From: an uncultured Hyphomicrobiales bacterium
Lineage (GTDB): Bacteria > Pseudomonadota > Alphaproteobacteria > Rhizobiales > Beijerinckiaceae
Reading direction: 5' to 3'
NCBI GenBank assembly: GCA_903884435.1
Contig: CAISEY010000300.1
Span: forward strand, 1-55,209
Length of the DNA: 55,209 nucleotides
Shown here: positions 1 through 55,209 of the stretch, one piece after another
Layout of the letters: the number at the start of each line of letters is the position of its first letter
Position numbering within the stretch: the stretch's first letter is position 1
Made by a program: the position numbers and the translations under genes
The notes under the pieces: generated by a model
What the model was told of the DNA's origin: nothing
Seen by the model: only the letters and a program-made list of their open reading frames with translations
The model's database searches: none

Positions 1-504
1 CGCCGAGGACAGCGGTTTGGCGAAAACGACCAGCGCCTTCAGCGGAAAGCCCGTCCACGGCACGGTCATCGACCAGGCCTCGACGCAGCGGTGCCGGTAG
101 AGCCGCTCCTCCAGCGGCATCGCCTTGACGAGATCGTCGATTCCAACGTCCCTCGCCTTCTCGACGAGCCCGTCGATCTTCACCGTCCAGGGCCGCGTCT
201 TCAGCGATTCCGCCGCCGCGAAGACGTTTTTCGACAGGCCGAATTCGTAGAAATTATTGTAGCGCGAGGCGACGGCCTCCGGCGTGAGATCGCGGTCGAG
301 CTTGTAAATCTCGTTGCGTTTCGCCGGATAGAGACCGGCGGTCGGATCGTCGGCGGCGAGCGCGAGGCTCGACAGGCCCGGCGCGATCGTCCCCGCGCCG
401 AACGCGGCGCCGGCCCTGATCAACGAGCGGCGGCTGAGGAACACGGATTCCGGCGTCGCCTCGCTCTCGCGGATTTCCCAGCCCTTGCGGCGAATGACAT
501 GCAT
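1..504 (-). CDS. msrP: MsrP, periplasmic protein-methionine-sulfoxide reductase catalytic subunit (partial)
   Basis: This is the N-terminal 168 residues of the molybdopterin enzyme that repairs oxidised methionines in periplasmic proteins, normally with the membrane heme protein MsrQ. The protein starts MHVIRRKGWEIRE and carries a twin-arginine export motif (SRRSLI near residue 26), then the family stretch RHRCVEAWSMTVPW, whose Cys is the molybdenum ligand in this family. The ATG at 504 is preceded by a strong AGGAGGG ribosome site, which supports this start. The gene is divergent from mtnP. It runs off the left edge, so the rest of the gene and any msrQ partner are not visible; this is a window cut, not a pseudogene. 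Confidence 0.93.
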   Translation of the reverse strand, partial: MHVIRRKGWEIRESEATPESVFLSRRSLIRAGAAFGAGTIAPGLSSLALAADDPTAGLYPAKRNEIYKLDRDLTPEAVASRYNNFYEFGLSKNVFAAAESLKTRPWTVKIDGLVEKARDVGIDDLVKAMPLEERLYRHRCVEAWSMTVPWTGFPLKALVVFAKPLSSA

Positions 505-643
505 GGTTCGACCCTCCTGCGGCGAGGCGAACCCTCGCGCGATTGTCTGTCACAGGCAAGTCACGTCCCGGCGATTGACAGTTCATCCGGCTTGCCCGCG
601 CTTCGCCCATGGGGCTATGCGTGGCGCCGCACGGGAGAATGAC

Positions 644-1522
644 ATGGCGAAGGCGATTGTCGGCATTATCGGGGGGTCCGGGGTCTATGACCTGCCGGGC
701 CTCGAAGGCGTGCGGGAGGAGCGGATCGTGACGCCCTGGGGCGAGCCGTCGGACGCCCTGCGCTTCGGCGAGATCGGCGGCGCGAAGGCGGTGTTCCTGC
801 CGCGCCACGGCCGCGGCCACGCGCTCTCGCCCTCCGGCATCAACTACCGCGCCAACATCGACGCGATGAAACGCGCCGGCGTCACCGACCTCGTCTCGGT
901 CTCCGCCTGCGGCTCCTTTCGCGAGGATTTCCCGCCCGGCCATTTCGTGCTCGTCGATCAGTACGTCGATCGCACCTTCGCGCGCGAAAGCTCGTTCTTC
1001 GGCAATGGCTGCGTCGCTCATGTGTCGATGGCGCGGCCGGTTTCGCCGGCGCTCGTCGCGCGCGTCGAGGCGGCGGCGCGGGCGGAGGGGATCGCCTGCG
1101 CCCGCGGCGGGACCTATGTCTGCATGGAGGGCCCGCAATTCTCCAGCCTCGCGGAATCCCTGACCTACAAGGGCCTCGGCTACGACGTGATCGGCATGAC
1201 CGCCATGCCCGAGGCGAAGCTCGCGCGCGAGGCGGAAATGTCCTACGCGACCATCGCCATGGTCACGGATTTCGATTGCTGGCGCCCCGGCCACGACGCG
1301 GTGGACGTGGCCTCAGTCATCAAGGTCGTGCATGAAAACGCCGGGAAGGCCGCGCGCCTGCTGGCCCGCCTGCTGCGCGATTTTCCCGACGAGCACGAGC
1401 CCTGCCCCGCGGGCTCCGACCGCGCCCTCGACACGGCGCTGATCACGCCGCCCGCCGCGCGCGACCCCGCGCTGCTGGCGAAGCTCGACGCGATCATCGC
1501 CCGGGTGACGAAGGCGGGGTGA
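644..1522 (+). CDS. mtnP: S-methyl-5'-thioadenosine phosphorylase
   Basis: A 292-residue cytoplasmic enzyme that phosphorolyses methylthioadenosine to adenine and methylthioribose-1-phosphate (polyamine and methionine salvage). Visible family motifs are IIGGSGVYDLPGL at the N terminus, the phosphate-binding FLPRHGRGH, and CMEGPQFSS, followed by GMTAMPEAKLAREAEMSYA. The length is normal for the family. The reading frame stays open upstream, but the ATG at 644 follows GGGAGA and begins exactly at the conserved MAKAIVGIIGG, so I place the start there. A cytochrome c gene follows on the same strand after 118 bp. The partner adenine phosphoribosyltransferase is not in this window. Confidence 0.95.
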   Translation: MAKAIVGIIGGSGVYDLPGLEGVREERIVTPWGEPSDALRFGEIGGAKAVFLPRHGRGHALSPSGINYRANIDAMKRAGVTDLVSVSACGSFREDFPPGHFVLVDQYVDRTFARESSFFGNGCVAHVSMARPVSPALVARVEAAARAEGIACARGGTYVCMEGPQFSSLAESLTYKGLGYDVIGMTAMPEAKLAREAEMSYATIAMVTDFDCWRPGHDAVDVASVIKVVHENAGKAARLLARLLRDFPDEHEPCPAGSDRALDTALITPPAARDPALLAKLDAIIARVTKAG

Positions 1523-1575
1523 GCGGCGATTGCCCCTTTCCGCCCGGAGCCGAACTGGACTAGTCTCGCGTTCAA

Positions 1576-1608
1576 CGCGGTCCATTCCGGTTATAACCGG
1601 GGTCCGCG
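1576..1608. promoter_or_regulatory. Perfect 14-bp palindrome nested in a larger inverted repeat upstream of cytochrome c
   Basis: CCGGTTATAACCGG (1587-1600) is a perfect palindrome. It is flanked by CGCGGTCC (1576-1583) and GGTCCGCG (1601-1608), which pair except at one position. The element lies between mtnP and the cytochrome c start at 1641. It could be an operator or a hairpin at the end of the mtnP transcript; there is no T-tract, so an intrinsic terminator is less likely. Confidence 0.45.
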
Positions 1609-1640
1609 ACAGACCGGTCCGTATCCAGGGAGGAACATCC

Positions 1641-2570
1641 ATGAAATTGCTCGCCGGCGCCTTCGCGCTCGCCCTGCTGCCCGCGCTCGCCCTCGCTCAG
1701 GAAAAACCCTCGTGGGCTTTCCCCGTGACCGACAAGGAACAGCCGGAGGTGAAGACCAGCACGGCTCCGCGAAGCGCGCCGGGCTCCACGAAGCAATATA
1801 CCCGCGCGCAGGCCGACGATCTCTTCAACATCCCCGACTGGTTTCCGGAAATGTATCCGAAACTGCCGAAAGTCATCGCCAACGGCAACGCCCCGAACGT
1901 GCGCGCCTGCGGCTCCTGCCATCTGCCCATCGGCACGGGCCATGACGAAAGCGCCTACGTGGCCGGCCTGCCCGTCGCCTATTTCACCCGGCAAATGGCT
2001 GATTTCAAGAGTGGCGCGCGCAAGGGCTCGGGCTCGATGCTGACGATCGCGCAAAACATCACCGACGCGGAAATCAGGGAAGCCGCGGACTATTTCGCCT
2101 CGCTCAAGCCGACGAAGTGGGTGCGCGTCGTCGAGACGGACACCGTGCCGAAGACCTACGTCGGCGGCGGCAACAAGCGGCTCGTGCATCCCGCCGGCGG
2201 AACGGAGCCCATTGGCAATCGCATCATCACCGTGCCGGAGGACGAGGAAATCGTGCTCTACCGCGATCCGCGCAAGGGCTTTGTCTCCTTCGTGCCGAAG
2301 GGCTCGCTGGCGAAGGGCGCGGAACTCGTCGCGGGCGTCGCCGGCAAGACCGTCAATTGCACGATCTGCCACGGTCCAGACCTCAAGGGAATCGCCGACA
2401 TTCCGCCCATCGCCGGGCGCACCGCGACCTACACCGTGCGCCAGCTTTTCATGATGAAATCGGGCGAGCGCGCCGGTCCCTCGTCGGCGCTGATGAAACA
2501 GGTCGTCGCCAATCTCTCGGTCGACGACATGATGAACATCGCGGCCTACACCGCCTCGCTCGATCCCTGA
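1641..2570 (+). CDS. Periplasmic di-heme c-type cytochrome
   Basis: A 309-residue exported electron carrier. Residues 1-19 form a typical Sec signal peptide (MKLLAGAFALALLPALALA). Two covalent heme sites are visible: CGSCH at residues 90-94 in the first cytochrome domain and CTICH at 240-244 in the second (VNCTICHGPDLKG). The architecture, two class-I cytochrome domains in tandem, resembles cytochrome c553/c4-type carriers or cytochrome subunits of dehydrogenases. The ATG at 1641 follows AGGGAGGAAC. It stands alone: no dehydrogenase partner is adjacent, so the electron donor and acceptor are unknown. It could serve the oxygenases or MsrP-type redox chemistry nearby, but that is only inference. 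Confidence 0.88.
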   Translation: MKLLAGAFALALLPALALAQEKPSWAFPVTDKEQPEVKTSTAPRSAPGSTKQYTRAQADDLFNIPDWFPEMYPKLPKVIANGNAPNVRACGSCHLPIGTGHDESAYVAGLPVAYFTRQMADFKSGARKGSGSMLTIAQNITDAEIREAADYFASLKPTKWVRVVETDTVPKTYVGGGNKRLVHPAGGTEPIGNRIITVPEDEEIVLYRDPRKGFVSFVPKGSLAKGAELVAGVAGKTVNCTICHGPDLKGIADIPPIAGRTATYTVRQLFMMKSGERAGPSSALMKQVVANLSVDDMMNIAAYTASLDP

Positions 2571-2588
2571 GGCCCCGCGCCCGCGCCG

Positions 2589-2670
2589 GCGTTAACCTCC
2601 GGCGCGAAGCGTGAACAGGGCGTGCACGAATCGCTCGCCCCGTGGCGACGCGGCTTTGTTCACACAATAT
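2589..2670 (+). repeat. Intergenic repeat box, copy 1
   Basis: An 82-bp segment starting GCGTTAAC and ending CACAATAT. It matches 2812-2893 at about 72 of 82 positions by eye, with no gap. The conserved core includes GTGAACAGG, TGCACGAATCGCTCGCCC and CGCGGCTTTGTTC. Confidence 0.75.
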
Positions 2671-2811
2671 CTGGCGCCCCGCGCGCGGGAAACTGGCGCG
2701 ATACAAACACGCCGCGGCAGGCCGGCGACGCGCGCGACGCGGCGCGTTAATCATTTGCGTCAAACCGGGAACCGGCCGCCGGGCGGGTTCCGGCGCGTGG
2801 AAAACCACGCC

Positions 2812-2893
2812 GCGTTAACGTCCGGCGCGAAACGTGAACAGGCCATGCACGAATCGCTCGCCCTGGGGCGGCGCGGCTTTGTTCCCGCGATAT
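2812..2893 (+). repeat. Intergenic repeat box, copy 2
   Basis: The second copy of the 82-bp segment, 223 bp downstream of copy 1 in the same orientation, starting GCGTTAAC and ending GCGATAT. The following 80 bp are of the same length as in copy 1 but barely conserved, and end in CCGTTAAC at 2967-2974. Confidence 0.75.
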
Positions 2894-3064
2894 ATCGCGC
2901 GGTCCGGACCGCGGCCCGCCGGAAAACGGACGCGCGAGCGCGCTCGCGCCGCGTGAATACAACGCTCCGTTAACCCGGCGTCCCGTTCCAGGTCACGACC
3001 GCGGGCGCTGCTTGTGAACGCAACGGCGTCGCAATCCCCTCTCCCCGCGCCGCGGGGGCCCGCC

Positions 3065-4060
3065 CTATTCCGCCATCGTCTTCCTGACGATTTCGATCAC
3101 CCTGGCCGGCGTCGCGTAAACGTCGTCCACCACCTTTTGCAATTCGGCGCCAGGGACGAGGTCGATGTCGAGAGCCTGCTTTTCCGCGTCGGCGAGGAAT
3201 TGCGGATCCTTCAGCATCGCCTCGAAGGAGGCGCGCAGTTCCGCCACGCGTTCGGCGGGAACGCCGGGGGGAGCCAGCATCGGCCAGGCGAGCACCGCGT
3301 CGGATTCCAGAAACTCGATCGCCTTGCGGTCGGTTTCGTTTTTCGCCAGTTCTCCGGCGGTCGGCACGTCCGGCAAGTCGGCCGCGCGCGTCAACGCGAA
3401 TTGCGTGATCATGTTGAGCTTTCCGGCCTTCAGCCAGTCGGCGAGCCGCCCCTTGGCGCTTCCCCAGGCGAGACCGCAATGGCCATCGACCTCGCGCCGC
3501 TCCATGGCGAGCGAAATCTCGGCGCCGCCGGGATAGCCGGAAACGACCTTGAACTTCGCGCCAAGCAGGTCGTTGAGCAGTCGCGGATAAGTCACGGTGC
3601 GAGACCCCGGCCCCGAGGCGCCGACGGTGGCCTCGATCGTGTAGACGTCCGCCATTTTTTTCACCGCCGCCTCGTGCCACAGCGCGCAGACGCTCGGCTC
3701 GGTGCTGCGCCCGCCGATCCACTGGAACTTGCGCGCGTCGTATTTCGCCTGTTGCCCGAGCAGCGGCTCGATCACCGCGCCGCCGGCGATGATCCCGACC
3801 CGCGAGCCGTCCTGCGGCGTCGCGCTGTAAAGCGAGGTCGCCGCCACCGCGCTGCCGGCGCCAGGCATGTTGCTCACGACAACCGACGGATTGCCCGCGA
3901 TGTGCCGGCCCCAGTGCCGCGCGTACAGCCGCGCGGTGAGATCGTAGCCGCCGCCGGCCGTGAAGCCGACGATGATCGTCAGCGTCTTGCCCTGATAAAA
4001 ATCGGCGGCGGCGGCGGGCGAGGCGAGAAGCAGCGCGGCCGCGAACGTTCGAACCATCAT
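3065..4060 (-). CDS. TctC/Bug-family tripartite tricarboxylate transporter receptor
   Basis: A 331-residue periplasmic solute receptor with a signal peptide (MMVRTFAAALLLASPAAAA) followed by the Bug-family opening ADFYQGKTLTIIVGFTAGGGYD and the VVSNMPGAGS loop that contacts the ligand carboxylate in this family. Known members bind C4-C6 dicarboxylates, aromatic acids or similar acids and deliver them to TctAB permeases. The ATG at 4060 overlaps the TGA of the upstream MmgE/PrpD gene (ATGA), indicating translational coupling and co-function. No TctA or TctB gene is nearby. The ligand cannot be inferred; a carboxylic acid related to the PrpD-type dehydratase substrate is plausible. Confidence 0.9.
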   Translation of the reverse strand: MMVRTFAAALLLASPAAAADFYQGKTLTIIVGFTAGGGYDLTARLYARHWGRHIAGNPSVVVSNMPGAGSAVAATSLYSATPQDGSRVGIIAGGAVIEPLLGQQAKYDARKFQWIGGRSTEPSVCALWHEAAVKKMADVYTIEATVGASGPGSRTVTYPRLLNDLLGAKFKVVSGYPGGAEISLAMERREVDGHCGLAWGSAKGRLADWLKAGKLNMITQFALTRAADLPDVPTAGELAKNETDRKAIEFLESDAVLAWPMLAPPGVPAERVAELRASFEAMLKDPQFLADAEKQALDIDLVPGAELQKVVDDVYATPARVIEIVRKTMAE

Positions 4061-5475
4061 TTCGCGTCTCCCTGCCGCGCGAAGACCATCAATCGCGCGA
4101 GATGGTCGAGCCGCGGCGCCGTGTCGATGCTCCAGACGGCGTCGATGAGTTCGCGCGCCTGCGTCCCGCTCATGTGCCGTAGCGCGAGATCGAGAAACTT
4201 CGCCTCGAGTTCGGAATCGTCGAGCACGTCGACGAGCGCGTCGCGCTTGCAGGTGAACTCGCGCCCGTCCTTCGTGCGGATTTCGCTGATGCCGACGCGG
4301 CCGCGCGGCGGCAACGCCGGATCGTGCTCGACCGTGATCCGCTCGATGAGATCGACGATCTCCGGGTCGATGAAATGTTTCGGATCGGCGGAATCCGGCC
4401 CGAAATTTCGATGTTTGATCGCGAAGGCGTTGGCGAAAAAAGCGCTGTGATCGCCAGTCTCCGCGTTGCGCGGATATTTCTTCGCCAGCGCCGTCGTGTG
4501 CCGCGCCTCGCGCGCGCCGGCGCGGATGCGCACGCTCTCGATGTCGGCGGGCTTCAGGTCGTTCGCGATCACGATTTCCATCGTCGCGTGCAGATGGCCC
4601 TGCGTGCTGCCATTGGCGCACAGACGCTTGAACCGCGTGTCGCGAATGCGCCAGCCGGTGAAATCGACGAGCGCCGCGAGGTCCATGTCGCCGCGCAGGA
4701 TGCCGTCGCGATAGCCGCCATCGCCCTCGATCACGCGCAGCGGCCCGGTGAAGCCCTGTTTCGCCAGCAGACAGGCCGTGATCGCCTCGCGCGTGATGAA
4801 GCCGAAGCGAAGGTTCTTCGCCATGGAATTTTCTTCCCTGTCGGCGTCGAGAATGCCGAGAGGCACGCCGCGGCTGGCGCAAATCGCGATGGCGTGCGCG
4901 ATCTGCGTTTCCGTCAGGCCCAGCAACCGCCCGATCGCCGGCGGCATGGACAGCCCGCCGCGCGCGTCGGTGGACCAGCCATGCTTGTCCCAGCCGGCGG
5001 AAGCGCCGGGCACGCTGGCGACGACGCGCACCCCGAGTTCGTAGGACAGAGCCAGCGCCGTGAGAAAATCCTTGCCCGAAGACCCCTCGCGCTCCCCGAT
5101 CGCGAGCAGGGGCGGGATCGCCTCCTCGTTGTGATTGCCGCCGCCGACGTCGTTGAACTCGAGGAAGCGCGTCAAAAAGCAATTGACGAGCGTCGCGCTC
5201 GCGACGCCCGTGCGAAAGCCGGAGCCGAAAACAGTGGCTTCGGGGGGGCCGCCGAGCGCCTTCGCGACGGCTTCGCAAGCGGGGCGTCCAGGCGCGACAT
5301 AGCCGCCGATGGCGCAGCCCAGCCCGTCGAGCAGGCTGCGTTTGGCGTGGTGGACGACATCGTCCGGCAAATGCTCGAAGCGCAGCCCGGCGGCGTAGCG
5401 CGCGATCTGCGACGCCGCGCTCGCTTCATAGAGCGAATCGAGATTTCGCCAGGTGAGTTGTTGCTTGAAGCTCAT
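4057..5475 (-). CDS. MmgE/PrpD-family protein (2-methylcitrate dehydratase-like)
   Basis: A 472-residue cytoplasmic protein of the MmgE/PrpD fold, which includes 2-methylcitrate dehydratase, cis-aconitate decarboxylase and other enzymes acting on carboxylic acids by loss of water or CO2. Recognisable segments are HHAKRSLLDGLGCAIGG near the N terminus, NCFLTRFLEFNDVGGGNHNEE, AHAIAICASRGVPLGI and the C-terminal VEHDPALPPRGRVGISEI. In the second segment the typical D-D-xx-D-x region reads NDVGG. I start it at ATG 5475, after a GGGGGAT site, rather than at an upstream in-frame ATG. It is coupled to the following TctC gene by a 4-bp overlap. The substrate is unknown. Confidence 0.88.
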   Translation of the reverse strand: MSFKQQLTWRNLDSLYEASAASQIARYAAGLRFEHLPDDVVHHAKRSLLDGLGCAIGGYVAPGRPACEAVAKALGGPPEATVFGSGFRTGVASATLVNCFLTRFLEFNDVGGGNHNEEAIPPLLAIGEREGSSGKDFLTALALSYELGVRVVASVPGASAGWDKHGWSTDARGGLSMPPAIGRLLGLTETQIAHAIAICASRGVPLGILDADREENSMAKNLRFGFITREAITACLLAKQGFTGPLRVIEGDGGYRDGILRGDMDLAALVDFTGWRIRDTRFKRLCANGSTQGHLHATMEIVIANDLKPADIESVRIRAGAREARHTTALAKKYPRNAETGDHSAFFANAFAIKHRNFGPDSADPKHFIDPEIVDLIERITVEHDPALPPRGRVGISEIRTKDGREFTCKRDALVDVLDDSELEAKFLDLALRHMSGTQARELIDAVWSIDTAPRLDHLARLMVFARQGDAK

Positions 5476-5547
5476 GCGCGAAGATCCCCCGGAGCGCGTT
5501 TTCGCGGCCACAATGGCATTTCCGGCGCGCCCGCAAAAGTGGACGCC

Positions 5548-6024
5548 TCAGCCGAAACCCGCCCGTTTCAGCCTGACGATCGCGAGATCGAGCGCGGAGA
5601 GAAACGACGAACGGTCCTGTTTCGCGAAAGGCCGCGGACCGCCCGTCACGGCGCCGGTCTCGCGCAGGTCCTGCATGAGGTTGCGCGTCGCCAGCGCCAT
5701 GCCGATCGAGCTTTCCGTGAAGGCCTTCCCGTTCGGCGCGATCACGTCGGCGCCCGCCTTCACGCAACGCGCGGCGAGCGGAATGTCGGCGGTGACGACA
5801 ATCGCGCCGCGCGCGACGCGTTCCGCGATCCAGTCGTCCGCCTTGTCCGGCCCCTCGGCGACCGTGACGCGCTCGATCATGGGATCGCGGGGCGTGAAAA
5901 TGAAGGAATTCGCGACAACGAAGGTCTTGAGCCCGTGCCGCGCCGCGACCTTGTAAATCTCGTCCTTCACCGGACAGGCGTCCGCGTCGACATAGACGAT
6001 GATGGTGTTGCCGGCCTCGTTCAT
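5548..6024 (-). CDS. YaiI/YqxD family protein (DUF188, NYN/PIN-like)
   Basis: A 158-residue protein of the conserved UPF0178/DUF188 family, related to NYN/PIN-fold nucleases. The N-terminal [18 protein letters not shown] carries the family's acidic cluster, followed by [11 protein letters not shown], the DDWIAERV segment and [14 protein letters not shown]. The C-terminal [19 protein letters not shown] is also family-typical. The biochemical role of the family is not established. It lies 44 bp downstream of the TctC gene on the same strand and may be read through from it, but it is a widespread chromosomal gene and probably not functionally tied to the island. The start is the only sensible ATG, at 6024. 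Confidence 0.9.
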
Positions 6025-6068
6025 GCGCGGGGAATGCCAGTCCGCGCCGCGCGAGGCAAGGCGCCGGT

Positions 6069-7106
6069 TCAGCGCGGCGCGCCGCTCGCCGGTTGGGCCG
6101 CGATCATGCCCTTGACGCGCTCGACGAGATCCCGCGGCGCCGAGACGACGCGCGCCGCGAGCTCCGCCGTGCGCGCGCCGGTGAGCGGCGAGAGATCGAC
6201 GCCCGCCTGCGCGGCGTCGCGCGCGAACTCGGGATCGGCCACCATGGCGTCGAAGCCCGCCCGGAGCGCCCGCGTGATCTCCGCGGGCATTCCCGGCGGG
6301 CCAACCAGCGGCCCGTCGAGCGCCGACGTGTCGCTGATGAACGCGAAAATGCGGCGCTCCTCGTCGTTGCGCGCGAGGTCGGTGAGCATCGGCACGTTCG
6401 GCAGGTCCGGCTCCTTGCGCAGGCCGATCTGCACGATGGGCACGATCTTGCCCTCCTTCACCCAGTCCGGGTGCTCGGATTTCCACGACGCCCATTGATT
6501 GGAGCCGCGCCCCTCGACCTCGCCCTTCTCCATGCCGTGATCGATGAGAATGCCGCCGTTGTAGCCCGTCACCATGCGGAATTTCGTGCCAATCGTGGCG
6601 TTGAGCAGCGCGGGATAGATATAGGTCGTGCCCACGGCGCTCACCGCGCCGAGCACGAACTCGCGCTTCTTCGTGTCCTCGACCGTCTTCACGCCGGTCG
6701 TGTGCCACATGACCATCGTGTCGACGCTCTGGCTCAGCGCCCCGATCCACGCGAGTTCTTTCGATTTGAACCGCACGCCCGGCGCGTCGATGACCTCGTA
6801 GAACGGCATCGACTTGTTGAAGGTGGCGAGCGCCGTGCCGTCCTTCGGCGCGACTTCCTGGATGTAGTTCGCCGCCTGCACGCCCGAGGCGCCGGGCATG
6901 TTGCCGACGATGATGGTGGGCTTGCCCGGCAGATGGTCGCCGAGATGGCGGGCCATCAATCGCGCGTAATTGTCGTAATAGCCCCCGGCGACGGAGCCCG
7001 CGACGATACGGATCGTCTTGCCGCGAAACATCTCCTGGGCGCCCGCGCCGCCACACGAGGCCAGCGCCGCGCAGACGCCGGCGAGGATCGACCGGAGCGC
7101 TTTCAT
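6069..7106 (-). CDS. TctC/Bug-family solute receptor
   Basis: A 345-residue periplasmic receptor. The signal peptide ends ...ASCGGAGAQ and is followed by the Bug opening [25 protein letters not shown], the loop [11 protein letters not shown], and [23 protein letters not shown], a segment conserved across the TctC proteins of this window. The signal region contains LASCGG, so a lipoprotein processing site is conceivable, though the lipobox is poor. The ATG at 7106 overlaps the stop of the upstream NMT1/SsuA-type binding protein (ATGA), so two binding proteins of different superfamilies are translated in tandem. No permease is adjacent. Confidence 0.9.
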
Positions 7107-8125
7107 TTCGACACCGCGTTGTAGAATTTGTTGGTCCAGTGCGTGTCCTCGACGAGTTTGAACGAGGACATCGGACCGTCGCCGATGGACTGCCGCGTCA
7201 GTTCCTGCGTGTGCGCCCATTTCTCCGCGGTCATCGGCTGCGGCTTGTAGGACAGCGCCATGTGCGTCAGCGCGTCCTCGATCTCCTGGAGATCGTTCTG
7301 GTTCATGCTGCCTTCCTTCAGGCGGCGCGCCACCTCGAGCGGCTTGTCGACGATGGCCTGCTGCGCCTCGACCACCGAACGGATCACCTTCTCCGCGATG
7401 GCGGGATTGGCCGCGATCCAGTCCGGCCGCGCGTCGAGGCCGATGAACTGGTAGCCGTCGAGTTCGGGAATTTCCTTGTAATCGACGAGCGTGCGGCCAA
7501 CCCCCAGCCGCGCGGCCATCTTGCCCGACGGCGGCGAGATCACGAATCCGTCGATGGCGTCGGCCTGCATGGCCCCGAGCAATTGCGGCAGCCCGCCAAT
7601 CTGCAGGGGTTGCGGCTCCCTGTCGGGATCGAGTCCGCCGAATTTCAGCAGCCACCGGCCGAAACTCTCGCTCGCGCCGCCGAGCGAAACCGCTCCCATC
7701 CGCAATCCCTTCAGCGCGGCGAGACGTTGCTTCGGCGTCGCCTGGAGATCGATGCCGCGCGCCTTGATGAATTTCTCCGACACGACGAATTCATTGGTCA
7801 GCGCGGACACGAAATTGAGCACGCGCGCGACGCGCCCGGAATCGACGAGCCGCAGAAAGTCGTAACCCGCGCCCGTCATGAATTGCGCGTCGCCGGAGAG
7901 CAGCGCGGCGGAGGTCGGCGGACCGCCCCGCAGAATCGGCAAGTCCACGTCGAGCCCGTTGCGTTTGAAGATCCCGGCGTCGCGCGCGTAAAACACGGGC
8001 GCCATGGCGGCGGAGCTGATCGGCAGCGCGATGACGACCCTCGTCTGGGCGAGCGCCGGCGCGAGACAGGCGGCGAACAGCCCTGTTACGGCGGCCATGC
8101 GCGCGAGGCGTGCCAGTGCGCCCAT
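7103..8125 (-). CDS. NMT1/SsuA-type ABC transporter substrate-binding protein
   Basis: A 340-residue periplasmic binding protein of the NMT1/THI5-like class, which brings nitrate, taurine, sulfonate or aromatic-acid-like ligands to NitT/TauT ABC importers. A signal peptide (to ...LAPALAQ) precedes [27 protein letters not shown] and [14 protein letters not shown], and the C-terminal [13 protein letters not shown] is shared with the paralogue at 19592-20617 (EAIWTNRFVNEALR). I choose ATG 8125 (after GGGGGAG) over an upstream TTG. It has no ATPase or permease next to it; the only ABC core in the window (17967-19555) may serve both paralogues. It is coupled to the following TctC gene. Confidence 0.88.
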
Positions 8126-8161
8126 CTCCCCCAACTCCCCGTTTAACAAAAGCGTTGCCGG

Positions 8162-8191
8162 ATGCTAAGTCGGTTCGACAAGCGATGCAAC
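8162..8191 (-). promoter_or_regulatory. Candidate promoter for the binding protein/TctC pair, inside an inverted repeat
   Basis: Read on the minus strand there is TTGCAT (8186-8191), an 18-bp spacer, and TAGCAT (8162-8167), upstream of the ATG at 8125. The element is bracketed by GCGTTGC (8152-8158) and GCAACGC (8187-8193), a 7-bp inverted repeat with a 28-bp spacer, which could be an operator between the two divergent genes. The match to consensus is weak. Confidence 0.25.
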
Positions 8192-8211
8192 GCAATCGGG
8201 GGGAGGAACGA

Positions 8212-8235
8212 ATGGCCGCGAGGCGGACGCGATGA
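8212..8235 (+). CDS. Possible 7-codon leader peptide coupled to the TctC gene
   Basis: A strong ribosome site (GGGGGGAGGAACGA) precedes ATG at 8212, which opens the tiny frame MAARRTR ending in TGA at 8233-8235. That stop overlaps the ATG (8232) of the TctC gene. The TctC ATG has no good ribosome site of its own, so its translation may depend on ribosomes terminating here. This is read directly from the sequence; its expression is inference. Confidence 0.35.
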   Translation: MAARRTR

Positions 8236-9251
8236 AAATCCGGTTGTCCATCCCGATCGCGATCGCGGTGTGCGCGGCGGCCCCCGCCGCGGCGCAGACC
8301 CAGGATTTTTATCGCGGCAAGCAGATCACCGTCGCCATCGGAGCGCCCGCCGGCGGAATCTACGATCTCTATGGCCGGCTTTTCGCGCGGCACATCGGCA
8401 ATTTCATTCCCGGCGCGCCCTCCGTCGTGGTGCAAAACATGCCCGGCGCGGCGGGCATTCGCGCCGCGAACTACCTCTACAACGTCGCTCCGCGCGACGG
8501 AACGACGCTGGCCGTTTCGCTGAATTCCCTGCCGCTCAATCCCTTCCTCGCGCCGGGCGAGGTGAAATACAAATCGGAAGGCTTCAACTGGATCGGCCGC
8601 GGCGACGCGCCGGCGCACCTTCTCTACACGCTGGCCACCTCGGGCCTCGCCTCCATCGAGGACGCCAGGAAGCGCGATATTCTCACCGCGTCCATCGCTC
8701 CCGGCACCTCCACGCAAATGTATCCCGCGATGGCCAACGCGTTCGTCGGCACGCGGTTCCGGATCGTCAGCGGCTACGAGGGCTCGGGCGGGGTCAACAT
8801 GGCGCTGGAGCGCGGCGAGGTCGAGGCGGTGGGCGCCAATTCGTGGACCAATCTCGTGTTGACGAAACCGGACTGGATTCGCGAACGGAAAATTCGCCCG
8901 TTGTTCCAGATGACGCTCCGGCGCGACGCGGAAATGCCGGACACGCCGACGCTGGTCGAACTCGCGACGAACGACCTCGACCGCGAGGCCATTTCCTTCC
9001 TCGTCCGCACCGAGGAAGCCGGCTCCTATCTCATCGCGCCGCCGGAAACGCCCGCCGACCGCGTGGACATTCTGCGCAACGCCTTTTCGGCGATGATCGC
9101 CAGCCCCGCCTTTCTCGCCGAGGCCAAACAGCTCAATTTCGGCGTCAATCCGCTCGATGGAGCGGAAATGCAGAGACGCATCGCGCGCGTCGCGGCGACG
9201 CCCGACAATGTCGTGCAACGCTTCAGGGACGCCATTTTGACGAAACCGTGA
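8232..9251 (+). CDS. TctC/Bug-family solute receptor
   Basis: A 339-residue periplasmic receptor with signal peptide MKIRLSIPIAIAVCAAAPAAAQ, the opening QDFYRGKQITVAIGAPAGGIYD, the ligand loop VVVQNMPGAAG and the signature YNVAPRDGT found in several of its paralogues here. It is a single-gene plus-strand unit, divergent from the binding-protein operon at 8125 and convergent with the next TctC gene (13-bp gap). ATG 8232 lacks a clear ribosome site; a strong one sits 20 bp upstream in front of a 7-codon frame that overlaps this start. The ligand is unknown. Confidence 0.9.
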   Translation: MKIRLSIPIAIAVCAAAPAAAQTQDFYRGKQITVAIGAPAGGIYDLYGRLFARHIGNFIPGAPSVVVQNMPGAAGIRAANYLYNVAPRDGTTLAVSLNSLPLNPFLAPGEVKYKSEGFNWIGRGDAPAHLLYTLATSGLASIEDARKRDILTASIAPGTSTQMYPAMANAFVGTRFRIVSGYEGSGGVNMALERGEVEAVGANSWTNLVLTKPDWIRERKIRPLFQMTLRRDAEMPDTPTLVELATNDLDREAISFLVRTEEAGSYLIAPPETPADRVDILRNAFSAMIASPAFLAEAKQLNFGVNPLDGAEMQRRIARVAATPDNVVQRFRDAILTKP

Positions 9252-9264
9252 AGCGCGGACGCCG

Positions 9265-10296
9265 CTATGGCGGGCCCGCCAGAATAGCCTTGAAACGCGC
9301 GACCGCCGCCGTGTCGAACGCGACCACGCGCCGCGCGAGGCCAGCGATTTCCGCGCCGCTCTTCGGCAGCATTTCCTCCATGGCGCGGTGGCCGTCGGCG
9401 AGAAAGTCGCCGTCCTTCGTCATCGCGTCGAAGGCGGCGCGCAGGGTCTCGACGCGATCCGCGGGCGCGCCCGGCGGCGCCGCGAAAGGCCGGCCGATTT
9501 CCGCTGTCAGGGACAAAAACTCGAAGACGCGCCGCGCCTCCTCCACGCCCGCGAGGTCGATGAACCGCGGAACGTTCGGCAAGTCCGGATCCTTGTTGAG
9601 TCCCGTCTGCGCCAGCAACACGATCTCGCCCGAGGCGATCCAGTCCGGCCGCGTCGCCTTGAGCTGACCCCAGGGAAAGGCGCCGCGCCCCTGAACCTCG
9701 CCCCGCTCGATCGCGAGGTTGATGTCGTTGGCGCCATTGTATCCGGTGACGATCTTGAACCGGGTGCCCAGCAAACGGTTGGCGAGCGCCGGAAAAACGA
9801 AGTTTTGCGCGGTCACGCCCGTCGATCCGATGGTGACTTCCTTCGTCTTCGCCTCGTCCATGGAGGCGACGCCGGCCCCGCGCCGCACGGCGAACACGTC
9901 GGTCGGGGTGATCGGACTGCCGAGAAAATTGAATTTCGCGACATCGTATCGAACGCCGCCCTCGCCAATCGCTTGGCCCATCGCCACGGTCTGCAACAGG
10001 CCAGCGATGGTCGAACCGTCCCTGGGCGCCACGTTGTAGAGATAGTTGGCGCCGACGCGGCCAGAGGCGCCCGGCATGTTCTCGACGACGATTTTCGGAT
10101 TGCCCGGCACGAACCTGCCGAGGTGGCGCGCCACGAGACGCCCGGCGGAATCGTAGCTTTCCCCCGAACCGGCCGAGACGATCAGCCGGATCGTCGCGCC
10201 CCTGTAAAAATCCGTCGCGGGTTGCGCGCGCGATCCGGAGCCGGAGGCGGCGAAGCCAAGCAAAGCAAGCGAAAGCAGCCGAACGCCCATCGCCAT
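9265..10296 (-). CDS. TctC/Bug-family solute receptor, last gene of the eight-gene operon
   Basis: A 343-residue periplasmic receptor. The signal peptide ends ...GSRAQPA, then comes TDFYRGATIRLIVSAGSGESYDSAGR, where the usual GGGxD glycine run of the family is replaced by GSGES; the loop VVENMPGASG and VTGYNGANDINLAIERGEVQGRG are normal. An altered phosphate/carboxylate-binding loop may mean a different ligand group. It lies 21 bp after the UbiD gene and ends the long minus-strand operon starting at 17779. The ATG at 10296 is adjacent to GGGG; ATG 10290 two codons later has better ribosome-site spacing and may be the true start. Confidence 0.88.
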   Translation of the reverse strand: MAMGVRLLSLALLGFAASGSGSRAQPATDFYRGATIRLIVSAGSGESYDSAGRLVARHLGRFVPGNPKIVVENMPGASGRVGANYLYNVAPRDGSTIAGLLQTVAMGQAIGEGGVRYDVAKFNFLGSPITPTDVFAVRRGAGVASMDEAKTKEVTIGSTGVTAQNFVFPALANRLLGTRFKIVTGYNGANDINLAIERGEVQGRGAFPWGQLKATRPDWIASGEIVLLAQTGLNKDPDLPNVPRFIDLAGVEEARRVFEFLSLTAEIGRPFAAPPGAPADRVETLRAAFDAMTKDGDFLADGHRAMEEMLPKSGAEIAGLARRVVAFDTAAVARFKAILAGPP

Positions 10297-10317
10297 CCCC
10301 CGAAGCGCGAAGTTCGC

Positions 10318-11790
10318 TTATTTATCGAGAAAACTGACTTTCCCCGCCCATTTCCTGGCGATCTCCTCGGAATATTCCTTCGGGATCTGGTTTACCTTGG
10401 GGAATGAATCCTTCCACGCGAACGGACGCACCGCGTAGATGATGATGCGGCTGTTGGTCAGATCCTCGCGCTCACGGCGTTCCGGCAACAACATGGGATC
10501 GATGTAGCCGGTCCACATTCCGTCGATGATGTCGGTCGCCGTCTTCGGATCCCAGCGCGTGCCCACGGCCCACATGACTTCCGCCGGATTGGTGATGTCG
10601 ATGTCGTCGTCGACGATGATGGTGATGCGGCCAAGGTAGCTCGCCGAGCCGCAACCGATGGCGACGAGGCCCGCCATCTTCGCGTGGCCCGCGTGCATCT
10701 GCTCGATGGCGATGACGTTGATGAAGCGCGAGCCGCCGCCCGGCATCTTGAACACGCCCTTGACGCCCGGCACGCCCGCCGCCTCGAGTTCGTCCCAGAG
10801 GGACGCCGCGCGCATCAGCGCCGAGCCCGCGGTGCCGAAATAGGTGCCGGGGAACGTCGGTCGCGCCGGCGGCGACGCGGTCATGATGGGATCGTCGCGG
10901 TGATAGATGGCCTTCACCTGCAACACGGGTTCGGGACCCGTCGCCGCGTAATAGCCGGGCCATTCGCCGAAGGGCCCCTCGATCATCGTGAGTTCCTCCG
11001 GCGAGGGCATGAAACCTTCGTAGACGAGTTCGCAATCGTTCGGGAAGGGAATGCCGGTGATCTTGCCCTTGACGAGTTCGATGGCGCGGCCGATGCGCCC
11101 GCCCGCCGCCGCGAATTCGGTGACGTTCTCGGGGAATGTCTGCGCCGACACCGCGCCGAGCGCCGGCGCCTGCCCGACGCTGATGACCATCGGGCAATGT
11201 TCGCCGCGCGCCCAGTATTTCTTGCGGATGATGTCCGCGTGCTTGCCCGGCTCGATGAAAATGCTGAGCGTGCGCTCGTCGCGAACGGAGACGCGGTAGG
11301 TGCCCGAATTCACCCAGTCGCCATCCGGATCCTTCGTGATCACCATGCATTCGGTGCCGATGTACTGGCCGCCGTCGCCCGCGTGCCATTTCGGCGCGGG
11401 AAAGGCGAGAATGTTGACCTGGTTTCCGGTGAGCACGTTCTCCATCACCGGACCGGTCTCGACATGCACGGGCGGAATCGGCTCCGAGCTCTTGCGCTTT
11501 CCCTTGCGGAAGCTGCGCACGAGATCGAGCCCGATTCCGCCGTTGAACACGCGCGACGCCCGCGTGTTGACGACGACGCGATGATTGTCGGGATAGCCCT
11601 TGATCTTGCGAAACAGCAACACCGGCGGCACCGGCTTTTGCAGGCTCAACTCGTAGAGCGCGCCCATTTCGAGATCCGGGTCGGCGCCCTCGATGATGTC
11701 GAGTTCCCCGATCTCACCGGCGACCTCGATGGCCTTGCGAATGTCGCCCAGCGCGGCGATGCGCGTTTCTTCGTCAACCAGCTTCGACAT
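10318..11790 (-). CDS. UbiD-family (de)carboxylase
   Basis: A 490-residue cytoplasmic enzyme of the UbiD family, which uses prenylated FMN to decarboxylate or carboxylate aromatic and unsaturated acids. Family landmarks: GTYR at residues 163-166 and EGPFGEWPGY at 271-280, where E271 and E276 correspond to the catalytic glutamates of the Glu-Arg-Glu network, plus the C-terminal ITIIVDDDIDITNPAEVMWAV and TNSRIIIYAVRP. Length is normal for the family. It follows a mini-cupin by 48 bp and precedes a TctC gene by 21 bp. No UbiX flavin prenyltransferase is in the window, so the cofactor must come from elsewhere. A paralogue lies at 33663-35126. Confidence 0.93.
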   Translation of the reverse strand: MSKLVDEETRIAALGDIRKAIEVAGEIGELDIIEGADPDLEMGALYELSLQKPVPPVLLFRKIKGYPDNHRVVVNTRASRVFNGGIGLDLVRSFRKGKRKSSEPIPPVHVETGPVMENVLTGNQVNILAFPAPKWHAGDGGQYIGTECMVITKDPDGDWVNSGTYRVSVRDERTLSIFIEPGKHADIIRKKYWARGEHCPMVISVGQAPALGAVSAQTFPENVTEFAAAGGRIGRAIELVKGKITGIPFPNDCELVYEGFMPSPEELTMIEGPFGEWPGYYAATGPEPVLQVKAIYHRDDPIMTASPPARPTFPGTYFGTAGSALMRAASLWDELEAAGVPGVKGVFKMPGGGSRFINVIAIEQMHAGHAKMAGLVAIGCGSASYLGRITIIVDDDIDITNPAEVMWAVGTRWDPKTATDIIDGMWTGYIDPMLLPERREREDLTNSRIIIYAVRPFAWKDSFPKVNQIPKEYSEEIARKWAGKVSFLDK

Positions 11791-11838
11791 AAAACTTCCC
11801 TGTGCGCGGCGCCGCCGCCCGATGAACGCGTTCGCGGA

Positions 11839-12354
11839 TCAGCTTTCCTTGAAGTCCGGCGAGGTCTCTTTCTGCTCGAGATCGCTGGCGAGATATTCCT
11901 GCATGGGCGTGTGAATGAACGCCGCCCAGACCGCCGGCGTCGTCGGATCGAGATTGAAATGCTGATGCTCGACGCCGCCCGGCTTCAGCGCCAGCAACAC
12001 GAGATCGCCCTTCTTCCAGTCGACGCGCTCGCCATCGACGATGGAATAGCCGACGCCGGACACCACGTAGATCACGAGGCCGCCCTGGTGGACGTGGCGG
12101 CCGGACTTGGTGCGGATTTCGTGGGTGAACACGCGCCAGTGTTGCAGCGGCGTGTCCTTGAAGCTCACGGGATCGAGGAAGAAGCGCAACTTGCCCTGCC
12201 GCGCCTGGAAATACGGACGATCGTCCGCGCGCAACACGACGGGGCCGTTCTGGTTGCGCTCCTTCATCGCCTTGCGATAGCGCATGACGGATTCGTAGGG
12301 ATTGTCGCCAATCGGCGGGCGCTCGCGTTCGCGCGTTCTTTCAATCTCGGCCAT
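11839..12354 (-). CDS. Small cupin protein, metal site partly conserved (mini-cupin 1)
   Basis: A 171-residue single-domain cupin without a signal peptide. The first cupin motif reads SGRHVHQGGLVIYVVSG: both histidines are present but the usual metal-ligating Glu position is Leu. The second motif ends GGVEHQHFNLD. That leaves a possible three-His site. It is clearly paralogous to the mini-cupin at 14542-15051 (for example RQGKLRFFLDPVSFKDT against RQGLMRWYLHPSIKDT), and both share the HFN ending with the bicupin at 25970. Its ATG at 12354 lies 14 bp inside the Cdc48-like ATPase gene, so the two are translationally linked. The substrate is unknown; a dioxygenase, isomerase or regulatory subunit role is possible. 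Confidence 0.82.
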   Translation of the reverse strand: MAEIERTRERERPPIGDNPYESVMRYRKAMKERNQNGPVVLRADDRPYFQARQGKLRFFLDPVSFKDTPLQHWRVFTHEIRTKSGRHVHQGGLVIYVVSGVGYSIVDGERVDWKKGDLVLLALKPGGVEHQHFNLDPTTPAVWAAFIHTPMQEYLASDLEQKETSPDFKES

Positions 12355-14539
12355 TGGAACTCTCTCCCTTGTGGAACACGCGCGACAGGCGCAACGCCTC
12401 GAGCGCGTCCTCGCGCGTGGGCGCGGCGGCGCGCGTGAACCCGGTCTTGCGGATGGCGATGCGCTTGGCCTCGTCGCAGAGGTGGCGCAGATCGGCGCCC
12501 GAATAGCCTTCGGTCATCGGCGCCAGCGTCTGGACGACGTCGTCGAGTCCTCCGGCGGCTTCCGCCGCCTTCGAGCGCAGACAGATGCGCAGGATTTTCG
12601 CGCGCGTTTCCTCGTCGGGCATGCCAACGGGAATGTGCAGGCCGAACCGGCCCGGACGCAGGATCGACGGATCGATCAGATCGATTCGGTTGGTCGCGCC
12701 AATGACGACCACCCGCGACAATTGCTCGACGCCGTCGAGTTCGGCGAGAAGCTGGCTGACGACGCGATCCGCCGTCATCGAGCCGATGTTCTGGCCGCGC
12801 ACCGGAGCGATCGATTCGAGCTGGTCGAAGAAGATCACGGCGGGCGCCACCTGCCGCGCGATGCGGAACACCTGGCGGATGCCCTCCTCGGATTCGCCCA
12901 GCCACTTGGTGAACATTTCCGGCCCGTCGACCGAAATGAAGTTCACCCCGCACTCGTTGGCGATGGCCTTGGCGAGCAGAGTCTTGCCCGTGCCCGAGGG
13001 CCCGTGCAGCAACATGCCGACATGCGGCGGCAGGCCGCTCGCGGTCAGCAGCCCCGGATTGCGCAACGGCAGTTCAACGGTTTCCTGCAAGCGTTTCTTC
13101 ACGTCCTCGAGGCCGCCGATGTCGCTCCAGGCCACGTCGGGAACACTGATGAGGGTTTCACGCAGGGCCGAGGGCCGCGTCTGCGCCAGCGCGGTCTCGA
13201 AGTCTTCCTTCTCGACGCGCAGATCCTCGACGGGAATGCGGAAGGCGGCGCGGTGATCCTGCAAATTGCCGGCGCTTCGACGCAGCGCGCTGAGGCCCGC
13301 GTCGCGGCAAAGCTCCATCATGTCCGCGCCGAGATAGCCGTGCGTGCGCCGCGCCACTTCGTCGAGATAGCGCAGGGCGTCGTCGGAAAGCGGCATTTCA
13401 CGCGTCTGGATGGTGAGAATTTCGCGGCGTCCCGGAGCGTCGGGCGGACCGATGAAAACCTCGCGGTCGAAGCGACCGGGACGGCGAAACGCCGGATCGA
13501 CGGCGTCGACGCGGTTCGTCGTGCCGATGATGACGACGGAATCGACGCGCTTCAATCCATCCATCAGCGACAGCAATTGCGTGACGGTCCGAATATCCGC
13601 CTGGGATCCCGTTTCGCCGCGCTTCGGCGCCATGGCGTCGAGTTCGTCGATGAAGATGATCGATGGCGCGTGATGGCTCGCCTCCGAGAACATGCGGCGA
13701 AGGTTCGCCTCGGTCTCGCCGGTGTAGGTGCCGATCACGTCGGGACCGTTGATGTAGTAGAAGCGCGCGTCCACCTCGTTGGCGACGGCGCGCGCCAGAT
13801 GCGTCTTGCCGGAGCCCGGAGGCCCGTAAAGAATGATGCCGCGCGGCGCGTTGATGCCGAGATGGCGATAGACGTGCGGATGTTTCAGCGGAAGCTGCAC
13901 GAGCTCGCGGATGAGCTTGATCTGCGTGTTGAGACCGCCCACGTCCTCGTAGGTGATGTCGAAGGCGCCGTCGGGAATGTGCGAGTCGTGATAGTGCAGC
14001 ACGATGTCGGTGTCTTCGGTCACGAGACCGGGGCCGTCGGGCGTCTTGTGGACTTCGTAGGTCGTGCCGGCGTGCGAGTTCTGGAAGGGAATGTAGAGAA
14101 TCGCGCCCTGGCTCGCGGGCGTGCGGCTCTCGACCAGCATTTTCTTCAGGTGCGGCACGAGGTCGTGCGCCATCGACACGTCGACGGCGGGCAGCAGCTC
14201 CAGCTTCTTCAACGGCTGCAAGTCCGCGCGCTCGATCTCGATGTCCTCGTTGAGATGCGCCTTGAGCGCCTGCCGCGCGAAACGGTCGAGGCGGATGATC
14301 TTGTGCCCCCTGTCCGCGTCGTTCGGCTCGCCGAGCCGCACGATCAGCGAGCGGCCGCGGTCGGTCGCGATCCGCACGGTGTCGCCGACCCCGGCGTCGA
14401 GCAGTTTCATCAGGTCGGCGTCGAGCTTGATGATCAGCCGGGCGCCGAGCGACTGTTCGTTGGCGAGGTGGTCGACGGTGGCGTGCGCGTGCGCCTTGCC
14501 GCCGTGCGTGTGGGCGTGCCCGTGATGCGTTTCGGCCAT
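12341..14539 (-). CDS. Cdc48/VAT-like double AAA+ ATPase
   Basis: A 732-residue protein with full Cdc48 architecture: a His-rich N-terminal tail (residues 1-24), a double-psi beta-barrel N domain (about 30-115), a second N subdomain (about 120-185), AAA D1 (Walker A GPPGSGKT at 239-246, Walker B IIFIDE at 294-299, sensor GTTNRVD) and AAA D2 (Walker A GPSGTGKT at 513-520, Walker B VIFFDQ at 568-573, sensor GATNRID). D1 is canonical. In D2 the catalytic Walker-B Glu is Gln (codon CAG at 12823-12821), the same change used to trap ATP in engineered AAA mutants. The C terminus lacks a proteasome-docking HbYX motif. It lies between two paralogous mini-cupins (2-bp gap and 14-bp overlap). Probable role: remodelling or activating an enzyme complex made by this operon. 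Confidence 0.93.
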   Translation of the reverse strand: MAETHHGHAHTHGGKAHAHATVDHLANEQSLGARLIIKLDADLMKLLDAGVGDTVRIATDRGRSLIVRLGEPNDADRGHKIIRLDRFARQALKAHLNEDIEIERADLQPLKKLELLPAVDVSMAHDLVPHLKKMLVESRTPASQGAILYIPFQNSHAGTTYEVHKTPDGPGLVTEDTDIVLHYHDSHIPDGAFDITYEDVGGLNTQIKLIRELVQLPLKHPHVYRHLGINAPRGIILYGPPGSGKTHLARAVANEVDARFYYINGPDVIGTYTGETEANLRRMFSEASHHAPSIIFIDELDAMAPKRGETGSQADIRTVTQLLSLMDGLKRVDSVVIIGTTNRVDAVDPAFRRPGRFDREVFIGPPDAPGRREILTIQTREMPLSDDALRYLDEVARRTHGYLGADMMELCRDAGLSALRRSAGNLQDHRAAFRIPVEDLRVEKEDFETALAQTRPSALRETLISVPDVAWSDIGGLEDVKKRLQETVELPLRNPGLLTASGLPPHVGMLLHGPSGTGKTLLAKAIANECGVNFISVDGPEMFTKWLGESEEGIRQVFRIARQVAPAVIFFDQLESIAPVRGQNIGSMTADRVVSQLLAELDGVEQLSRVVVIGATNRIDLIDPSILRPGRFGLHIPVGMPDEETRAKILRICLRSKAAEAAGGLDDVVQTLAPMTEGYSGADLRHLCDEAKRIAIRKTGFTRAAAPTREDALEALRLSRVFHKGESSNGRD

Positions 14540-14541
14540 GA

Positions 14542-15051
14542 TTATTTCTTGTACTCCGGCGCGTCTTCCATCTGCTCGAATCCCGAGCCGCGATCAACCG
14601 TGACGCAATCGAACCAGTTCGGCTCCGCCGCCACGAATTTCGCCGGCTTGTCCTTGCTGGCGTTGAAGTGCTGCACGATGATCCCGTCCGGACGCAGCGG
14701 CAGGTTGACCACGTCGCCCTCTTTCCACGGATGACGCACGCCGTCGAGGATCGTGTAGCCCTCGCCCTCGATGATCATCAGCACCTGGCCGCCCTGGAAC
14801 TTCACGCGACCCGAGCGGCTGCCCGGCGGGATTTCCTGTTCGAAGAACAGCATGGTGTTGAGCACCGTGTCCTTGATGGAGGGATGCAGATACCAGCGCA
14901 TCAGCCCCTGGCGATTGGTCTCCTGCGGGAGATCGTCGTCGCGCACGACCTGGATGGCGTCCTTCATCTGCTCGCGCTGCCGATCCCGAAGCGCGAGAAT
15001 TTCACCCCAGTGGTCCGTCTTCGCCAGCCGCTCCTTGCGTTCACTCGCCAT
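14542..15051 (-). CDS. Small cupin protein with degenerate metal site (mini-cupin 2)
   Basis: A 169-residue single-domain cupin, paralogous to the mini-cupin at 11839-12354. Where the paralogue has HVHQGGL, this one has VKFQGGQ, so both first-motif histidines and the Glu are absent; only the last His (VQHFN) remains. The beta-barrel sequence is otherwise well kept (GEGYTILDGVRHPWKEGDVVNLPL). A non-catalytic partner subunit or a binding protein is therefore more likely than an enzyme. It ends 2 bp before the ATPase ATG, and 123 bp separate it from the amidohydrolase upstream, the widest gap in the operon, where a separate promoter may lie. No signal peptide. Confidence 0.82.
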   Translation of the reverse strand: MASERKERLAKTDHWGEILALRDRQREQMKDAIQVVRDDDLPQETNRQGLMRWYLHPSIKDTVLNTMLFFEQEIPPGSRSGRVKFQGGQVLMIIEGEGYTILDGVRHPWKEGDVVNLPLRPDGIIVQHFNASKDKPAKFVAAEPNWFDCVTVDRGSGFEQMEDAPEYKK

Positions 15052-15101
15052 TCATCGCCTCCCGTGTCGAAGTCGTCCGGCTCGCCGGACGGGTCCGCGA
15101 C

Positions 15102-15131
15102 AGTATGGCGCGCCGGGGGGCGGCGCGTCCA
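15102..15131 (-). promoter_or_regulatory. Candidate internal promoter ahead of the mini-cupin/ATPase genes
   Basis: On the minus strand: TGGACG (15126-15131), 18-bp spacer, CATACT (15102-15107), about 50 bp upstream of ATG 15051, in the largest gap of the operon. A GTCCGG-CTCG-CCGGAC hairpin (15075-15090) lies in the leader just downstream. This could allow cupin-ATPase-cupin to be expressed apart from the upstream genes. Moderate consensus match only. Confidence 0.3.
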
Positions 15132-15174
15132 CTGGCGCGTGAAAATTTTTGAACCCGCGGAAATCCGCCGCCCG

Positions 15175-16326
15175 TCAGAGCCTCGTGTAGAGCTTGCGCG
15201 CGTTGCCGGCGAGGATCGCCTTCTGCATGTCCTCGGGAATCTGGTCGGGATGTTCGACCACCCAGTTCGCCGGGTCCATGGTTTGGTGCGGCCAGTCCGT
15301 GGAGAAGCAGAACAGATCCTTCGCGTGACAGAGTTCCAGCATCCAGCCGAAGTGTTTCGGATTTTTCGGGATGGTGATCGGCTGGGTCGAGAAGCGCACG
15401 TTCTCGAGGATGTACTCGCTCGGCAGCTTGTTGAGATAACGCTCGCCCGCCGCCAGCTTGCGCTCGACGAGCGCGATGTCGCCCGGCGCGCTCACGTAGA
15501 AATCATCGACGCGCAGCATGAAGTCGGAGAGCCACCAGACTCCCCCCTCCTGAAACAGGATTTTCTGCTTCGGATACTTGTCGAACAGGCCCTGCACGAT
15601 CATCGCGGCGAGATGCACGATGCAATTGGCGATGGGCGCGTTGCCGAACAGTTCGATCCAGGTGCGCGCGCCGTTGAACAGCGGCGTGAAATGATTGAAC
15701 CAGCCCCCGCTGTGCGCGGTGAGCACGAGATCGAAGTCGCGCATGGCGTCGAAGATCGGATCGAACCGCGCGTTGCCCATCTGCTCGTAGAGCGCGCTGA
15801 ATTCGCTGAACACGCCGACGAATTGCGGATGATGGCCGACGCGCCTGATTTCCTCGGCCGCCATCCCGGGGTTGCGCTGGCACACCATGATGTTGCCCTT
15901 GATGCGCGGCGAGACCGGAAAAACCTCCCGGATCATGTAATCGTTGTGCGCCGCGCAGAAGGCTGCCAGCACCGGCTCGCTGAACACGCTCATCGGGCGG
16001 TTGTAGCCCGGATTGAGAATTACCGTGTCGGTGCCGAACTGGTCGAGAACGCGCAGCACCTCGGCTCCGGTTCCCGCCGTGCCATGCGCGTCCTGGCCAA
16101 CGCCCGGCTTCTCGTTCGCCGGCTCGGGATTGTATTCGAGGCCGACCGCCGGATAGTGCCAGATGCGGCTCTTGAAGGGTTCTTTCAGGTAATTCCGGAT
16201 CACCGGCCACGGCGGCGAAAAGTGAAAATCCGTGTCGATCACCTCCATCTTGCGAATTTTGGGATTGATCGGATCGGGATTGACGGCTTTCGCGGCCTGG
16301 TAGCCGCCGTGCGACGCTTCGTTCAT
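15175..16326 (-). CDS. Amidohydrolase_2 (ACMSD-like) family metal-dependent hydrolase/decarboxylase
   Basis: A 383-residue cytoplasmic TIM-barrel enzyme. Family members hydrolyse or decarboxylate aromatic-derived acids (ACMSD, gamma-resorcylate decarboxylase, LigJ/LigY types). Metal and catalytic positions are visible: DTDFHF at 31-36 (the usual HxH is here D-F-H), TAHSGG (H205), FQEGGVWW (E260) and FSTDWPH (D344). It follows the Rieske ferredoxin gene by 24 bp, the same order and nearly the same spacing as the paralogous pair at 40739-42224. Decarboxylation or hydrolysis of a ring-cleavage product or aromatic acid is the likely role; the substrate is unknown. Confidence 0.9.
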   Translation of the reverse strand: MNEASHGGYQAAKAVNPDPINPKIRKMEVIDTDFHFSPPWPVIRNYLKEPFKSRIWHYPAVGLEYNPEPANEKPGVGQDAHGTAGTGAEVLRVLDQFGTDTVILNPGYNRPMSVFSEPVLAAFCAAHNDYMIREVFPVSPRIKGNIMVCQRNPGMAAEEIRRVGHHPQFVGVFSEFSALYEQMGNARFDPIFDAMRDFDLVLTAHSGGWFNHFTPLFNGARTWIELFGNAPIANCIVHLAAMIVQGLFDKYPKQKILFQEGGVWWLSDFMLRVDDFYVSAPGDIALVERKLAAGERYLNKLPSEYILENVRFSTQPITIPKNPKHFGWMLELCHAKDLFCFSTDWPHQTMDPANWVVEHPDQIPEDMQKAILAGNARKLYTRL

Positions 16327-16350
16327 GACGGTCCCTCTGTCTGTGTGGGC

Positions 16351-16659
16351 TCAGGCGGTCAGGATGAGATGACCATCCTCGGCGCGGACGGGATAGGTGC
16401 GAATCGTTTCGGTCGGATCGAGCATGTTGCGCCCGGTCGCCAGATCGAAGGTCCAGTTGTGCCATGGACAGCGAATCGTCGCCCCGCCATCGGCGATGGC
16501 GCCGTCGCACATCGAGGCGCCGCGGTGCAGGCACTTGTTGGCCACCGCGAAGAACTTCCCGTTGGAGCGGAACACCGCGACGGTGCGCGTCCCCGCCTCG
16601 AAGGCGCGGCCCTTGCCCTCGGGGATTTCGTCCTGTTTGCAGAGGAGATAATCGGTCAT
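16351..16659 (-). CDS. Rieske [2Fe-2S] ferredoxin
   Basis: A 102-residue stand-alone Rieske protein. Cluster ligands are C43-x-H45 (CLHRGASMCDG) and C64-x2-H67 (CPWHNW). Such ferredoxins usually shuttle electrons from a reductase to a Rieske oxygenase, but here the neighbour is an amidohydrolase. No reductase or large oxygenase subunit is in this operon; the nearest Rieske oxygenase is at 24699-25871. The paralogue at 40739-41047 has identical ligand positions and the same amidohydrolase neighbour, so the pairing is conserved after duplication. It lies 19 bp after the bicupin gene. Confidence 0.93.
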   Translation of the reverse strand: MTDYLLCKQDEIPEGKGRAFEAGTRTVAVFRSNGKFFAVANKCLHRGASMCDGAIADGGATIRCPWHNWTFDLATGRNMLDPTETIRTYPVRAEDGHLILTA

Positions 16660-16678
16660 TCGATATCCGTTGGCGTTG

Positions 16679-17779
16679 TTATCCGGCGGCGGGCCGGAGC
16701 TGTCGCGACGGCGCGCGGGGGCTCGTCTCGTCCTCGGTCCGATAAAAGCCGAAGGCCAAGAGGATCGGAGAATCCGAGAGATTGATCAGCACCGCGGCCT
16801 CGCTCTTCGAGCGATTGACGAAGCGGCGCCAGGTCCAGTTGGGCGTCACGAGGGAATCGTGCGTGTCCCAGTCGATTTCGCCATCGGCGAAGACGGTGCG
16901 CCCCTCCCCGCGCACGACGAAGGACATCGAGCTCGCGGTCTCCCTGTGAAACCCGCCCTCGAAACCGGGCGGCAACACCTGCGCTGTAACGTGAATCGTC
17001 GGCAGGATCGGCCCGTTGGTGAGCGGATTGACATAATCGATCACCCGACCGCGCCGCGGATCGGGCGTCTCGCCCGCGCCCGCCGCGATCTGCCGCTCCA
17101 TGTCGCTCCACGCGTAGCGGTAAGGGCGCGCGTCGTCGGCGGGCTTGCCCGCGGCGCCCCGCATCAACGGCGAGAAGGTCGCGTCGTCGCGCGCGACGGG
17201 TTGAGCCACGTCGCCGTAGTCCTCGTAGAAATTCTGGTTGGTCGCCAGCGTGAAGGGTACGTCGAGCGCGTCGAGCCACACGGCGTCCTCGCCGCTCTGA
17301 TTGTGGTGATCATGCCAGGTCCAGCCTGGCGTGAGCAGCACGTCGTAGGGATGCATCGCCAGCGGGCGGCCATTGACGATGGTGAACACCTCCGGCCCGC
17401 CCTTGATGGCGACGCGCAAGGCGTTGATCATGTGCCGGTGCGCCCAGCAGACTTCGCCGGCGCGCACGATTTGCAGGGTCGACAGCATCGTGTGCGTCGT
17501 GCCCCGGGGCAGTTTCGGATTGGTGAAAATCAGCGCGCGGCGGGCCGTCTCGCTCTCCGGCATGGCCTCGCAGGCCTCGCGAAGAAACGGCTGCATGTCC
17601 TTCCAGCGCCAGACGTGCGGAACGCCCGATGGCGTCGGCTGGATGTAGAGATTGCCGTCGGCGTTCTTGCCGACGCTTTGCGGACGATTGGCGTCCGCCT
17701 GCCACTGCCCGCGCAAGTTGAAGGCGGCGATCCTTCTTTCGAACTCGAGGAGGCGCGGCGATGACGCGGCCGTCTCCAT
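16679..17779 (-). CDS. Gentisate 1,2-dioxygenase-like bicupin, first gene of the eight-gene operon
   Basis: A 366-residue cytoplasmic protein of the gentisate/salicylate/1-hydroxy-2-naphthoate dioxygenase family, which opens aromatic rings with an Fe(II) held by three His. The N-terminal cupin has the full set: HRH at 114-116 and WHDHH at 155-159. The C-terminal cupin is degenerate (GFHRETASS and NWTWRRFVN), as is usual for gentisate dioxygenases. Residues NLRGQWQ near the N terminus are shared with the paralogue at 30436. The ATG follows GGGGGGAA. A strong promoter lies upstream. The true substrate could be gentisate or another hydroxylated aromatic acid. Confidence 0.9.
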   Translation of the reverse strand: METAASSPRLLEFERRIAAFNLRGQWQADANRPQSVGKNADGNLYIQPTPSGVPHVWRWKDMQPFLREACEAMPESETARRALIFTNPKLPRGTTHTMLSTLQIVRAGEVCWAHRHMINALRVAIKGGPEVFTIVNGRPLAMHPYDVLLTPGWTWHDHHNQSGEDAVWLDALDVPFTLATNQNFYEDYGDVAQPVARDDATFSPLMRGAAGKPADDARPYRYAWSDMERQIAAGAGETPDPRRGRVIDYVNPLTNGPILPTIHVTAQVLPPGFEGGFHRETASSMSFVVRGEGRTVFADGEIDWDTHDSLVTPNWTWRRFVNRSKSEAAVLINLSDSPILLAFGFYRTEDETSPRAPSRQLRPAAG

Positions 17780-17795
17780 GGCGTTCCCCCCCTGA

Positions 17796-17834
17796 AATTG
17801 CCTCCCGCGTCGCGTGAAGCGCCGCCTGGCAATT
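17796..17834. promoter_or_regulatory. Inverted repeat overlapping the operon -10 region (possible operator)
   Basis: AATTGCC (17796-17802) and GGCAATT (17828-17834) are a perfect 7-bp inverted repeat with a 25-bp spacer. The right arm overlaps the -10 of the minus-strand promoter and the left arm lies in its leader, a position suited to a repressor. No regulator gene lies beside it. Confidence 0.35.
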
Positions 17835-17861
17835 GTAGGGCGCGCGCGACGGTGGCGTCAA
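17832..17861 (-). promoter_or_regulatory. Strong candidate sigma-70 promoter of the eight-gene minus-strand operon
   Basis: On the minus strand: TTGACG (17856-17861), 18-bp spacer, TACAAT (17832-17837). Each hexamer matches the consensus at five of six positions. The expected transcript starts about 45 bp upstream of the bicupin ATG at 17779. Confidence 0.6.
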
Positions 17862-17905
17862 CGCGCGCGCGACATCCGGCGCCGCGACAAAAAAGTCTGG
17901 TCCGC

Positions 17906-17935
17906 TTGCGCTCGCGAAGACGATCAAGCTAGTTT
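17906..17935 (+). promoter_or_regulatory. Candidate promoter of the ABC transporter/bicupin/monooxygenase operon
   Basis: TTGCGC (17906-17911), 18-bp spacer, TAGTTT (17930-17935), with the ATG of the ABC ATPase 31 bp further on. It is divergent from, and 45 bp away from, the opposing promoter, so the two operons may be co-regulated. Confidence 0.4.
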
Positions 17936-17966
17936 GCGCCAGGGGACGACAAGGGGAGAAAAGTGA

Positions 17967-18779
17967 ATGGAGGTCGCCGAAGGCCGCCCGGCGGATTCCG
18001 CGACGGCGCGAGGCAATATCCGCTTCGAGGGCGTCCGCAAGGTCTATCGGGAGGCGCGCGGCGAGCCCGTGCCGGCGCTCGAAAGGATTGACCTGGAGCT
18101 GCCCGGCGATCATTCCTTCATCAGCCTCATCGGCCCGAGCGGCTGCGGAAAATCGACGCTTCTCAAACTGCTCGCCGGCATCGAACAGCCCACCGAGGGA
18201 ACCGTGACCTGCCGCGGCCAGCGCGTCACGGGAATCAACACCCGGATTTCCTACGTGCCCCAGGGCAAGGGCTTGTTCCCGTGGATGACGCTTCGCGACA
18301 ACATCGAACTTCCGCTCAAGATCGCGGGACTCGGCGCTGCTGAACGCGCGCGTCGCGCCGACGAATGGCTCGGGCTGGTCGAACTCCGGGGGTTCGAGAA
18401 CCACTTTCCGCGCCAGCTTTCCGGCGGCATGGAGAAGCGCGGCTCGCTAGCCCGCGCGCTGATCGCCGACAGGCCGGTTTCGCTCATGGACGAGCCCTTC
18501 GGTCCGCTCGACGCGCAAACCCGCCTGACGCTTCAGCAACACCTGCTCGGGCTCTGGGAAAAGCTTCGCAACACCGTTGTTTTCGTCACCCACGATCTCG
18601 TCGAGGCCATCGCCCTGTCGGACCTCATCGTTGTCTTTTCGCCGCGTCCGGGCCGTATCCTGGAAGTCGTGAAAGTGCCGCTGCCGCGCCCGCGCGACGT
18701 GTTGACGGTCTACGACTACGAAGGCTTCAACGCGCTTTACAAGCCGCTGCAGCGAATGCTGCTGCGCGACAGGGCGTGA
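17967..18779 (+). CDS. ABC transporter ATP-binding protein, NitT/TauT (SsuB/TauB) type
   Basis: A 270-residue ATPase that powers import through the permease encoded next to it. Walker A GPSGCGKST at 56-64, Q-loop VPQGKGLFPWMTLRDN, signature LSGGMEKRGSLARAL from 151 (the usual RQR after LSGGM is EKR), Walker B SLMDEP, and the H-loop FVTHDLVEA. The C-terminal region (YDYEGFNALYKPLQ) is longer than minimal family members. The ATG follows AAGGGGAGAA. It is the first of six closely spaced plus-strand genes and the only ABC ATPase in the window, although several ABC-type binding proteins are present, so it may be shared. Confidence 0.94.
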   Translation: MEVAEGRPADSATARGNIRFEGVRKVYREARGEPVPALERIDLELPGDHSFISLIGPSGCGKSTLLKLLAGIEQPTEGTVTCRGQRVTGINTRISYVPQGKGLFPWMTLRDNIELPLKIAGLGAAERARRADEWLGLVELRGFENHFPRQLSGGMEKRGSLARALIADRPVSLMDEPFGPLDAQTRLTLQQHLLGLWEKLRNTVVFVTHDLVEAIALSDLIVVFSPRPGRILEVVKVPLPRPRDVLTVYDYEGFNALYKPLQRMLLRDRA

Positions 18780-18784
18780 GGCGC

Positions 18785-19555
18785 ATGATCAGGACAATCC
18801 TGCAACGGATTCTTCCCGCCGTCGTCATCCTACTCCTGTGGGAGCTCGCGGCGAACTTTCTGTTCGATCCGCGCTTCGTCGGCAGGCCGGGCGCCATCCT
18901 CGTCTATTTCTGGGGCGAGGTGAGGAAGCCGCGCATCTGGACCGACGCGCAAATCACCTTCAGCGAAATCCTGATCGGTTACGTCATCGGCATTTTCACT
19001 GGCGGCGCCGCGGGCTTCTGGCTCGGCTTCCGGCCCGCGCTCGCGCGGATCGTCGAGCCCTATCTGCTCGTGCTCAGCGCCATCCCCAAGCTCGCCATCG
19101 CTCCCATCATCATCATCGCGCTTGGCATCGGCATCGAATCGAAGGTGTTCATCGTCGTGTCCATGGTGTTCTTCCTGATGTTCTACGCGGTCTTCTCCGC
19201 GGTGAAGCAGATCGAGCCCGACTTCATCCACCAGGCGCGCATCATGAACGCCAGCCGGCTCGAGGTCATCCGTTACGTGGTCGCGCCGGCCATTTCGCCG
19301 AGCATTTTCGACGGAATGAAAACCAGCATCGTCTTCGCCATGGTGGGGGCGCTGCTCGGCGAGTTCATCGCCTCGAAGGCGGGGCTGGGCTTCTACATCA
19401 TCAACGCCTCCGGCGCCTTCAACGTGAACGGCATCTGGACGGGCGTCATCATGATCGTCGGCCTCATAGGCGTGTTGACCGCCTTGATCGGCGTGGCGGA
19501 ACGCCGCATGTTGCGCTGGTTGCCGGATCACGGATCGGGTCCGGTCGGCCTGTGA
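18785..19555 (+). CDS. ABC transporter permease, NitT/TauT (SsuC/TauC) type
   Basis: A 256-residue inner-membrane permease of the BPD_transp_1 fold with about six hydrophobic segments. The ATPase-contact EAA-type loop is visible around EVIRYVVAPAISPSIFDGMKT. The N terminus MIRTILQRILPAVVILLLWE is a typical first membrane helix. I start it at ATG 18785, 5 bp after the ATPase stop, although the frame is open much further upstream. With the ATPase and the binding protein at 19592 it makes a complete importer. Family substrates include sulfonates, nitrate, pyrimidine-like compounds and aromatic acids. Confidence 0.92.
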   Translation: MIRTILQRILPAVVILLLWELAANFLFDPRFVGRPGAILVYFWGEVRKPRIWTDAQITFSEILIGYVIGIFTGGAAGFWLGFRPALARIVEPYLLVLSAIPKLAIAPIIIIALGIGIESKVFIVVSMVFFLMFYAVFSAVKQIEPDFIHQARIMNASRLEVIRYVVAPAISPSIFDGMKTSIVFAMVGALLGEFIASKAGLGFYIINASGAFNVNGIWTGVIMIVGLIGVLTALIGVAERRMLRWLPDHGSGPVGL

Positions 19556-19591
19556 TTCAAGACGCCGGGACGAGCGAGGGGAGGCTGGGAG

Positions 19592-20617
19592 ATGCGAAAG
19601 ATCGAGCGACTGGCCGCGCGCCTCGCGGTCCTGTGCGGCTTCCTCGCGGCGCATGTCGCGCAAGCCCAGCCATTGACGAAGGTCAGCATCGCCCAGCCGG
19701 TGCTCGCCGTGGTCTCCATGCCGATGTTTTACGCCCGCGACGCCGGCGTGTTCAAAAAATACGGCCTCGACGTCGATCTGCCGGTCTTCCGCGGCGGCCC
19801 GCCCGCCAACGCGGCGCTGATCTCCGGCAGCGTCGAGTTCCTCGCCGCCGATCCCTATGAATTTCTCAAGGTCGCCGACACGGGCCGCGTCCTGCGCGTG
19901 CTCACGCTGGTCCACGACCTCACCGTCGATCTCGTGGTGTCCGACGCCTTCATCAAGGCGCGCGGCATCGACCCCGCCGCGCCGGCGCGAGATCGCATCG
20001 CCGGAATGAAGGGCATGAGATTCGGAGCCATCGTCGCCGGCGGCTCGAGCGAGGGCTTCGCCCGGTTGATGTTCCGGCACGGCGGCCTCGACCCGGAAAA
20101 GGACATCGACCGCGTCCAGGCTGGCGGCGTCGCCCAGTTGCTGGGGGCCATGCAGGCGGGCCAGATCGACGCCTTTATCCTCTCGCCGCCCTCGGGCTTC
20201 ACGGCGAAACGGCTCGGCGTCGGCCGCGTTCTCGTCTCGGCGAAGGAAATTCCGGACTTCGCGGGCGTCCTGTTCACGGGCGTCCAGACGCGGCGCGACT
20301 ACATGAACGCGAACGCGGGGATCGTCGCCCGTGTCGTCCAGTCGCTCGTCGAGGCGCAACGATTCATCGGCGCGAACCCGGGCGAGGCCGCGGAGACGCT
20401 GAAGGCCGGCGGCTTCGCGGATTTCGACCGGAGCGATCTCGAAGCCGCGATTCGCGACATGGGCGAGAGCTTTCGTCCGCGCCCGCAAACGCTCGCCGAC
20501 TGGACGAGGACGCAGAACTTTTTCAGACAGGCCGTCGCCGATCCCGCCATGCCGGCGGTCGAAATCAGGGAAGAGGCGATCTGGACCAACAGATTCGTCA
20601 ACGAGGCGCTCAGATAG
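19592..20617 (+). CDS. NMT1/SsuA-type ABC transporter substrate-binding protein
   Basis: A 341-residue periplasmic receptor with signal peptide (to ...AHVAQAQ), then MFYARDAGVFKKYGLDVDLPVFRGGPP. It is paralogous to the protein at 7103-8125, sharing the DAGxFKxxGLDVDLP and FIKARGID segments, the GAMQAxxIDxFxxSPPSG stretch and the WTNxFxNxxxx C terminus. Order ATPase-permease-receptor is typical of a NitT/TauT importer. Gene neighbours downstream (isochorismatase fold, bicupin, flavin monooxygenase) suggest that the imported compound is catabolised by the same operon, perhaps an aromatic or heterocyclic acid; this is inference. Confidence 0.92.
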   Translation: MRKIERLAARLAVLCGFLAAHVAQAQPLTKVSIAQPVLAVVSMPMFYARDAGVFKKYGLDVDLPVFRGGPPANAALISGSVEFLAADPYEFLKVADTGRVLRVLTLVHDLTVDLVVSDAFIKARGIDPAAPARDRIAGMKGMRFGAIVAGGSSEGFARLMFRHGGLDPEKDIDRVQAGGVAQLLGAMQAGQIDAFILSPPSGFTAKRLGVGRVLVSAKEIPDFAGVLFTGVQTRRDYMNANAGIVARVVQSLVEAQRFIGANPGEAAETLKAGGFADFDRSDLEAAIRDMGESFRPRPQTLADWTRTQNFFRQAVADPAMPAVEIREEAIWTNRFVNEALR

Positions 20618-20640
20618 GGCGCGAAAAACCGGAGGCCGCC

Positions 20641-21219
20641 ATGACGCCAACCATCCTCGACCGCTGGGCCTCCGTCGCGCCGCCGGCCGCGCCGCCTCTC
20701 GGGCCCGTGCGCCTCGACCCGAAAACCACCGGCTTTTTCGTCGTCGACATTGTCCATCACACCTGCAACGCGAAGGACCGGCCCGGCGCGCTCGCCATCG
20801 TCCCGACGGCGGCGGCGATGCTGAAACAGGCGCGCGCGGCGGGCGCGCATGTTCTGCACGCGCTGTCGGCCCACGCGACGCCGGAGGAAATCCTGCCCGA
20901 GGTCGCGCCCCTGCCAGGCGAACCCCTGGTCGCCGGCACGCCCGACAAGTTCATCGGCACCGACCTGGCGGAAATCCTCGACGCGCGCGGGATCAGGACG
21001 CTGATCATGGTCGGCACGGCGGGCCATGGCGCGATGATGTTCACCCCCGCCGGCGCGGCGCAACGCGGCTACGACGCCGTCGTCGTGCTCGACGCGGTCG
21101 GCGCGGAGAGCGATTTCATCCGCCTCTCCAACGCGTGGCTGCTGATGAACGCGCCGCTGATTTCCCGCCGCGTGACGTTGACGCGCAGCGATCTCGTGAG
21201 CTACGGCCCCGGGCAATAA
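20641..21219 (+). CDS. Isochorismatase-fold hydrolase lacking the catalytic Cys
   Basis: A 192-residue protein of the cysteine hydrolase/isochorismatase superfamily. D36 (GFFVVDIVHH) and K103 (GTPDKF) of the D-K-C triad are in place, but the nucleophile region reads GTAGHGAMM where the family has GxxTxxCV, so A131 replaces Cys. Enzymes without the Cys exist in this fold (isochorismatase EntB, PhzD) and cleave vinyl ethers by acid chemistry instead of hydrolysing amides. This could therefore be a vinyl-ether or isochorismate-type hydrolase or an inactive homologue. It lies in the ABC-bicupin-monooxygenase operon, 23 bp after the binding protein and 18 bp before the bicupin. Confidence 0.85.
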   Translation: MTPTILDRWASVAPPAAPPLGPVRLDPKTTGFFVVDIVHHTCNAKDRPGALAIVPTAAAMLKQARAAGAHVLHALSAHATPEEILPEVAPLPGEPLVAGTPDKFIGTDLAEILDARGIRTLIMVGTAGHGAMMFTPAGAAQRGYDAVVVLDAVGAESDFIRLSNAWLLMNAPLISRRVTLTRSDLVSYGPGQ

Positions 21220-21237
21220 AGACACACGGAGGAACGA

Positions 21238-22305
21238 ATGGCGCTCGACTCGACCAATCCCGCCGCGGTGAACGACGACTGGAACCGCGACCGCGAGTCC
21301 TTCGACGACGAGGTTCGTCGCCGCGGCATGGTCGGCTACTGGATGATCCCCACGCGCAGCATAGGCTTCCGCGAACCGAAGGCGAGCTACGCGCCTCGTC
21401 TGTGGACCTGGCAATCCCTGCGCGAGATCGCCTATGCCGCCGTCGATCACGTGCCGAAGGAGGAGGCGCACCGGCGCTTCGTCGGGTTGCAGCATCCCGA
21501 TCTCAAGCTCGGCACCGCCCCGCACTACTATCTCGGCTGCCAGTTGCTGAAGGCGCGCGAAAAGGCGCCGGCGCACCGGCACACGATGGACGCCATCCGC
21601 TTCGTCGTTCAGGGCTCCGGCGGAGCCCATACGTCGAACGACGGCGAGCCATTCCCCATGCACAAGTGGGATCTCGTGACCACGCCCAACTGGTGCTGGC
21701 ACGACCACGTCAACGAGAGCGACGAGGACACGATCTGGCTCGACGGCGCGGTGTCGCCGCTCATCAACCATTTCGGCGCCGGCTTTTCGGAGCCCTACGA
21801 GGGCGACAACTTCCATCCGCGCACGCGCCCGGTCGAATGGAGCAACGCCAACGCCGGCGCCCTGCGCCCGCGCGGGGCGCGACCGGCCGGCCCGCGCCAG
21901 CGCGGCCACCGCTATCCCTGGGCCGAGACCGCCCGCGTTCTGGAAACGCTCGCGGACTCGCCCGCGGATCCCTTCGACGACATCGTGCTGACCTACACCG
22001 ACCCCTTCACCGGCGGGCCGGTCCTGCCGACGCTCGGCAGCGAAATCCAGCGCCTGCGCGCCAGATTCAACGGCCGCGCGCACCGGCACGTTCACGCGAC
22101 GACCTATCACGTCCTCGAAGGCGAGGGCGTCAGCGAGATCGGCGACACGACCTTCGAATGGAAGGAAGGCGACACGTTCGTCGTGCCGATCTGGACCTGG
22201 CATCGCCACCGCAATCCCGGCGCGCGATCCGCGCTGCTCTATTCCATCGACGATTCGCCGGTCGTCAGGGCGCTCGGATTCGACCGCGAGGAAGTCGAAA
22301 AGTAG
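21238..22305 (+). CDS. Gentisate-dioxygenase-like bicupin with two intact metal sites
   Basis: A 355-residue cytoplasmic bicupin. The N-terminal domain has HRH at 113-115 and NWCWHDH ending near 157; the C-terminal domain also keeps a full His set (GRAHRHVHATTYHVLEGEG and WTWHRHRN). This differs from the two other gentisate-type bicupins in the window, whose second site is lost. Residues 190-225 form a proline/arginine-rich linker. The ATG follows ACGGAGGAACGA. Likely an Fe(II) ring-cleaving dioxygenase acting on the imported compound or its hydroxylated product; an extra metal centre may be structural. Confidence 0.86.
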   Translation: MALDSTNPAAVNDDWNRDRESFDDEVRRRGMVGYWMIPTRSIGFREPKASYAPRLWTWQSLREIAYAAVDHVPKEEAHRRFVGLQHPDLKLGTAPHYYLGCQLLKAREKAPAHRHTMDAIRFVVQGSGGAHTSNDGEPFPMHKWDLVTTPNWCWHDHVNESDEDTIWLDGAVSPLINHFGAGFSEPYEGDNFHPRTRPVEWSNANAGALRPRGARPAGPRQRGHRYPWAETARVLETLADSPADPFDDIVLTYTDPFTGGPVLPTLGSEIQRLRARFNGRAHRHVHATTYHVLEGEGVSEIGDTTFEWKEGDTFVVPIWTWHRHRNPGARSALLYSIDDSPVVRALGFDREEVEK

Positions 22306-22344
22306 CCGGCGCGAGAACGCGCGCGACAATTTCAGGGAGCCGTC

Positions 22345-23391
22345 ATGCAATTCGGATTGTTTTCCAACGGACAACGGAGAAACGCCGTCGCGAGAACCTC
22401 ATATCTCGAGGATCTCGACGAGGTCGTTCTCGCCGACGGGCTCGGCATGCGCGAGGCCTGGATTTCCGAACATGGAACCTTCGTCGGCTTTCAGGCGCCG
22501 GATCAATTGCCAAACGCGGATCTCTTCGCCTGCAAGGCTCTGGAACGCACGAAGCACATCAAGATTGGTCCTGGAATCCGTCCGCTGCCGTTTTATCATC
22601 CCCTCCAGGTCGCGACCGATTGCGCCACCGCCGACCATTTGTGCGACGGCCGTTACATGGCGGGCTTCGGCGCCGGCATTGGCGACGGCGGCGGTCAGCG
22701 CGGGCCACTGCCCGGCAACCAGCGCGAGATGATGCGCGAGGCCATCGACCTCATCCTCAAGGCCTGGACCGCGGACGAGCCCTTCGACTGGAACGGCAAG
22801 ATCTGGCGGGGCAAGAACTGGCACATTATCCCGAAGCCGCTGAGCAAGCCCTACATGGAAGTCGGCATCGCCTGTTCGCGCTCGGATTCAACGCTCGAAC
22901 TCGCCGCTGAATATGACTTCCTGCCGTTGCTGAGCTGGACGCCGACTCAACGGCAGATGACCGCGATGATGCGAACCTATCTTGACGCGGCCGGCGGGAA
23001 GGCGCCCGACCGTCGCAAAATTCGCGCGGCGAGGTTCATCTATGTCACGGAGTCCCGGGAACAGGCGAAAAAGGAACTGCGCGATTCAGATCTTGGCGCG
23101 CTGGCCCGGCAGGGCCGTCTCGACGCGCACCTGGCGCCCGGCCAGACTCGCGCCGACCTCTCCATGGACTCGCTCATCGACAGCGGTGCGTTTTTCTGCG
23201 GCGACGGCGAGACCGTCTACCAGCAATGCAAGAATTTCTTCGATGAAACCGGCGGATTCGGCGTGCTGTTGCTGATGGCGGGCAAGGACTGGGGCAGCAA
23301 CGAAAACCGCGCCCGCTCGATGCGCGCCTTCATGACGGAAGTCGCCCCGCGCCTGGCGGGCCTCGAACCGCGGCCGGGCGCGGCGAGATGA
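22345..23391 (+). CDS. Luciferase-like (LLM class) flavin-dependent monooxygenase
   Basis: A 348-residue TIM-barrel enzyme of the bacterial-luciferase family that uses reduced flavin and O2 to hydroxylate or cleave substrates. Family features: MQFGLFSNGQ at the N terminus, GMREAWISEHGTF, IKIGPGIRPLPFYHPLQVATDCATADHL and GRYMAGFGAG. It is the last gene of the plus-strand operon. A separate NAD(P)H:flavin reductase is normally needed and is not seen here. With the ABC importer, bicupin and isochorismatase-fold protein it suggests oxygen-dependent breakdown of an imported compound, possibly a sulfonate or N-heterocycle. It ends 15 bp before the convergent TctC gene. Confidence 0.88.
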   Translation: MQFGLFSNGQRRNAVARTSYLEDLDEVVLADGLGMREAWISEHGTFVGFQAPDQLPNADLFACKALERTKHIKIGPGIRPLPFYHPLQVATDCATADHLCDGRYMAGFGAGIGDGGGQRGPLPGNQREMMREAIDLILKAWTADEPFDWNGKIWRGKNWHIIPKPLSKPYMEVGIACSRSDSTLELAAEYDFLPLLSWTPTQRQMTAMMRTYLDAAGGKAPDRRKIRAARFIYVTESREQAKKELRDSDLGALARQGRLDAHLAPGQTRADLSMDSLIDSGAFFCGDGETVYQQCKNFFDETGGFGVLLLMAGKDWGSNENRARSMRAFMTEVAPRLAGLEPRPGAAR

Positions 23392-23406
23392 CCGGAGGCC
23401 CGCGCC

Positions 23407-24654
23407 CTACTTGCAGGTGACGACCTGCGCCATGTTGTCGGCGGAATATCGCAACGAACAGGTCATTCCGGTCTTCAGTCCCTCGATATTGCCTTGAGCG
23501 CCCGCGACCATGATCGCGGTCGCCGCGCCCGACATTTTCACCGTCCTCGCCGTGCCGTCGGCGTCGGTCAATTCAATGGAATCGCGCCCGACCTTGCTGA
23601 TCGCGCCCGCCAGCGACTTGAGATCGACGTTCTCGGTGATTCCGAACTCGAGCGCGGCCCGGGCGCGGGCCACGACGGGCGCCGGCGCGGCCATCATACG
23701 CTTCACCAGCGCCTCGATCTCGGCGCCCGTGTTCGGCAAGATCGGCAGATTGGCCTTTGCCGCCCCTTCCAGAAACGCCGGGTCCTTCATGATCGCGTCG
23801 AAGGCGCGGCGCATTGTCGCCACGCGGTCCGCCGGCGCGCCGGGCGGAAGCGCGATGGAACGCGCCATGATGTCGCGATCGGAGATGAGCCGCATGACTT
23901 CGCGTTCCCCGTCGTCGCGCGCGAGATCGAGAATGTGCGGCACGCCCTTCAATTCGGGATCGCGCCGCGCCGCCTGCAAAATCGGCGTCAGGTCGCCGTT
24001 TTCGAAGTGCGTGCGGAACGCCGATTTCAGCGCGCTCACCATGAACGCGCAAGAACCCTGGATTTCGCCGTTCTGCATGGCGATGACGATGTTGCCCGTG
24101 CCAACGTAGCCGTGAATCACCTTGATCCTCGTGCCGTAGAGAGCGTTGAGCGCGCGCGGATACTCGCTGGCGACGCCCGAGGGCGCCACCGCCGCGAGCA
24201 GGACAGGCTTGTTGATCAAGTCCTCGAAGGATTTGAGACCGGACCCCTTCCACGCCGAACAGGTGCCGGTCGCCTGGTCGAGATTGCCAACCCATTGAAA
24301 CTCGTCCGGCTGATAGGCCGCCGCCTGGTTGCCGAACATGCGCGCGAAGACAGCCGCCGCCTGCGGCATGACCAGCAACGTGCCATCCTTCGGCGCGGTC
24401 TTGTACGCGTAGTTCGCCGCGACGACGGACGAGGCGCCAGGCATGTTCTGCACGACCACCGACGGCGCGCCGGGCAGAAAGCGCGGCAAGTGCTGCGCGT
24501 AGAGCCGCGCGTAGGTGTCCGCGCCGCCTCCCGGCGGATCGCCGATGACGAGCGTGACGACCTTCCCCCTGTAAAAGTCGTCCTCGGCGCGCGCTCCGCC
24601 CGCGGCGAAAGCCGCGAAAGCGACCCCGAAAATCCAAGCGCGACGAAGCGCCAT
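23407..24654 (-). CDS. TctC/Bug-family receptor with an extra C-terminal beta-rich domain
   Basis: A 415-residue exported protein, about 75 residues longer than the ten other TctC proteins in the window. Residues to about 340 are a normal Bug receptor (DDFYRGKVVTLVIGDPPGGGADTYAR, VVQNMPGASS, IHGYVGTGNIVIAMQNGEIQGSC). The added tail (ISKVGRDSIELTDADG, ...GLKTGMTCSLRYS, ending VVTCK) alternates hydrophobic residues like a small beta-barrel of the DUF5666/OB type and carries two Cys that could form a disulfide. ATG 24654 has better spacing from GGGAGGG than ATG 24660. It follows the Rieske oxygenase gene by about 40 bp. Confidence 0.85.
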   Translation of the reverse strand: MALRRAWIFGVAFAAFAAGGARAEDDFYRGKVVTLVIGDPPGGGADTYARLYAQHLPRFLPGAPSVVVQNMPGASSVVAANYAYKTAPKDGTLLVMPQAAAVFARMFGNQAAAYQPDEFQWVGNLDQATGTCSAWKGSGLKSFEDLINKPVLLAAVAPSGVASEYPRALNALYGTRIKVIHGYVGTGNIVIAMQNGEIQGSCAFMVSALKSAFRTHFENGDLTPILQAARRDPELKGVPHILDLARDDGEREVMRLISDRDIMARSIALPPGAPADRVATMRRAFDAIMKDPAFLEGAAKANLPILPNTGAEIEALVKRMMAAPAPVVARARAALEFGITENVDLKSLAGAISKVGRDSIELTDADGTARTVKMSGAATAIMVAGAQGNIEGLKTGMTCSLRYSADNMAQVVTCK

Positions 24655-24698
24655 GACCATCCCTCCCGCGATTTATTTGTCTTCTTTCGCGCCGGCCG

Positions 24699-25871
24699 TC
24701 AGGCCGACGCGCCGCCCTGTCTTGGCAATTCGGCCTCGCGCGCCGCCCGGCGCCAGATCTTGGGCGGTTCTCCCGCCCGGATCGCCTCGATCTCGCGCTG
24801 CATGATGCGGCGCAACAACACGATGCCGGCGTCGGACTTGCCGAGTCGTTCATGCTCCCGATCGGCGATCGCGCCCTGCCCCATGATCGCGACGTAATCC
24901 TGCGCCGGCGTCAGTTGCAGCGATGGATCGGAAGGCCAGCCGCGGCCCTCGAACAGCGCGTCGTGATGTTCGGCCGGATTGTAATCGCCATGCGCGTCGA
25001 AATGCGCGAGCGTTTCGGCGTCCGCCTCCGGCCCCTCGGAGGGGATCGCGTAAACGCCGAATTTCAGCGTGTGCGTGTCGTCGACCGGCACGTTCCAGAC
25101 GCCGCGATGAACCCAGGGAGAGTCCTTGCGACGACCCGGCGTGACGATGTGATTGTTGTTGGGAAAGCTCCAGTCGCTGATTCGCACGTTGCCGGGTCCG
25201 CGCGTCGCGATCTGCCGGATGCCGGAATCGGTTTCGACATATTCCAGCGTCGGAATATTCGCCGTCACCGCCTCGCCGAACGGGCCCACTTTACCCGCGA
25301 GGTGGACGAAACTGACGTGAACCGCGTCGAGCGAATTCTCGATTTGCTGGAGAAAATTCATCGGCCAGATCTGCTCGCGCGCGATCACGAGCAGGCCCGG
25401 CCTCTCGAATTCCGCCTTGCGCGGCAGTTCGAACGCCGGCGGCTCGCCCTCGCCCATCCAGGCGAAAATCAGCCCGCAATATTCATGCAGAGGATAGGAG
25501 ACGACGCGTATCCTGGCGGCGGTCTCGTCGCCTTCCGCCGGCGCCTCGGTGCATTGTCCCGAGCCCGCGAATTTCCAGCCATGATAGATGCAGCGAACTT
25601 CCTCGCCCTGCACCCAGCCCGTGTGCAGCAGCGTGCGCCGGTGCGGACAACGCCCGGCGACGAGATACGGCTTTCCGCTCGCGCCGCGATAAAGCGTCAG
25701 GTCCTCGCCAAGAACCCTCAGGGCGCGCGCCTTGCCGGCTTCGAGCTTCGCGCCAACAGCCACCGGTTGCCAGAAGCGGCGAAGCAGCCTGCCCATGTCG
25801 GACTCAGGACCGCAGGACGCGAGCCGCGCCAGCCGTTCCACGTTCGTCAGGGGCGTTCCTTTGCCGCTCAT
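24699..25871 (-). CDS. Rieske non-heme iron oxygenase alpha subunit (phthalate-dioxygenase type)
   Basis: A 390-residue cytoplasmic oxygenase. The Rieske domain has C75-x-H77 (CPHRR) and C94-x2-H97 (CIYHGWKF). The catalytic domain has the mononuclear iron motif D182-x2-H185-x4-H190 (NSLDAVHVSFVH). The sequence type, with no small beta subunit nearby, fits the phthalate dioxygenase/vanillate demethylase/carnitine oxygenase group, which hydroxylate or demethylate aromatic acids using a separate reductase. ATG 25871 follows GGGAGGA and opens at the conserved N terminus; an in-frame upstream start is unlikely. No reductase is next to it. It is co-directional with the extended TctC gene. Confidence 0.92.
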   Translation of the reverse strand: MSGKGTPLTNVERLARLASCGPESDMGRLLRRFWQPVAVGAKLEAGKARALRVLGEDLTLYRGASGKPYLVAGRCPHRRTLLHTGWVQGEEVRCIYHGWKFAGSGQCTEAPAEGDETAARIRVVSYPLHEYCGLIFAWMGEGEPPAFELPRKAEFERPGLLVIAREQIWPMNFLQQIENSLDAVHVSFVHLAGKVGPFGEAVTANIPTLEYVETDSGIRQIATRGPGNVRISDWSFPNNNHIVTPGRRKDSPWVHRGVWNVPVDDTHTLKFGVYAIPSEGPEADAETLAHFDAHGDYNPAEHHDALFEGRGWPSDPSLQLTPAQDYVAIMGQGAIADREHERLGKSDAGIVLLRRIMQREIEAIRAGEPPKIWRRAAREAELPRQGGASA

Positions 25872-25900
25872 GAAGTCCTCCCGCGCGCGTCGCGCGGTCC

Positions 25901-25915
25901 AAGAATTCCATTCTT
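25901..25915. promoter_or_regulatory. Palindrome in the divergent Rieske oxygenase/bicupin interval (possible operator)
   Basis: AAGAAT-TCC-ATTCTT is a perfect 6+6 bp inverted repeat, AT-rich in a GC-rich setting, centred in the 98-bp interval between two divergent gene starts. It suits a dimeric repressor or activator controlling both. No regulator gene is adjacent. Confidence 0.4.
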
Positions 25916-25969
25916 TGAAGCGCCTGTCGAGATATGTTATCCGGACTGACAATCGATCAGGAGGACGCC

Positions 25970-27082
25970 TTGGCGAAGGATGCGATCGTCTCGAACGAAC
26001 TCGCGGAAAAATTCGCGAGGGAAAAGGACACGCCCTATCTGCGCTGGGTGCGGAGCCAGGGCCTCGACATCGTCGACGCCCATTACGTGCGCAACCTGAA
26101 ACGCGCCGAACTGAAGTCCTGGGCGCGGCGCGGCGGCGCCGGCCTCTACATCAATCACGAGGCCTCTCGCACGACGAACGATTGCTATGTTTGCGAAATC
26201 CCCGCCGGCGGCAAGCTCGCGCCGCAACGCCAGCTTTACGAGGAGATGATCTACGTGCTCGACGGGCGCGGCTCGACGACCGTGTGGAACGGCGAGGGCA
26301 AGCGCGTCACCTTCGAATGGAAGGCGGGCGCCATCTTCGGCGTTCCCCTCAATGCCTGGCACCAGCATTTCAACGGATCGGGCCTGGCGCCGGCGCGGTT
26401 CGTCGCCGTCACCAACGCGCCGCCGGTGATCAATCTTTACGAGGACCTCGGCTTCGTTTTCGAAACCGACTACGATTTCAGGAGCCGGTTCGGCGGAGAG
26501 CCGGATTATTTCACGCGAGCCGGCGAGCAGAAGGGCCTGCGGCTCGAGACCAATTTCATTCCCGACACGGTGAACGTCGGCGTCGCTTCCAGCGCCGAAC
26601 GCGGCGCGGGCTCCGGCATGATCCGGTTCAACCTCGCGAAAGGCTCGATTGGCGGACACATCTCGCAATTTCCCGTCGGCACCTACAAGAAGGCGCACGC
26701 GCACGGGCCGGGCGCCCACGTCATCGTTCTCTCGGGCGAGGGCTATTCGCTCATGTGGCCGGAGGGCGAGGAGCCGCGCCGCTATGACTGGGAAACTGGC
26801 ACGCTGATCGTGCCGCCGAACGGGTGGTTTCACCAGCATTTCAACGCGGGTCCGACGCCCGCCCGCTATCTCGCCTTCAAGCACGGTTCGCAACGCAACG
26901 CGCAGGGCGTGATGATGTGCTGGATCAGCCGGAGGCTGGGCGGCGACCAGCTCGACTACGCCGACGAAAGCCCGAAAATCCGCGAGATATTCGCCCGCGA
27001 GCTCGGCAAGCATGGCCTCGCGCCGCGAATGGAGCCCGTCTACGAGAAGGAACTGGAGACGCTGCCGCCGCGGGTCGCCTGA
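25970..27082 (+). CDS. Bicupin protein, second type (metal site only in the C-terminal domain)
   Basis: A 370-residue two-cupin protein distinct from the gentisate-type bicupins. The first domain reads APQRQLYEEMIYVLDG, so the usual HxH is QRQ although Glu and the distal WHQHFN are kept. The second domain has KAHAHGPGAHVIVLSGEG and GWFHQHFN, a possible four-His metal site (H243, H245, H250, H288 or H290). The HFN endings link both domains to the two mini-cupins at 11839 and 14542. I take the TTG at 25970 as start, since AGGAGG lies 6 bp upstream; the ATG at 25934 has no ribosome site. It is divergent from the Rieske oxygenase. The reaction is unknown. Confidence 0.82.
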   Translation: MAKDAIVSNELAEKFAREKDTPYLRWVRSQGLDIVDAHYVRNLKRAELKSWARRGGAGLYINHEASRTTNDCYVCEIPAGGKLAPQRQLYEEMIYVLDGRGSTTVWNGEGKRVTFEWKAGAIFGVPLNAWHQHFNGSGLAPARFVAVTNAPPVINLYEDLGFVFETDYDFRSRFGGEPDYFTRAGEQKGLRLETNFIPDTVNVGVASSAERGAGSGMIRFNLAKGSIGGHISQFPVGTYKKAHAHGPGAHVIVLSGEGYSLMWPEGEEPRRYDWETGTLIVPPNGWFHQHFNAGPTPARYLAFKHGSQRNAQGVMMCWISRRLGGDQLDYADESPKIREIFARELGKHGLAPRMEPVYEKELETLPPRVA

Positions 27083-27087
27083 AGCCG

Positions 27088-28119
27088 CTACTTGTCCGAC
27101 GCGAGCGCGCCCGCGTCGAGCATCAGGATCGACGGGTCCGCGCGCGCCATGGCCGTCACCGCTTTTTGAACCTCCTCGCCCGGGAGCGGGTCGATTTCGA
27201 GGTTCATCGTCTTCGCTTCCGCGATCAGTTCGGGATCCTTCATCGTCTCGTCGAAGGCGCGCCGCAAGGCCGCGACGCGGTCCGCCGGCACGCCGGGCCC
27301 CACGGCGAAGGCGTGCGAAACCGCCGTCATGGCGGAATAAAAGCCGAAGATGTCGCGCTCGTTTTTGTTGCGCGCGAGATCGGTCAACAAGGGCGTGTCC
27401 GGCAGGTCGGGCTCCTTTTTCAGCCCGACCTGGAGGAAGACGTTGACCTCCCCGTCACGAATCCGGCGCGCGCGCGTCGCCTTCAGCAAGGCCCAGGAGG
27501 CGCCGGCGCGGCCCTGAATTTCGCCGCGCTCCATGGCGAGGTCCGCCGCCTCGCCGTTGGAATAGCCCGTCACGATCCGGAACTTCGTGCCCAGCGTCTT
27601 GTTGACGATGGACGGATAAAGATAGCCGATCGCGGTCGGCCCCGTGGCTCCGACGACAAGCTCACGCCGGCGCGCGTCCTCGATGCTCGCGACCTTCGAA
27701 TCCCGCCAGGCGATGAACACGTTCGACGCGGAGGCCGCGTTGCCGATCCAGTTGAAGGAGGCGAGGTCGAAACGCGCCTTGTCGTTGCGCGCGGCCTGCA
27801 CCAGCGGCAGGGTCTGCACGATGGTCAATATCTCCGTGCCGTCGCGGGGCGCGACATTCGCGAGATAATTCGCGGCGTTGATGCTGGCGGCGCCGGGCAT
27901 GTTGACGTTGACGACGTTCGGCCTGCCCGGAATGTGCTTGCCGATGTGGCGGGCGATGAACCGTCCGTAGAGATCGTATCCGCCGCCGCTGGCCGTGCCG
28001 ATGACCATCTTGACGACGCGGCCCGCGTAAAAACTCTCGACGGACTGGGCCCGCGCGGCGATGGCCCCCGGAAGGCCCAGCGCGATCGCCAGCCCCGACA
28101 CGCGCGCCACACCGATCAT
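27088..28119 (-). CDS. TctC/Bug-family solute receptor
   Basis: A 343-residue periplasmic receptor with signal peptide (to ...AIAARAQ), the opening VESFYAGRVVKMVIGTASGGGYDLYGR, the loop VNVNMPGAAS and VTGYSNGEAADLAMERGEIQGRAG. Its nearest relative here is the protein at 39618-40637 (both share YDxYGR, LANxAPRDGTE, a QxLPLVQ segment and a DKARFDLAxFNW stretch), so the pair arose by duplication. It is a single minus-strand gene, convergent with the bicupin (5-bp gap) and divergent from the cytosolic binding-protein gene at 28245. A CTTGACG box at 28170-28176 (minus strand) may be its -35. Confidence 0.9.
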   Translation of the reverse strand: MIGVARVSGLAIALGLPGAIAARAQSVESFYAGRVVKMVIGTASGGGYDLYGRFIARHIGKHIPGRPNVVNVNMPGAASINAANYLANVAPRDGTEILTIVQTLPLVQAARNDKARFDLASFNWIGNAASASNVFIAWRDSKVASIEDARRRELVVGATGPTAIGYLYPSIVNKTLGTKFRIVTGYSNGEAADLAMERGEIQGRAGASWALLKATRARRIRDGEVNVFLQVGLKKEPDLPDTPLLTDLARNKNERDIFGFYSAMTAVSHAFAVGPGVPADRVAALRRAFDETMKDPELIAEAKTMNLEIDPLPGEEVQKAVTAMARADPSILMLDAGALASDK

Positions 28120-28180
28120 TTCGCCTCCCCGGACCGCACCGGGCCCAGACTCGCCGCCCTCGATCCGCGCGTCAAGCCAT

Positions 28181-28215
28181 CCCGACGCGGGCGCTTTTCA
28201 TCGCCACGCGTCGGG
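28181..28215. promoter_or_regulatory. 9-bp inverted repeat in the divergent TctC/NMT1-like interval
   Basis: CCCGACGCG (28181-28189) and CGCGTCGGG (28207-28215) are perfect reverse complements separated by 17 bp. The repeat overlaps the candidate plus-strand promoter at 28195-28223, so it is well placed as an operator for the six-gene run that starts at 28245. Confidence 0.4.
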
Positions 28216-28223
28216 GATAGAGT
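28195..28223 (+). promoter_or_regulatory. Candidate promoter for the 28245 gene run
   Basis: TTTTCA (28195-28200), 17-bp spacer, TAGAGT (28218-28223), 21 bp upstream of the ATG at 28245. Each hexamer matches the sigma-70 consensus at four of six positions. Confidence 0.35.
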
Positions 28224-28244
28224 TCGCGACAACGGGAGGACTAC

Positions 28245-29351
28245 ATGGACAAGATATCTTTTCCCTATCGCGCGTCGAGCCATCTCGTGCTGCTGCACGT
28301 GATCAACGAATCCGGCGCCTGGGCGAAACACGGACTCGACGTCAACTACGATTTCCAGATTTTGAAGAACGACGCGCACCGCGCCGTCGCCAATGGCGAG
28401 ATCGAATTCGTCGGCGGCAACCATATCTCGACCTATGGCCACCGCGCGCGAGGCGACGACTGGGTCTATCTCGGCCAGACCGTCAACAGTTACAATCTCG
28501 CGCTTTGCGTGCGCGCGGATTCGGGCATCAACACCCTCTCCGACTTGCGCGGCAAGCGCGTCGGCACCCGCGGCAATCATCCCGGACTCAACGACTGGCT
28601 GCTGCTGAAACAACGCGGCCTCGACGTCGATCGCGACGAGGTGGAGCTGGTCAGGGAAGTCGATGGCCTCGCCTCGGAGGAGGCCCAGCCGGACGATGGC
28701 TCGGCCCCCGTCGCGACCAAAAAGAAGCGCGCGCCCGTGTGGCGCTGGGTGCTCGACGGAAAGGTCGACGCCGCCCTGCTGACGCCCCCGTCGAGCCTCT
28801 TCGCGGAAGCCGCGGGCCTGAAGCTCATCAACATCGAACCACTGCCGATGATCTGGTTCACGACGATCTCGTCGAGCATGCGCTTCGTGCAAAAGCATCC
28901 CAATCTCGTCGACCGGTTTCTCAAGGGCGTCATCGAGGGCATTCACTTCTTCAGGACCGAGCGTGAGCGCTCGATCAAGGTCATTCAGGAGCGTTACACG
29001 AAGGAAGGCCAGATGAATCGCGATCAGGCGGCCTTTGTCTGGCAAAACACCGTGACCATGCTGGAGCCGCGCCTCTTCCCGTCGATGGCCGCCATCGCCA
29101 ACGTCTACGAGGAGGCCAAACGCAGCGATCCCGACGCGCGCCGCGTCAACCCGATGGCGCTGTGGGATCTCCACCACACGCGCCACATCGACGACTCCGG
29201 TTTCACCGACCGGCTCTATGGCGTCAATCGCGGCCGCGGTCACGCCATCGATCCGGAAAAGGCCGCTGAAAAGGCCGCCGAACAGATCCGTATTCTCGAA
29301 GCCATGAAAGCCTGCGGCCACATGGAAAGCGAACATTGCGAATGTGAATGA
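28245..29351 (+). CDS. NMT1-like binding-protein-fold protein without signal peptide, Cys/His tail (copy 1)
   Basis: A 368-residue protein with the periplasmic-binding-protein fold of the NMT1/THI5 class (PYRASSHLVLLHVINESGAWAK, RADSGINTLSDLRGKRVGTRG, LIEG-type FLKGVIEGIHFF). It begins directly at the mature fold, MDKISFPYRASSHL, right after a GGGAGGA ribosome site, so there is no export signal and it is probably cytosolic. A charged insert lies near residues 140-165. The C terminus ends KACGHMESEHCECE; CGH-x5-C-x-C recurs in the paralogue at 31474 and may bind metal. It is followed by a TctC gene, an arrangement duplicated downstream. It could be a cytosolic ligand sensor, chaperone or enzyme rather than a transporter part. 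Confidence 0.85.
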   Translation: MDKISFPYRASSHLVLLHVINESGAWAKHGLDVNYDFQILKNDAHRAVANGEIEFVGGNHISTYGHRARGDDWVYLGQTVNSYNLALCVRADSGINTLSDLRGKRVGTRGNHPGLNDWLLLKQRGLDVDRDEVELVREVDGLASEEAQPDDGSAPVATKKKRAPVWRWVLDGKVDAALLTPPSSLFAEAAGLKLINIEPLPMIWFTTISSSMRFVQKHPNLVDRFLKGVIEGIHFFRTERERSIKVIQERYTKEGQMNRDQAAFVWQNTVTMLEPRLFPSMAAIANVYEEAKRSDPDARRVNPMALWDLHHTRHIDDSGFTDRLYGVNRGRGHAIDPEKAAEKAAEQIRILEAMKACGHMESEHCECE

Positions 29352-29373
29352 GGCGCGCCCGGAGGCCGCGAAA

Positions 29374-30417
29374 ATGAAGCGATTGCTGGCTTGTCTGACG
29401 ATGTTTCTGGCCGCGGGCGCCACGCGCGCGGCCGAAGCGCCATCGTTCCAGGGCAAGACGATCACCATGATCATCGGCGCGGGAGCCGGCGGCGGCACGG
29501 ATTCCTCGGGGCGGCTGATCGCCTCGTTCCTCGCCGACCATCTGCCGGGCAAGCCGGCTCTGGTCGTGCGCAACATGCCCGGCGCCAATGGCGTCACCGG
29601 CATGAACTTCTTCGCCCAGCAGGCCGCCGCCGACGGGCTGACCATCACCATGGGCTCGAGTTCGCAGGCCGATCCCCTGCACTATCGCCGTCCGCAATCC
29701 AGATTCGATCCCGCGACGTTTGAAATGATCGGAGGCGCCGGGCGCGGCGGCACCGTGCTCATCATCAACAAGGCCGCGGAAGCGCGTCTGTTCGACAAGA
29801 CCCGGAAGCCCGTCGTGATGGGCTCCCTCGTGGGCGTGCCGCGCTCCGGGATGCAGGCGACGGCCTGGGGCGTCGAACTGCTCGGCTGGAACGTCAGGTG
29901 GGTCGTCGGCTACCAGAGCACCAACGACCTGCTGCTGGCGCTCGAGCGCGGCGAGATCGACATGACCTCGACGGGCAATCTCCAGCAATATCAAAAGCTG
30001 ATCAATCTCGGCGGTTTCCGCGCCTTCAGCCAGTCCGGCGCGATCCACGGCGGCAAACTCGTCGCGCGTCCCGATTTCGGCGACGCTCCGATGTTTCCGG
30101 ACATGGTGGCGAAACGCGTCACGACGCCGCTCATGGAAAAGGCCTTCACGTTCTGGAGCGCGATGACCAGCATAGACAAATGGGTGGCCCTGCCGCCCGC
30201 GACGCCAAAGCCGCTGGTCGATGTCTATCGCGCGACTTACGCTGACGCGATGCACAGCCCCGAGTTCATCGAACTCGGCCAGAAAATCAGCGAGGATTTC
30301 ACGCCGATGGCCTGGACGGACGTCGCGGCGCTCGTCCGCACCATCGGCGGCACGCCGCCGGAAGCCGTGAATTTCATCGCCGCCATGCTGCGCGGGCAGG
30401 GCCTCGAAACAGACTGA
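29374..30417 (+). CDS. TctC/Bug-family solute receptor (pair with copy 1)
   Basis: A 347-residue periplasmic receptor. I start it at ATG 29374 (MKRLLACLTMFLAAGATRAAEA), which gives a clean signal peptide; a frame-open ATG at 29344 overlaps the previous gene's end but would put ten charged residues ahead of the signal. Family features are FQGKTITMIIGAGAGGGTDSSGR, VVRNMPGANG and the GYQSTNDLLLALERGEIDM segment. Its closest relative is the TctC at 32591 (both have GLTITMGxSxQADPLHYR and WVALPPATPxP). Each is the immediate downstream partner of a signal-less NMT1-like protein, so the two-gene unit was duplicated whole. Confidence 0.9.
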   Translation: MKRLLACLTMFLAAGATRAAEAPSFQGKTITMIIGAGAGGGTDSSGRLIASFLADHLPGKPALVVRNMPGANGVTGMNFFAQQAAADGLTITMGSSSQADPLHYRRPQSRFDPATFEMIGGAGRGGTVLIINKAAEARLFDKTRKPVVMGSLVGVPRSGMQATAWGVELLGWNVRWVVGYQSTNDLLLALERGEIDMTSTGNLQQYQKLINLGGFRAFSQSGAIHGGKLVARPDFGDAPMFPDMVAKRVTTPLMEKAFTFWSAMTSIDKWVALPPATPKPLVDVYRATYADAMHSPEFIELGQKISEDFTPMAWTDVAALVRTIGGTPPEAVNFIAAMLRGQGLETD

Positions 30418-30435
30418 ATCCAACGGACACACCTC

Positions 30436-31395
30436 ATGCAACAATCGCCGCTCGAAACCTTCAACGAAAAGCTCGCCCGCTCGAACATGCGCGGGCAATG
30501 GCTGTCCGAGGGCTTTCTCAACGCCGCGATCGGCGGCCCGAAGCCCGCCGGCGTTCCCATGAAATGGACGTGGGCGACCGTCATGGAACACATGGCGGAA
30601 GCCGGCGAGGTCATGCGCGAGGCGAAACAGGCGCGCCGCTCCCTGCTCTTCCACAATCCCGGCCTGGCGCGCGGCGCCACGCACACGATCAACATGGGCG
30701 TGCAGATGATCGTGCCCGGCGAAACCGCCCGGGCGCATCGCCACTCCATCGCGGCCCTGCGCTTCATCATCGAGGGCGACGGCAAGCTCGAGACGATCAT
30801 CGACGGCGAACATTGCACGATGGAGGACTTCGATCTCGTGCTGACGCCCAACTGGTCGTGGCACGATCATCACAACAATTCGAACCGGCCGGTCTACTGG
30901 CTCGACGTGCTCGACGTGCCGCTCGTGCTCAATCTGAACCAGGCTTTCTACGAACCGGGAGCCGGCGAGGACCAGCCGGCCCTTCCGGCGGACTTCAGGC
31001 CGCACGCGCGATTGCGCTACGCGTGGCGCGACACGGAGCCGAAATTGCGCGCGGCGCCGCTCGACCCGCACGACGGCCATCGCTTCGACTACCTCAATCC
31101 GGAGACGGGCGGCCCCACGATGTCGACGCTCTCGTGCCACGCCTTGTTGCTGCCGCCGGGCTTCGAGGGCGCCTCGCGGCGTCGCACGTCGAGCGCGGTC
31201 TATTTCGTCGTCCGCGGCGAGGGCGTTCTGGAAGCCGGCGACCAGAAAATTCCCTTCGGCAGGAACGACAGCCTGGTCGCGCCGAACTTCGCGCGCACGC
31301 GCCTCGTCAACACCTCGAAGACGAACGACGCGGTTCTGTTCAGCGTCGAGGACACGCCGGTGCTGAGAGCGCTGGGATTTTATCGGGAGGGGTGA
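30436..31395 (+). CDS. Gentisate 1,2-dioxygenase-like bicupin
   Basis: A 319-residue cytoplasmic bicupin, the closest of the three to classical gentisate dioxygenases. The first domain has H101 and H103 (ARAHRHSIAALRFIIEG) and WHDHH (H143), with NMRGQWLSEGF near the N terminus. The second domain keeps the barrel but not the metal ligands (ASRRRTSSAVYFVVRGEG, NFARTRLVN). It sits between the two NMT1-like/TctC units, 18 bp after the first, and is paralogous to the leading gene of the minus-strand operon at 16679. Ring cleavage of a hydroxylated aromatic acid is likely. Confidence 0.9.
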   Translation: MQQSPLETFNEKLARSNMRGQWLSEGFLNAAIGGPKPAGVPMKWTWATVMEHMAEAGEVMREAKQARRSLLFHNPGLARGATHTINMGVQMIVPGETARAHRHSIAALRFIIEGDGKLETIIDGEHCTMEDFDLVLTPNWSWHDHHNNSNRPVYWLDVLDVPLVLNLNQAFYEPGAGEDQPALPADFRPHARLRYAWRDTEPKLRAAPLDPHDGHRFDYLNPETGGPTMSTLSCHALLLPPGFEGASRRRTSSAVYFVVRGEGVLEAGDQKIPFGRNDSLVAPNFARTRLVNTSKTNDAVLFSVEDTPVLRALGFYREG

Positions 31396-31412
31396 GGCCC
31401 GGGCTCCGTTTC

Positions 31413-31441
31413 TGGACAAGCCCGGGGCGCTCTGCCATCAT
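31413..31441 (+). promoter_or_regulatory. Candidate promoter for the second NMT1-like/TctC/UbiD unit
   Basis: TGGACA (31413-31418), 17-bp spacer, CATCAT (31436-31441), 32 bp upstream of ATG 31474. The same layout, with GATCAT and the same GGGGCGC tract in the spacer, occurs before the Rieske gene at 40739. Confidence 0.4.
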
Positions 31442-31473
31442 TCCGCGACATCAAGACACACTGGAGGACGTCC

Positions 31474-32571
31474 ATGGACCACGTGAATTTTCCCTATCGC
31501 TCGAGCAGCCATCTCACCTTCCTGCACGTCGTGGCTGAATCGGGCGCGTGGGAAAAGCACGGGCTTCGCGTCGATTACGACAAGAAGATTTCCTCGACCG
31601 AGGCGCACCGCGCCGTGCCGGCCGGCGAAGTCGAATTCGTCGGCGGCAACCATGTCTCGACCTATGGCCACCGCGCCCGCGGCGACAGCTGGGTCTATCT
31701 CGGGCAGACCGTCAACAAGGTTCATTCCAAACTCGTCGTGCGGCCGGATTCGGGCATCAACGGATTCGCCGACCTGCGCGGCAAGGTGGTGGGAACCCGC
31801 GGCTCGCATCCGGGGCTGAACGACTGGCTGCAACTGAAACAGCGCGGCCTCGATGTCGATCGCGACGACGTGCAACTCCTCAACATGCTCAAGCACAAAA
31901 AGGGGCAGATGGACGACGAGGCCAACACGCAGGACGAGGAGCGCCAGCCGCTGTGGCACTGGGTTCGCGACCGCAAGGTGGACGCGGCCCTGATGACGCC
32001 GCCGGCGCATCTCTTCGCCGAGGCCGCCGGCCTCAAGGTGATCGACATCGACGCCATGCCGATGATCTGGTTCACCACGATTTCCTCGAGCCTCGGCTTC
32101 GTCGCCCGCCATCCCGACATCGTCGAGCGGTTCATCAAGGGCCTGGTCGAGGGCGTGCATTTCTTCAAGACGCAGCCGGAAAAATCCATCGAGATCATCC
32201 AGCGCCGCTACACGAAGGAAGGCCAGCTCAACCACGCGCAAGCCACCTATATCTGGCAGGGCCTCGCGCCGCTGCTCGAACCGAAGCTCTATCCCTCCAT
32301 GGCGGCCATCGCCAACGTCTACGAGGAGGCCAAGCGCCAGGACAAGGACGCGCTGAAGGTCAATCCGCTGGAATTGTGGGACACGCACCACATCCGTCGC
32401 GTCGATGATTCCGGGTTCGTCGACGCGCTCTACGGCAACGCGCCGCTCGCCGCGCACAAGGACGCCGCCGATCCGGAATACAAGCGGGAGAAGGCGAAGA
32501 AGCAGGAAGACATGATCGCCGCGGTGAAGGCCTGCGGCCATCTCGCCGGCGTCGATTGCGATTGCCACTGA
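31474..32571 (+). CDS. NMT1-like binding-protein-fold protein without signal peptide, Cys/His tail (copy 2)
   Basis: A 365-residue paralogue of the protein at 28245, alike along nearly its whole length (for example FVGGNHVSTYGHRARGDSWV and SMAAIANVYEEAKR). The start MDHVNFPYRSSSHLTFLHVV follows GGAGGA, and again there is no signal peptide. The charged insert near residue 140-160 differs in sequence (KHKKGQMDDEANTQDEER), while the C-terminal KACGHLAGVDCDCH keeps the CGH-x5-C-x-C pattern, so the Cys/His tail is under constraint and the insert is not. It is 20 bp upstream of its own TctC partner. Function unknown; a cytosolic ligand- or metal-dependent role is inferred. Confidence 0.85.
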   Translation: MDHVNFPYRSSSHLTFLHVVAESGAWEKHGLRVDYDKKISSTEAHRAVPAGEVEFVGGNHVSTYGHRARGDSWVYLGQTVNKVHSKLVVRPDSGINGFADLRGKVVGTRGSHPGLNDWLQLKQRGLDVDRDDVQLLNMLKHKKGQMDDEANTQDEERQPLWHWVRDRKVDAALMTPPAHLFAEAAGLKVIDIDAMPMIWFTTISSSLGFVARHPDIVERFIKGLVEGVHFFKTQPEKSIEIIQRRYTKEGQLNHAQATYIWQGLAPLLEPKLYPSMAAIANVYEEAKRQDKDALKVNPLELWDTHHIRRVDDSGFVDALYGNAPLAAHKDAADPEYKREKAKKQEDMIAAVKACGHLAGVDCDCH

Positions 32572-32590
32572 CGGGCGGCGGGAGAGCCAC

Positions 32591-33637
32591 ATGAGAACGG
32601 CCTTCGCCGCCTTCGCTCTGGCTCTCCTCGTCGTCCCCGCGCGCGCGCAGCAGCCGGCGGCTTTCTTCGAGGGCAAGTCGCCGGTCATGCTGATCGGCTT
32701 CGCGCCGAGCGGCGGCACCGATCTCACGGGGCGCCTCATCGCGCAATTCATCGCGAAACACCTGCCCGGCGCGCCCGCGTTCGTCGTGCGCAACATGCCC
32801 GGCGCCGACGGCCTCACCGCCGGCAAGGTTTTCGCCTCGCAAGTCGCGCCGGACGGACTGACGATCACCATGGGCGCGAGCACGCAGGCCGATCCGCTGC
32901 ATTATCGCAAGCCGCAGGCCGGATTCGACCCGACGAAATTCATTCTCGTTGGCGGCATCGGCCGCGGCGGCACGGTGACGATCGTCAACCGCGAGGCGGA
33001 AAAGCGCCTGTACGACAAGTCGGCGCCGCCGGTCGCGATGGGCTCCCTCAGCGGACTGCCCCGCTCCGGCATGCAAATGACGGCCTGGGGCATCCGGTTT
33101 CTCGGCTGGAACGCGCGCTGGGTGCTGGGCTATCCCTCGACGGTCGAATTGCTCACCGCGCTGGAGCGCGGCGAAATCGACATGACGGCCGAAGGAGGCC
33201 TTCACAACATCGCCAAATTCGCCCGCGATCCGCGCTTCCGCCTTCTCGTGCAGTCGGGCGCGCTCGAGGGCGGCCGCCAGGTTCCGCGCCGCGAATTTGG
33301 CGACACCGCGCTGTTCGCCGACCTGATGGACGGCAAGATCACGGATGACATTCAGGCCAGGGCTTTCGCTTACTGGACATCCATCGCGACCATCGACAAA
33401 TGGGTGGCGCTGCCGCCGGCGACGCCGCGACCGATCGTCGACATGTATCGAGACGCCTGGTCGAAGGTGATGCGCGATCCGCAATTCGTCGAGCAGGGCA
33501 AGCGCCAGAGCGAGGATTTCACGCCCATGCCTCACGAGGACGTGAGTCTGCTGATGACGACGCTGGGCGCGACGCCGCGGGCCTCGCTCGACTTCATCAA
33601 TGAAATGTTCCGGCAACAGGGGCTCGAGGCGCAATGA
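32591..33637 (+). CDS. TctC/Bug-family solute receptor (pair with copy 2)
   Basis: A 348-residue periplasmic receptor with signal peptide MRTAFAAFALALLVVPARAQ, the opening AAFFEGKSPVMLIGFAPSGGTDLTGR and the loop VVRNMPGADG. It is closely related to the protein at 29374-30417, including SGxPRSGMQMTAWG and IDKWVALPPATPRP. It lies between the copy-2 NMT1-like gene and the UbiD gene. The two receptors of this duplicated unit form their own subgroup within the eleven TctC proteins, suggesting related ligands. Confidence 0.9.
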   Translation: MRTAFAAFALALLVVPARAQQPAAFFEGKSPVMLIGFAPSGGTDLTGRLIAQFIAKHLPGAPAFVVRNMPGADGLTAGKVFASQVAPDGLTITMGASTQADPLHYRKPQAGFDPTKFILVGGIGRGGTVTIVNREAEKRLYDKSAPPVAMGSLSGLPRSGMQMTAWGIRFLGWNARWVLGYPSTVELLTALERGEIDMTAEGGLHNIAKFARDPRFRLLVQSGALEGGRQVPRREFGDTALFADLMDGKITDDIQARAFAYWTSIATIDKWVALPPATPRPIVDMYRDAWSKVMRDPQFVEQGKRQSEDFTPMPHEDVSLLMTTLGATPRASLDFINEMFRQQGLEAQ

Positions 33638-33662
33638 ACGCCCGGGCATTCAGGAGAATCAA

Positions 33663-35126
33663 GTGACACTGGACGTGAAGGACGAAGACCGTCTCGCCGC
33701 TCTTGGCGATCTGCGCGAACTCATTCGCATCGGCAGGGAGCGGGGCGAGCTCGAGGTGGTCAAGGGCGCGGACACCCATCTCGAGATGGGCGCTCTCTAC
33801 GAATTGAGTCTCAAGCACCGGCATCCGCCGCTGCTGCTGTTCGAGGACATCGTCGGCCACCCGTCGAACCAGAAGGTTCTGATGAACGTGCGGTTCTCCA
33901 GCCTGTTTTCGGGCGACGTCAGCGTCGACGCGCTGAGGAAATACCGCGCGTCGCGCAAGGGCGGCGGCGGCGACAATCCGATTCCGCCGGAATACGTCAA
34001 CGGCGGCCCCGTCACGGAAAACATCCTGCGCGGCGACGCGGTCAACGTGAACCTCTTTCCCGCCGGGCACTGGCACGAGCACGACGGCGGCAAGTACATC
34101 GGCACCGAGGTCATCATCATCAACAAGGATCCGGACAGCGACTGGGTGAACATCGGCACCTATCGCGTCATGATTCAGGACGACAGGACGCTCTCCGTTT
34201 TCATCGAGCCCGGCAAGCATGGCTCGCTCATCCGCGAGAAATGGTGGGCGAAGGGCAAGCCGTGTCCAATGGTCGTCTGCGTGGGACAGGCGCCGATCCT
34301 CGGCATGGTCGCCTCCGCGAAAACGAAATACGGCGTTTCCGAATTCGACATCGCGGGCGGCCGCCTCGGCAAACCCGTCCGCGTCGTGCGCGGCGAACTC
34401 ACGGGCCTGCCGATTCCCGCCGACGCGGAAGTCGCCTTCGAGGGCTTCATGCCGCCGCCATCGGAAGAAACGCGGCTCGAGGGTCCCTTCGCCGAATGGC
34501 CCGGCTATTACACGACGGAGGCCCATCCCGAGCCCGTCGTGCGCGTTGGCGCGATCTATCATCGCAACGACCCCATCGTCATCGGGCAGCCGCCGGCGAA
34601 GCCGACCTTCCCCGGCCGCCAGCCAAGCCTGACGCAAATGGCGAGTCTCTGGGACGCGCTCGAGGGCGCGGGCGTTCCGGGCGTCAAGGGCGTCTGGAAG
34701 CCAAACGGCGGCGGCTCGAGTTTCATCAACGTGATCTCCATCACGCAGATGCACGCCGGCCACGCGAAAATGGCGGGGCTTGTCGCGACGGGCTCCGGCC
34801 CCGGCTCCTATCTCGGCCGCATCACCATCGTCGTCGACGACGACATCAACATCGAGGATCCGAGCGAAATTCTCTGGGCCATGGCGACGCGCTGGGACCC
34901 GCGCACGCAGACCGACATCATCGACGGATGCTTTTCCGGCTACATCGACCCGGTCATCAGTCCCGAGAAACGCGCCATCGACGACATCACCAACTCCCGC
35001 ATCATCATCTACGCCGTGCGCCCCTGGCACTGGAAGGACAAGTTCCCGCGCGTCAACACGGTGGCGCAGGACTACTCGGACAAGATCGCGGCGAAGTGGA
35101 GGGACAGGCTGAAATTCATCGGATGA
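33663..35126 (+). CDS. UbiD-family (de)carboxylase, paralogue of 10318-11790
   Basis: A 487-residue prenylated-FMN-dependent (de)carboxylase. Landmarks: GTYRVMIQDDRTLSVFIEPG (the Arg of the catalytic network is in the YR pair), LEGPFAEWPGYYTTEAHPEP (both catalytic Glu present), and ITIVVDDDINIEDPSEILWAM. The start is GTG at 33663 after CAGGAGAATCAA; the frame is open upstream, but that part overlaps the TctC gene. It closes the run that began at 28245. A GC-rich hairpin follows the stop. It most resembles the minus-strand operon's UbiD in this window; together they suggest that two related aromatic acids, or two steps of one pathway, are decarboxylated. Confidence 0.92.
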   Translation: MTLDVKDEDRLAALGDLRELIRIGRERGELEVVKGADTHLEMGALYELSLKHRHPPLLLFEDIVGHPSNQKVLMNVRFSSLFSGDVSVDALRKYRASRKGGGGDNPIPPEYVNGGPVTENILRGDAVNVNLFPAGHWHEHDGGKYIGTEVIIINKDPDSDWVNIGTYRVMIQDDRTLSVFIEPGKHGSLIREKWWAKGKPCPMVVCVGQAPILGMVASAKTKYGVSEFDIAGGRLGKPVRVVRGELTGLPIPADAEVAFEGFMPPPSEETRLEGPFAEWPGYYTTEAHPEPVVRVGAIYHRNDPIVIGQPPAKPTFPGRQPSLTQMASLWDALEGAGVPGVKGVWKPNGGGSSFINVISITQMHAGHAKMAGLVATGSGPGSYLGRITIVVDDDINIEDPSEILWAMATRWDPRTQTDIIDGCFSGYIDPVISPEKRAIDDITNSRIIIYAVRPWHWKDKFPRVNTVAQDYSDKIAAKWRDRLKFIG

Positions 35127-35132
35127 GCCGCG

Positions 35133-35157
35133 GCGGCGGGTGGCGCGCGCCCGCCGC
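35133..35157 (+). terminator. GC-rich hairpin after the UbiD gene
   Basis: GCGGCGGG (35133-35140) pairs with CCCGCCGC (35150-35157) across a 9-nt loop, starting 6 bp after the stop codon. There is no T-tract, so it may be a Rho-dependent end or a 3' stabilising stem. Confidence 0.35.
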
Positions 35158-35323
35158 GCCCCCGCCAGGGCCGGCCGTCGCCGGAGACGAAATCCGCGGT
35201 GCGACAACGGGTCCGCCTTGTCAGGGAGTCGGATAAGGACCAGGCTTGTCGAGGGTCGGGAATCGCCGGGCGGCGAAGGCAAACAACAAACGCCTCGTTC
35301 GCCGGCTACGGAGGTAATCGCCG

Positions 35324-36799
35324 ATGTTCGAATCCGCGGAAATCGGCCACAGCGTCCCGAAACCGGAATTCCTCGCGCGCGAAGCCGTGCTGCGCGAGGC
35401 CCTGTTGAAGGCCCAATACGATCTCCTCGCCAACAAGACGTTCCCGGTGATCATCATCATCGGCGGCGTCGATGGCGCGGGAAAGAGCGAAACCGTCAAT
35501 ATCCTCAACGCGTGGATGGACCCGCGCCACATCCACACCGTCGCTTTCGGGGATATGTCCGACGAGGAGCGCGAAAGGCCGCGCATGTGGCGCTACTGGC
35601 GCGCGCTGCCGCCAAAAGGGCGAATCGGCATCCTGTTCGGCGCCTGGCACACCGACCCCATCATCGCGCGCGTGATGGAGCGCACGAACGACGGGGACCT
35701 CACCCGGTCGATGGACCAGATCGTCCGCTTCGAGCAAATGCTCGCGGACGAGGGCGCCCTCATACTGAAGTTCTGGTTCCACCTGTCGAAGAAGGCGCAA
35801 CGAAAGCGCCTCAAGGCGCTCGAAAGCGACCCGCGCACCACCTGGCGCGTCGCCGACACGGACTGGGAGCGGTTCAAGCTTTACGACAAGTTCCGCGGCG
35901 TTTGCGAAAGCGCGCTGCGGATCACCAGCACCGAGGCCGCGCCCTGGACCGTGGTCGAGGGAACGGACGCGAATTATCGCTACCTCACCGTCGGACAATC
36001 GATTCTCGACGCCCTCGCCAAACGGCTCGCGGATGGCAAGCCCGCGCCGCGCCGGCCCGCGGCGCTGCCCGAACCCGCCATCGACGGGCGCACGATCCTG
36101 CAATCGATCGACTTCTCGAAGACGCTCTCGCACCGGAAATACCAGACCGCGCTGGAAAAATGGCAAGGCCGTCTCAACGAACTCTCGCGGAGCAAGAAGT
36201 TTCGCCGTCGTTCGGCGATCGTCGTGTTCGAGGGCAGCGACGCGGCGGGCAAGGGCAGCACCATCCGCCGGATCACAGGCGCGCTCGACGCGCGCTTCTA
36301 CCGGGTCATTCCCGTCGCGGCGCCCGGCGAGGAAGAGCGCCAGCAGCCCTATCTGTGGCGTTTCTGGCGCAATCTGGCGCGCAACGGCAGAACGACCATT
36401 TTCGACCGCTCCTGGTATGGACGCGTGCTCGTCGAGCGCGTCGAGGGCTTTTGCGCCGAGGACGACTGGATGCGCGCCTATCACGAAATCAACGATTTCG
36501 AGAAGGAACTCGTCGACGCCGGCGCGATCGTCACGAAGTTCTGGATGACCATCACGAAGGAAGAACAACTGAAGCGATTCAAGTTGCGCGAGGACACGCC
36601 GTTCAAGCGTTTCAAGATCACCGAGGAAGACTGGCGCAACCGCGACAGATGGGACGACTACGAACGCGCCGTGTGCGACATGGTCGAACGGACGAGCGTG
36701 AAGGAAGCGCCCTGGGTCGTCATGCCCGCCCAGGACAAGCACTGGACGCGGATAGAAGTGCTGAAGACGCTCTGTCGCCGGATTGAATCGGCGCTCTAG
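35324..36799 (+). CDS. pap: Polyphosphate:AMP phosphotransferase (two-domain PPK2)
   Basis: A 491-residue cytoplasmic enzyme with two fused PPK2 domains, the arrangement of polyphosphate:AMP phosphotransferases, which make ADP from AMP with polyphosphate. The N domain has Walker A GGVDGAGKS (47-55) but its lid region is degenerate (FGAWHTDP). The C domain has EGSDAAGKGS (303-312), RQQPYLWRFWRNL and the lid DRSWYGR (361-367), so it is probably the catalytic half. The ATG follows ACGGAGGTAA. It stands between the catabolic run and a DUF4010 membrane protein 30 bp downstream. Energy or stress metabolism is its likely role; a link to the island is not evident. Confidence 0.94.
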   Translation: MFESAEIGHSVPKPEFLAREAVLREALLKAQYDLLANKTFPVIIIIGGVDGAGKSETVNILNAWMDPRHIHTVAFGDMSDEERERPRMWRYWRALPPKGRIGILFGAWHTDPIIARVMERTNDGDLTRSMDQIVRFEQMLADEGALILKFWFHLSKKAQRKRLKALESDPRTTWRVADTDWERFKLYDKFRGVCESALRITSTEAAPWTVVEGTDANYRYLTVGQSILDALAKRLADGKPAPRRPAALPEPAIDGRTILQSIDFSKTLSHRKYQTALEKWQGRLNELSRSKKFRRRSAIVVFEGSDAAGKGSTIRRITGALDARFYRVIPVAAPGEEERQQPYLWRFWRNLARNGRTTIFDRSWYGRVLVERVEGFCAEDDWMRAYHEINDFEKELVDAGAIVTKFWMTITKEEQLKRFKLREDTPFKRFKITEEDWRNRDRWDDYERAVCDMVERTSVKEAPWVVMPAQDKHWTRIEVLKTLCRRIESAL

Positions 36800-36829
36800 T
36801 TTCACGCGACGGCAACGAGGCCAAGAACG

Positions 36830-38107
36830 ATGCCAACCCTGCCCCCCGTCACGAATTTCGCCCTGCTGCTCGGCCTGAGCCTGTTTCTCGGCCTCGCTTT
36901 CGAGGAGTTTTTCGCTCACGACAACGCGAGGCGGCCCGGCGGCATCAGGACGTTCCCGATTCTGGCGATCGCCGGCGGGATGCTCTATCTCTTCGATCCG
37001 AAAAGCTTCGTGCCCTTCACCGCCGGCCTTCTGGTGCTGGGCGCGTGGATGACCGCTTTCTACACCACGCACATTCGCGAACGGGACGAAAAGGGCGAGG
37101 CGAACGTCGGCATCGTCGTTCTCCTGCTCAACGTCCACGCCTATCTGCTGGGCGCGATCGCCCTCGCGATGCCGAACTGGCTGGCCGTCGCGACAACCGT
37201 CGCCGCGGTGCTTCTGCTGACCGGACGCGAACAGCTTCACGCGCTCGCCAGCCGCGTCGAGCAGAAGGAAATCAACACCGCCGTGCAGTTCCTGATTCTC
37301 TCGGGCATCATATTGCCGCTGCTGCCCGGCGAGAAGGTGACGACGCTGACCAGCGTCACGCCGCGACAGGTCTGGCTGGCGCTCGTCGTCGTATGCGCCT
37401 TCTCCTACGCGAGCTATCTGGCGCAGCGTTACTGGCCGCGGGCCGCCGCGGGCCTCTGGACGGCCGCGCTCGGCGGGCTTTATTCATCGACGGCGACAAC
37501 CGTCGTCCTCGCGCGCAAGGCGAAAAGCGACCCCGCCTCGCGCGACCGCGCGCTCGCCGGCATCACGCTGGCGACGGGAATCATGTACTTGCGCATTCTC
37601 GCGATTGTCGCCGTCTTCGACTTCGCGCTCGGCCTGCGGCTCGCCACGCCAATGATTGGCCTCTCGCTCGTCGCCATGATCGTCAGCGCGCTGCAATATA
37701 AAATGATGAAGACGGTCGATGCGAACGAGGCTGCGGCCAACAATCAAAACCCGCTCGAAGTCGCGGCGGCGGCCACTTTCGCGGTTATCTTCGTCGTCAT
37801 CTCGCTGGTGTCCACCTGGGTCACGACGCAATTCGGCAGCAACGGCGTCTACTGGCTCGCCGCGATCATTGGCGTCGCCGACATCGATCCCTTCGTGCTC
37901 AACCTCGCGCAGGGCGGCATTTCCGGCATCACGACGACCGCCATCTCGGCGGCGATCCTGATCGCCACCGCGTCGAACAATCTGATGAAGGCGACGTACA
38001 CGCTCGTCTTCGGAGGCGTGAGCGACGCCGCGCCCGCCGCCGCCGTGCTCGTTCTGCTGGCCTGCGCCAGTTTCGCCATCGCGCTGCGGATCGCGGGCGT
38101 GGTCTGA
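36830..38107 (+). CDS. MgtC/SapB-type DUF4010 integral membrane protein
   Basis: A 425-residue inner-membrane protein with roughly eleven hydrophobic segments. The N-terminal third is MgtC-like (LLLGLSLFLGLAFEEF, then RTFPILAIAGGMLYLFD); the remainder fits DUF4010, including GLWTAALGGLYSSTATTVVLARKAK and WLAAIIGVADIDPFVLNLAQGG. MgtC proteins are linked to magnesium limitation and membrane potential; the role of DUF4010 is not established. It is 30 bp downstream of the polyphosphate enzyme and probably co-transcribed with it. A short stem (CGTCG-TTCGC-CGACG, 38111-38125) follows its stop. Confidence 0.9.
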   Translation: MPTLPPVTNFALLLGLSLFLGLAFEEFFAHDNARRPGGIRTFPILAIAGGMLYLFDPKSFVPFTAGLLVLGAWMTAFYTTHIRERDEKGEANVGIVVLLLNVHAYLLGAIALAMPNWLAVATTVAAVLLLTGREQLHALASRVEQKEINTAVQFLILSGIILPLLPGEKVTTLTSVTPRQVWLALVVVCAFSYASYLAQRYWPRAAAGLWTAALGGLYSSTATTVVLARKAKSDPASRDRALAGITLATGIMYLRILAIVAVFDFALGLRLATPMIGLSLVAMIVSALQYKMMKTVDANEAAANNQNPLEVAAAATFAVIFVVISLVSTWVTTQFGSNGVYWLAAIIGVADIDPFVLNLAQGGISGITTTAISAAILIATASNNLMKATYTLVFGGVSDAAPAAAVLVLLACASFAIALRIAGVV

Positions 38108-38134
38108 CCGCGTCGTTCGCCGACGATGGAGCGG

Positions 38135-38428
38135 CTATTTCTGCCGCGCGATGATCTTGTCCTTGATGTCGTCGTAAACGTTCTGCGGGATGACGCCCTT
38201 CTGCACGAGGTCGTCCTTGCCCTTCCACGGACGGCCCTTGATGATCGCCTCGGCGCGCGCCTTGCCGATGCCCTTCAGCGCGTCGAGCTGGTCGGCGGTG
38301 GCGGAGTTGATGTCGACGAGCTGGGCCGCCGGCGCGGCCGGCGCGCGCGGGGCCGCGGGAGCCTGCGCGAGAGCGGGCGCGGCGCCAAGGAGCGCGGCGG
38401 CGAGGAAAGCGAATTTCCAGAGTTTCAT
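38135..38428 (-). CDS. Small exported helix-hairpin-helix (ComEA-like) protein
   Basis: A 97-residue protein with signal peptide MKLWKFAFLAAALLGAAPALAQ, an Ala/Pro-rich linker (residues 22-36) and a helix-hairpin-helix domain, VDINSATADQLDALKGIGKARAEAIIKGRP, typical of ComEA. ComEA proteins bind DNA at the cell surface during natural transformation; short ones like this are common in alphaproteobacteria, and many lack a proven role. It is a single gene, convergent with the DUF4010 gene and divergent from the next TctC gene. Confidence 0.9.
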   Translation of the reverse strand: MKLWKFAFLAAALLGAAPALAQAPAAPRAPAAPAAQLVDINSATADQLDALKGIGKARAEAIIKGRPWKGKDDLVQKGVIPQNVYDDIKDKIIARQK

Positions 38429-38529
38429 GACGGTCTCCCGACGTGGACCGCGAATCGCGGCGCTGGATTATAGTCGGAATTCGCGCGAGAGCCTCGCCTC
38501 TCCCGCGCGGTCGTCGGTCGCCGGAAAAA

Positions 38530-38559
38530 TTTACAACGCACGCGCGATAATCCTAATCT
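38530..38559 (+). promoter_or_regulatory. Candidate promoter for the TctC-TctC-Rieske-amidohydrolase run
   Basis: TTTACA (38530-38535), 18-bp spacer, TAATCT (38554-38559), 33 bp upstream of the start at 38593. Five and four of six consensus matches; AT-rich against its surroundings. Confidence 0.5.
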
Positions 38560-38592
38560 CGCGGTCGGGATCCGTTCATCAAGGGATATGTC

Positions 38593-39621
38593 GTGAAACG
38601 TTCGCCGCTCCTGCCGCTCGCCTGCGTCATCGCCTTTCATTTCGCCACGCTTGCCGCGCGCGCGCAATCCGTCGCCGATTTCTATCGCGGCAAGACCGTG
38701 CGGATGATCATCGGCATCGAGCCGGGCACCGCCTACGACCTCTACGCGCGGCTGGTGACGCGCCACGTCGGCAAGTACATCCCCGGCAATCCGACGGTCA
38801 TCCCCCAGAACATGGCGGGCGCGGGCAGCCTCACCGCTTATAATTACATCTACAACGTCGCCCCGCGCGACGGCACCGCGCTCGGCACGGGCCATCGCTT
38901 CGTGCCCCTCATGCCCTTGCTCGGCCTGCCGGGCGCGCAATTCGAGGGGCCGAAGTTCACCTTCGTCGGCTCTGCCAATCGCGAGGTCGACATCTGCATG
39001 ATCCGCGCCGATTCCGGCGTCGCCACGCTCGACGACTGGAGGAAGAAGGAAGTCCTCGTCGGCACGACGGGCGGCGGCGCCGAACTGACGACGTTCTATT
39101 CGTCCATCGCCTCGATGCTCGGCGCGAAAATGCGCGTCGTCGTGGGCTATCGCAGCCAGAACGACCTTTATCTCGCCATCGAGCGCGGCGAAATTCAGGG
39201 CCGTTGCGGCGGCTCCTGGCTCAACCTGGTTTCCGAACACGGACACTGGATCGACAAAAAGCTCGTCAACATCGTCATGCAGATCGGCCTCGACAAGGAC
39301 CGGGCCCTGCCGGACACGCCGCTGTTCACCGATCTCGTGACGGACCCCGGCGACAAACAGGCGCTGCGGCTCATGCTCTCGCCAAACGAGATGGGCCGGC
39401 CCTATGTCGCGCCGCCCGATGTTCCCGCCGACCGCGCGGCCGCGCTGCGCGAAGCCTTCGACAGGGCGATGAAAGACCCCGACTTGCTGGAGGAAGCCAA
39501 AAAGCAGCTTCTCGACATCGATCCGGTTTCCGGCCAGCGCATGAGCGAACTCGTGAGCGAAGCCTACGCGGCGCCGGCGGGCGTCATCGCCCGCGCCCGC
39601 GCGCTCGTGAGCGGCAAATGA
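38593..39621 (+). CDS. TctC/Bug-family solute receptor
   Basis: A 342-residue periplasmic receptor with signal peptide (to ...AARAQ) and opening VADFYRGKTVRMIIGIEPGTAYDLYAR, where the family GGG is replaced by PGTA, a change in the ligand-binding loop; the second loop is PQNMAGAGS. Cys pairs (DICMIR and GRCGGSW) are shared with the TctC at 45777 (VDMCWAR, GVCGLSY), suggesting a disulfide subgroup. Its TGA overlaps the ATG of the next TctC gene (ATGA), so two receptors are translated in tandem from one message. Confidence 0.9.
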   Translation: MKRSPLLPLACVIAFHFATLAARAQSVADFYRGKTVRMIIGIEPGTAYDLYARLVTRHVGKYIPGNPTVIPQNMAGAGSLTAYNYIYNVAPRDGTALGTGHRFVPLMPLLGLPGAQFEGPKFTFVGSANREVDICMIRADSGVATLDDWRKKEVLVGTTGGGAELTTFYSSIASMLGAKMRVVVGYRSQNDLYLAIERGEIQGRCGGSWLNLVSEHGHWIDKKLVNIVMQIGLDKDRALPDTPLFTDLVTDPGDKQALRLMLSPNEMGRPYVAPPDVPADRAAALREAFDRAMKDPDLLEEAKKQLLDIDPVSGQRMSELVSEAYAAPAGVIARARALVSGK

Positions 39622-40637
39622 CGGCGGCCCGGTTCCGCCTCGCGCTGGGCCTCGCCGCCAGTCTCGCGGCGTGTTTCGCCGCGCGCGCGCAGGACGCCGC
39701 GAGCTTTTACGCGGGACGCCAGGTCAGGATGATCGTCGGCACGGGGCCTGGCGGCGGCTATGATATTTATGGCCGCCTTCTCGCGCGCCACCTGGGCCGT
39801 CACATTCCCGGCAAGCCCGGCGTCGTCGTCGTCAACATGCCCGGCGCGGCGAGTCTGGTGGCGGCGAACTATCTCGCCAACATAGCCCCGCGCGACGGCA
39901 CGGAAATGCTGATGGTCGTGCAGAGCCTGCCGCTCGTTCAGGTGTCGCGCTCGGACAAGGCGCGTTTCGATCTCGCGCGTTTCAACTGGCTCGGCAACAT
40001 GAGCAGCGCCGCGAACACCGTTCTGGCCTGGCGCGCCAGCGGCGTCGCCAGCCTCGCCGACGCGCGATCGCGCGAACTCGTCATGGGCTCGACGACGCCC
40101 TCCTCCCTCGGCGGCATCTATCCCGCGATCATGAACCGCGTGCTCGGCACGAAGTTCAGGATCATCCACGGCTATGAATCCGGCGACGCCATCGACCTCG
40201 CGCTGGAGCGCGGCGAGGTGACGGGCCGCGCCGGCGTTTCCTGGGCGGCGTTGAAGGCCTATCGCGCCAACTGGCTGCGCGAAGGGAGCGTCAACGTCTT
40301 CGCGCAGGTCGGCCTGCGCGCCGAGCCGGATCTCGACGCGCCCCTGCTCGCCGATCTCGCGGGAAACAACGCGGATCGCGAAATCCTGCGGTTTTATTCG
40401 TCCCTTGTCGCCGTCGGCCGCGCCGTGACGCTCGGTCCGGACATTCCACCCGAAAGACTCGAAGCCCTGCGCCGCGCCTTCGACGCGGCGATGGCCGATC
40501 CGCTCCTGCTGGCGGAAGCGGAAAAGCAGGGGCTCGAGGTGCGCGCCCAGCCGGGCGAGAGCGTTCAGGCCATCGTCGCCGCCATGACGCGCGCGAAGGC
40601 GAACATGATTCACCTCGACCGCGAGATGATCGAATAG
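39618..40637 (+). CDS. TctC/Bug-family solute receptor
   Basis: A 339-residue periplasmic receptor with signal peptide (MTAARFRLALGLAASLAACFAARAQ) and the canonical opening ASFYAGRQVRMIVGTGPGGGYDIYGR, loop VVVNMPGAAS, and IHGYESGDAIDLALERGEVTGRAG. The start is fixed by the ATGA overlap with the preceding receptor; the frame is open far upstream. It is closest to the receptor at 27088-28119. About 100 bp separate it from the Rieske gene, with a candidate promoter in that gap. Confidence 0.9.
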   Translation: MTAARFRLALGLAASLAACFAARAQDAASFYAGRQVRMIVGTGPGGGYDIYGRLLARHLGRHIPGKPGVVVVNMPGAASLVAANYLANIAPRDGTEMLMVVQSLPLVQVSRSDKARFDLARFNWLGNMSSAANTVLAWRASGVASLADARSRELVMGSTTPSSLGGIYPAIMNRVLGTKFRIIHGYESGDAIDLALERGEVTGRAGVSWAALKAYRANWLREGSVNVFAQVGLRAEPDLDAPLLADLAGNNADREILRFYSSLVAVGRAVTLGPDIPPERLEALRRAFDAAMADPLLLAEAEKQGLEVRAQPGESVQAIVAAMTRAKANMIHLDREMIE

Positions 40638-40666
40638 GCAGCGGCAATTCGTCATCCGGCCGCGGG

Positions 40667-40695
40667 TGGACACGGGGGCGCCGCTTTGCGATCAT
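40667..40695 (+). promoter_or_regulatory. Candidate promoter for the Rieske/amidohydrolase pair
   Basis: TGGACA (40667-40672), 17-bp spacer, GATCAT (40690-40695), 43 bp upstream of ATG 40739. It resembles the element at 31413-31441 in hexamers, spacing and part of the spacer (GGGGCGC, TGC before the -10). Confidence 0.4.
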
Positions 40696-40738
40696 CGGCG
40701 CGAACAAAAGCACGGGGCCAAAAACACGAGGCGAGGAC

Positions 40739-41047
40739 ATGCGGGAATACGTCATCGGCAAGCTCGACGAGATTCCGGACGGGAAGGGAATCGCGGTTCA
40801 GGCCGGACGGCGGGAAGTCGCGGTGTTTCGCGTGGGCCGCGAGGTCTTCGCCATCGCCAATTCCTGCCCGCACAAGGGGGCGTCGCTGTGCGACGGCGAG
40901 GTGATGAAAGCCGAAAAAATGGTGCGCTGCCCCTGGCATCACTGGAACTGGCAACTCACCGACGGCAAGCTCGAGACCGAACCGCGCCAGGGCCTGCGCA
41001 AATACGAAGTCGCCCTGGATGGCGACGACGTGATCTTGCGGATATAG
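40739..41047 (+). CDS. Rieske [2Fe-2S] ferredoxin, paralogue of 16351-16659
   Basis: A 102-residue Rieske ferredoxin with C43-x-H45 (CPHKGASLCDG) and C64-x2-H67 (CPWHHW), the same length and ligand positions as the protein at 16351. It is followed after 28 bp by an amidohydrolase, the same order as in the minus-strand operon. No reductase or oxygenase is adjacent. The persistence of the pair suggests that the ferredoxin serves the amidohydrolase's pathway, or even the enzyme itself, which would be unusual since this hydrolase family does not need electrons. Confidence 0.93.
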   Translation: MREYVIGKLDEIPDGKGIAVQAGRREVAVFRVGREVFAIANSCPHKGASLCDGEVMKAEKMVRCPWHHWNWQLTDGKLETEPRQGLRKYEVALDGDDVILRI

Positions 41048-41075
41048 TCCAGCCAGAAATCGCCGGGAGACGCAC

Positions 41076-42224
41076 ATGAACGTTATGACCGACCCGCGGC
41101 GCGAAGTCGCCAAACGCATTCACCCCGATCCCATCGACAAGCGCGGCCGCGCCTACAAGGTGCTCGACACCGACTTCCATTTCATCCCCGAGTGGGAAGA
41201 TCTGCGCAAATACCTGCGCGAGCCATTCAAAAGCGAATTGACGAAGCCGCCCCTCGTGGGCGGCGACTACACGCCCAAATACGCCATCGGCCTCGAGGGC
41301 ACGGGCCAGGAGGTTCTGGGCCGCGCTTCCCGCGCGGAACACGTCCTGCGCGTGATGGAAGAGATCGGCGTCGACACCGTGATTCTCTCCCCCGGCTTCC
41401 AGCGCCCGCAGAGCATGTTCCATCAGGCCATGCTCTCGGCGGTCTGTTCCGCCTTCAACGATTTCATGGCGAAGGAAGTCCTGCCCGCGAGCCCGCGCAT
41501 CAAGGCCTCGATCATGATCAACCACCGCAATCCCGAGGCGGGCGCGGCGGAAATCAGGCGCCATGGCGCGAATCCCGGCTTTGTTGGCGTCTACACCGAA
41601 TTCGGCGGCAATTACGAGCCGCTCGGCTCGGCGAAACACGACCCGATCTACGACGCCGCCGTCGAGCATGACCTCGCGGTCATCTCGCACATCGGCACCT
41701 TCTGGCAGGCCTTCACCCCGATGGCGCAGGGCACGCGCACATGGACGGAGCTCGTCGGCCTGTCGTCGGTCTGCACGGGCATGACCGTCGTGGGCAGCAT
41801 GATCATGCAGGGTCTGTTCGACAAATACCCGACCTTGCGCGTCGTCATGCAGGAAGGCGGCTTCTGGTGGCTGCCGGAATTCATGGCGCGCGCCGACGAC
41901 TATTACCTGAGCCATCCTGGCGACATCAAACTCGTCGAGCGCAAGCTCGAATCCGGCGAGCGGTTCCTCGACAAGATGCCGAGCGAATATTTTGAATCGA
42001 ACATCCGGTTCTCGAGCCAGCCGGTCTGTTTCCCCAAACACGACCTGCATTTCAAATATCTGATGGAAATGTGCCGCGGCGAGGATTTCCTCCTGTACTC
42101 CTCGGACTGGCCGCACGCGACCTTCGACCCGTTGAACTGGGTCTTCAATCCGCATGTTTCGGAAGAAGGCCGCCGCAAGATTCTCGGCGACAACGGTCGC
42201 GCCTGGTATCCGAAGTTGCGCTGA
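41076..42224 (+). CDS. Amidohydrolase_2 (ACMSD-like) family enzyme, paralogue of 15175-16326
   Basis: A 382-residue TIM-barrel metal enzyme. LDTDFHF near residue 31 again has Asp in place of the first His of the usual HxH; VISHIGTF, VMQEGGFWW and YSSDWPH supply the later His, Glu and Asp. It aligns with the paralogue along its length, including DTVIL, PASPRIKxxIM and the C-terminal SDWPH region. The substitution at the metal motif is therefore a fixed subgroup feature. It ends the run from 38593; the HU terminator lies downstream on the opposite strand. A decarboxylase or hydrolase of ring-fission acids is likely; the substrate is unknown. Confidence 0.9.
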   Translation: MNVMTDPRREVAKRIHPDPIDKRGRAYKVLDTDFHFIPEWEDLRKYLREPFKSELTKPPLVGGDYTPKYAIGLEGTGQEVLGRASRAEHVLRVMEEIGVDTVILSPGFQRPQSMFHQAMLSAVCSAFNDFMAKEVLPASPRIKASIMINHRNPEAGAAEIRRHGANPGFVGVYTEFGGNYEPLGSAKHDPIYDAAVEHDLAVISHIGTFWQAFTPMAQGTRTWTELVGLSSVCTGMTVVGSMIMQGLFDKYPTLRVVMQEGGFWWLPEFMARADDYYLSHPGDIKLVERKLESGERFLDKMPSEYFESNIRFSSQPVCFPKHDLHFKYLMEMCRGEDFLLYSSDWPHATFDPLNWVFNPHVSEEGRRKILGDNGRAWYPKLR

Positions 42225-42256
42225 ATCGAAAACGGGGCCGATTCGCCGGGCCCCAA

Positions 42257-42291
42257 AACGAAAAGAGCGCGACCCGCGAGGGCGCGCTCTT
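42257..42291 (-). terminator. Rho-independent terminator of the HU gene
   Basis: AAGAGCGCG (42263-42271) pairs with CGCGCTCTT (42283-42291). On the minus strand the stem is followed by TTTTCGTTTT, as expected for termination of HU transcription, starting about 35 bp after its stop. It may also stop read-through from the convergent amidohydrolase. Confidence 0.85.
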
Positions 42292-42326
42292 CGTCGATCC
42301 GGAATGTCCGGCGGCGAGAACCGCGA

Positions 42327-42665
42327 TCAGACCGATTCCTTCAGCTCCTTGGCGGCGCGGAAAGCGATCTTCTTGCTCGCCTTGATCTTGATGGCCTCTC
42401 CGGTGGCGGGATTGCGGCCCATGCGGGCGGCGCGCTTGCGAACCTGGAGGATGCCGAGGCCGCCGATGCGGATGCGGGCGCCCTTCTTGAGGTGCTTGCC
42501 GACGAGACCGACGAAGTCGTCGAGAATGGCGTTCGCCTGCTTCTTGGCGATCTCGTGGCTCTCCGCGATGGTCGCGGCCATGTGCTTCAGGGTGACGGTA
42601 TCGACCTTGGCCTTGGGAGCCTTGGGAGCGGCGGGGGCTTTTGCGGGTGCTGCGGCTTTTGCCAT
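42327..42665 (-). CDS. HU-family DNA-binding protein with Ala/Pro/Lys-rich N-terminal tail
   Basis: A 112-residue histone-like protein. The HU fold covers about residues 21-112, with the DNA-contacting arm seen as KRAARMGRNPATGEAIKIKASKKIAFRAAKELKE. Ahead of it is an extra tail of about 20 residues built from Ala, Pro and Lys (MAKAAAPAKAPAAPKAPKAK), absent from standard 90-residue HU and likely a flexible DNA-binding extension. The ATG follows CGAGGAGAGAAAC. It has its own terminator. Chromosome compaction or gene regulation is the expected role. Confidence 0.94.
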   Translation of the reverse strand: MAKAAAPAKAPAAPKAPKAKVDTVTLKHMAATIAESHEIAKKQANAILDDFVGLVGKHLKKGARIRIGGLGILQVRKRAARMGRNPATGEAIKIKASKKIAFRAAKELKESV

Positions 42666-42858
42666 GTTTCTCTCCTCGAATCAGTAAACCTGACTGAATC
42701 TACACGCACGCAAGCCGGAAAATAAGGGGTTGCCGACGAAACACCCCTCTATTTGCGAGACTTCGGGACATTTTGGCTCGAAACAGCGCGATTTTGCTGG
42801 ATAACCGGAGAAGCCCGCCCCTCGCGGCGAACGAATCGCTCCACCGTGGCGGCAAGGA

Positions 42859-43248
42859 TCAGACGCGCGTGTTCATGAAGGCGCCGATCTTGCCGCGCAT
42901 GGCGCCGGGATTGTCGGGCTTGACGATGAAGGCGTCGGCGCCGAGCGAGCGGGCCGTCGTGATGTTCGACCAGCGATCGTCCATGGTCACGAAGGCGAAC
43001 TTCGGCCGGATCGCGCCGGTGCGCGCGCGCACTTCCTTCAGAAGATCCGGCCCGTTCACGGGCGCCATGTGCCAGTCGGAAAAAATGACGCCATAGTTCT
43101 TGACGCCGATCATCCTCAGGGCCGCCTCGCCGCAATCCACCTCGTCGATGTTGTCGATGCCCAGTTCGTTGAGGCAGGCGCGGATGACCGCGGTGGTGGT
43201 GCGGGAATCGTCGACGATCAGAACAGGCAGAAATTGCGGCCTGGGCAT
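42859..43248 (-). CDS. Stand-alone response-regulator receiver (CheY-like)
   Basis: A 129-residue single receiver domain. D13/D14, the phospho-acceptor D58 (IFSDWHMAPVNG), T88 (FAFVTMDD) and K110 (FIVKP) are all present, so it is a functional phospho-receiver. There is no output domain and no histidine kinase next to it, as with CheY or other diffusible regulators. The start is ATG 43248 after GGGAGGG; the frame is open a little upstream. An upstream palindrome (43324-43339) may control it. Its target is unknown. Confidence 0.92.
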   Translation of the reverse strand: MPRPQFLPVLIVDDSRTTTAVIRACLNELGIDNIDEVDCGEAALRMIGVKNYGVIFSDWHMAPVNGPDLLKEVRARTGAIRPKFAFVTMDDRWSNITTARSLGADAFIVKPDNPGAMRGKIGAFMNTRV

Positions 43249-43323
43249 GGCGCCCTCCCGGAGTAAAAAAACCAAAATCGGACGACCCGATCGGAGGTTA
43301 ATTGACCCTGGGGAACTTAAGAT

Positions 43324-43339
43324 CGGCTGAATTCAGCCG
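43324..43339. promoter_or_regulatory. Perfect 16-bp palindrome upstream of the receiver gene
   Basis: CGGCTGAATTCAGCCG is a perfect palindrome in the 149-bp gap between the receiver gene start and the end of the extradiol dioxygenase gene (both minus strand). On the minus strand TTGCGC lies immediately before it and TCTTAA immediately after it, so it could occupy a promoter spacer. It may be an operator, or a stem ending the dioxygenase transcript. Confidence 0.4.
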
Positions 43340-43397
43340 GCGCAATTCGACGCACGCGCGAGATTTCCGCGCGCGGATCAACGGCATTTTAACGAAT

Positions 43398-44399
43398 TCA
43401 CGCCCGTTCCATCAAAAACCGCTCGAGCGTCAGCGGATTCGGCTTCACGGAGGGCGCGGCGAGCGGAACGCCAGCGAACTCCGTCGCCTCCTCGAACCAG
43501 GCGCGCTGCGCCGGAAGTCCCCAGGGCAGGTTGCGGTGGATGTTCGAGGGGTCCCAGCGCACCGGCGCGTTCTCGATGTCGAGCGTGAGATAATGCGTGT
43601 TGAAAAGCTCGACGCGATGCCCGTCCGGATCCCGGAAATAGACGAACAGCGCGTGGCCGGGCCCGTGTCGCCCGGGACCGCGCTCGACCTTGCGGCCATG
43701 ACCCAATGATCCCGCGACGTCGCAAGCCTGGATCAGCGTGTGCACGTCGACGGTCGTGTAGGCGACGTGGTGGATACGCGGCCCCGGCCCGTTCATGATG
43801 GCGATGTCGTGCGGATTCCCCTTGCGCTGGATGAAAAACGCCATCGGGTTTTCCGAAGCGTCAACCATGTATTCGGAAAGCCGGAACCCGAGCCCCATGT
43901 AGAAGTCCCCCGCCGCCGCGACGTCGGGCAGCAGGAGCTGGTAATGATCGAACCTTTGCGCGCAGCCGCCGCGATAGGTGTGGAACTGCGTCAACTGTCG
44001 CTCGACGAGCGGCATGCTGGCGCAAAATTCCAGCGGCGTGCCGAGCGGGTCGGAAACATGAAGCGTGCGCCCCTGGTGGGGAACCTCGACGAAGGCGCAG
44101 GGCAATCCCGCCTTCGAGAAATGTTCGAATGCGCGGTCGAGATCGTCGTCCTGGTAAACCCGCAGCCCGATCCGGTCGCAAACCGGCTTTCCCGCGCGCC
44201 GCGCGAGCACGAGCGAATGATGGCAGACTTCCTCGACGCCGCGCAGATACAGCCTGTCGCCCTCCCGCGCCGTCACCACGAGGCCGAGCACCTGCGTGTA
44301 GAAGGCCTCGCTCGCGTCGAGGTCGGCGACGCTCCACACCGCGTGGCTGGCGCGGGTGATGTTGAAGGGCGGCGTGTGCACGGTCGCGGGAATGCGCAT
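43398..44399 (-). CDS. Extradiol ring-cleavage dioxygenase (VOC superfamily)
   Basis: A 333-residue enzyme with two vicinal-oxygen-chelate domains, of the 2,3-dihydroxybiphenyl/catechol 2,3-dioxygenase type, which cleaves catechols next to the hydroxyls. The Fe(II) facial triad is visible as H152 (RFDHYQLLLPD), H211 (IHHVAYTTVD) and E264 (DPDGHRVELFNTHY). The start is ATG 44399, 8 bp after the stop of the upstream hydrolase gene, so the two are translated together. This pairing, meta-cleavage followed by fumarylacetoacetate-hydrolase-family C-C or tautomer chemistry, is typical of aromatic meta-pathways. Substrate unknown. Confidence 0.92.
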   Translation of the reverse strand: MRIPATVHTPPFNITRASHAVWSVADLDASEAFYTQVLGLVVTAREGDRLYLRGVEEVCHHSLVLARRAGKPVCDRIGLRVYQDDDLDRAFEHFSKAGLPCAFVEVPHQGRTLHVSDPLGTPLEFCASMPLVERQLTQFHTYRGGCAQRFDHYQLLLPDVAAAGDFYMGLGFRLSEYMVDASENPMAFFIQRKGNPHDIAIMNGPGPRIHHVAYTTVDVHTLIQACDVAGSLGHGRKVERGPGRHGPGHALFVYFRDPDGHRVELFNTHYLTLDIENAPVRWDPSNIHRNLPWGLPAQRAWFEEATEFAGVPLAAPSVKPNPLTLERFLMERA

Positions 44400-44407
44400 G
44401 GGGCTGC

Positions 44408-45271
44408 TCACGTTTTCGGTTCGTCGGCGACGCTGTTTTCGAGCACGCCGATCCCGCTGACTTCCATCCTGATCCGGTCTCCCGGCTTCAGCCAGCGCGG
44501 CGGATCGAAGTAATTTCCCGCGCCCGTCGGCGTGCCCGTGCAGATGATGTCCCCCGGCTTCAGCGTCGAGAACTGCGAGAGATAGTGCACGATGAAATCG
44601 AAGCGCCAGATCAGGTTGTCGGTCGAGTCGTCCTGCCGCAATTCGTCGTTGATCCAGGTCTTCAACTCGAACCGGTAGTCGTCGGGCAACGCCGCCGTCT
44701 CCATCCACGGCCCGATGGACCCGCTGTTGTCGAAATTCTTGCCCTGGGTGACGTTGAGCTTGGCGTGAACGAGCCAGTCGCGCAGCGTGCCCTCGTTGAC
44801 GATCGTCACGCCCGCGACGTGAGACAGGGCGTTTTCGCGCGCGATGTAGCGTCCCGCCTTGCCGATGACGAGGCCCACCTCGACCTCGTAGTCGAGCCAG
44901 TCCGACACGCGCGGGCGGATGATCGCGCCGCGATGCCCCGTGAGACTCTCCGGCGTGCGCATGAACAGGTTCGGATATTTCGCCTGCGGCGTTGAATCGC
45001 CATATTCGGCGTTGCGTCTGGCGTAATTGATGCCGACGCAGAAAATCTTGCCGGGCCGCTCGATCGGCGGCAGGAACTCGATGTCGCCGAAACCGTGGTC
45101 CGGCGCGGCGCCGCTCGCCAGCGCGCCCATCCGGTCGAGCGCGCCCGCCGCGATGGCCTCCTTGAGCCCCGGGAATTCGCCGCGGCAGCGCGCGGAGAGA
45201 TCGACGACGCCCCCGTTCGTGGCGACGCCAAACCGTTCGGCGCCGCCGGCGCGATAGCTCATGAAACGCAT
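44408..45271 (-). CDS. Fumarylacetoacetate hydrolase family protein
   Basis: A 287-residue cytoplasmic enzyme of the FAH family, which includes hydratases, decarboxylases and C-C hydrolases acting on keto-acids from aromatic breakdown. Landmarks: FCVGINYARRNAEYGD, SDWLDYEVEVGLVIG (acidic metal ligands), VNEGTLRDWL and DIICTGTPTGAG. It is the upstream gene of the pair with the extradiol dioxygenase (8-bp gap), so its likely substrate is the semialdehyde or dienoate made by that enzyme. 45 bp separate it from the upstream UbiK gene on the same strand. Confidence 0.93.
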   Translation of the reverse strand: MRFMSYRAGGAERFGVATNGGVVDLSARCRGEFPGLKEAIAAGALDRMGALASGAAPDHGFGDIEFLPPIERPGKIFCVGINYARRNAEYGDSTPQAKYPNLFMRTPESLTGHRGAIIRPRVSDWLDYEVEVGLVIGKAGRYIARENALSHVAGVTIVNEGTLRDWLVHAKLNVTQGKNFDNSGSIGPWMETAALPDDYRFELKTWINDELRQDDSTDNLIWRFDFIVHYLSQFSTLKPGDIICTGTPTGAGNYFDPPRWLKPGDRIRMEVSGIGVLENSVADEPKT

Positions 45272-45316
45272 CGAATCCTCCCGTGGCCCCGAGTTAAGGT
45301 CGCGGCGGAGGCCCCG

Positions 45317-45580
45317 TCAATCCGGCCGGCGCGCCGCGAGCCTGGCCTCGAGGTCGGCGAGGCGCTTTTCCAGCTTTTCGTTCTCGTCGCGGGCGGTCGC
45401 GGCCATGTCCTTCACGGCCTCGAATTCCTCGCGCGTGACCACGTTCATCCCCGACAGCATTCGCTCGATCTGGGTTTTCACCACCGTTTCGATCTCGCGC
45501 CGCACGCCCTGGGCGACGCCCGCTGCGTCCGACATCAGGCGGGCGAAATCGTCGAAAAAGGGACCGCTGCTTCTGGACAT
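45317..45580 (-). CDS. ubiK: UbiK-family (BMFP/DUF526) accessory factor of ubiquinone synthesis
   Basis: An 87-residue coiled-coil protein. The pattern FFDDFARLMSDAAGVAQGVRREIETVVKTQIERML, then a C-terminal coiled coil (ENEKLEKRLADLEARL), is characteristic of the BMFP family; UbiK assists the ubiquinone synthesis complex. I start it at ATG 45580 (after GGAGTT); the open frame upstream encodes no such family sequence. In related genomes, to my knowledge, this gene sits divergently beside lgt; here about 5.8 kb of other genes lie between them. Confidence 0.88.
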   Translation of the reverse strand: MSRSSGPFFDDFARLMSDAAGVAQGVRREIETVVKTQIERMLSGMNVVTREEFEAVKDMAATARDENEKLEKRLADLEARLAARRPD

Positions 45581-45711
45581 GGCGAACTCCGTGACGTGCG
45601 ATGCGTCACATGGCGCTTCGGGGGCGGCCGCGCAAGGCGGAAATGCGCGCCGCCGCGCCGGAACCTTCGCCACGCCGCGGATCGACGACGCGGGAAGGAA
45701 GCGAAACGCCC

Positions 45712-45740
45712 TCGACCCGGACCGCGGGCGGCGGCATATT
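45712..45740 (+). promoter_or_regulatory. Candidate promoter for the TctC/amidase pair
   Basis: TCGACC (45712-45717), 17-bp spacer, CATATT (45735-45740), 36 bp upstream of ATG 45777. The -10 is a rare AT-rich stretch here; the -35 match is weak. Confidence 0.3.
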
Positions 45741-45776
45741 GCTTGCCCCGGGATCGAACAAGGCTGGCGCGTTTCC

Positions 45777-46808
45777 ATGAATCGACTGTTTCGAGCTTTC
45801 TTCCTTCTCGTTCTCGTCGCGGCTCCCGCCCGGGCGCAGGAAGACTCCTTCTACCGGGGCAAGCAGATCTCCATCGTCGTCGCCAGCACGCCGGGCGGCG
45901 GCTACGACAATTACGCGCGATTGCTGGCCCGCCACATGGGGCGGTTCATTCCCGGCAATCCCTCCTTCGCGATTTCCAACATGTCCGGCGCCGGCGGCAA
46001 TCTCGCCGCGGGCCATCTGTTCTCGCTGCCCGTGAAGGACGCGACGGCGATGGCGCTGGTGCTGCCGGGCACGATCGCCGCCGGCCTCTACATCGACAGG
46101 GACAAGTTGCGCCACGATCCCGCGAAATTCGAGTTCGTCGGCAGCGCCAACAGCGAGGTCGACATGTGCTGGGCGCGCGCCGATTCCGGCCACGCTGGTT
46201 TCGCCGACGTAATGACGAAGGAGCTTGTCGTCGGAGCCAGCGCCGACGGCGGCGCGACGCGAGAACAGCCCGCGATGCTGAACGCCCTGCTTGGCGCGAG
46301 GTTCCGGGTCGTGTCCGGCTATCCCGGCACGCGCGAAATCCTGATGGCGATCGAAAAGGGCGAGGTCAGCGGCGTCTGCGGCCTGAGTTATTCGGCCATG
46401 CTGCTGCAACAACCCCGCTGGCTCGACAACGGCTTCATCCGGATGCTGTCGCAAAATCACTTGCGCGGATTGCCGAAGGCCAACGCGCTCGGCGTGCCGA
46501 AATCCATCGACTTCGCCACGACGCCCGAGGCGCGCGCCGTGATGGAGCTCGTCTACGCCCAGCAGGTGTTTGGCCGCCCCTTCGTCATGGCGCCCGGCAA
46601 TCCGCCCGCGCGCGTCGAACTGCTCCGCGAGGCGTTCATGCGGGCCCTCGCCGATCCGGACCTCGTCGCAGACGCCACGAAACTGAAACTCGAGGTCAAT
46701 CCGGTCTCGGGCGAGGAATTGCGGGCGCTCGCGCGACGCATCTACGCGACGCCGCCCGACGTGGTGCGCCGCGCCACCGAGGCGCTCGCCTACACATCGA
46801 CGAAATGA
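45777..46808 (+). CDS. TctC/Bug-family solute receptor
   Basis: A 343-residue periplasmic receptor with signal peptide MNRLFRAFFLLVLVAAPARAQ, opening EDSFYRGKQISIVVASTPGGGYDNYAR and loop ISNMSGAGG (the usual MPGA is MSGA). Cys at VDMCWAR and GVCGLSY match those of the receptor at 38593. It is 15 bp upstream of an amidase gene, so its ligand may be the amidase substrate or product. The start is ATG 45777; the frame upstream is open but without a signal peptide. It lies at the point where the UbiK-lgt neighbourhood is interrupted. Confidence 0.9.
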   Translation: MNRLFRAFFLLVLVAAPARAQEDSFYRGKQISIVVASTPGGGYDNYARLLARHMGRFIPGNPSFAISNMSGAGGNLAAGHLFSLPVKDATAMALVLPGTIAAGLYIDRDKLRHDPAKFEFVGSANSEVDMCWARADSGHAGFADVMTKELVVGASADGGATREQPAMLNALLGARFRVVSGYPGTREILMAIEKGEVSGVCGLSYSAMLLQQPRWLDNGFIRMLSQNHLRGLPKANALGVPKSIDFATTPEARAVMELVYAQQVFGRPFVMAPGNPPARVELLREAFMRALADPDLVADATKLKLEVNPVSGEELRALARRIYATPPDVVRRATEALAYTSTK

Positions 46809-46823
46809 CCACGGAGCAACGCC

Positions 46824-48167
46824 ATGACCAGCAAACCGCAATCGAGAAGCTACATCGCGGCGACGCCCGCCTTCGCCACCGGCGCGGACACGCCGCGCGC
46901 CTTTCTCGAGCGTTGCCTCGCCTCCATCGACGAGCGCGAAAAGGACGTGCTCGCCTTCGTGCATCTCGAGCCGGAGAAGGCGCGCGCGGCGGCGGATCTT
47001 TCGACGGCGCGCTGGAAGGCCGGCAATCAGCTCTCGGCCATCGACGGGATGCCCATCGGCGTCAAGGACGTGATCGAGACGGAAGACATGCCCACGGGCA
47101 TGGGCTCGCCGCTGTTCGCCGGCGTGCGCTCGGGCCGCGACTCCGCCAGCGTGAAAGCCCTGCGCCAGGCCGGCGCCATTATTCTCGGCAAGACCGTGAC
47201 CACGGAATTCGCGGCGTCGTTCCCCGGACCGACGCGCAACCCCTGGGACCTCGCGCGCACGCCAGGAGGGTCGTCGAGCGGCTCGGCCGCGGGCGCCGCG
47301 GCGGGCTTTTTCAGCGTCGGCCTCGGCACGCAGGTTCTCGGCTCGATCCTGCGGCCCGCGAGTTTCTGCGGCGTCGTCGGCTTCAAACCGTCGTTTGGCG
47401 CCATCAACCGCGGCGGCAGCCATGATTTCATGAGCCAGTCGGCGCAAGGCGCCCTTGGCGCGAGCCGCGCCGACGTGTGGCGGGCGCTGAGCGAAATATC
47501 CGTCCGTGCCGGAGGCGACGCCGGTTATCCCGGCCTCCCCGGTCCGCTCGAAGTCCCGGCGCCGCGCCAGCCGAAAACCCTGGCGTTTCTGGAAACGCCA
47601 GCCTGGCCGAAGGTGTCCGACGCGCTCGGGAAGACCTTCGGCGAAACCCTGGCGCGGCTGAAAAAATCCGGCGTCGAAATCGTGACGCGCGCCGACGCGC
47701 CCGAGATCGAATACGTCGAACAGGCGTTGTCGATCTGCATGCGCGTGACGCGCGAGATCAACGGCTGGGAATCCATCTGGCCGATGAACATCTACCGCGA
47801 CCGTGACGCCTCGAAAATGAGCAAGCCGATGCTGGAGCGGCTCGCCGAGGCCGAGAAGATGAAACCTTCGGACTACCATCGCGCGCTGGCGGAGCGCGCG
47901 ACGCTGCGCGCGGCCTACGCGAAACTCGCCGCGCGCGTCGACGCCTGCGTCACCCTGCCCGCCACCGGCCCGGCGCCGCTGGGCCTCGCTTCCACGGGCG
48001 ACGGTATTTTCGCGGTCAACTCGTCGGTGCTCGGCGTTCCCGCCCTGACGCTGCCCCTGCTGTCGGAAGACGGCCTGCCCGTCGGGCTGCAACTCATGGG
48101 CTTTTCCTGGAAGGACGCCGATCTCTTCGCCATCGCGGGCGCCGTGGAAGGGATCGCGCGAGCCTAG
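46824..48167 (+). CDS. Amidase signature family hydrolase
   Basis: A 447-residue cytoplasmic amidase. The Ser-cisSer-Lys triad is visible: K81 (IGVKDVIET), the cis-Ser near 151 (TPGGSSSGSAAG) and nucleophile S174 (VLGSILRPASFCG). Family members hydrolyse amides such as aryl amides, carbamates or allophanate, releasing a carboxylic acid and ammonia; the specificity cannot be read here. It follows a TctC gene by 15 bp, which suggests uptake and hydrolysis of one compound class. Its stop codon overlaps that of the convergent protease gene at a CTAG. Confidence 0.93.
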   Translation: MTSKPQSRSYIAATPAFATGADTPRAFLERCLASIDEREKDVLAFVHLEPEKARAAADLSTARWKAGNQLSAIDGMPIGVKDVIETEDMPTGMGSPLFAGVRSGRDSASVKALRQAGAIILGKTVTTEFAASFPGPTRNPWDLARTPGGSSSGSAAGAAAGFFSVGLGTQVLGSILRPASFCGVVGFKPSFGAINRGGSHDFMSQSAQGALGASRADVWRALSEISVRAGGDAGYPGLPGPLEVPAPRQPKTLAFLETPAWPKVSDALGKTFGETLARLKKSGVEIVTRADAPEIEYVEQALSICMRVTREINGWESIWPMNIYRDRDASKMSKPMLERLAEAEKMKPSDYHRALAERATLRAAYAKLAARVDACVTLPATGPAPLGLASTGDGIFAVNSSVLGVPALTLPLLSEDGLPVGLQLMGFSWKDADLFAIAGAVEGIARA

Positions 48168-48889
48168 CCGCCGGCCGGCTGCGCGAGAAACTGGACGCCG
48201 CCGCGGCTGCGGAAGCTGCCGCTGCGCAGCGTCAGTTGATTATGGTCGTAGGTCGATCCGTAGAAGGCGCCAATCCCCGGCGGCCAGGGATCGGCGATCC
48301 GCACGACCGTCCCGTCGGGCGAACCGTCGCTCCAGATCGACGTCAGCACGATGGCGTGGCCCGAAGCGCCGACGATCGCCGCCCAGGCCGGCCCGCGCGA
48401 CAGGGCCTGGACAAGCACCTGAGCGCCGGGCGCCGATCCGGAATTGACCAGTCTCCAGCGCAGGCTCGCGAGGAAGGTCTCGACATTGTCGATGGAGGCG
48501 CCAAGGCCGCCCGCGTCGCGCGTGGAGCCGTCGGCGAACGTGCCCGCCGGAGCCGTGCGCGCGCCGCCCGGGCCGACCGACATGACGTTGCCGGTCATCA
48601 TCGTCGCGGCGGCGGACCAGCAGGACATGTTGTTGGGCTGCGCGTACATCTGGACGCGCGCGCGGTGATCGTGCTCGATGATCCGTCCGAACTTCGACCA
48701 TGTTTCGCCGCGCACGACGCCATCGGGGTGGCGAACGTGGCTGGCGCGCTGGAAGGCGACGACCGCCGCCTCCGTGCGCGGTCCGAAATCGCCGTCTTCC
48801 GCCAGCCGCGGCGACGCGCGACGCTTGTTGAGCATGCGCTGGAGAAACAGCACGTCGGCCTGATTGTTTCCGCGCGAAAGTTCCTGCAA
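48164..48889 (-). CDS. Papain-like cysteine protease (AvrRpt2/C70-like) with N-terminal peptidoglycan-binding domain
   Basis: A 241-residue protein if begun at TTG 48889, which follows AGGAGG by 5 bp; an in-frame ATG at 48979 has no such site. Residues 1-58 form a PG_binding_1-type domain (GNNQADVLFLQRMLNKRR, DGDFGPRTEAAVVAFQRA). The rest is a papain-like fold: Cys at 90 (NMSCWSAAATMM), His at 178 (GASGHAIVLTSIW) and Asp at 200 (IADPWPP). This catalytic pattern resembles AvrRpt2-type peptidases. No signal peptide is seen, so a cell-wall-binding protease must be exported by another route or be a toxin/effector. No immunity gene was recognised. Confidence 0.75.
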   Translation of the reverse strand: MQELSRGNNQADVLFLQRMLNKRRASPRLAEDGDFGPRTEAAVVAFQRASHVRHPDGVVRGETWSKFGRIIEHDHRARVQMYAQPNNMSCWSAAATMMTGNVMSVGPGGARTAPAGTFADGSTRDAGGLGASIDNVETFLASLRWRLVNSGSAPGAQVLVQALSRGPAWAAIVGASGHAIVLTSIWSDGSPDGTVVRIADPWPPGIGAFYGSTYDHNQLTLRSGSFRSRGGVQFLAQPAGG

Positions 48890-49033
48890 GCGAGCCTCCT
48901 GTGTCAAAATCCCGACGATCCGGAAATGTCGCCCGAATCGCGATCGACGACCGTGCGCGGGAACACACGCGAACGCCATTGCCCCCGACGCGGCGCGGTG
49001 GCAAGCTCGACGAAAATCATCCGGGAGGTCACG

Positions 49034-50068
49034 ATGAGCGGGAAATCCGGCCCTGGCGCGCGCGCCATTCTGGCCATCATGCTGGGCGCGCTCGCGTCGC
49101 CGGCGTCAGCGGCCGATCAGGCGCTTGTCGACGCGGCGAAAAAGGAAGGAAGCGTCACCTGGTACACGACGCTCATCATCAACCAGTTCACCCGCCCGGC
49201 GTCCGAGGCCTTCGAGAAGAAATACGGGATCAAAGTCGATTACGTCCGCGCCGATCCCAACGATATCGGGCTGCGCATTTCCAACGAGGCGAAGGCCGGT
49301 CGCGTGCAGGCGGACCTGTTCGACAGTTTCGGCCTTCCGGCGCTGGTGCGGGCGGGTTTCGTCGAAAAATGGATTCCCGACACGGCGAAACGCCTGCCAC
49401 GACAATACTGGGACAGGAACAATTACTGGGCGGCGTCGAACATCTACGTGCTGACGCCGGGCTTCAACACGGAACTCATCAAAAAGGGAACCGAGCCGAA
49501 AACATTCGAGGATCTGCTGGACCCCAAATGGCGCGGCAAGATGGTGTGGAGCTCGCGCCTCACCGCCTCGGGAGCGCCGGGCTTCGTCGGCGCCGCGCTC
49601 ACCGAAATGGGCGAACGGAAGGGCCTCGATTATTTGCAAAAGCTGAGCGCTCAGAAAATCGTCAACGTCGACGCGGCCTCGCGCCAGATCATGGACCAGA
49701 TCATCGCCGGCGAATATTCGATGGGCCTGCAAATGTTCAACCATCACGCGGTCATCAGCGCCGGACAGGGCGCGCCGAGCGCCTGGATCCCCATGGAGCC
49801 GGCGACGGTCGTGCTCAACGTGGTGCAGATGACCTCGAACTCGCCGCACCCGAACGCGGGCAAGCTGCTGTTCGATTTCCTCGAGTCGGAAGAGGCGCAG
49901 AAAATTTTCCGCGACGCCGACTACATCCCCGTCGATCCCGCCGTGCCGCCGCGCGAGCCGACCCTGCGCCCCGACGACGGCAAGTTCCGCGCCCGTTATT
50001 TCAACCCGGACGAACTCGACGCGGCCATGCCGAAATGGCAGGAGCTTTATCTGAAGATTTTCCGATAG
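49034..50068 (+). CDS. Family-1 extracellular solute-binding protein (iron/AfuA-FbpA-like)
   Basis: A 344-residue periplasmic receptor with signal peptide (to ...ASPASAA) then DQALVDAAKKEGSVTWYTTLI, the pattern of ferric-ion or ferric-chelate ABC receptors and of phosphonate/putrescine-like relatives. Further landmarks: GFNTELIKKGTEPKTFEDLLDPKWRGKMVW and FLESEEAQKIF near the C terminus. The canonical tandem Tyr iron ligands are not obvious, so the ligand could be an organic compound. No ABC permease or ATPase is adjacent; it is an orphan receptor. The ATG follows CCGGGAGGTCACG. Confidence 0.88.
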   Translation: MSGKSGPGARAILAIMLGALASPASAADQALVDAAKKEGSVTWYTTLIINQFTRPASEAFEKKYGIKVDYVRADPNDIGLRISNEAKAGRVQADLFDSFGLPALVRAGFVEKWIPDTAKRLPRQYWDRNNYWAASNIYVLTPGFNTELIKKGTEPKTFEDLLDPKWRGKMVWSSRLTASGAPGFVGAALTEMGERKGLDYLQKLSAQKIVNVDAASRQIMDQIIAGEYSMGLQMFNHHAVISAGQGAPSAWIPMEPATVVLNVVQMTSNSPHPNAGKLLFDFLESEEAQKIFRDADYIPVDPAVPPREPTLRPDDGKFRARYFNPDELDAAMPKWQELYLKIFR

Positions 50069-50144
50069 CGGCTTTAAAACCGTTCCATCCCGCCCCGGAA
50101 AATCAGGATGCGGACCTGCCCCGTTTCAGCAGCCCGCGCGGAGG

Positions 50145-50173
50145 TGGACGCCCCCCGCCCTTCCGTCTATTTT
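50145..50173 (+). promoter_or_regulatory. Candidate promoter for the KAS III-like gene
   Basis: TGGACG (50145-50150), 17-bp spacer, TATTTT (50168-50173), 40 bp upstream of ATG 50214. Confidence 0.35.
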
Positions 50174-50213
50174 GCGCGCGAAAATTGCATCCGGCCATCA
50201 AGGCGCGTCCCGC

Positions 50214-51341
50214 ATGACTTCCCCGACCACACGGCCCCTCCTGCTGGGAACCGGCGTCCATATCCCCGAACCCGTCATCACCAACGAGGAGCTTGTCGAG
50301 AGCTTCAACCGCTGGGTCGCCTCGGAAAACGAACGCCGGGTTGCGCGCGGCGAGCCGCCTCTGGAAGGCTCGAACGCCGCCTTCATCGTCGAGGCGTCGG
50401 GCGTGCGCGAGCGCCATGTGCTTGAAAAGGCGGGCATTCTCGATCCGGCGCGCATGGTGCCCTTCTTGCCCGAGCGCGCCGACGAGGAACTCTCCATCCA
50501 GGCGGAGTTCGGCCTCGCCTCGGCGCGGCTCGCCATCGCCGACGCGGGCCTCCAGCCCTCCGACATCGACCTCGTCATATGTTCCTGCGCCCATCACCAG
50601 CGGCCCTATCCGGCCATCGGCATCGAAATCCAGCGGGCGCTCGGCTGCCCCGGCGCCGGTTTCGACATGAACGTCGCGTGTTCCTCCACGACCTTCGCCA
50701 TGCATCTGGCGGCGGGCATGGTGCGGTCTGGCGCGGCGCGCAACGTGCTCGTGTGCAGCCCGGAAATCATGTCCGGGCACCTGAACTTCCGCGACCGCAA
50801 GACGCATTTCATATTCGGCGACGCCTCGGCCTCGGTCGTCATCGGCGCCGGGCCCGCGTCCGCCGCGAAAACCTCGCCGCTCTTCGAGATCGAGCGCAGC
50901 GAAATCTGGACGGAAATGTCGAGCAATATCCGCAGCAACTTCGGCTTTCTCAACCGCGCCAATCCCGACACCGCCGGCGACGACGACAAACTCGTCACCC
51001 AGGTTGGCAACAAGGTGTTCAGGGAAGTCGTCACCGCCGCGAGCAAGTTCATCCGCGGCTTCCTCGACCGCGCCGGCGTCGGCGTGCCCGAAATCGACCG
51101 CTTCTGGCTGCACCAGGCCAACATCAAGATGAACCGCGCGCTGATGCGCCACGTCGCCGGCGACGAACTGGCCGACCGCGTGCCGATCACCCTGGCGGAC
51201 ATCGGCAACGTCGCTGCGCCCGGTTCGATCATCGCCTTCGAACGGACCCGGAGCGAGACGCCCGTCGGCGGCCATGGCCTCGTATGCTCCTTCGGCGCGG
51301 GCTATTCCATCGGCGCCCTGCTGCTGAAACGGCTCTCCTGA
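50214..51341 (+). CDS. Beta-ketoacyl-ACP synthase III-like (FabH-type) thiolase-fold enzyme
   Basis: A 375-residue condensing enzyme, longer than housekeeping FabH (about 320). The Cys-His-Asn triad is present: C156 (NVACSSTTF), H300 (FWLHQANIKM) and N332 (IGNVAAPGSI). An insert of about 30 residues near 40-70 (ENERRVARGEPPLEGS) sets it apart from housekeeping FabH and resembles the longer, divergent KAS III proteins found in many Gram-negatives. It condenses an acyl-CoA or acyl-ACP with malonyl-ACP or a related unit; the specific product is unknown. It is 63 bp upstream of lgt on the same strand. Confidence 0.9.
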   Translation: MTSPTTRPLLLGTGVHIPEPVITNEELVESFNRWVASENERRVARGEPPLEGSNAAFIVEASGVRERHVLEKAGILDPARMVPFLPERADEELSIQAEFGLASARLAIADAGLQPSDIDLVICSCAHHQRPYPAIGIEIQRALGCPGAGFDMNVACSSTTFAMHLAAGMVRSGAARNVLVCSPEIMSGHLNFRDRKTHFIFGDASASVVIGAGPASAAKTSPLFEIERSEIWTEMSSNIRSNFGFLNRANPDTAGDDDKLVTQVGNKVFREVVTAASKFIRGFLDRAGVGVPEIDRFWLHQANIKMNRALMRHVAGDELADRVPITLADIGNVAAPGSIIAFERTRSETPVGGHGLVCSFGAGYSIGALLLKRLS

Positions 51342-51404
51342 CCAGCCTCGCCTTGACGCTCTCTCGGGCCCGGCGCATCACCGGGACGGTTCCAGAATCA
51401 CGCC

Positions 51405-52226
51405 ATGCCCGTTCTTGAAATCCTGTATCCGCTGATCGACCCCGTCGCGGTGTGGCTCGGGCCGCTGCCAATCCGCTGGTACGCGCTCGCCTATATCGCG
51501 GGCCTCCTCGGGGGATGGTGGTACGCGCGCCGCCTCGTCGCGGAGGACGCGCTCTGGGGCGAGGATGTCCGGCCCTCCGTGGCCAGCCTCGACGACCTCC
51601 TCGTTTACGCGGCGCTGGGCGTCGTGCTCGGCGGGCGGCTGGGCTACGTCCTGTTTTACAATTCCGATGTTTTCCTGTCGCATCCGGAAGAGATCGTCAT
51701 GGTGTGGAAAGGCGGCATGTCCTTCCACGGCGGCCTCGTCGGCGCCGCCTTCGGCGTCTGGCTGTTCTCCAGGCGCAACCATGTTCCGGTGCTGCCGGTG
51801 GCCGACCTCTGCTCCACCGTGGTGCCCATCGGGCTGCTGCTCGGGCGCGTCGCCAATTTCATCAAGCCGGAACTCTGGGGCCGCGCCAGCGACGTGCCCT
51901 GGGCCATGGTCTTCCCCGACGCCGGCCCGCTGCCGCGCCACCCGAGCCAGCTCTACGAGGCGGCGCTCGAGGGCGCGCTGCTGTTCGTTCTGCTCGCCAT
52001 CGCGGTGCGCGCCGGCGCGTTGAAACGACCGGGCCGCGTCGCCGGTCTGTTCGGAGTTTTTTATGGTCTCGAGCGAATTTTCTGCGAATTTTTCCGCGAA
52101 CCCGATCCGCAACTCGGCTTTCTCTTCGGCGGCGCGACCATGGGCATGCTGCTTTCGCTGCCGCTGATCCTCGCCGGACTGCTGTTCCTTCTCGCCAGCG
52201 CGCGCCGGGAAAAGGCGCCGGCATGA
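51405..52226 (+). CDS. lgt: Prolipoprotein diacylglyceryl transferase
   Basis: A 273-residue inner-membrane enzyme that attaches diacylglycerol to the lipobox Cys of lipoproteins. Family signatures: PIRWYALAYIAGLLGGWWYA near the N terminus, GRLGYVLFYN, GGMSFHGGLVGA, the lgt motif GRVANFIKPELWGR, HPSQLYEA and REPDPQLG. Seven hydrophobic segments are expected. It begins the conserved lgt - methyltransferase - pgeF run, overlapping the next gene by 4 bp (ATGA). Confidence 0.96.
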   Translation: MPVLEILYPLIDPVAVWLGPLPIRWYALAYIAGLLGGWWYARRLVAEDALWGEDVRPSVASLDDLLVYAALGVVLGGRLGYVLFYNSDVFLSHPEEIVMVWKGGMSFHGGLVGAAFGVWLFSRRNHVPVLPVADLCSTVVPIGLLLGRVANFIKPELWGRASDVPWAMVFPDAGPLPRHPSQLYEAALEGALLFVLLAIAVRAGALKRPGRVAGLFGVFYGLERIFCEFFREPDPQLGFLFGGATMGMLLSLPLILAGLLFLLASARREKAPA

Positions 52227-53341
52227 GCGAGCTCGCGCGGATCCTTCGCGAAATCATCGCGACGGAGGGGCCAATTCCCCTCGAAACCTGGATGAGCTAC
52301 GCGCTCGCCCATCCCGCCCATGGCTATTACATGACGCGAGATCCCCTCGGCGCCGCTGGCGATTTCACCACCGCGCCGGAAATCAGCCAGATGTTCGGCG
52401 AACTCATCGGGCTTTGGGCGGCGCAATACTGGGCCGCCATGGGCGCGCCCGCCACGCTCCGGCTGGTGGAGCTTGGGCCGGGTCGCGGCGTGCTGATGCA
52501 GGATTTCCTGCGCGCCGCGCGCGCCCTCGGCGGTTTTCCGGCCGCGCTCGACGTGCATTTCGTCGAAACCTCGCCGGTTCTGGCGGAAGCCCAGCGCGCC
52601 CGCCTGGAACACGAAGGCGCGCCGGTGACCTGGCACCACGAACTCGACACCGTGCCCGAGGGCCCGGCGATCGTCATCGCCAACGAGTTTTTCGACGCCC
52701 TGCCGGTGCGCCACTACGTGAAGGCCGCGAACGGCTGGTGCGAACGGCTCGTCGGGCTCGACGCGCGCGGCGATTTCGCCTTCACCCGCAATCCCGTCCC
52801 CGAGGACTCCCTGCGCGCGACGGCGCCTGAGGGCGAAATCCTCGAAATCGCGGCGATCGCGCAGAAAACCATGACGGCGCTCGCCGCGCGCCTCGCGCGA
52901 CAGGGCGGCGCGGCGCTGATCGTCGATTACGGCCACGCCGAAACCTGCCTCGGCGAAACCCTCCAGGCGATGCGCCGCCACGCCTTCGTCGATCCGTTGC
53001 GCGATCCCGGCGAGGCCGACCTCACCGCACATGTCGATTTCGCGGCGCTGGCGCGGGCGGCGCGCGCCGGCGGCGCGCAGACCTTCGGCCCGGTGACGCA
53101 GGGTCAATTTCTCCTCGGCCTCGGCATCGTCGAACGCGCCGAGGCGCTGATGCGCAACGCGACCGCGAAACAGGCCGCCGACATCGAGGCGGCGCTGGTG
53201 CGCCTCGTCTCCGACGACGAGGAAGTCGAACTCGCCGCCGGCAAGGTGCGGGGCATGGGGGGACTTTTCAAAGTGCTGGCGGTGGCGCAGCATGGCCTGC
53301 CGAGGCCGGCCGGCTTCGGGGAGGATCAGGCCACGCCATGA
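52223..53341 (+). CDS. SAM-dependent methyltransferase, NDUFAF7/MidA (DUF185) family
   Basis: A 372-residue homologue of the mitochondrial complex I assembly factor that methylates an Arg of a complex I subunit. Landmarks: WMSYALAHPAHGYYMTRDPLGAAGDFTTAPEISQMFGELIG, the SAM loop LVELGPGRGVLMQDFLRA and IVIANEFFDALPVRHY. The substrate in bacteria is not established. It overlaps lgt and pgeF by 4 bp on each side, so all three are translationally coupled, an order common in alphaproteobacteria. Confidence 0.94.
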   Translation: MSELARILREIIATEGPIPLETWMSYALAHPAHGYYMTRDPLGAAGDFTTAPEISQMFGELIGLWAAQYWAAMGAPATLRLVELGPGRGVLMQDFLRAARALGGFPAALDVHFVETSPVLAEAQRARLEHEGAPVTWHHELDTVPEGPAIVIANEFFDALPVRHYVKAANGWCERLVGLDARGDFAFTRNPVPEDSLRATAPEGEILEIAAIAQKTMTALAARLARQGGAALIVDYGHAETCLGETLQAMRRHAFVDPLRDPGEADLTAHVDFAALARAARAGGAQTFGPVTQGQFLLGLGIVERAEALMRNATAKQAADIEAALVRLVSDDEEVELAAGKVRGMGGLFKVLAVAQHGLPRPAGFGEDQATP

Positions 53342-54129
53342 ACGCGCCCTTTCGCGAAACGCCGCCCATGCTGCGTTGCGGACTGTTGACGTCGCCGGGC
53401 GTCAGCCACGCTTTCTTCACCCGCGAGGGCGGCGTCTCCCGCGGCCTCTACGCCTCGCTGAATGGAGGCGTCGGCTCGAACGACGAATCGAGCGCGGTAG
53501 CGGAGAACCGCCGCCGCATGGCCGGGGCGCTGGGCGTGCGGGCCGCGAACCTCCTGGTTCCCTACCAGATCCATTCGCCCGACGTGCTCGCGGTGGACGC
53601 GCCCTGGGCGCCCGGCGAGCGCCCGCGATGCGACGGCCTCGCCACCCGCGCGCGCGGCCTCGCGCTCGGCGTCACCGGCGCCGATTGCGGCATGATCCTG
53701 TTCAGCGACGCGCGCGCGCAAGTGATCGGCGCCTGCCACGCCGGCTGGAAGGGCGCGCTGAACGGCGTGCTCGAGGCGACCCTCGACGCCATGGAGAAGC
53801 TCGGCGCGGCGCGCGGCGACGTTTCCGCGGTGCTGGGCCCCACGATTGGCCCGGCGTCCTACGAGGTCGGCCCCGAATTCGTCGCGCGTTTCGTCGCGTC
53901 CTCGCCCGGATACGCGCGATTTTTCGTGGATTCCATGCGCGAGGGCCACTCGCTGTTCGACCTTCCCGGCTTCATCGGGATGCGCCTCGTCGGCGCGGGA
54001 ATCGGCAAATTCAAAAATCTCGGCTTCGACACCTGTTCCAACGAAGAGCGCTTCTACAGCTACCGCCGCTCCGTCCATCGCCAAGAGGAAGACTATGGCC
54101 GCCTCGTCGCGGCCATCGCGCTGGTCTGA
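53338..54129 (+). CDS. pgeF: Peptidoglycan editing factor PgeF (YfiH/DUF152 laccase-fold protein)
   Basis: A 263-residue protein of the YfiH family, which removes mis-incorporated residues from peptidoglycan precursors and has been described as a purine-nucleoside-active or laccase-like metal enzyme. The metal-binding His/Cys positions are visible in PYQIHSPDV, GADCGMILF and GACHAGWKGALNGVLEA. VLGPTIGPASYEVGPEFVARF and TCSNEERFYSYRRS are further landmarks. It overlaps the methyltransferase gene by 4 bp and is 26 bp before the ThDP enzyme gene. Confidence 0.95.
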   Translation: MNAPFRETPPMLRCGLLTSPGVSHAFFTREGGVSRGLYASLNGGVGSNDESSAVAENRRRMAGALGVRAANLLVPYQIHSPDVLAVDAPWAPGERPRCDGLATRARGLALGVTGADCGMILFSDARAQVIGACHAGWKGALNGVLEATLDAMEKLGAARGDVSAVLGPTIGPASYEVGPEFVARFVASSPGYARFFVDSMREGHSLFDLPGFIGMRLVGAGIGKFKNLGFDTCSNEERFYSYRRSVHRQEEDYGRLVAAIALV

Positions 54130-54155
54130 CGCAAACAACACAAAGGGGAAACGCC

Positions 54156-55209
54156 ATGAACGCCGGAGACGCAATCGCCGAAATCCTCAAGCGCGAGGGC
54201 GTCGACACGATGATCGGCTACCCCGTCAACCGCATGTTCGAGACGGCGGCGGCGGCGAAGATCAAGCCCGTCGTCGTGCGCCAGGAACGGACTGGCGTGC
54301 ACATGGCCGACGCCATGTCGCGCCTGTCTTCCGGCGCGAAACCGGGCGTTTTCGTCATGCAGCACGGACCCGGCGTCGAGAACACGCTCGGCGCCATCGC
54401 GCAGGCCTATAGCGAGAGCGTGCCGATGCTGCTGATTCCCGGCGGCTACGACCGCAAGCTCAGCCACGTCGATCCGAATTTCTCCGCCGCCAAATCCATG
54501 GGCACCTTCACGAAATCCGTCGAACAGCTCACCTCCGGCGCCGATGTCGCCAACGTTTTCCGCCGCGCCTTCACGCAATTGCGCAACGGCCGCGGCGGGC
54601 CCTGCGTCGTCGAGGTGCCGCGCGACGTTTGGGGCGAGGACGTTCCCGAAAACTTCGACTACAAACCGGTGATCTCGACGCGCTACGGCCCCGATCCGCA
54701 CGCCGTGCGCGAGGCCGCGGAAATGCTCGCGAGCGCGAAGCGCCCGGTGATCTACGCCGGACAGGGCGTCCATTACGCGAAGGCCTGGCCGCAATTGCGC
54801 GCCCTCGCCGAATTGCTCGCGGTGCCCGTCTGCACCTCGCTCGAGGGCAAGTCGGCCTTCCCGGAAAATCATCCCCTCGCGCTGGGCGCCGGCGGCGCCG
54901 CCATGCCGCGCGCGGTGCGCCAGTTCCTCGACGATTCCGACGTCATCATCGGCCTCGGCTGCTCCTTCGGCGAGACGGCGTTCGGCGTGGCCATGCCGAA
55001 AGGCAAGAAGATCATTCACGCGACCCTCGACCCGAAACACCTCAACAAGGACGTCGAGGCGCGCGTCGGGCTTCTCGGCGACTGCGCGCTGACGCTCGAC
55101 GCCCTGCTGGCGGAACTCGCCGGACGCATCCGGGAGCCGCGCGACGCGAAGGCGAAGGCGGCGGAAATCGCCGCCGTGCGCGACGCCTGGCTGGCGCAAT
55201 GGGCGCGCA
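54156..55209 (+). CDS. Thiamine-diphosphate-dependent enzyme, acetolactate-synthase-like (partial)
   Basis: The first 351 residues of a ThDP enzyme of the acetohydroxyacid synthase/benzoylformate decarboxylase group. The PYR domain shows the catalytic Glu in VVRQERTGVHMADAMSR and VFVMQHGPGVENTLGAIAQAYSESVPMLLI; the central domain begins near residue 180 (ASAKRPVIYAGQGVHY). The C-terminal ThDP-binding domain (GDG...N motif) lies beyond the right edge. Some family members act on oxalyl-CoA, glyoxylate, sulfoacetaldehyde or benzoylformate; the specificity is not evident. The ATG follows AAAGGGGAAACGCC. Confidence 0.88.
   Translation, partial: MNAGDAIAEILKREGVDTMIGYPVNRMFETAAAAKIKPVVVRQERTGVHMADAMSRLSSGAKPGVFVMQHGPGVENTLGAIAQAYSESVPMLLIPGGYDRKLSHVDPNFSAAKSMGTFTKSVEQLTSGADVANVFRRAFTQLRNGRGGPCVVEVPRDVWGEDVPENFDYKPVISTRYGPDPHAVREAAEMLASAKRPVIYAGQGVHYAKAWPQLRALAELLAVPVCTSLEGKSAFPENHPLALGAGGAAMPRAVRQFLDDSDVIIGLGCSFGETAFGVAMPKGKKIIHATLDPKHLNKDVEARVGLLGDCALTLDALLAELAGRIREPRDAKAKAAEIAAVRDAWLAQWAR

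Follow-up and report, generated by a model that had tools for sequence, protein, structure and literature searches.

Why is a Cdc48-like AAA+ ATPase encoded between two small cupin genes in an apparent aromatic-acid operon of an uncultured Beijerinckiaceae bacterium, and which protein does it act upon? To our knowledge, bacterial Cdc48-like proteins mostly have no assigned clients. In the window (i.e., the whole stretch of 55,209 nucleotides analyzed here), ORF coordinates and family searches bear out the layout given in the initial annotation, with eight ORFs, all on the minus strand and separated by short gaps, spanning positions 9265-17779. In their order along the operon, these are as follows:

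16679..17779, minus strand: bicupin, gentisate/5-aminosalicylate 1,2-dioxygenase-like (Cupin_2; HRH and HDH motifs in the N-terminal half)
16351..16659, minus strand: stand-alone Rieske ferredoxin (PF00355, 2.1e-20)
15175..16326, minus strand: Amidohydro_2 family enzyme (PF04909, 7.2e-21)
14542..15051, minus strand: cup1, mini-cupin without metal ligands (Cupin_2 match below cut-off)
12341..14539, minus strand: Cdc48-like double-ring AAA+ ATPase (two AAA domains; best NCBIfam match CDC48, TIGR01243)
11839..12354, minus strand: cup2, mini-cupin with a gentisate-dioxygenase-type His site (H87, H89, H130, H132; Cupin_2)
10318..11790, minus strand: UbiD-family decarboxylase (UbiD Rift domain, 176.4 bits, passing the cut-off of 23.3)
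9265..10296, minus strand: TctC-like solute-binding protein (TctC match below family cut-off)

According to these coordinates, the intergenic gaps are 19 nt (bicupin/Rieske), 24 nt (Rieske/amidohydrolase), 123 nt (amidohydrolase/cup1), 48 nt (cup2/UbiD), and 21 nt (UbiD/TctC), and the ATPase gene is indeed held between the two mini-cupin genes by a 2-nt gap (cup1 side) and a 14-nt overlap (cup2 side). The bicupin scores below the curated cut-offs of both NF049978 (230.7 versus 650 bits) and TIGR02272 (192.9 versus 442.1 bits). A single UbiX gene is located elsewhere in the genome. The sigma-70 promoter at 17832-17861 that had been called good (10/12 match) is not above chance, with 1 site found versus 1.4 ± 1.2 in shuffled sequences, and we dropped it as evidence.

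A search of genomes for cupin-Cdc48-cupin triplets and their neighbors, as the initial annotation had proposed, revealed that cup1 and cup2 lie beside the ATPase gene at all 14 ATPase loci examined, from 13 genomes (two loci being split over two contigs), with otherwise varying neighbors. Since this arrangement is conserved at 14 loci, its order is not due to chance, and conservation applies to the triplet cup1-Cdc48-cup2 rather than to the operon as a whole. Consistently, in a survey of 51 genomes of the genus, the ATPase, cup1, and cup2 were all present in the same 9 genomes, and none of the three was found in the other 42 at the cut-offs used. These counts overstate the independent evidence, because the nine genomes are related to one another, these same loci went into the profiles, and four additional metagenome-assembled genomes were found through the ATPase itself. 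Together, the nine genomes encode 10 ATPases, 21 cup1, and 25 cup2 proteins; cup1 copies outnumber ATPase copies in 6 of the 9, the ATPase is single in 8 of the 9, and 11 of the 21 cup1 genes lack an adjoining ATPase gene.

Outside the genus, where scoring was limited to 9 first-look candidates per genome for cup2 and 2 for the ATPase, none of 396 other genomes of an order sample (E <= 1e-20) and none of 397 genomes of a phylum sample (E <= 1e-12) yielded cup2, and the best ATPase score in these samples was 622 bits versus 1337 or more for complete members of the clade. Contigs were scanned for relatives by means of short exact peptide patterns, which remote relatives can escape, and the best 80 of 196 confirmed stretches were followed. 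Among plasmids, 50 records gave Cdc48-like matches, all below 60% identity, and cup2 matches were weak (3 records). In the samples searched, no ATPase of this clade was seen apart from a cup1/cup2 pair.

The two mini-cupins are paralogues, as had been proposed (37% identity), and they differ at the metal site. More specifically, the HxH motif and the first His of motif 2 are replaced in 25/25 cup1 homologues (HxH in 0/25). The cup2 homologues carry HxHxGG in 28/28 and [ET]HQH in 27/28 proteins, the exception being cut by a contig end. The HxH and HQH of cup2 align with the HRH and HGH/HEH of gentisate/salicylate dioxygenases (3BU7, 3NST), the extra His included, so that by sequence cup2 keeps the three-His metal site of the gentisate 1,2-dioxygenase type. 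Neither protein reaches the curated score of the gentisate 1,2-dioxygenase family TIGR02272 (cup1, 20.4 bits; cup2, 19.3 bits; cut-off, 442.1 bits). The predicted models (pLDDT 82 for cup1; 75, a middling confidence, for cup2) gave generic cupins in fold searches. Foldseek placed 3BU7 first for cup1; for cup2 it showed no preference for gentisate dioxygenases (3BU7 ranking 48th), and the 50 VIA-align matches listed for the cup2 model included neither 3BU7 nor any other gentisate dioxygenase. As judged from these models, the substrate is not readable from the fold. Divergence among the cup1 proteins tracks that of their partner cup2 proteins (Mantel r 0.84 over 23 pairs, 0/5000 permutations as high; the pair at locus L066 was left out, its cup2 being cut).

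The ATPase is a Cdc48-type protein with two tandem AAA modules (PF00004, two stretches) that aligns to the VCP-like ATPase 5g4g over residues 37-632 and to p97 chains over residues 36-699. It scores 714.7 bits against the CDC48 family TIGR01243, under the NCBIfam curated cut-off of 802.65, and 31.8 bits against the CDC48 N-domain PF02359, for which the cut-off is 35.1. These ATPases form one separate clade (support 100/100). Four segments of the ATPase and of cup2 bear on how the two proteins might work together:

14465..14539, minus strand: His-rich N-terminal extension of the ATPase, residues 1-25, ending HAHATVDHL (sequence)
13643..13648, minus strand: D1 Walker B acid pair D298-E299, intact (sequence)
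12821..12826, minus strand: D2 Walker B pair D572-Q573, Gln in place of the catalytic Glu (sequence)
12310..12354, minus strand: Arg/Glu-rich N-terminal tail of cup2, residues 1-15, a candidate handle for the ATPase (sequence and model)

The catalytic motifs of D1 are intact, and an aromatic pore-loop residue is present (Tyr272). In D2, the D-Q pair is found in 14/14 ATPases of the clade versus D-E in both rings of 18/18 other Cdc48-like proteins. The HxHxxVDHL motif of the His-rich N-terminus is likewise present in 14/14 clade members; a segment of this kind can also store zinc or bind it in a structural role. The R.RER tail, which is probably flexible given the low confidence of the model in this region, occurs in 26/28 cup2 proteins, including those encoded away from an ATPase gene; this distribution is compatible with an ATPase acting in trans, but also with the tail having other roles. 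The genus also has related longer cupins, pairs of which are present without any ATPase of this clade; these cupins carry HxH and HQH in 47/47 cases and the tail in 0/47 (two lack the N-terminus).

The reading that we favor, at somewhat short of an even chance, is that the Cdc48-like protein is a D1-driven machine dedicated to the maintenance of cup1/cup2, as a remodeller or metal loader. Under such a scheme, cup2, with its three-His site (presumably binding iron), and cup1, as a metal-free pseudo-subunit, would assemble into a single hetero-oligomeric enzyme, a relative of the gentisate/salicylate dioxygenases, with a role in aromatic-acid catabolism. The ATPase hexamer would seize a flexible end of this complex, most likely the N-terminal tail of cup2, and pull by means of D1, with its intact motifs and Tyr272, while D2 would bind ATP without hydrolyzing it and serve as a rigid platform or grip. 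Partial opening could then allow the metal site to be filled, re-reduced, or freed of an inhibitor, and the His-rich extension may keep a metal ion close to the client. Several cupin pairs per cell, including pairs encoded elsewhere, would share one ATPase, on the assumption that the latter pairs depend on it in trans.

The initial annotation had proposed that the ATPase may serve a metal or prFMN enzyme of the operon. A tie to the mini-cupins is found beyond the window as well, at all 14 loci, and dedicated remodelling is the best reading of it; the part of the claim that pointed to another operon enzyme fares less well, as UbiD is near 7, an amidohydrolase near 8, and a Rieske ferredoxin near 5 of the 14 ATPase loci (counts from a tblastn table, that for the amidohydrolase from three Pfam-checked queries, with neighbors hidden by contig ends at several loci, namely, L066, L078, and L067/L068). 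The gene at 25934-27082 is a cupin protein according to Pfam and lies outside the amidohydrolase count. UbiD, near only half of the loci (7/14), is ruled out as the defining partner. Because cup1 and cup2 are present at 14/14 loci and in the same nine genomes and the other enzymes at 5-8 of 14 loci, the cupin pair is the constant partner and thus the likelier client.

These same neighbors lend some weight to an alternative that we consider unlikely, in which the cupins would act as adaptors or recognize substrates for the ATPase, whose client would be UbiD, the bicupin, the amidohydrolase, or an oxygenase that depends on the Rieske protein. The triplet does not occur mostly without such genes: at least one of UbiD, amidohydrolase, and Rieske lies in the examined stretch at 11/14 loci, and a larger gentisate-dioxygenase-like cupin is found at 8/14; moreover, the lack of a metal site in cup1 would suit an adaptor. 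However, every candidate client is present at no more than 8/14 loci, an adaptor would not need the HxH metal-site motif that cup2 keeps in 28/28 proteins, and, with a single ATPase in 8/9 genomes, the cupins have expanded into diverging pairs, as expected for enzymes with different substrates. Many cupin pairs adjoin genes for ABC transport or TctC-like proteins, which could mean one solute per pair, and Cdc48-type machines use adaptors; both points favor a ligand-gated unfoldase, in which the cupin pair would bind an aromatic acid or metal and thereby control whether Cdc48 unfolds a regulator or transporter or drives its degradation. We regard this as quite unlikely, since no regulator or protease gene is common to the 14 loci among the neighbors identified, and the cup2 metal site matches that of catalytic dioxygenases, down to the extra His. 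Finally, given the linkage and co-occurrence, it is very unlikely that an ordinary stress chaperone, not specifically linked to the cupins, is hitchhiking here in a catabolic gene island: other bacterial Cdc48-like proteins are sporadic and have mixed surroundings (e.g., a Sinorhizobium plasmid gene located near sugar-transport genes), but here the 14/14 linkage recurs in at least four different gene settings, the three genes have an identical presence pattern across 51 genomes, they overlap or lie 2 nt apart in the window, and both partners carry subfamily-specific sequence changes.

A dedicated cupin-maintenance machine would have partial precedents. The gentisate/salicylate 1,2-dioxygenases (3BU7, 2PHD) resemble the pair in that the cup2 profile aligns across their His motifs and the cup1 model is nearest 3BU7, but they carry two cupin domains per chain, whereas here there are two genes, one without ligands, plus an ATPase; we know of no gentisate dioxygenase that needs an ATPase. 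The rubisco activases CbbX and CbbQO are likewise remodellers encoded beside one metabolic enzyme, thought to pull on a flexible end. They differ in AAA+ clade and in client, and the inhibitor logic known there has no known counterpart here. None of the eight operon proteins matched a VWA partner as found in MoxR systems (NorQD, CbbQO, RavA-ViaA). NorQ/NorD, a MoxR AAA+/VWA machine, inserts iron into nitric oxide reductase and is proposed to open its client with ATP for iron entry (PMC13036017). The likeness lies in an AAA+ ring devoted to a metalloenzyme; the difference is that NorQ is of the MoxR class with a VWA partner, whereas here a double-AAA Cdc48-like protein has a cupin pair as its presumed client. 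Cpa, an actinobacterial Cdc48-like double-AAA protein, binds the 20S proteasome, and sporadic homologues in other bacteria fall in the archaeal cluster (PMC6017811). The same study describes D2 motifs of Cpa as strictly conserved and D1 as mildly degenerate (PMC6017811), in contrast to the intact D1, the Glu-to-Gln change in D2, and the cupin neighbors seen here.

Searches of open full texts found nothing joining UbiD, cupin, and "AAA ATPase" and no UbiD decarboxylase gene cluster with "AAA ATPase" (a spelling that misses "AAA+ ATPase" in both cases), nor anything joining bacterial Cdc48, "AAA+ ATPase," and gentisate. A query for a cupin/Cdc48/dioxygenase operon returned none on point among the matches listed, as judged by title and start of abstract, and one for an AAA+ activase with a cupin dioxygenase returned unrelated plant work only.

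Within the genus, three compactly arranged genes that share the same genomes thus name a client candidate for a bacterial Cdc48-like protein and offer three residue-level predictions, namely, the His-rich arm, the D2 Gln, and the cup2 tail. The most far-reaching form of this proposal, which we put forward as doubtful, is a second, independent AAA+ route to metalloenzyme activation, in which a Cdc48-clade machine, powered by D1, with D2 naturally silenced in catalysis and a His-rich arm of its own to hold metal, would load or reset the metal of a split cupin oxygenase via a purpose-built tail, serving several paralogous cupins in trans. If true, AAA+ metalloenzyme activases would extend beyond MoxR proteins and rubisco activases, and this might account for small cupin oxygenases that are inactive when expressed alone.

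The initial annotation placed eight minus-strand genes at 9265..17779 of the window in one operon, and all eight were found in the order claimed, with the claimed families (several scoring below curated cut-offs) and the claimed spacing (a 2-nt gap between cup1 and the ATPase gene, and a 14-nt overlap between the latter and cup2). The operon promoter dropped out as evidence, its match being no better than chance expectation. Within the operon lies the following triplet:

14542..15051, minus strand, cup1: mini-cupin without metal ligands
12341..14539, minus strand, Cdc48-like ATPase with two AAA rings (D1, D2)
11839..12354, minus strand, cup2: mini-cupin with a His site

The source MAG (G000; 5.3 Mb, 461 contigs, completeness 93.5%, contamination 6.9%) carries 22 UbiD-family genes and one UbiX gene, and thus belongs to a UbiD-rich bacterium; isolate names of same-genus loci, such as Umea and Erken, suggest a lake habitat.

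Profiles of each triplet member, made from loci already collected, were run against 51 genomes of the genus. The ATPase subfamily (E <= 1e-180), cup1 and cup2 (both E <= 1e-20) were each detected in nine of them, namely, the identical nine (G000, G007, G011, G017, G033, G045, G048, G049, and G050), a match that represents fewer than nine independent events because the genomes are kin. Four further MAGs, located via the ATPase (loci L077-L080), also contain both cupins; beyond these, no cup2 was found in an order sample (0 of 396 further genomes) or a phylum sample (0 of 397). Gene totals in the nine genomes were 10 for the ATPase (those of G011 and G049, each apparently split across two contigs, being counted once), 21 for cup1 (>= 280 bits) and 25 for cup2 (>= 200 bits); cup1 outnumbered the ATPase in six genomes, and 11 of the 21 cup1 genes had no adjoining ATPase. 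Other Cdc48-like proteins (E <= 1e-160) occurred in 7/396 order-sample and 16/397 phylum-sample genomes, one genome being in both, and reached at most 622 bits, versus at least 1337 for complete subfamily members. Family f56 of the same class, in which another Cdc48-like group (L173-L181) is common, supplied 15 of the 16 non-G000 genomes with such a match in the phylum sample.

Neighborhoods were counted at 14 ATPase loci of 13 genomes, within fetched stretches. Both mini-cupins were nearby at all 14, together with a larger gentisate-dioxygenase-like cupin at eight (the six of these put to NCBIfam, at 192.9-246.8 bits, fell short of its cut-off of 442.1), an Amidohydro_2 enzyme at eight (excluding a partial match at L060, ~7 kb off on the opposite strand), UbiD at seven and a Rieske ferredoxin at five. 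At least one of UbiD, amidohydrolase and Rieske was present at 11 loci, and none at three: L066, whose contig stops inside cup2; L078, on an 11-kb contig; and L080.

Gene orders at ATPase loci (hydroxylase, hydantoinase A and M24 named from one example each)
Type 1, bicupin-Rieske-amidohydrolase-cup1-ATPase-cup2(-UbiD): window, G011, G049 (no UbiD in sight), L077
Type 2, cup1-ATPase-cup2-UbiD: L058, L060
Type 3, FAD hydroxylase-larger cupin-cup1-ATPase-cup2: L078-L080
Type 4, ATPase-TctC-like-cup1-cup2, with ABC transporter, hydantoinase or M24 genes nearby: L066, L069, L071, L072
Mixture of types: L064

As the ATPase loci differ in their other neighbors, and about half of the cup1 genes stand apart from an ATPase, the window operon is one of several settings; the conserved unit is the ATPase plus the cupin pair, within aromatic-acid-type gene sets. 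The earlier proposal that the ATPase assembles or reactivates one of the operon's metal or prFMN enzymes, i.e., that its client is another operon enzyme, is less likely than a cupin client.

Variant arrangements were also seen: cup2-cup1-cup2 next to the ATPase in L064 (382-2035), and cup1-cup2-cup2 in L050 (contig C349 of the source genome). A second related set in the window (30436-42224) comprises a gentisate-dioxygenase-like cupin, UbiD, Rieske ferredoxin and amidohydrolase, with no mini-cupin pair called within it; in L064 its relatives adjoin the mini-cupin pair and the ATPase, and in L061, minus its cupin, they accompany an ATPase-less cup1/cup2 pair. Within 24699-27082, a Rieske oxygenase with a LigXa-like C-terminus is divergent from a cupin protein (25934-27082), and in L053 the operon is preceded by a close relative of this oxygenase (84% identity). 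Many genes across 3065-50068 resemble orphan solute-binding proteins, labeled mostly by reading: in Pfam, 8232 matched TctC over the cut-off, 6069 and 9265 matched it below the cut-off, 7103 and 19592 were NMT1-like, 27088 had a weak phosphonate-binding match, and 23407 had none.

Cup1 and cup2 share 37% identity. Cup2 carries HxHxGG (28/28) and [ET]HQH (27/28, the remaining one being cut by a contig end), and its profile matched gentisate/salicylate dioxygenases (3BU7, 1.1e-19; 3NST and 2PHD, ~5e-9), with HxH aligned to their HRH and HQH to HGH or HEH; in the salicylate enzyme these positions are the iron ligands H119, H121 and H160, plus H162. By homology, the cup2 His site is thus a predicted metal site. 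In cup1, HxH is absent (0/25) and HQH has Val, Ile or Met in place of its first His (25/25), the second being retained, so that the two read from their sequences as a putative active/pseudo-subunit pair. They co-diverge (23 pairs, r 0.84; 0/5000 permutations as high). An N-terminal Arg/Glu tail (R.RER) is present in 26 of 28 cup2 proteins, one other having KERER and one, of uncertain start, no tail; this segment is modeled with low confidence (residues 1-9 and 11-13, pLDDT < 50). Fold searches were neutral, returning generic cupins (3BU7 ranked first for cup1 and 48th for cup2).

A longer cupin pair, widespread in the genus and used here for comparison (47 proteins, 24 loci: L018-L038, L063, L073, and L074), has members of ~213 and ~201 aa, both with intact metal motifs (HxH and HQH, 47/47) and lacking the Arg/Glu tail (0/47, two being cut before the N-terminus). 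Of its loci, 21 lie in ATPase-less genomes and three (L063, L073, L074) in genomes with the ATPase; in L073 one member adjoins a Rieske-oxygenase-like gene. Since this pair is a distant relative (28-43% identical to cup1), its intact sites need not be ancestral.

The solved sequences nearest to the ATPase are VCP-like ATPase and p97. Its D1 Walker B reads D-E in 14/14 covered sequences, whereas D2 reads D-Q in 14/14, and the D2 Walker A and arginine-finger region are retained in complete sequences; the same Glu-to-Gln change, p97 E578Q, is a standard laboratory mutation. Eighteen other Cdc48-like proteins all have D-E in both rings: the order sample supplied seven of them, the phylum sample nine out of its 16, and a plasmid and an archaeon one each. 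The ATPase N-terminus holds 6-8 His within its first 30 residues and ends HxHxxVDHL (14/14, one with Ile replacing Val), versus 0-2 His in the matching stretch of those 18. Tyr272 (D1) and Trp546 (D2), with a pore-loop role predicted by homology, are invariant among 12 aligned sequences. Placed in a tree alongside nine Cdc48-like proteins from outside the subfamily, the 12 ATPases form one group (100/100) on a long stem; because branches are long, its nearest relative is not to be read from the tree.

The likely client of the ATPase is the cupin pair, given their linkage, their identical pattern of presence and the sequence changes paired between them. Our favored reading, put tentatively at somewhat under even chances, is a dedicated cupin remodeler that loads or resets the metal. 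If D1 alone is the motor and D2 is passive, the ATPase would suit limited pulling rather than full threading, and the His-rich arm, a candidate holder of metal near the client, resembles the metal-holding segments found in metallochaperones (HypB and UreE, for example). That arm may instead bind zinc structurally, and cupin pairs outside ATPase operons may not depend on the ATPase. A ligand-gated unfoldase is slightly less probable again than another operon enzyme as client. A hitchhiking ATPase is very improbable given the pair at all 14 ATPase loci.

The nearest described logic to a cupin remodeler is NorQD, whose AAA+ ring is proposed to open its client and let iron enter (PMC13036017). The component folds are already known, and the combination of a split active/pseudo cupin, a dedicated Cdc48-clade ATPase, a natural D2 Gln and a His-rich arm was not found in the literature searched. 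On the favored reading, this combination would fall among operon-encoded AAA+ activases of a metabolic enzyme.
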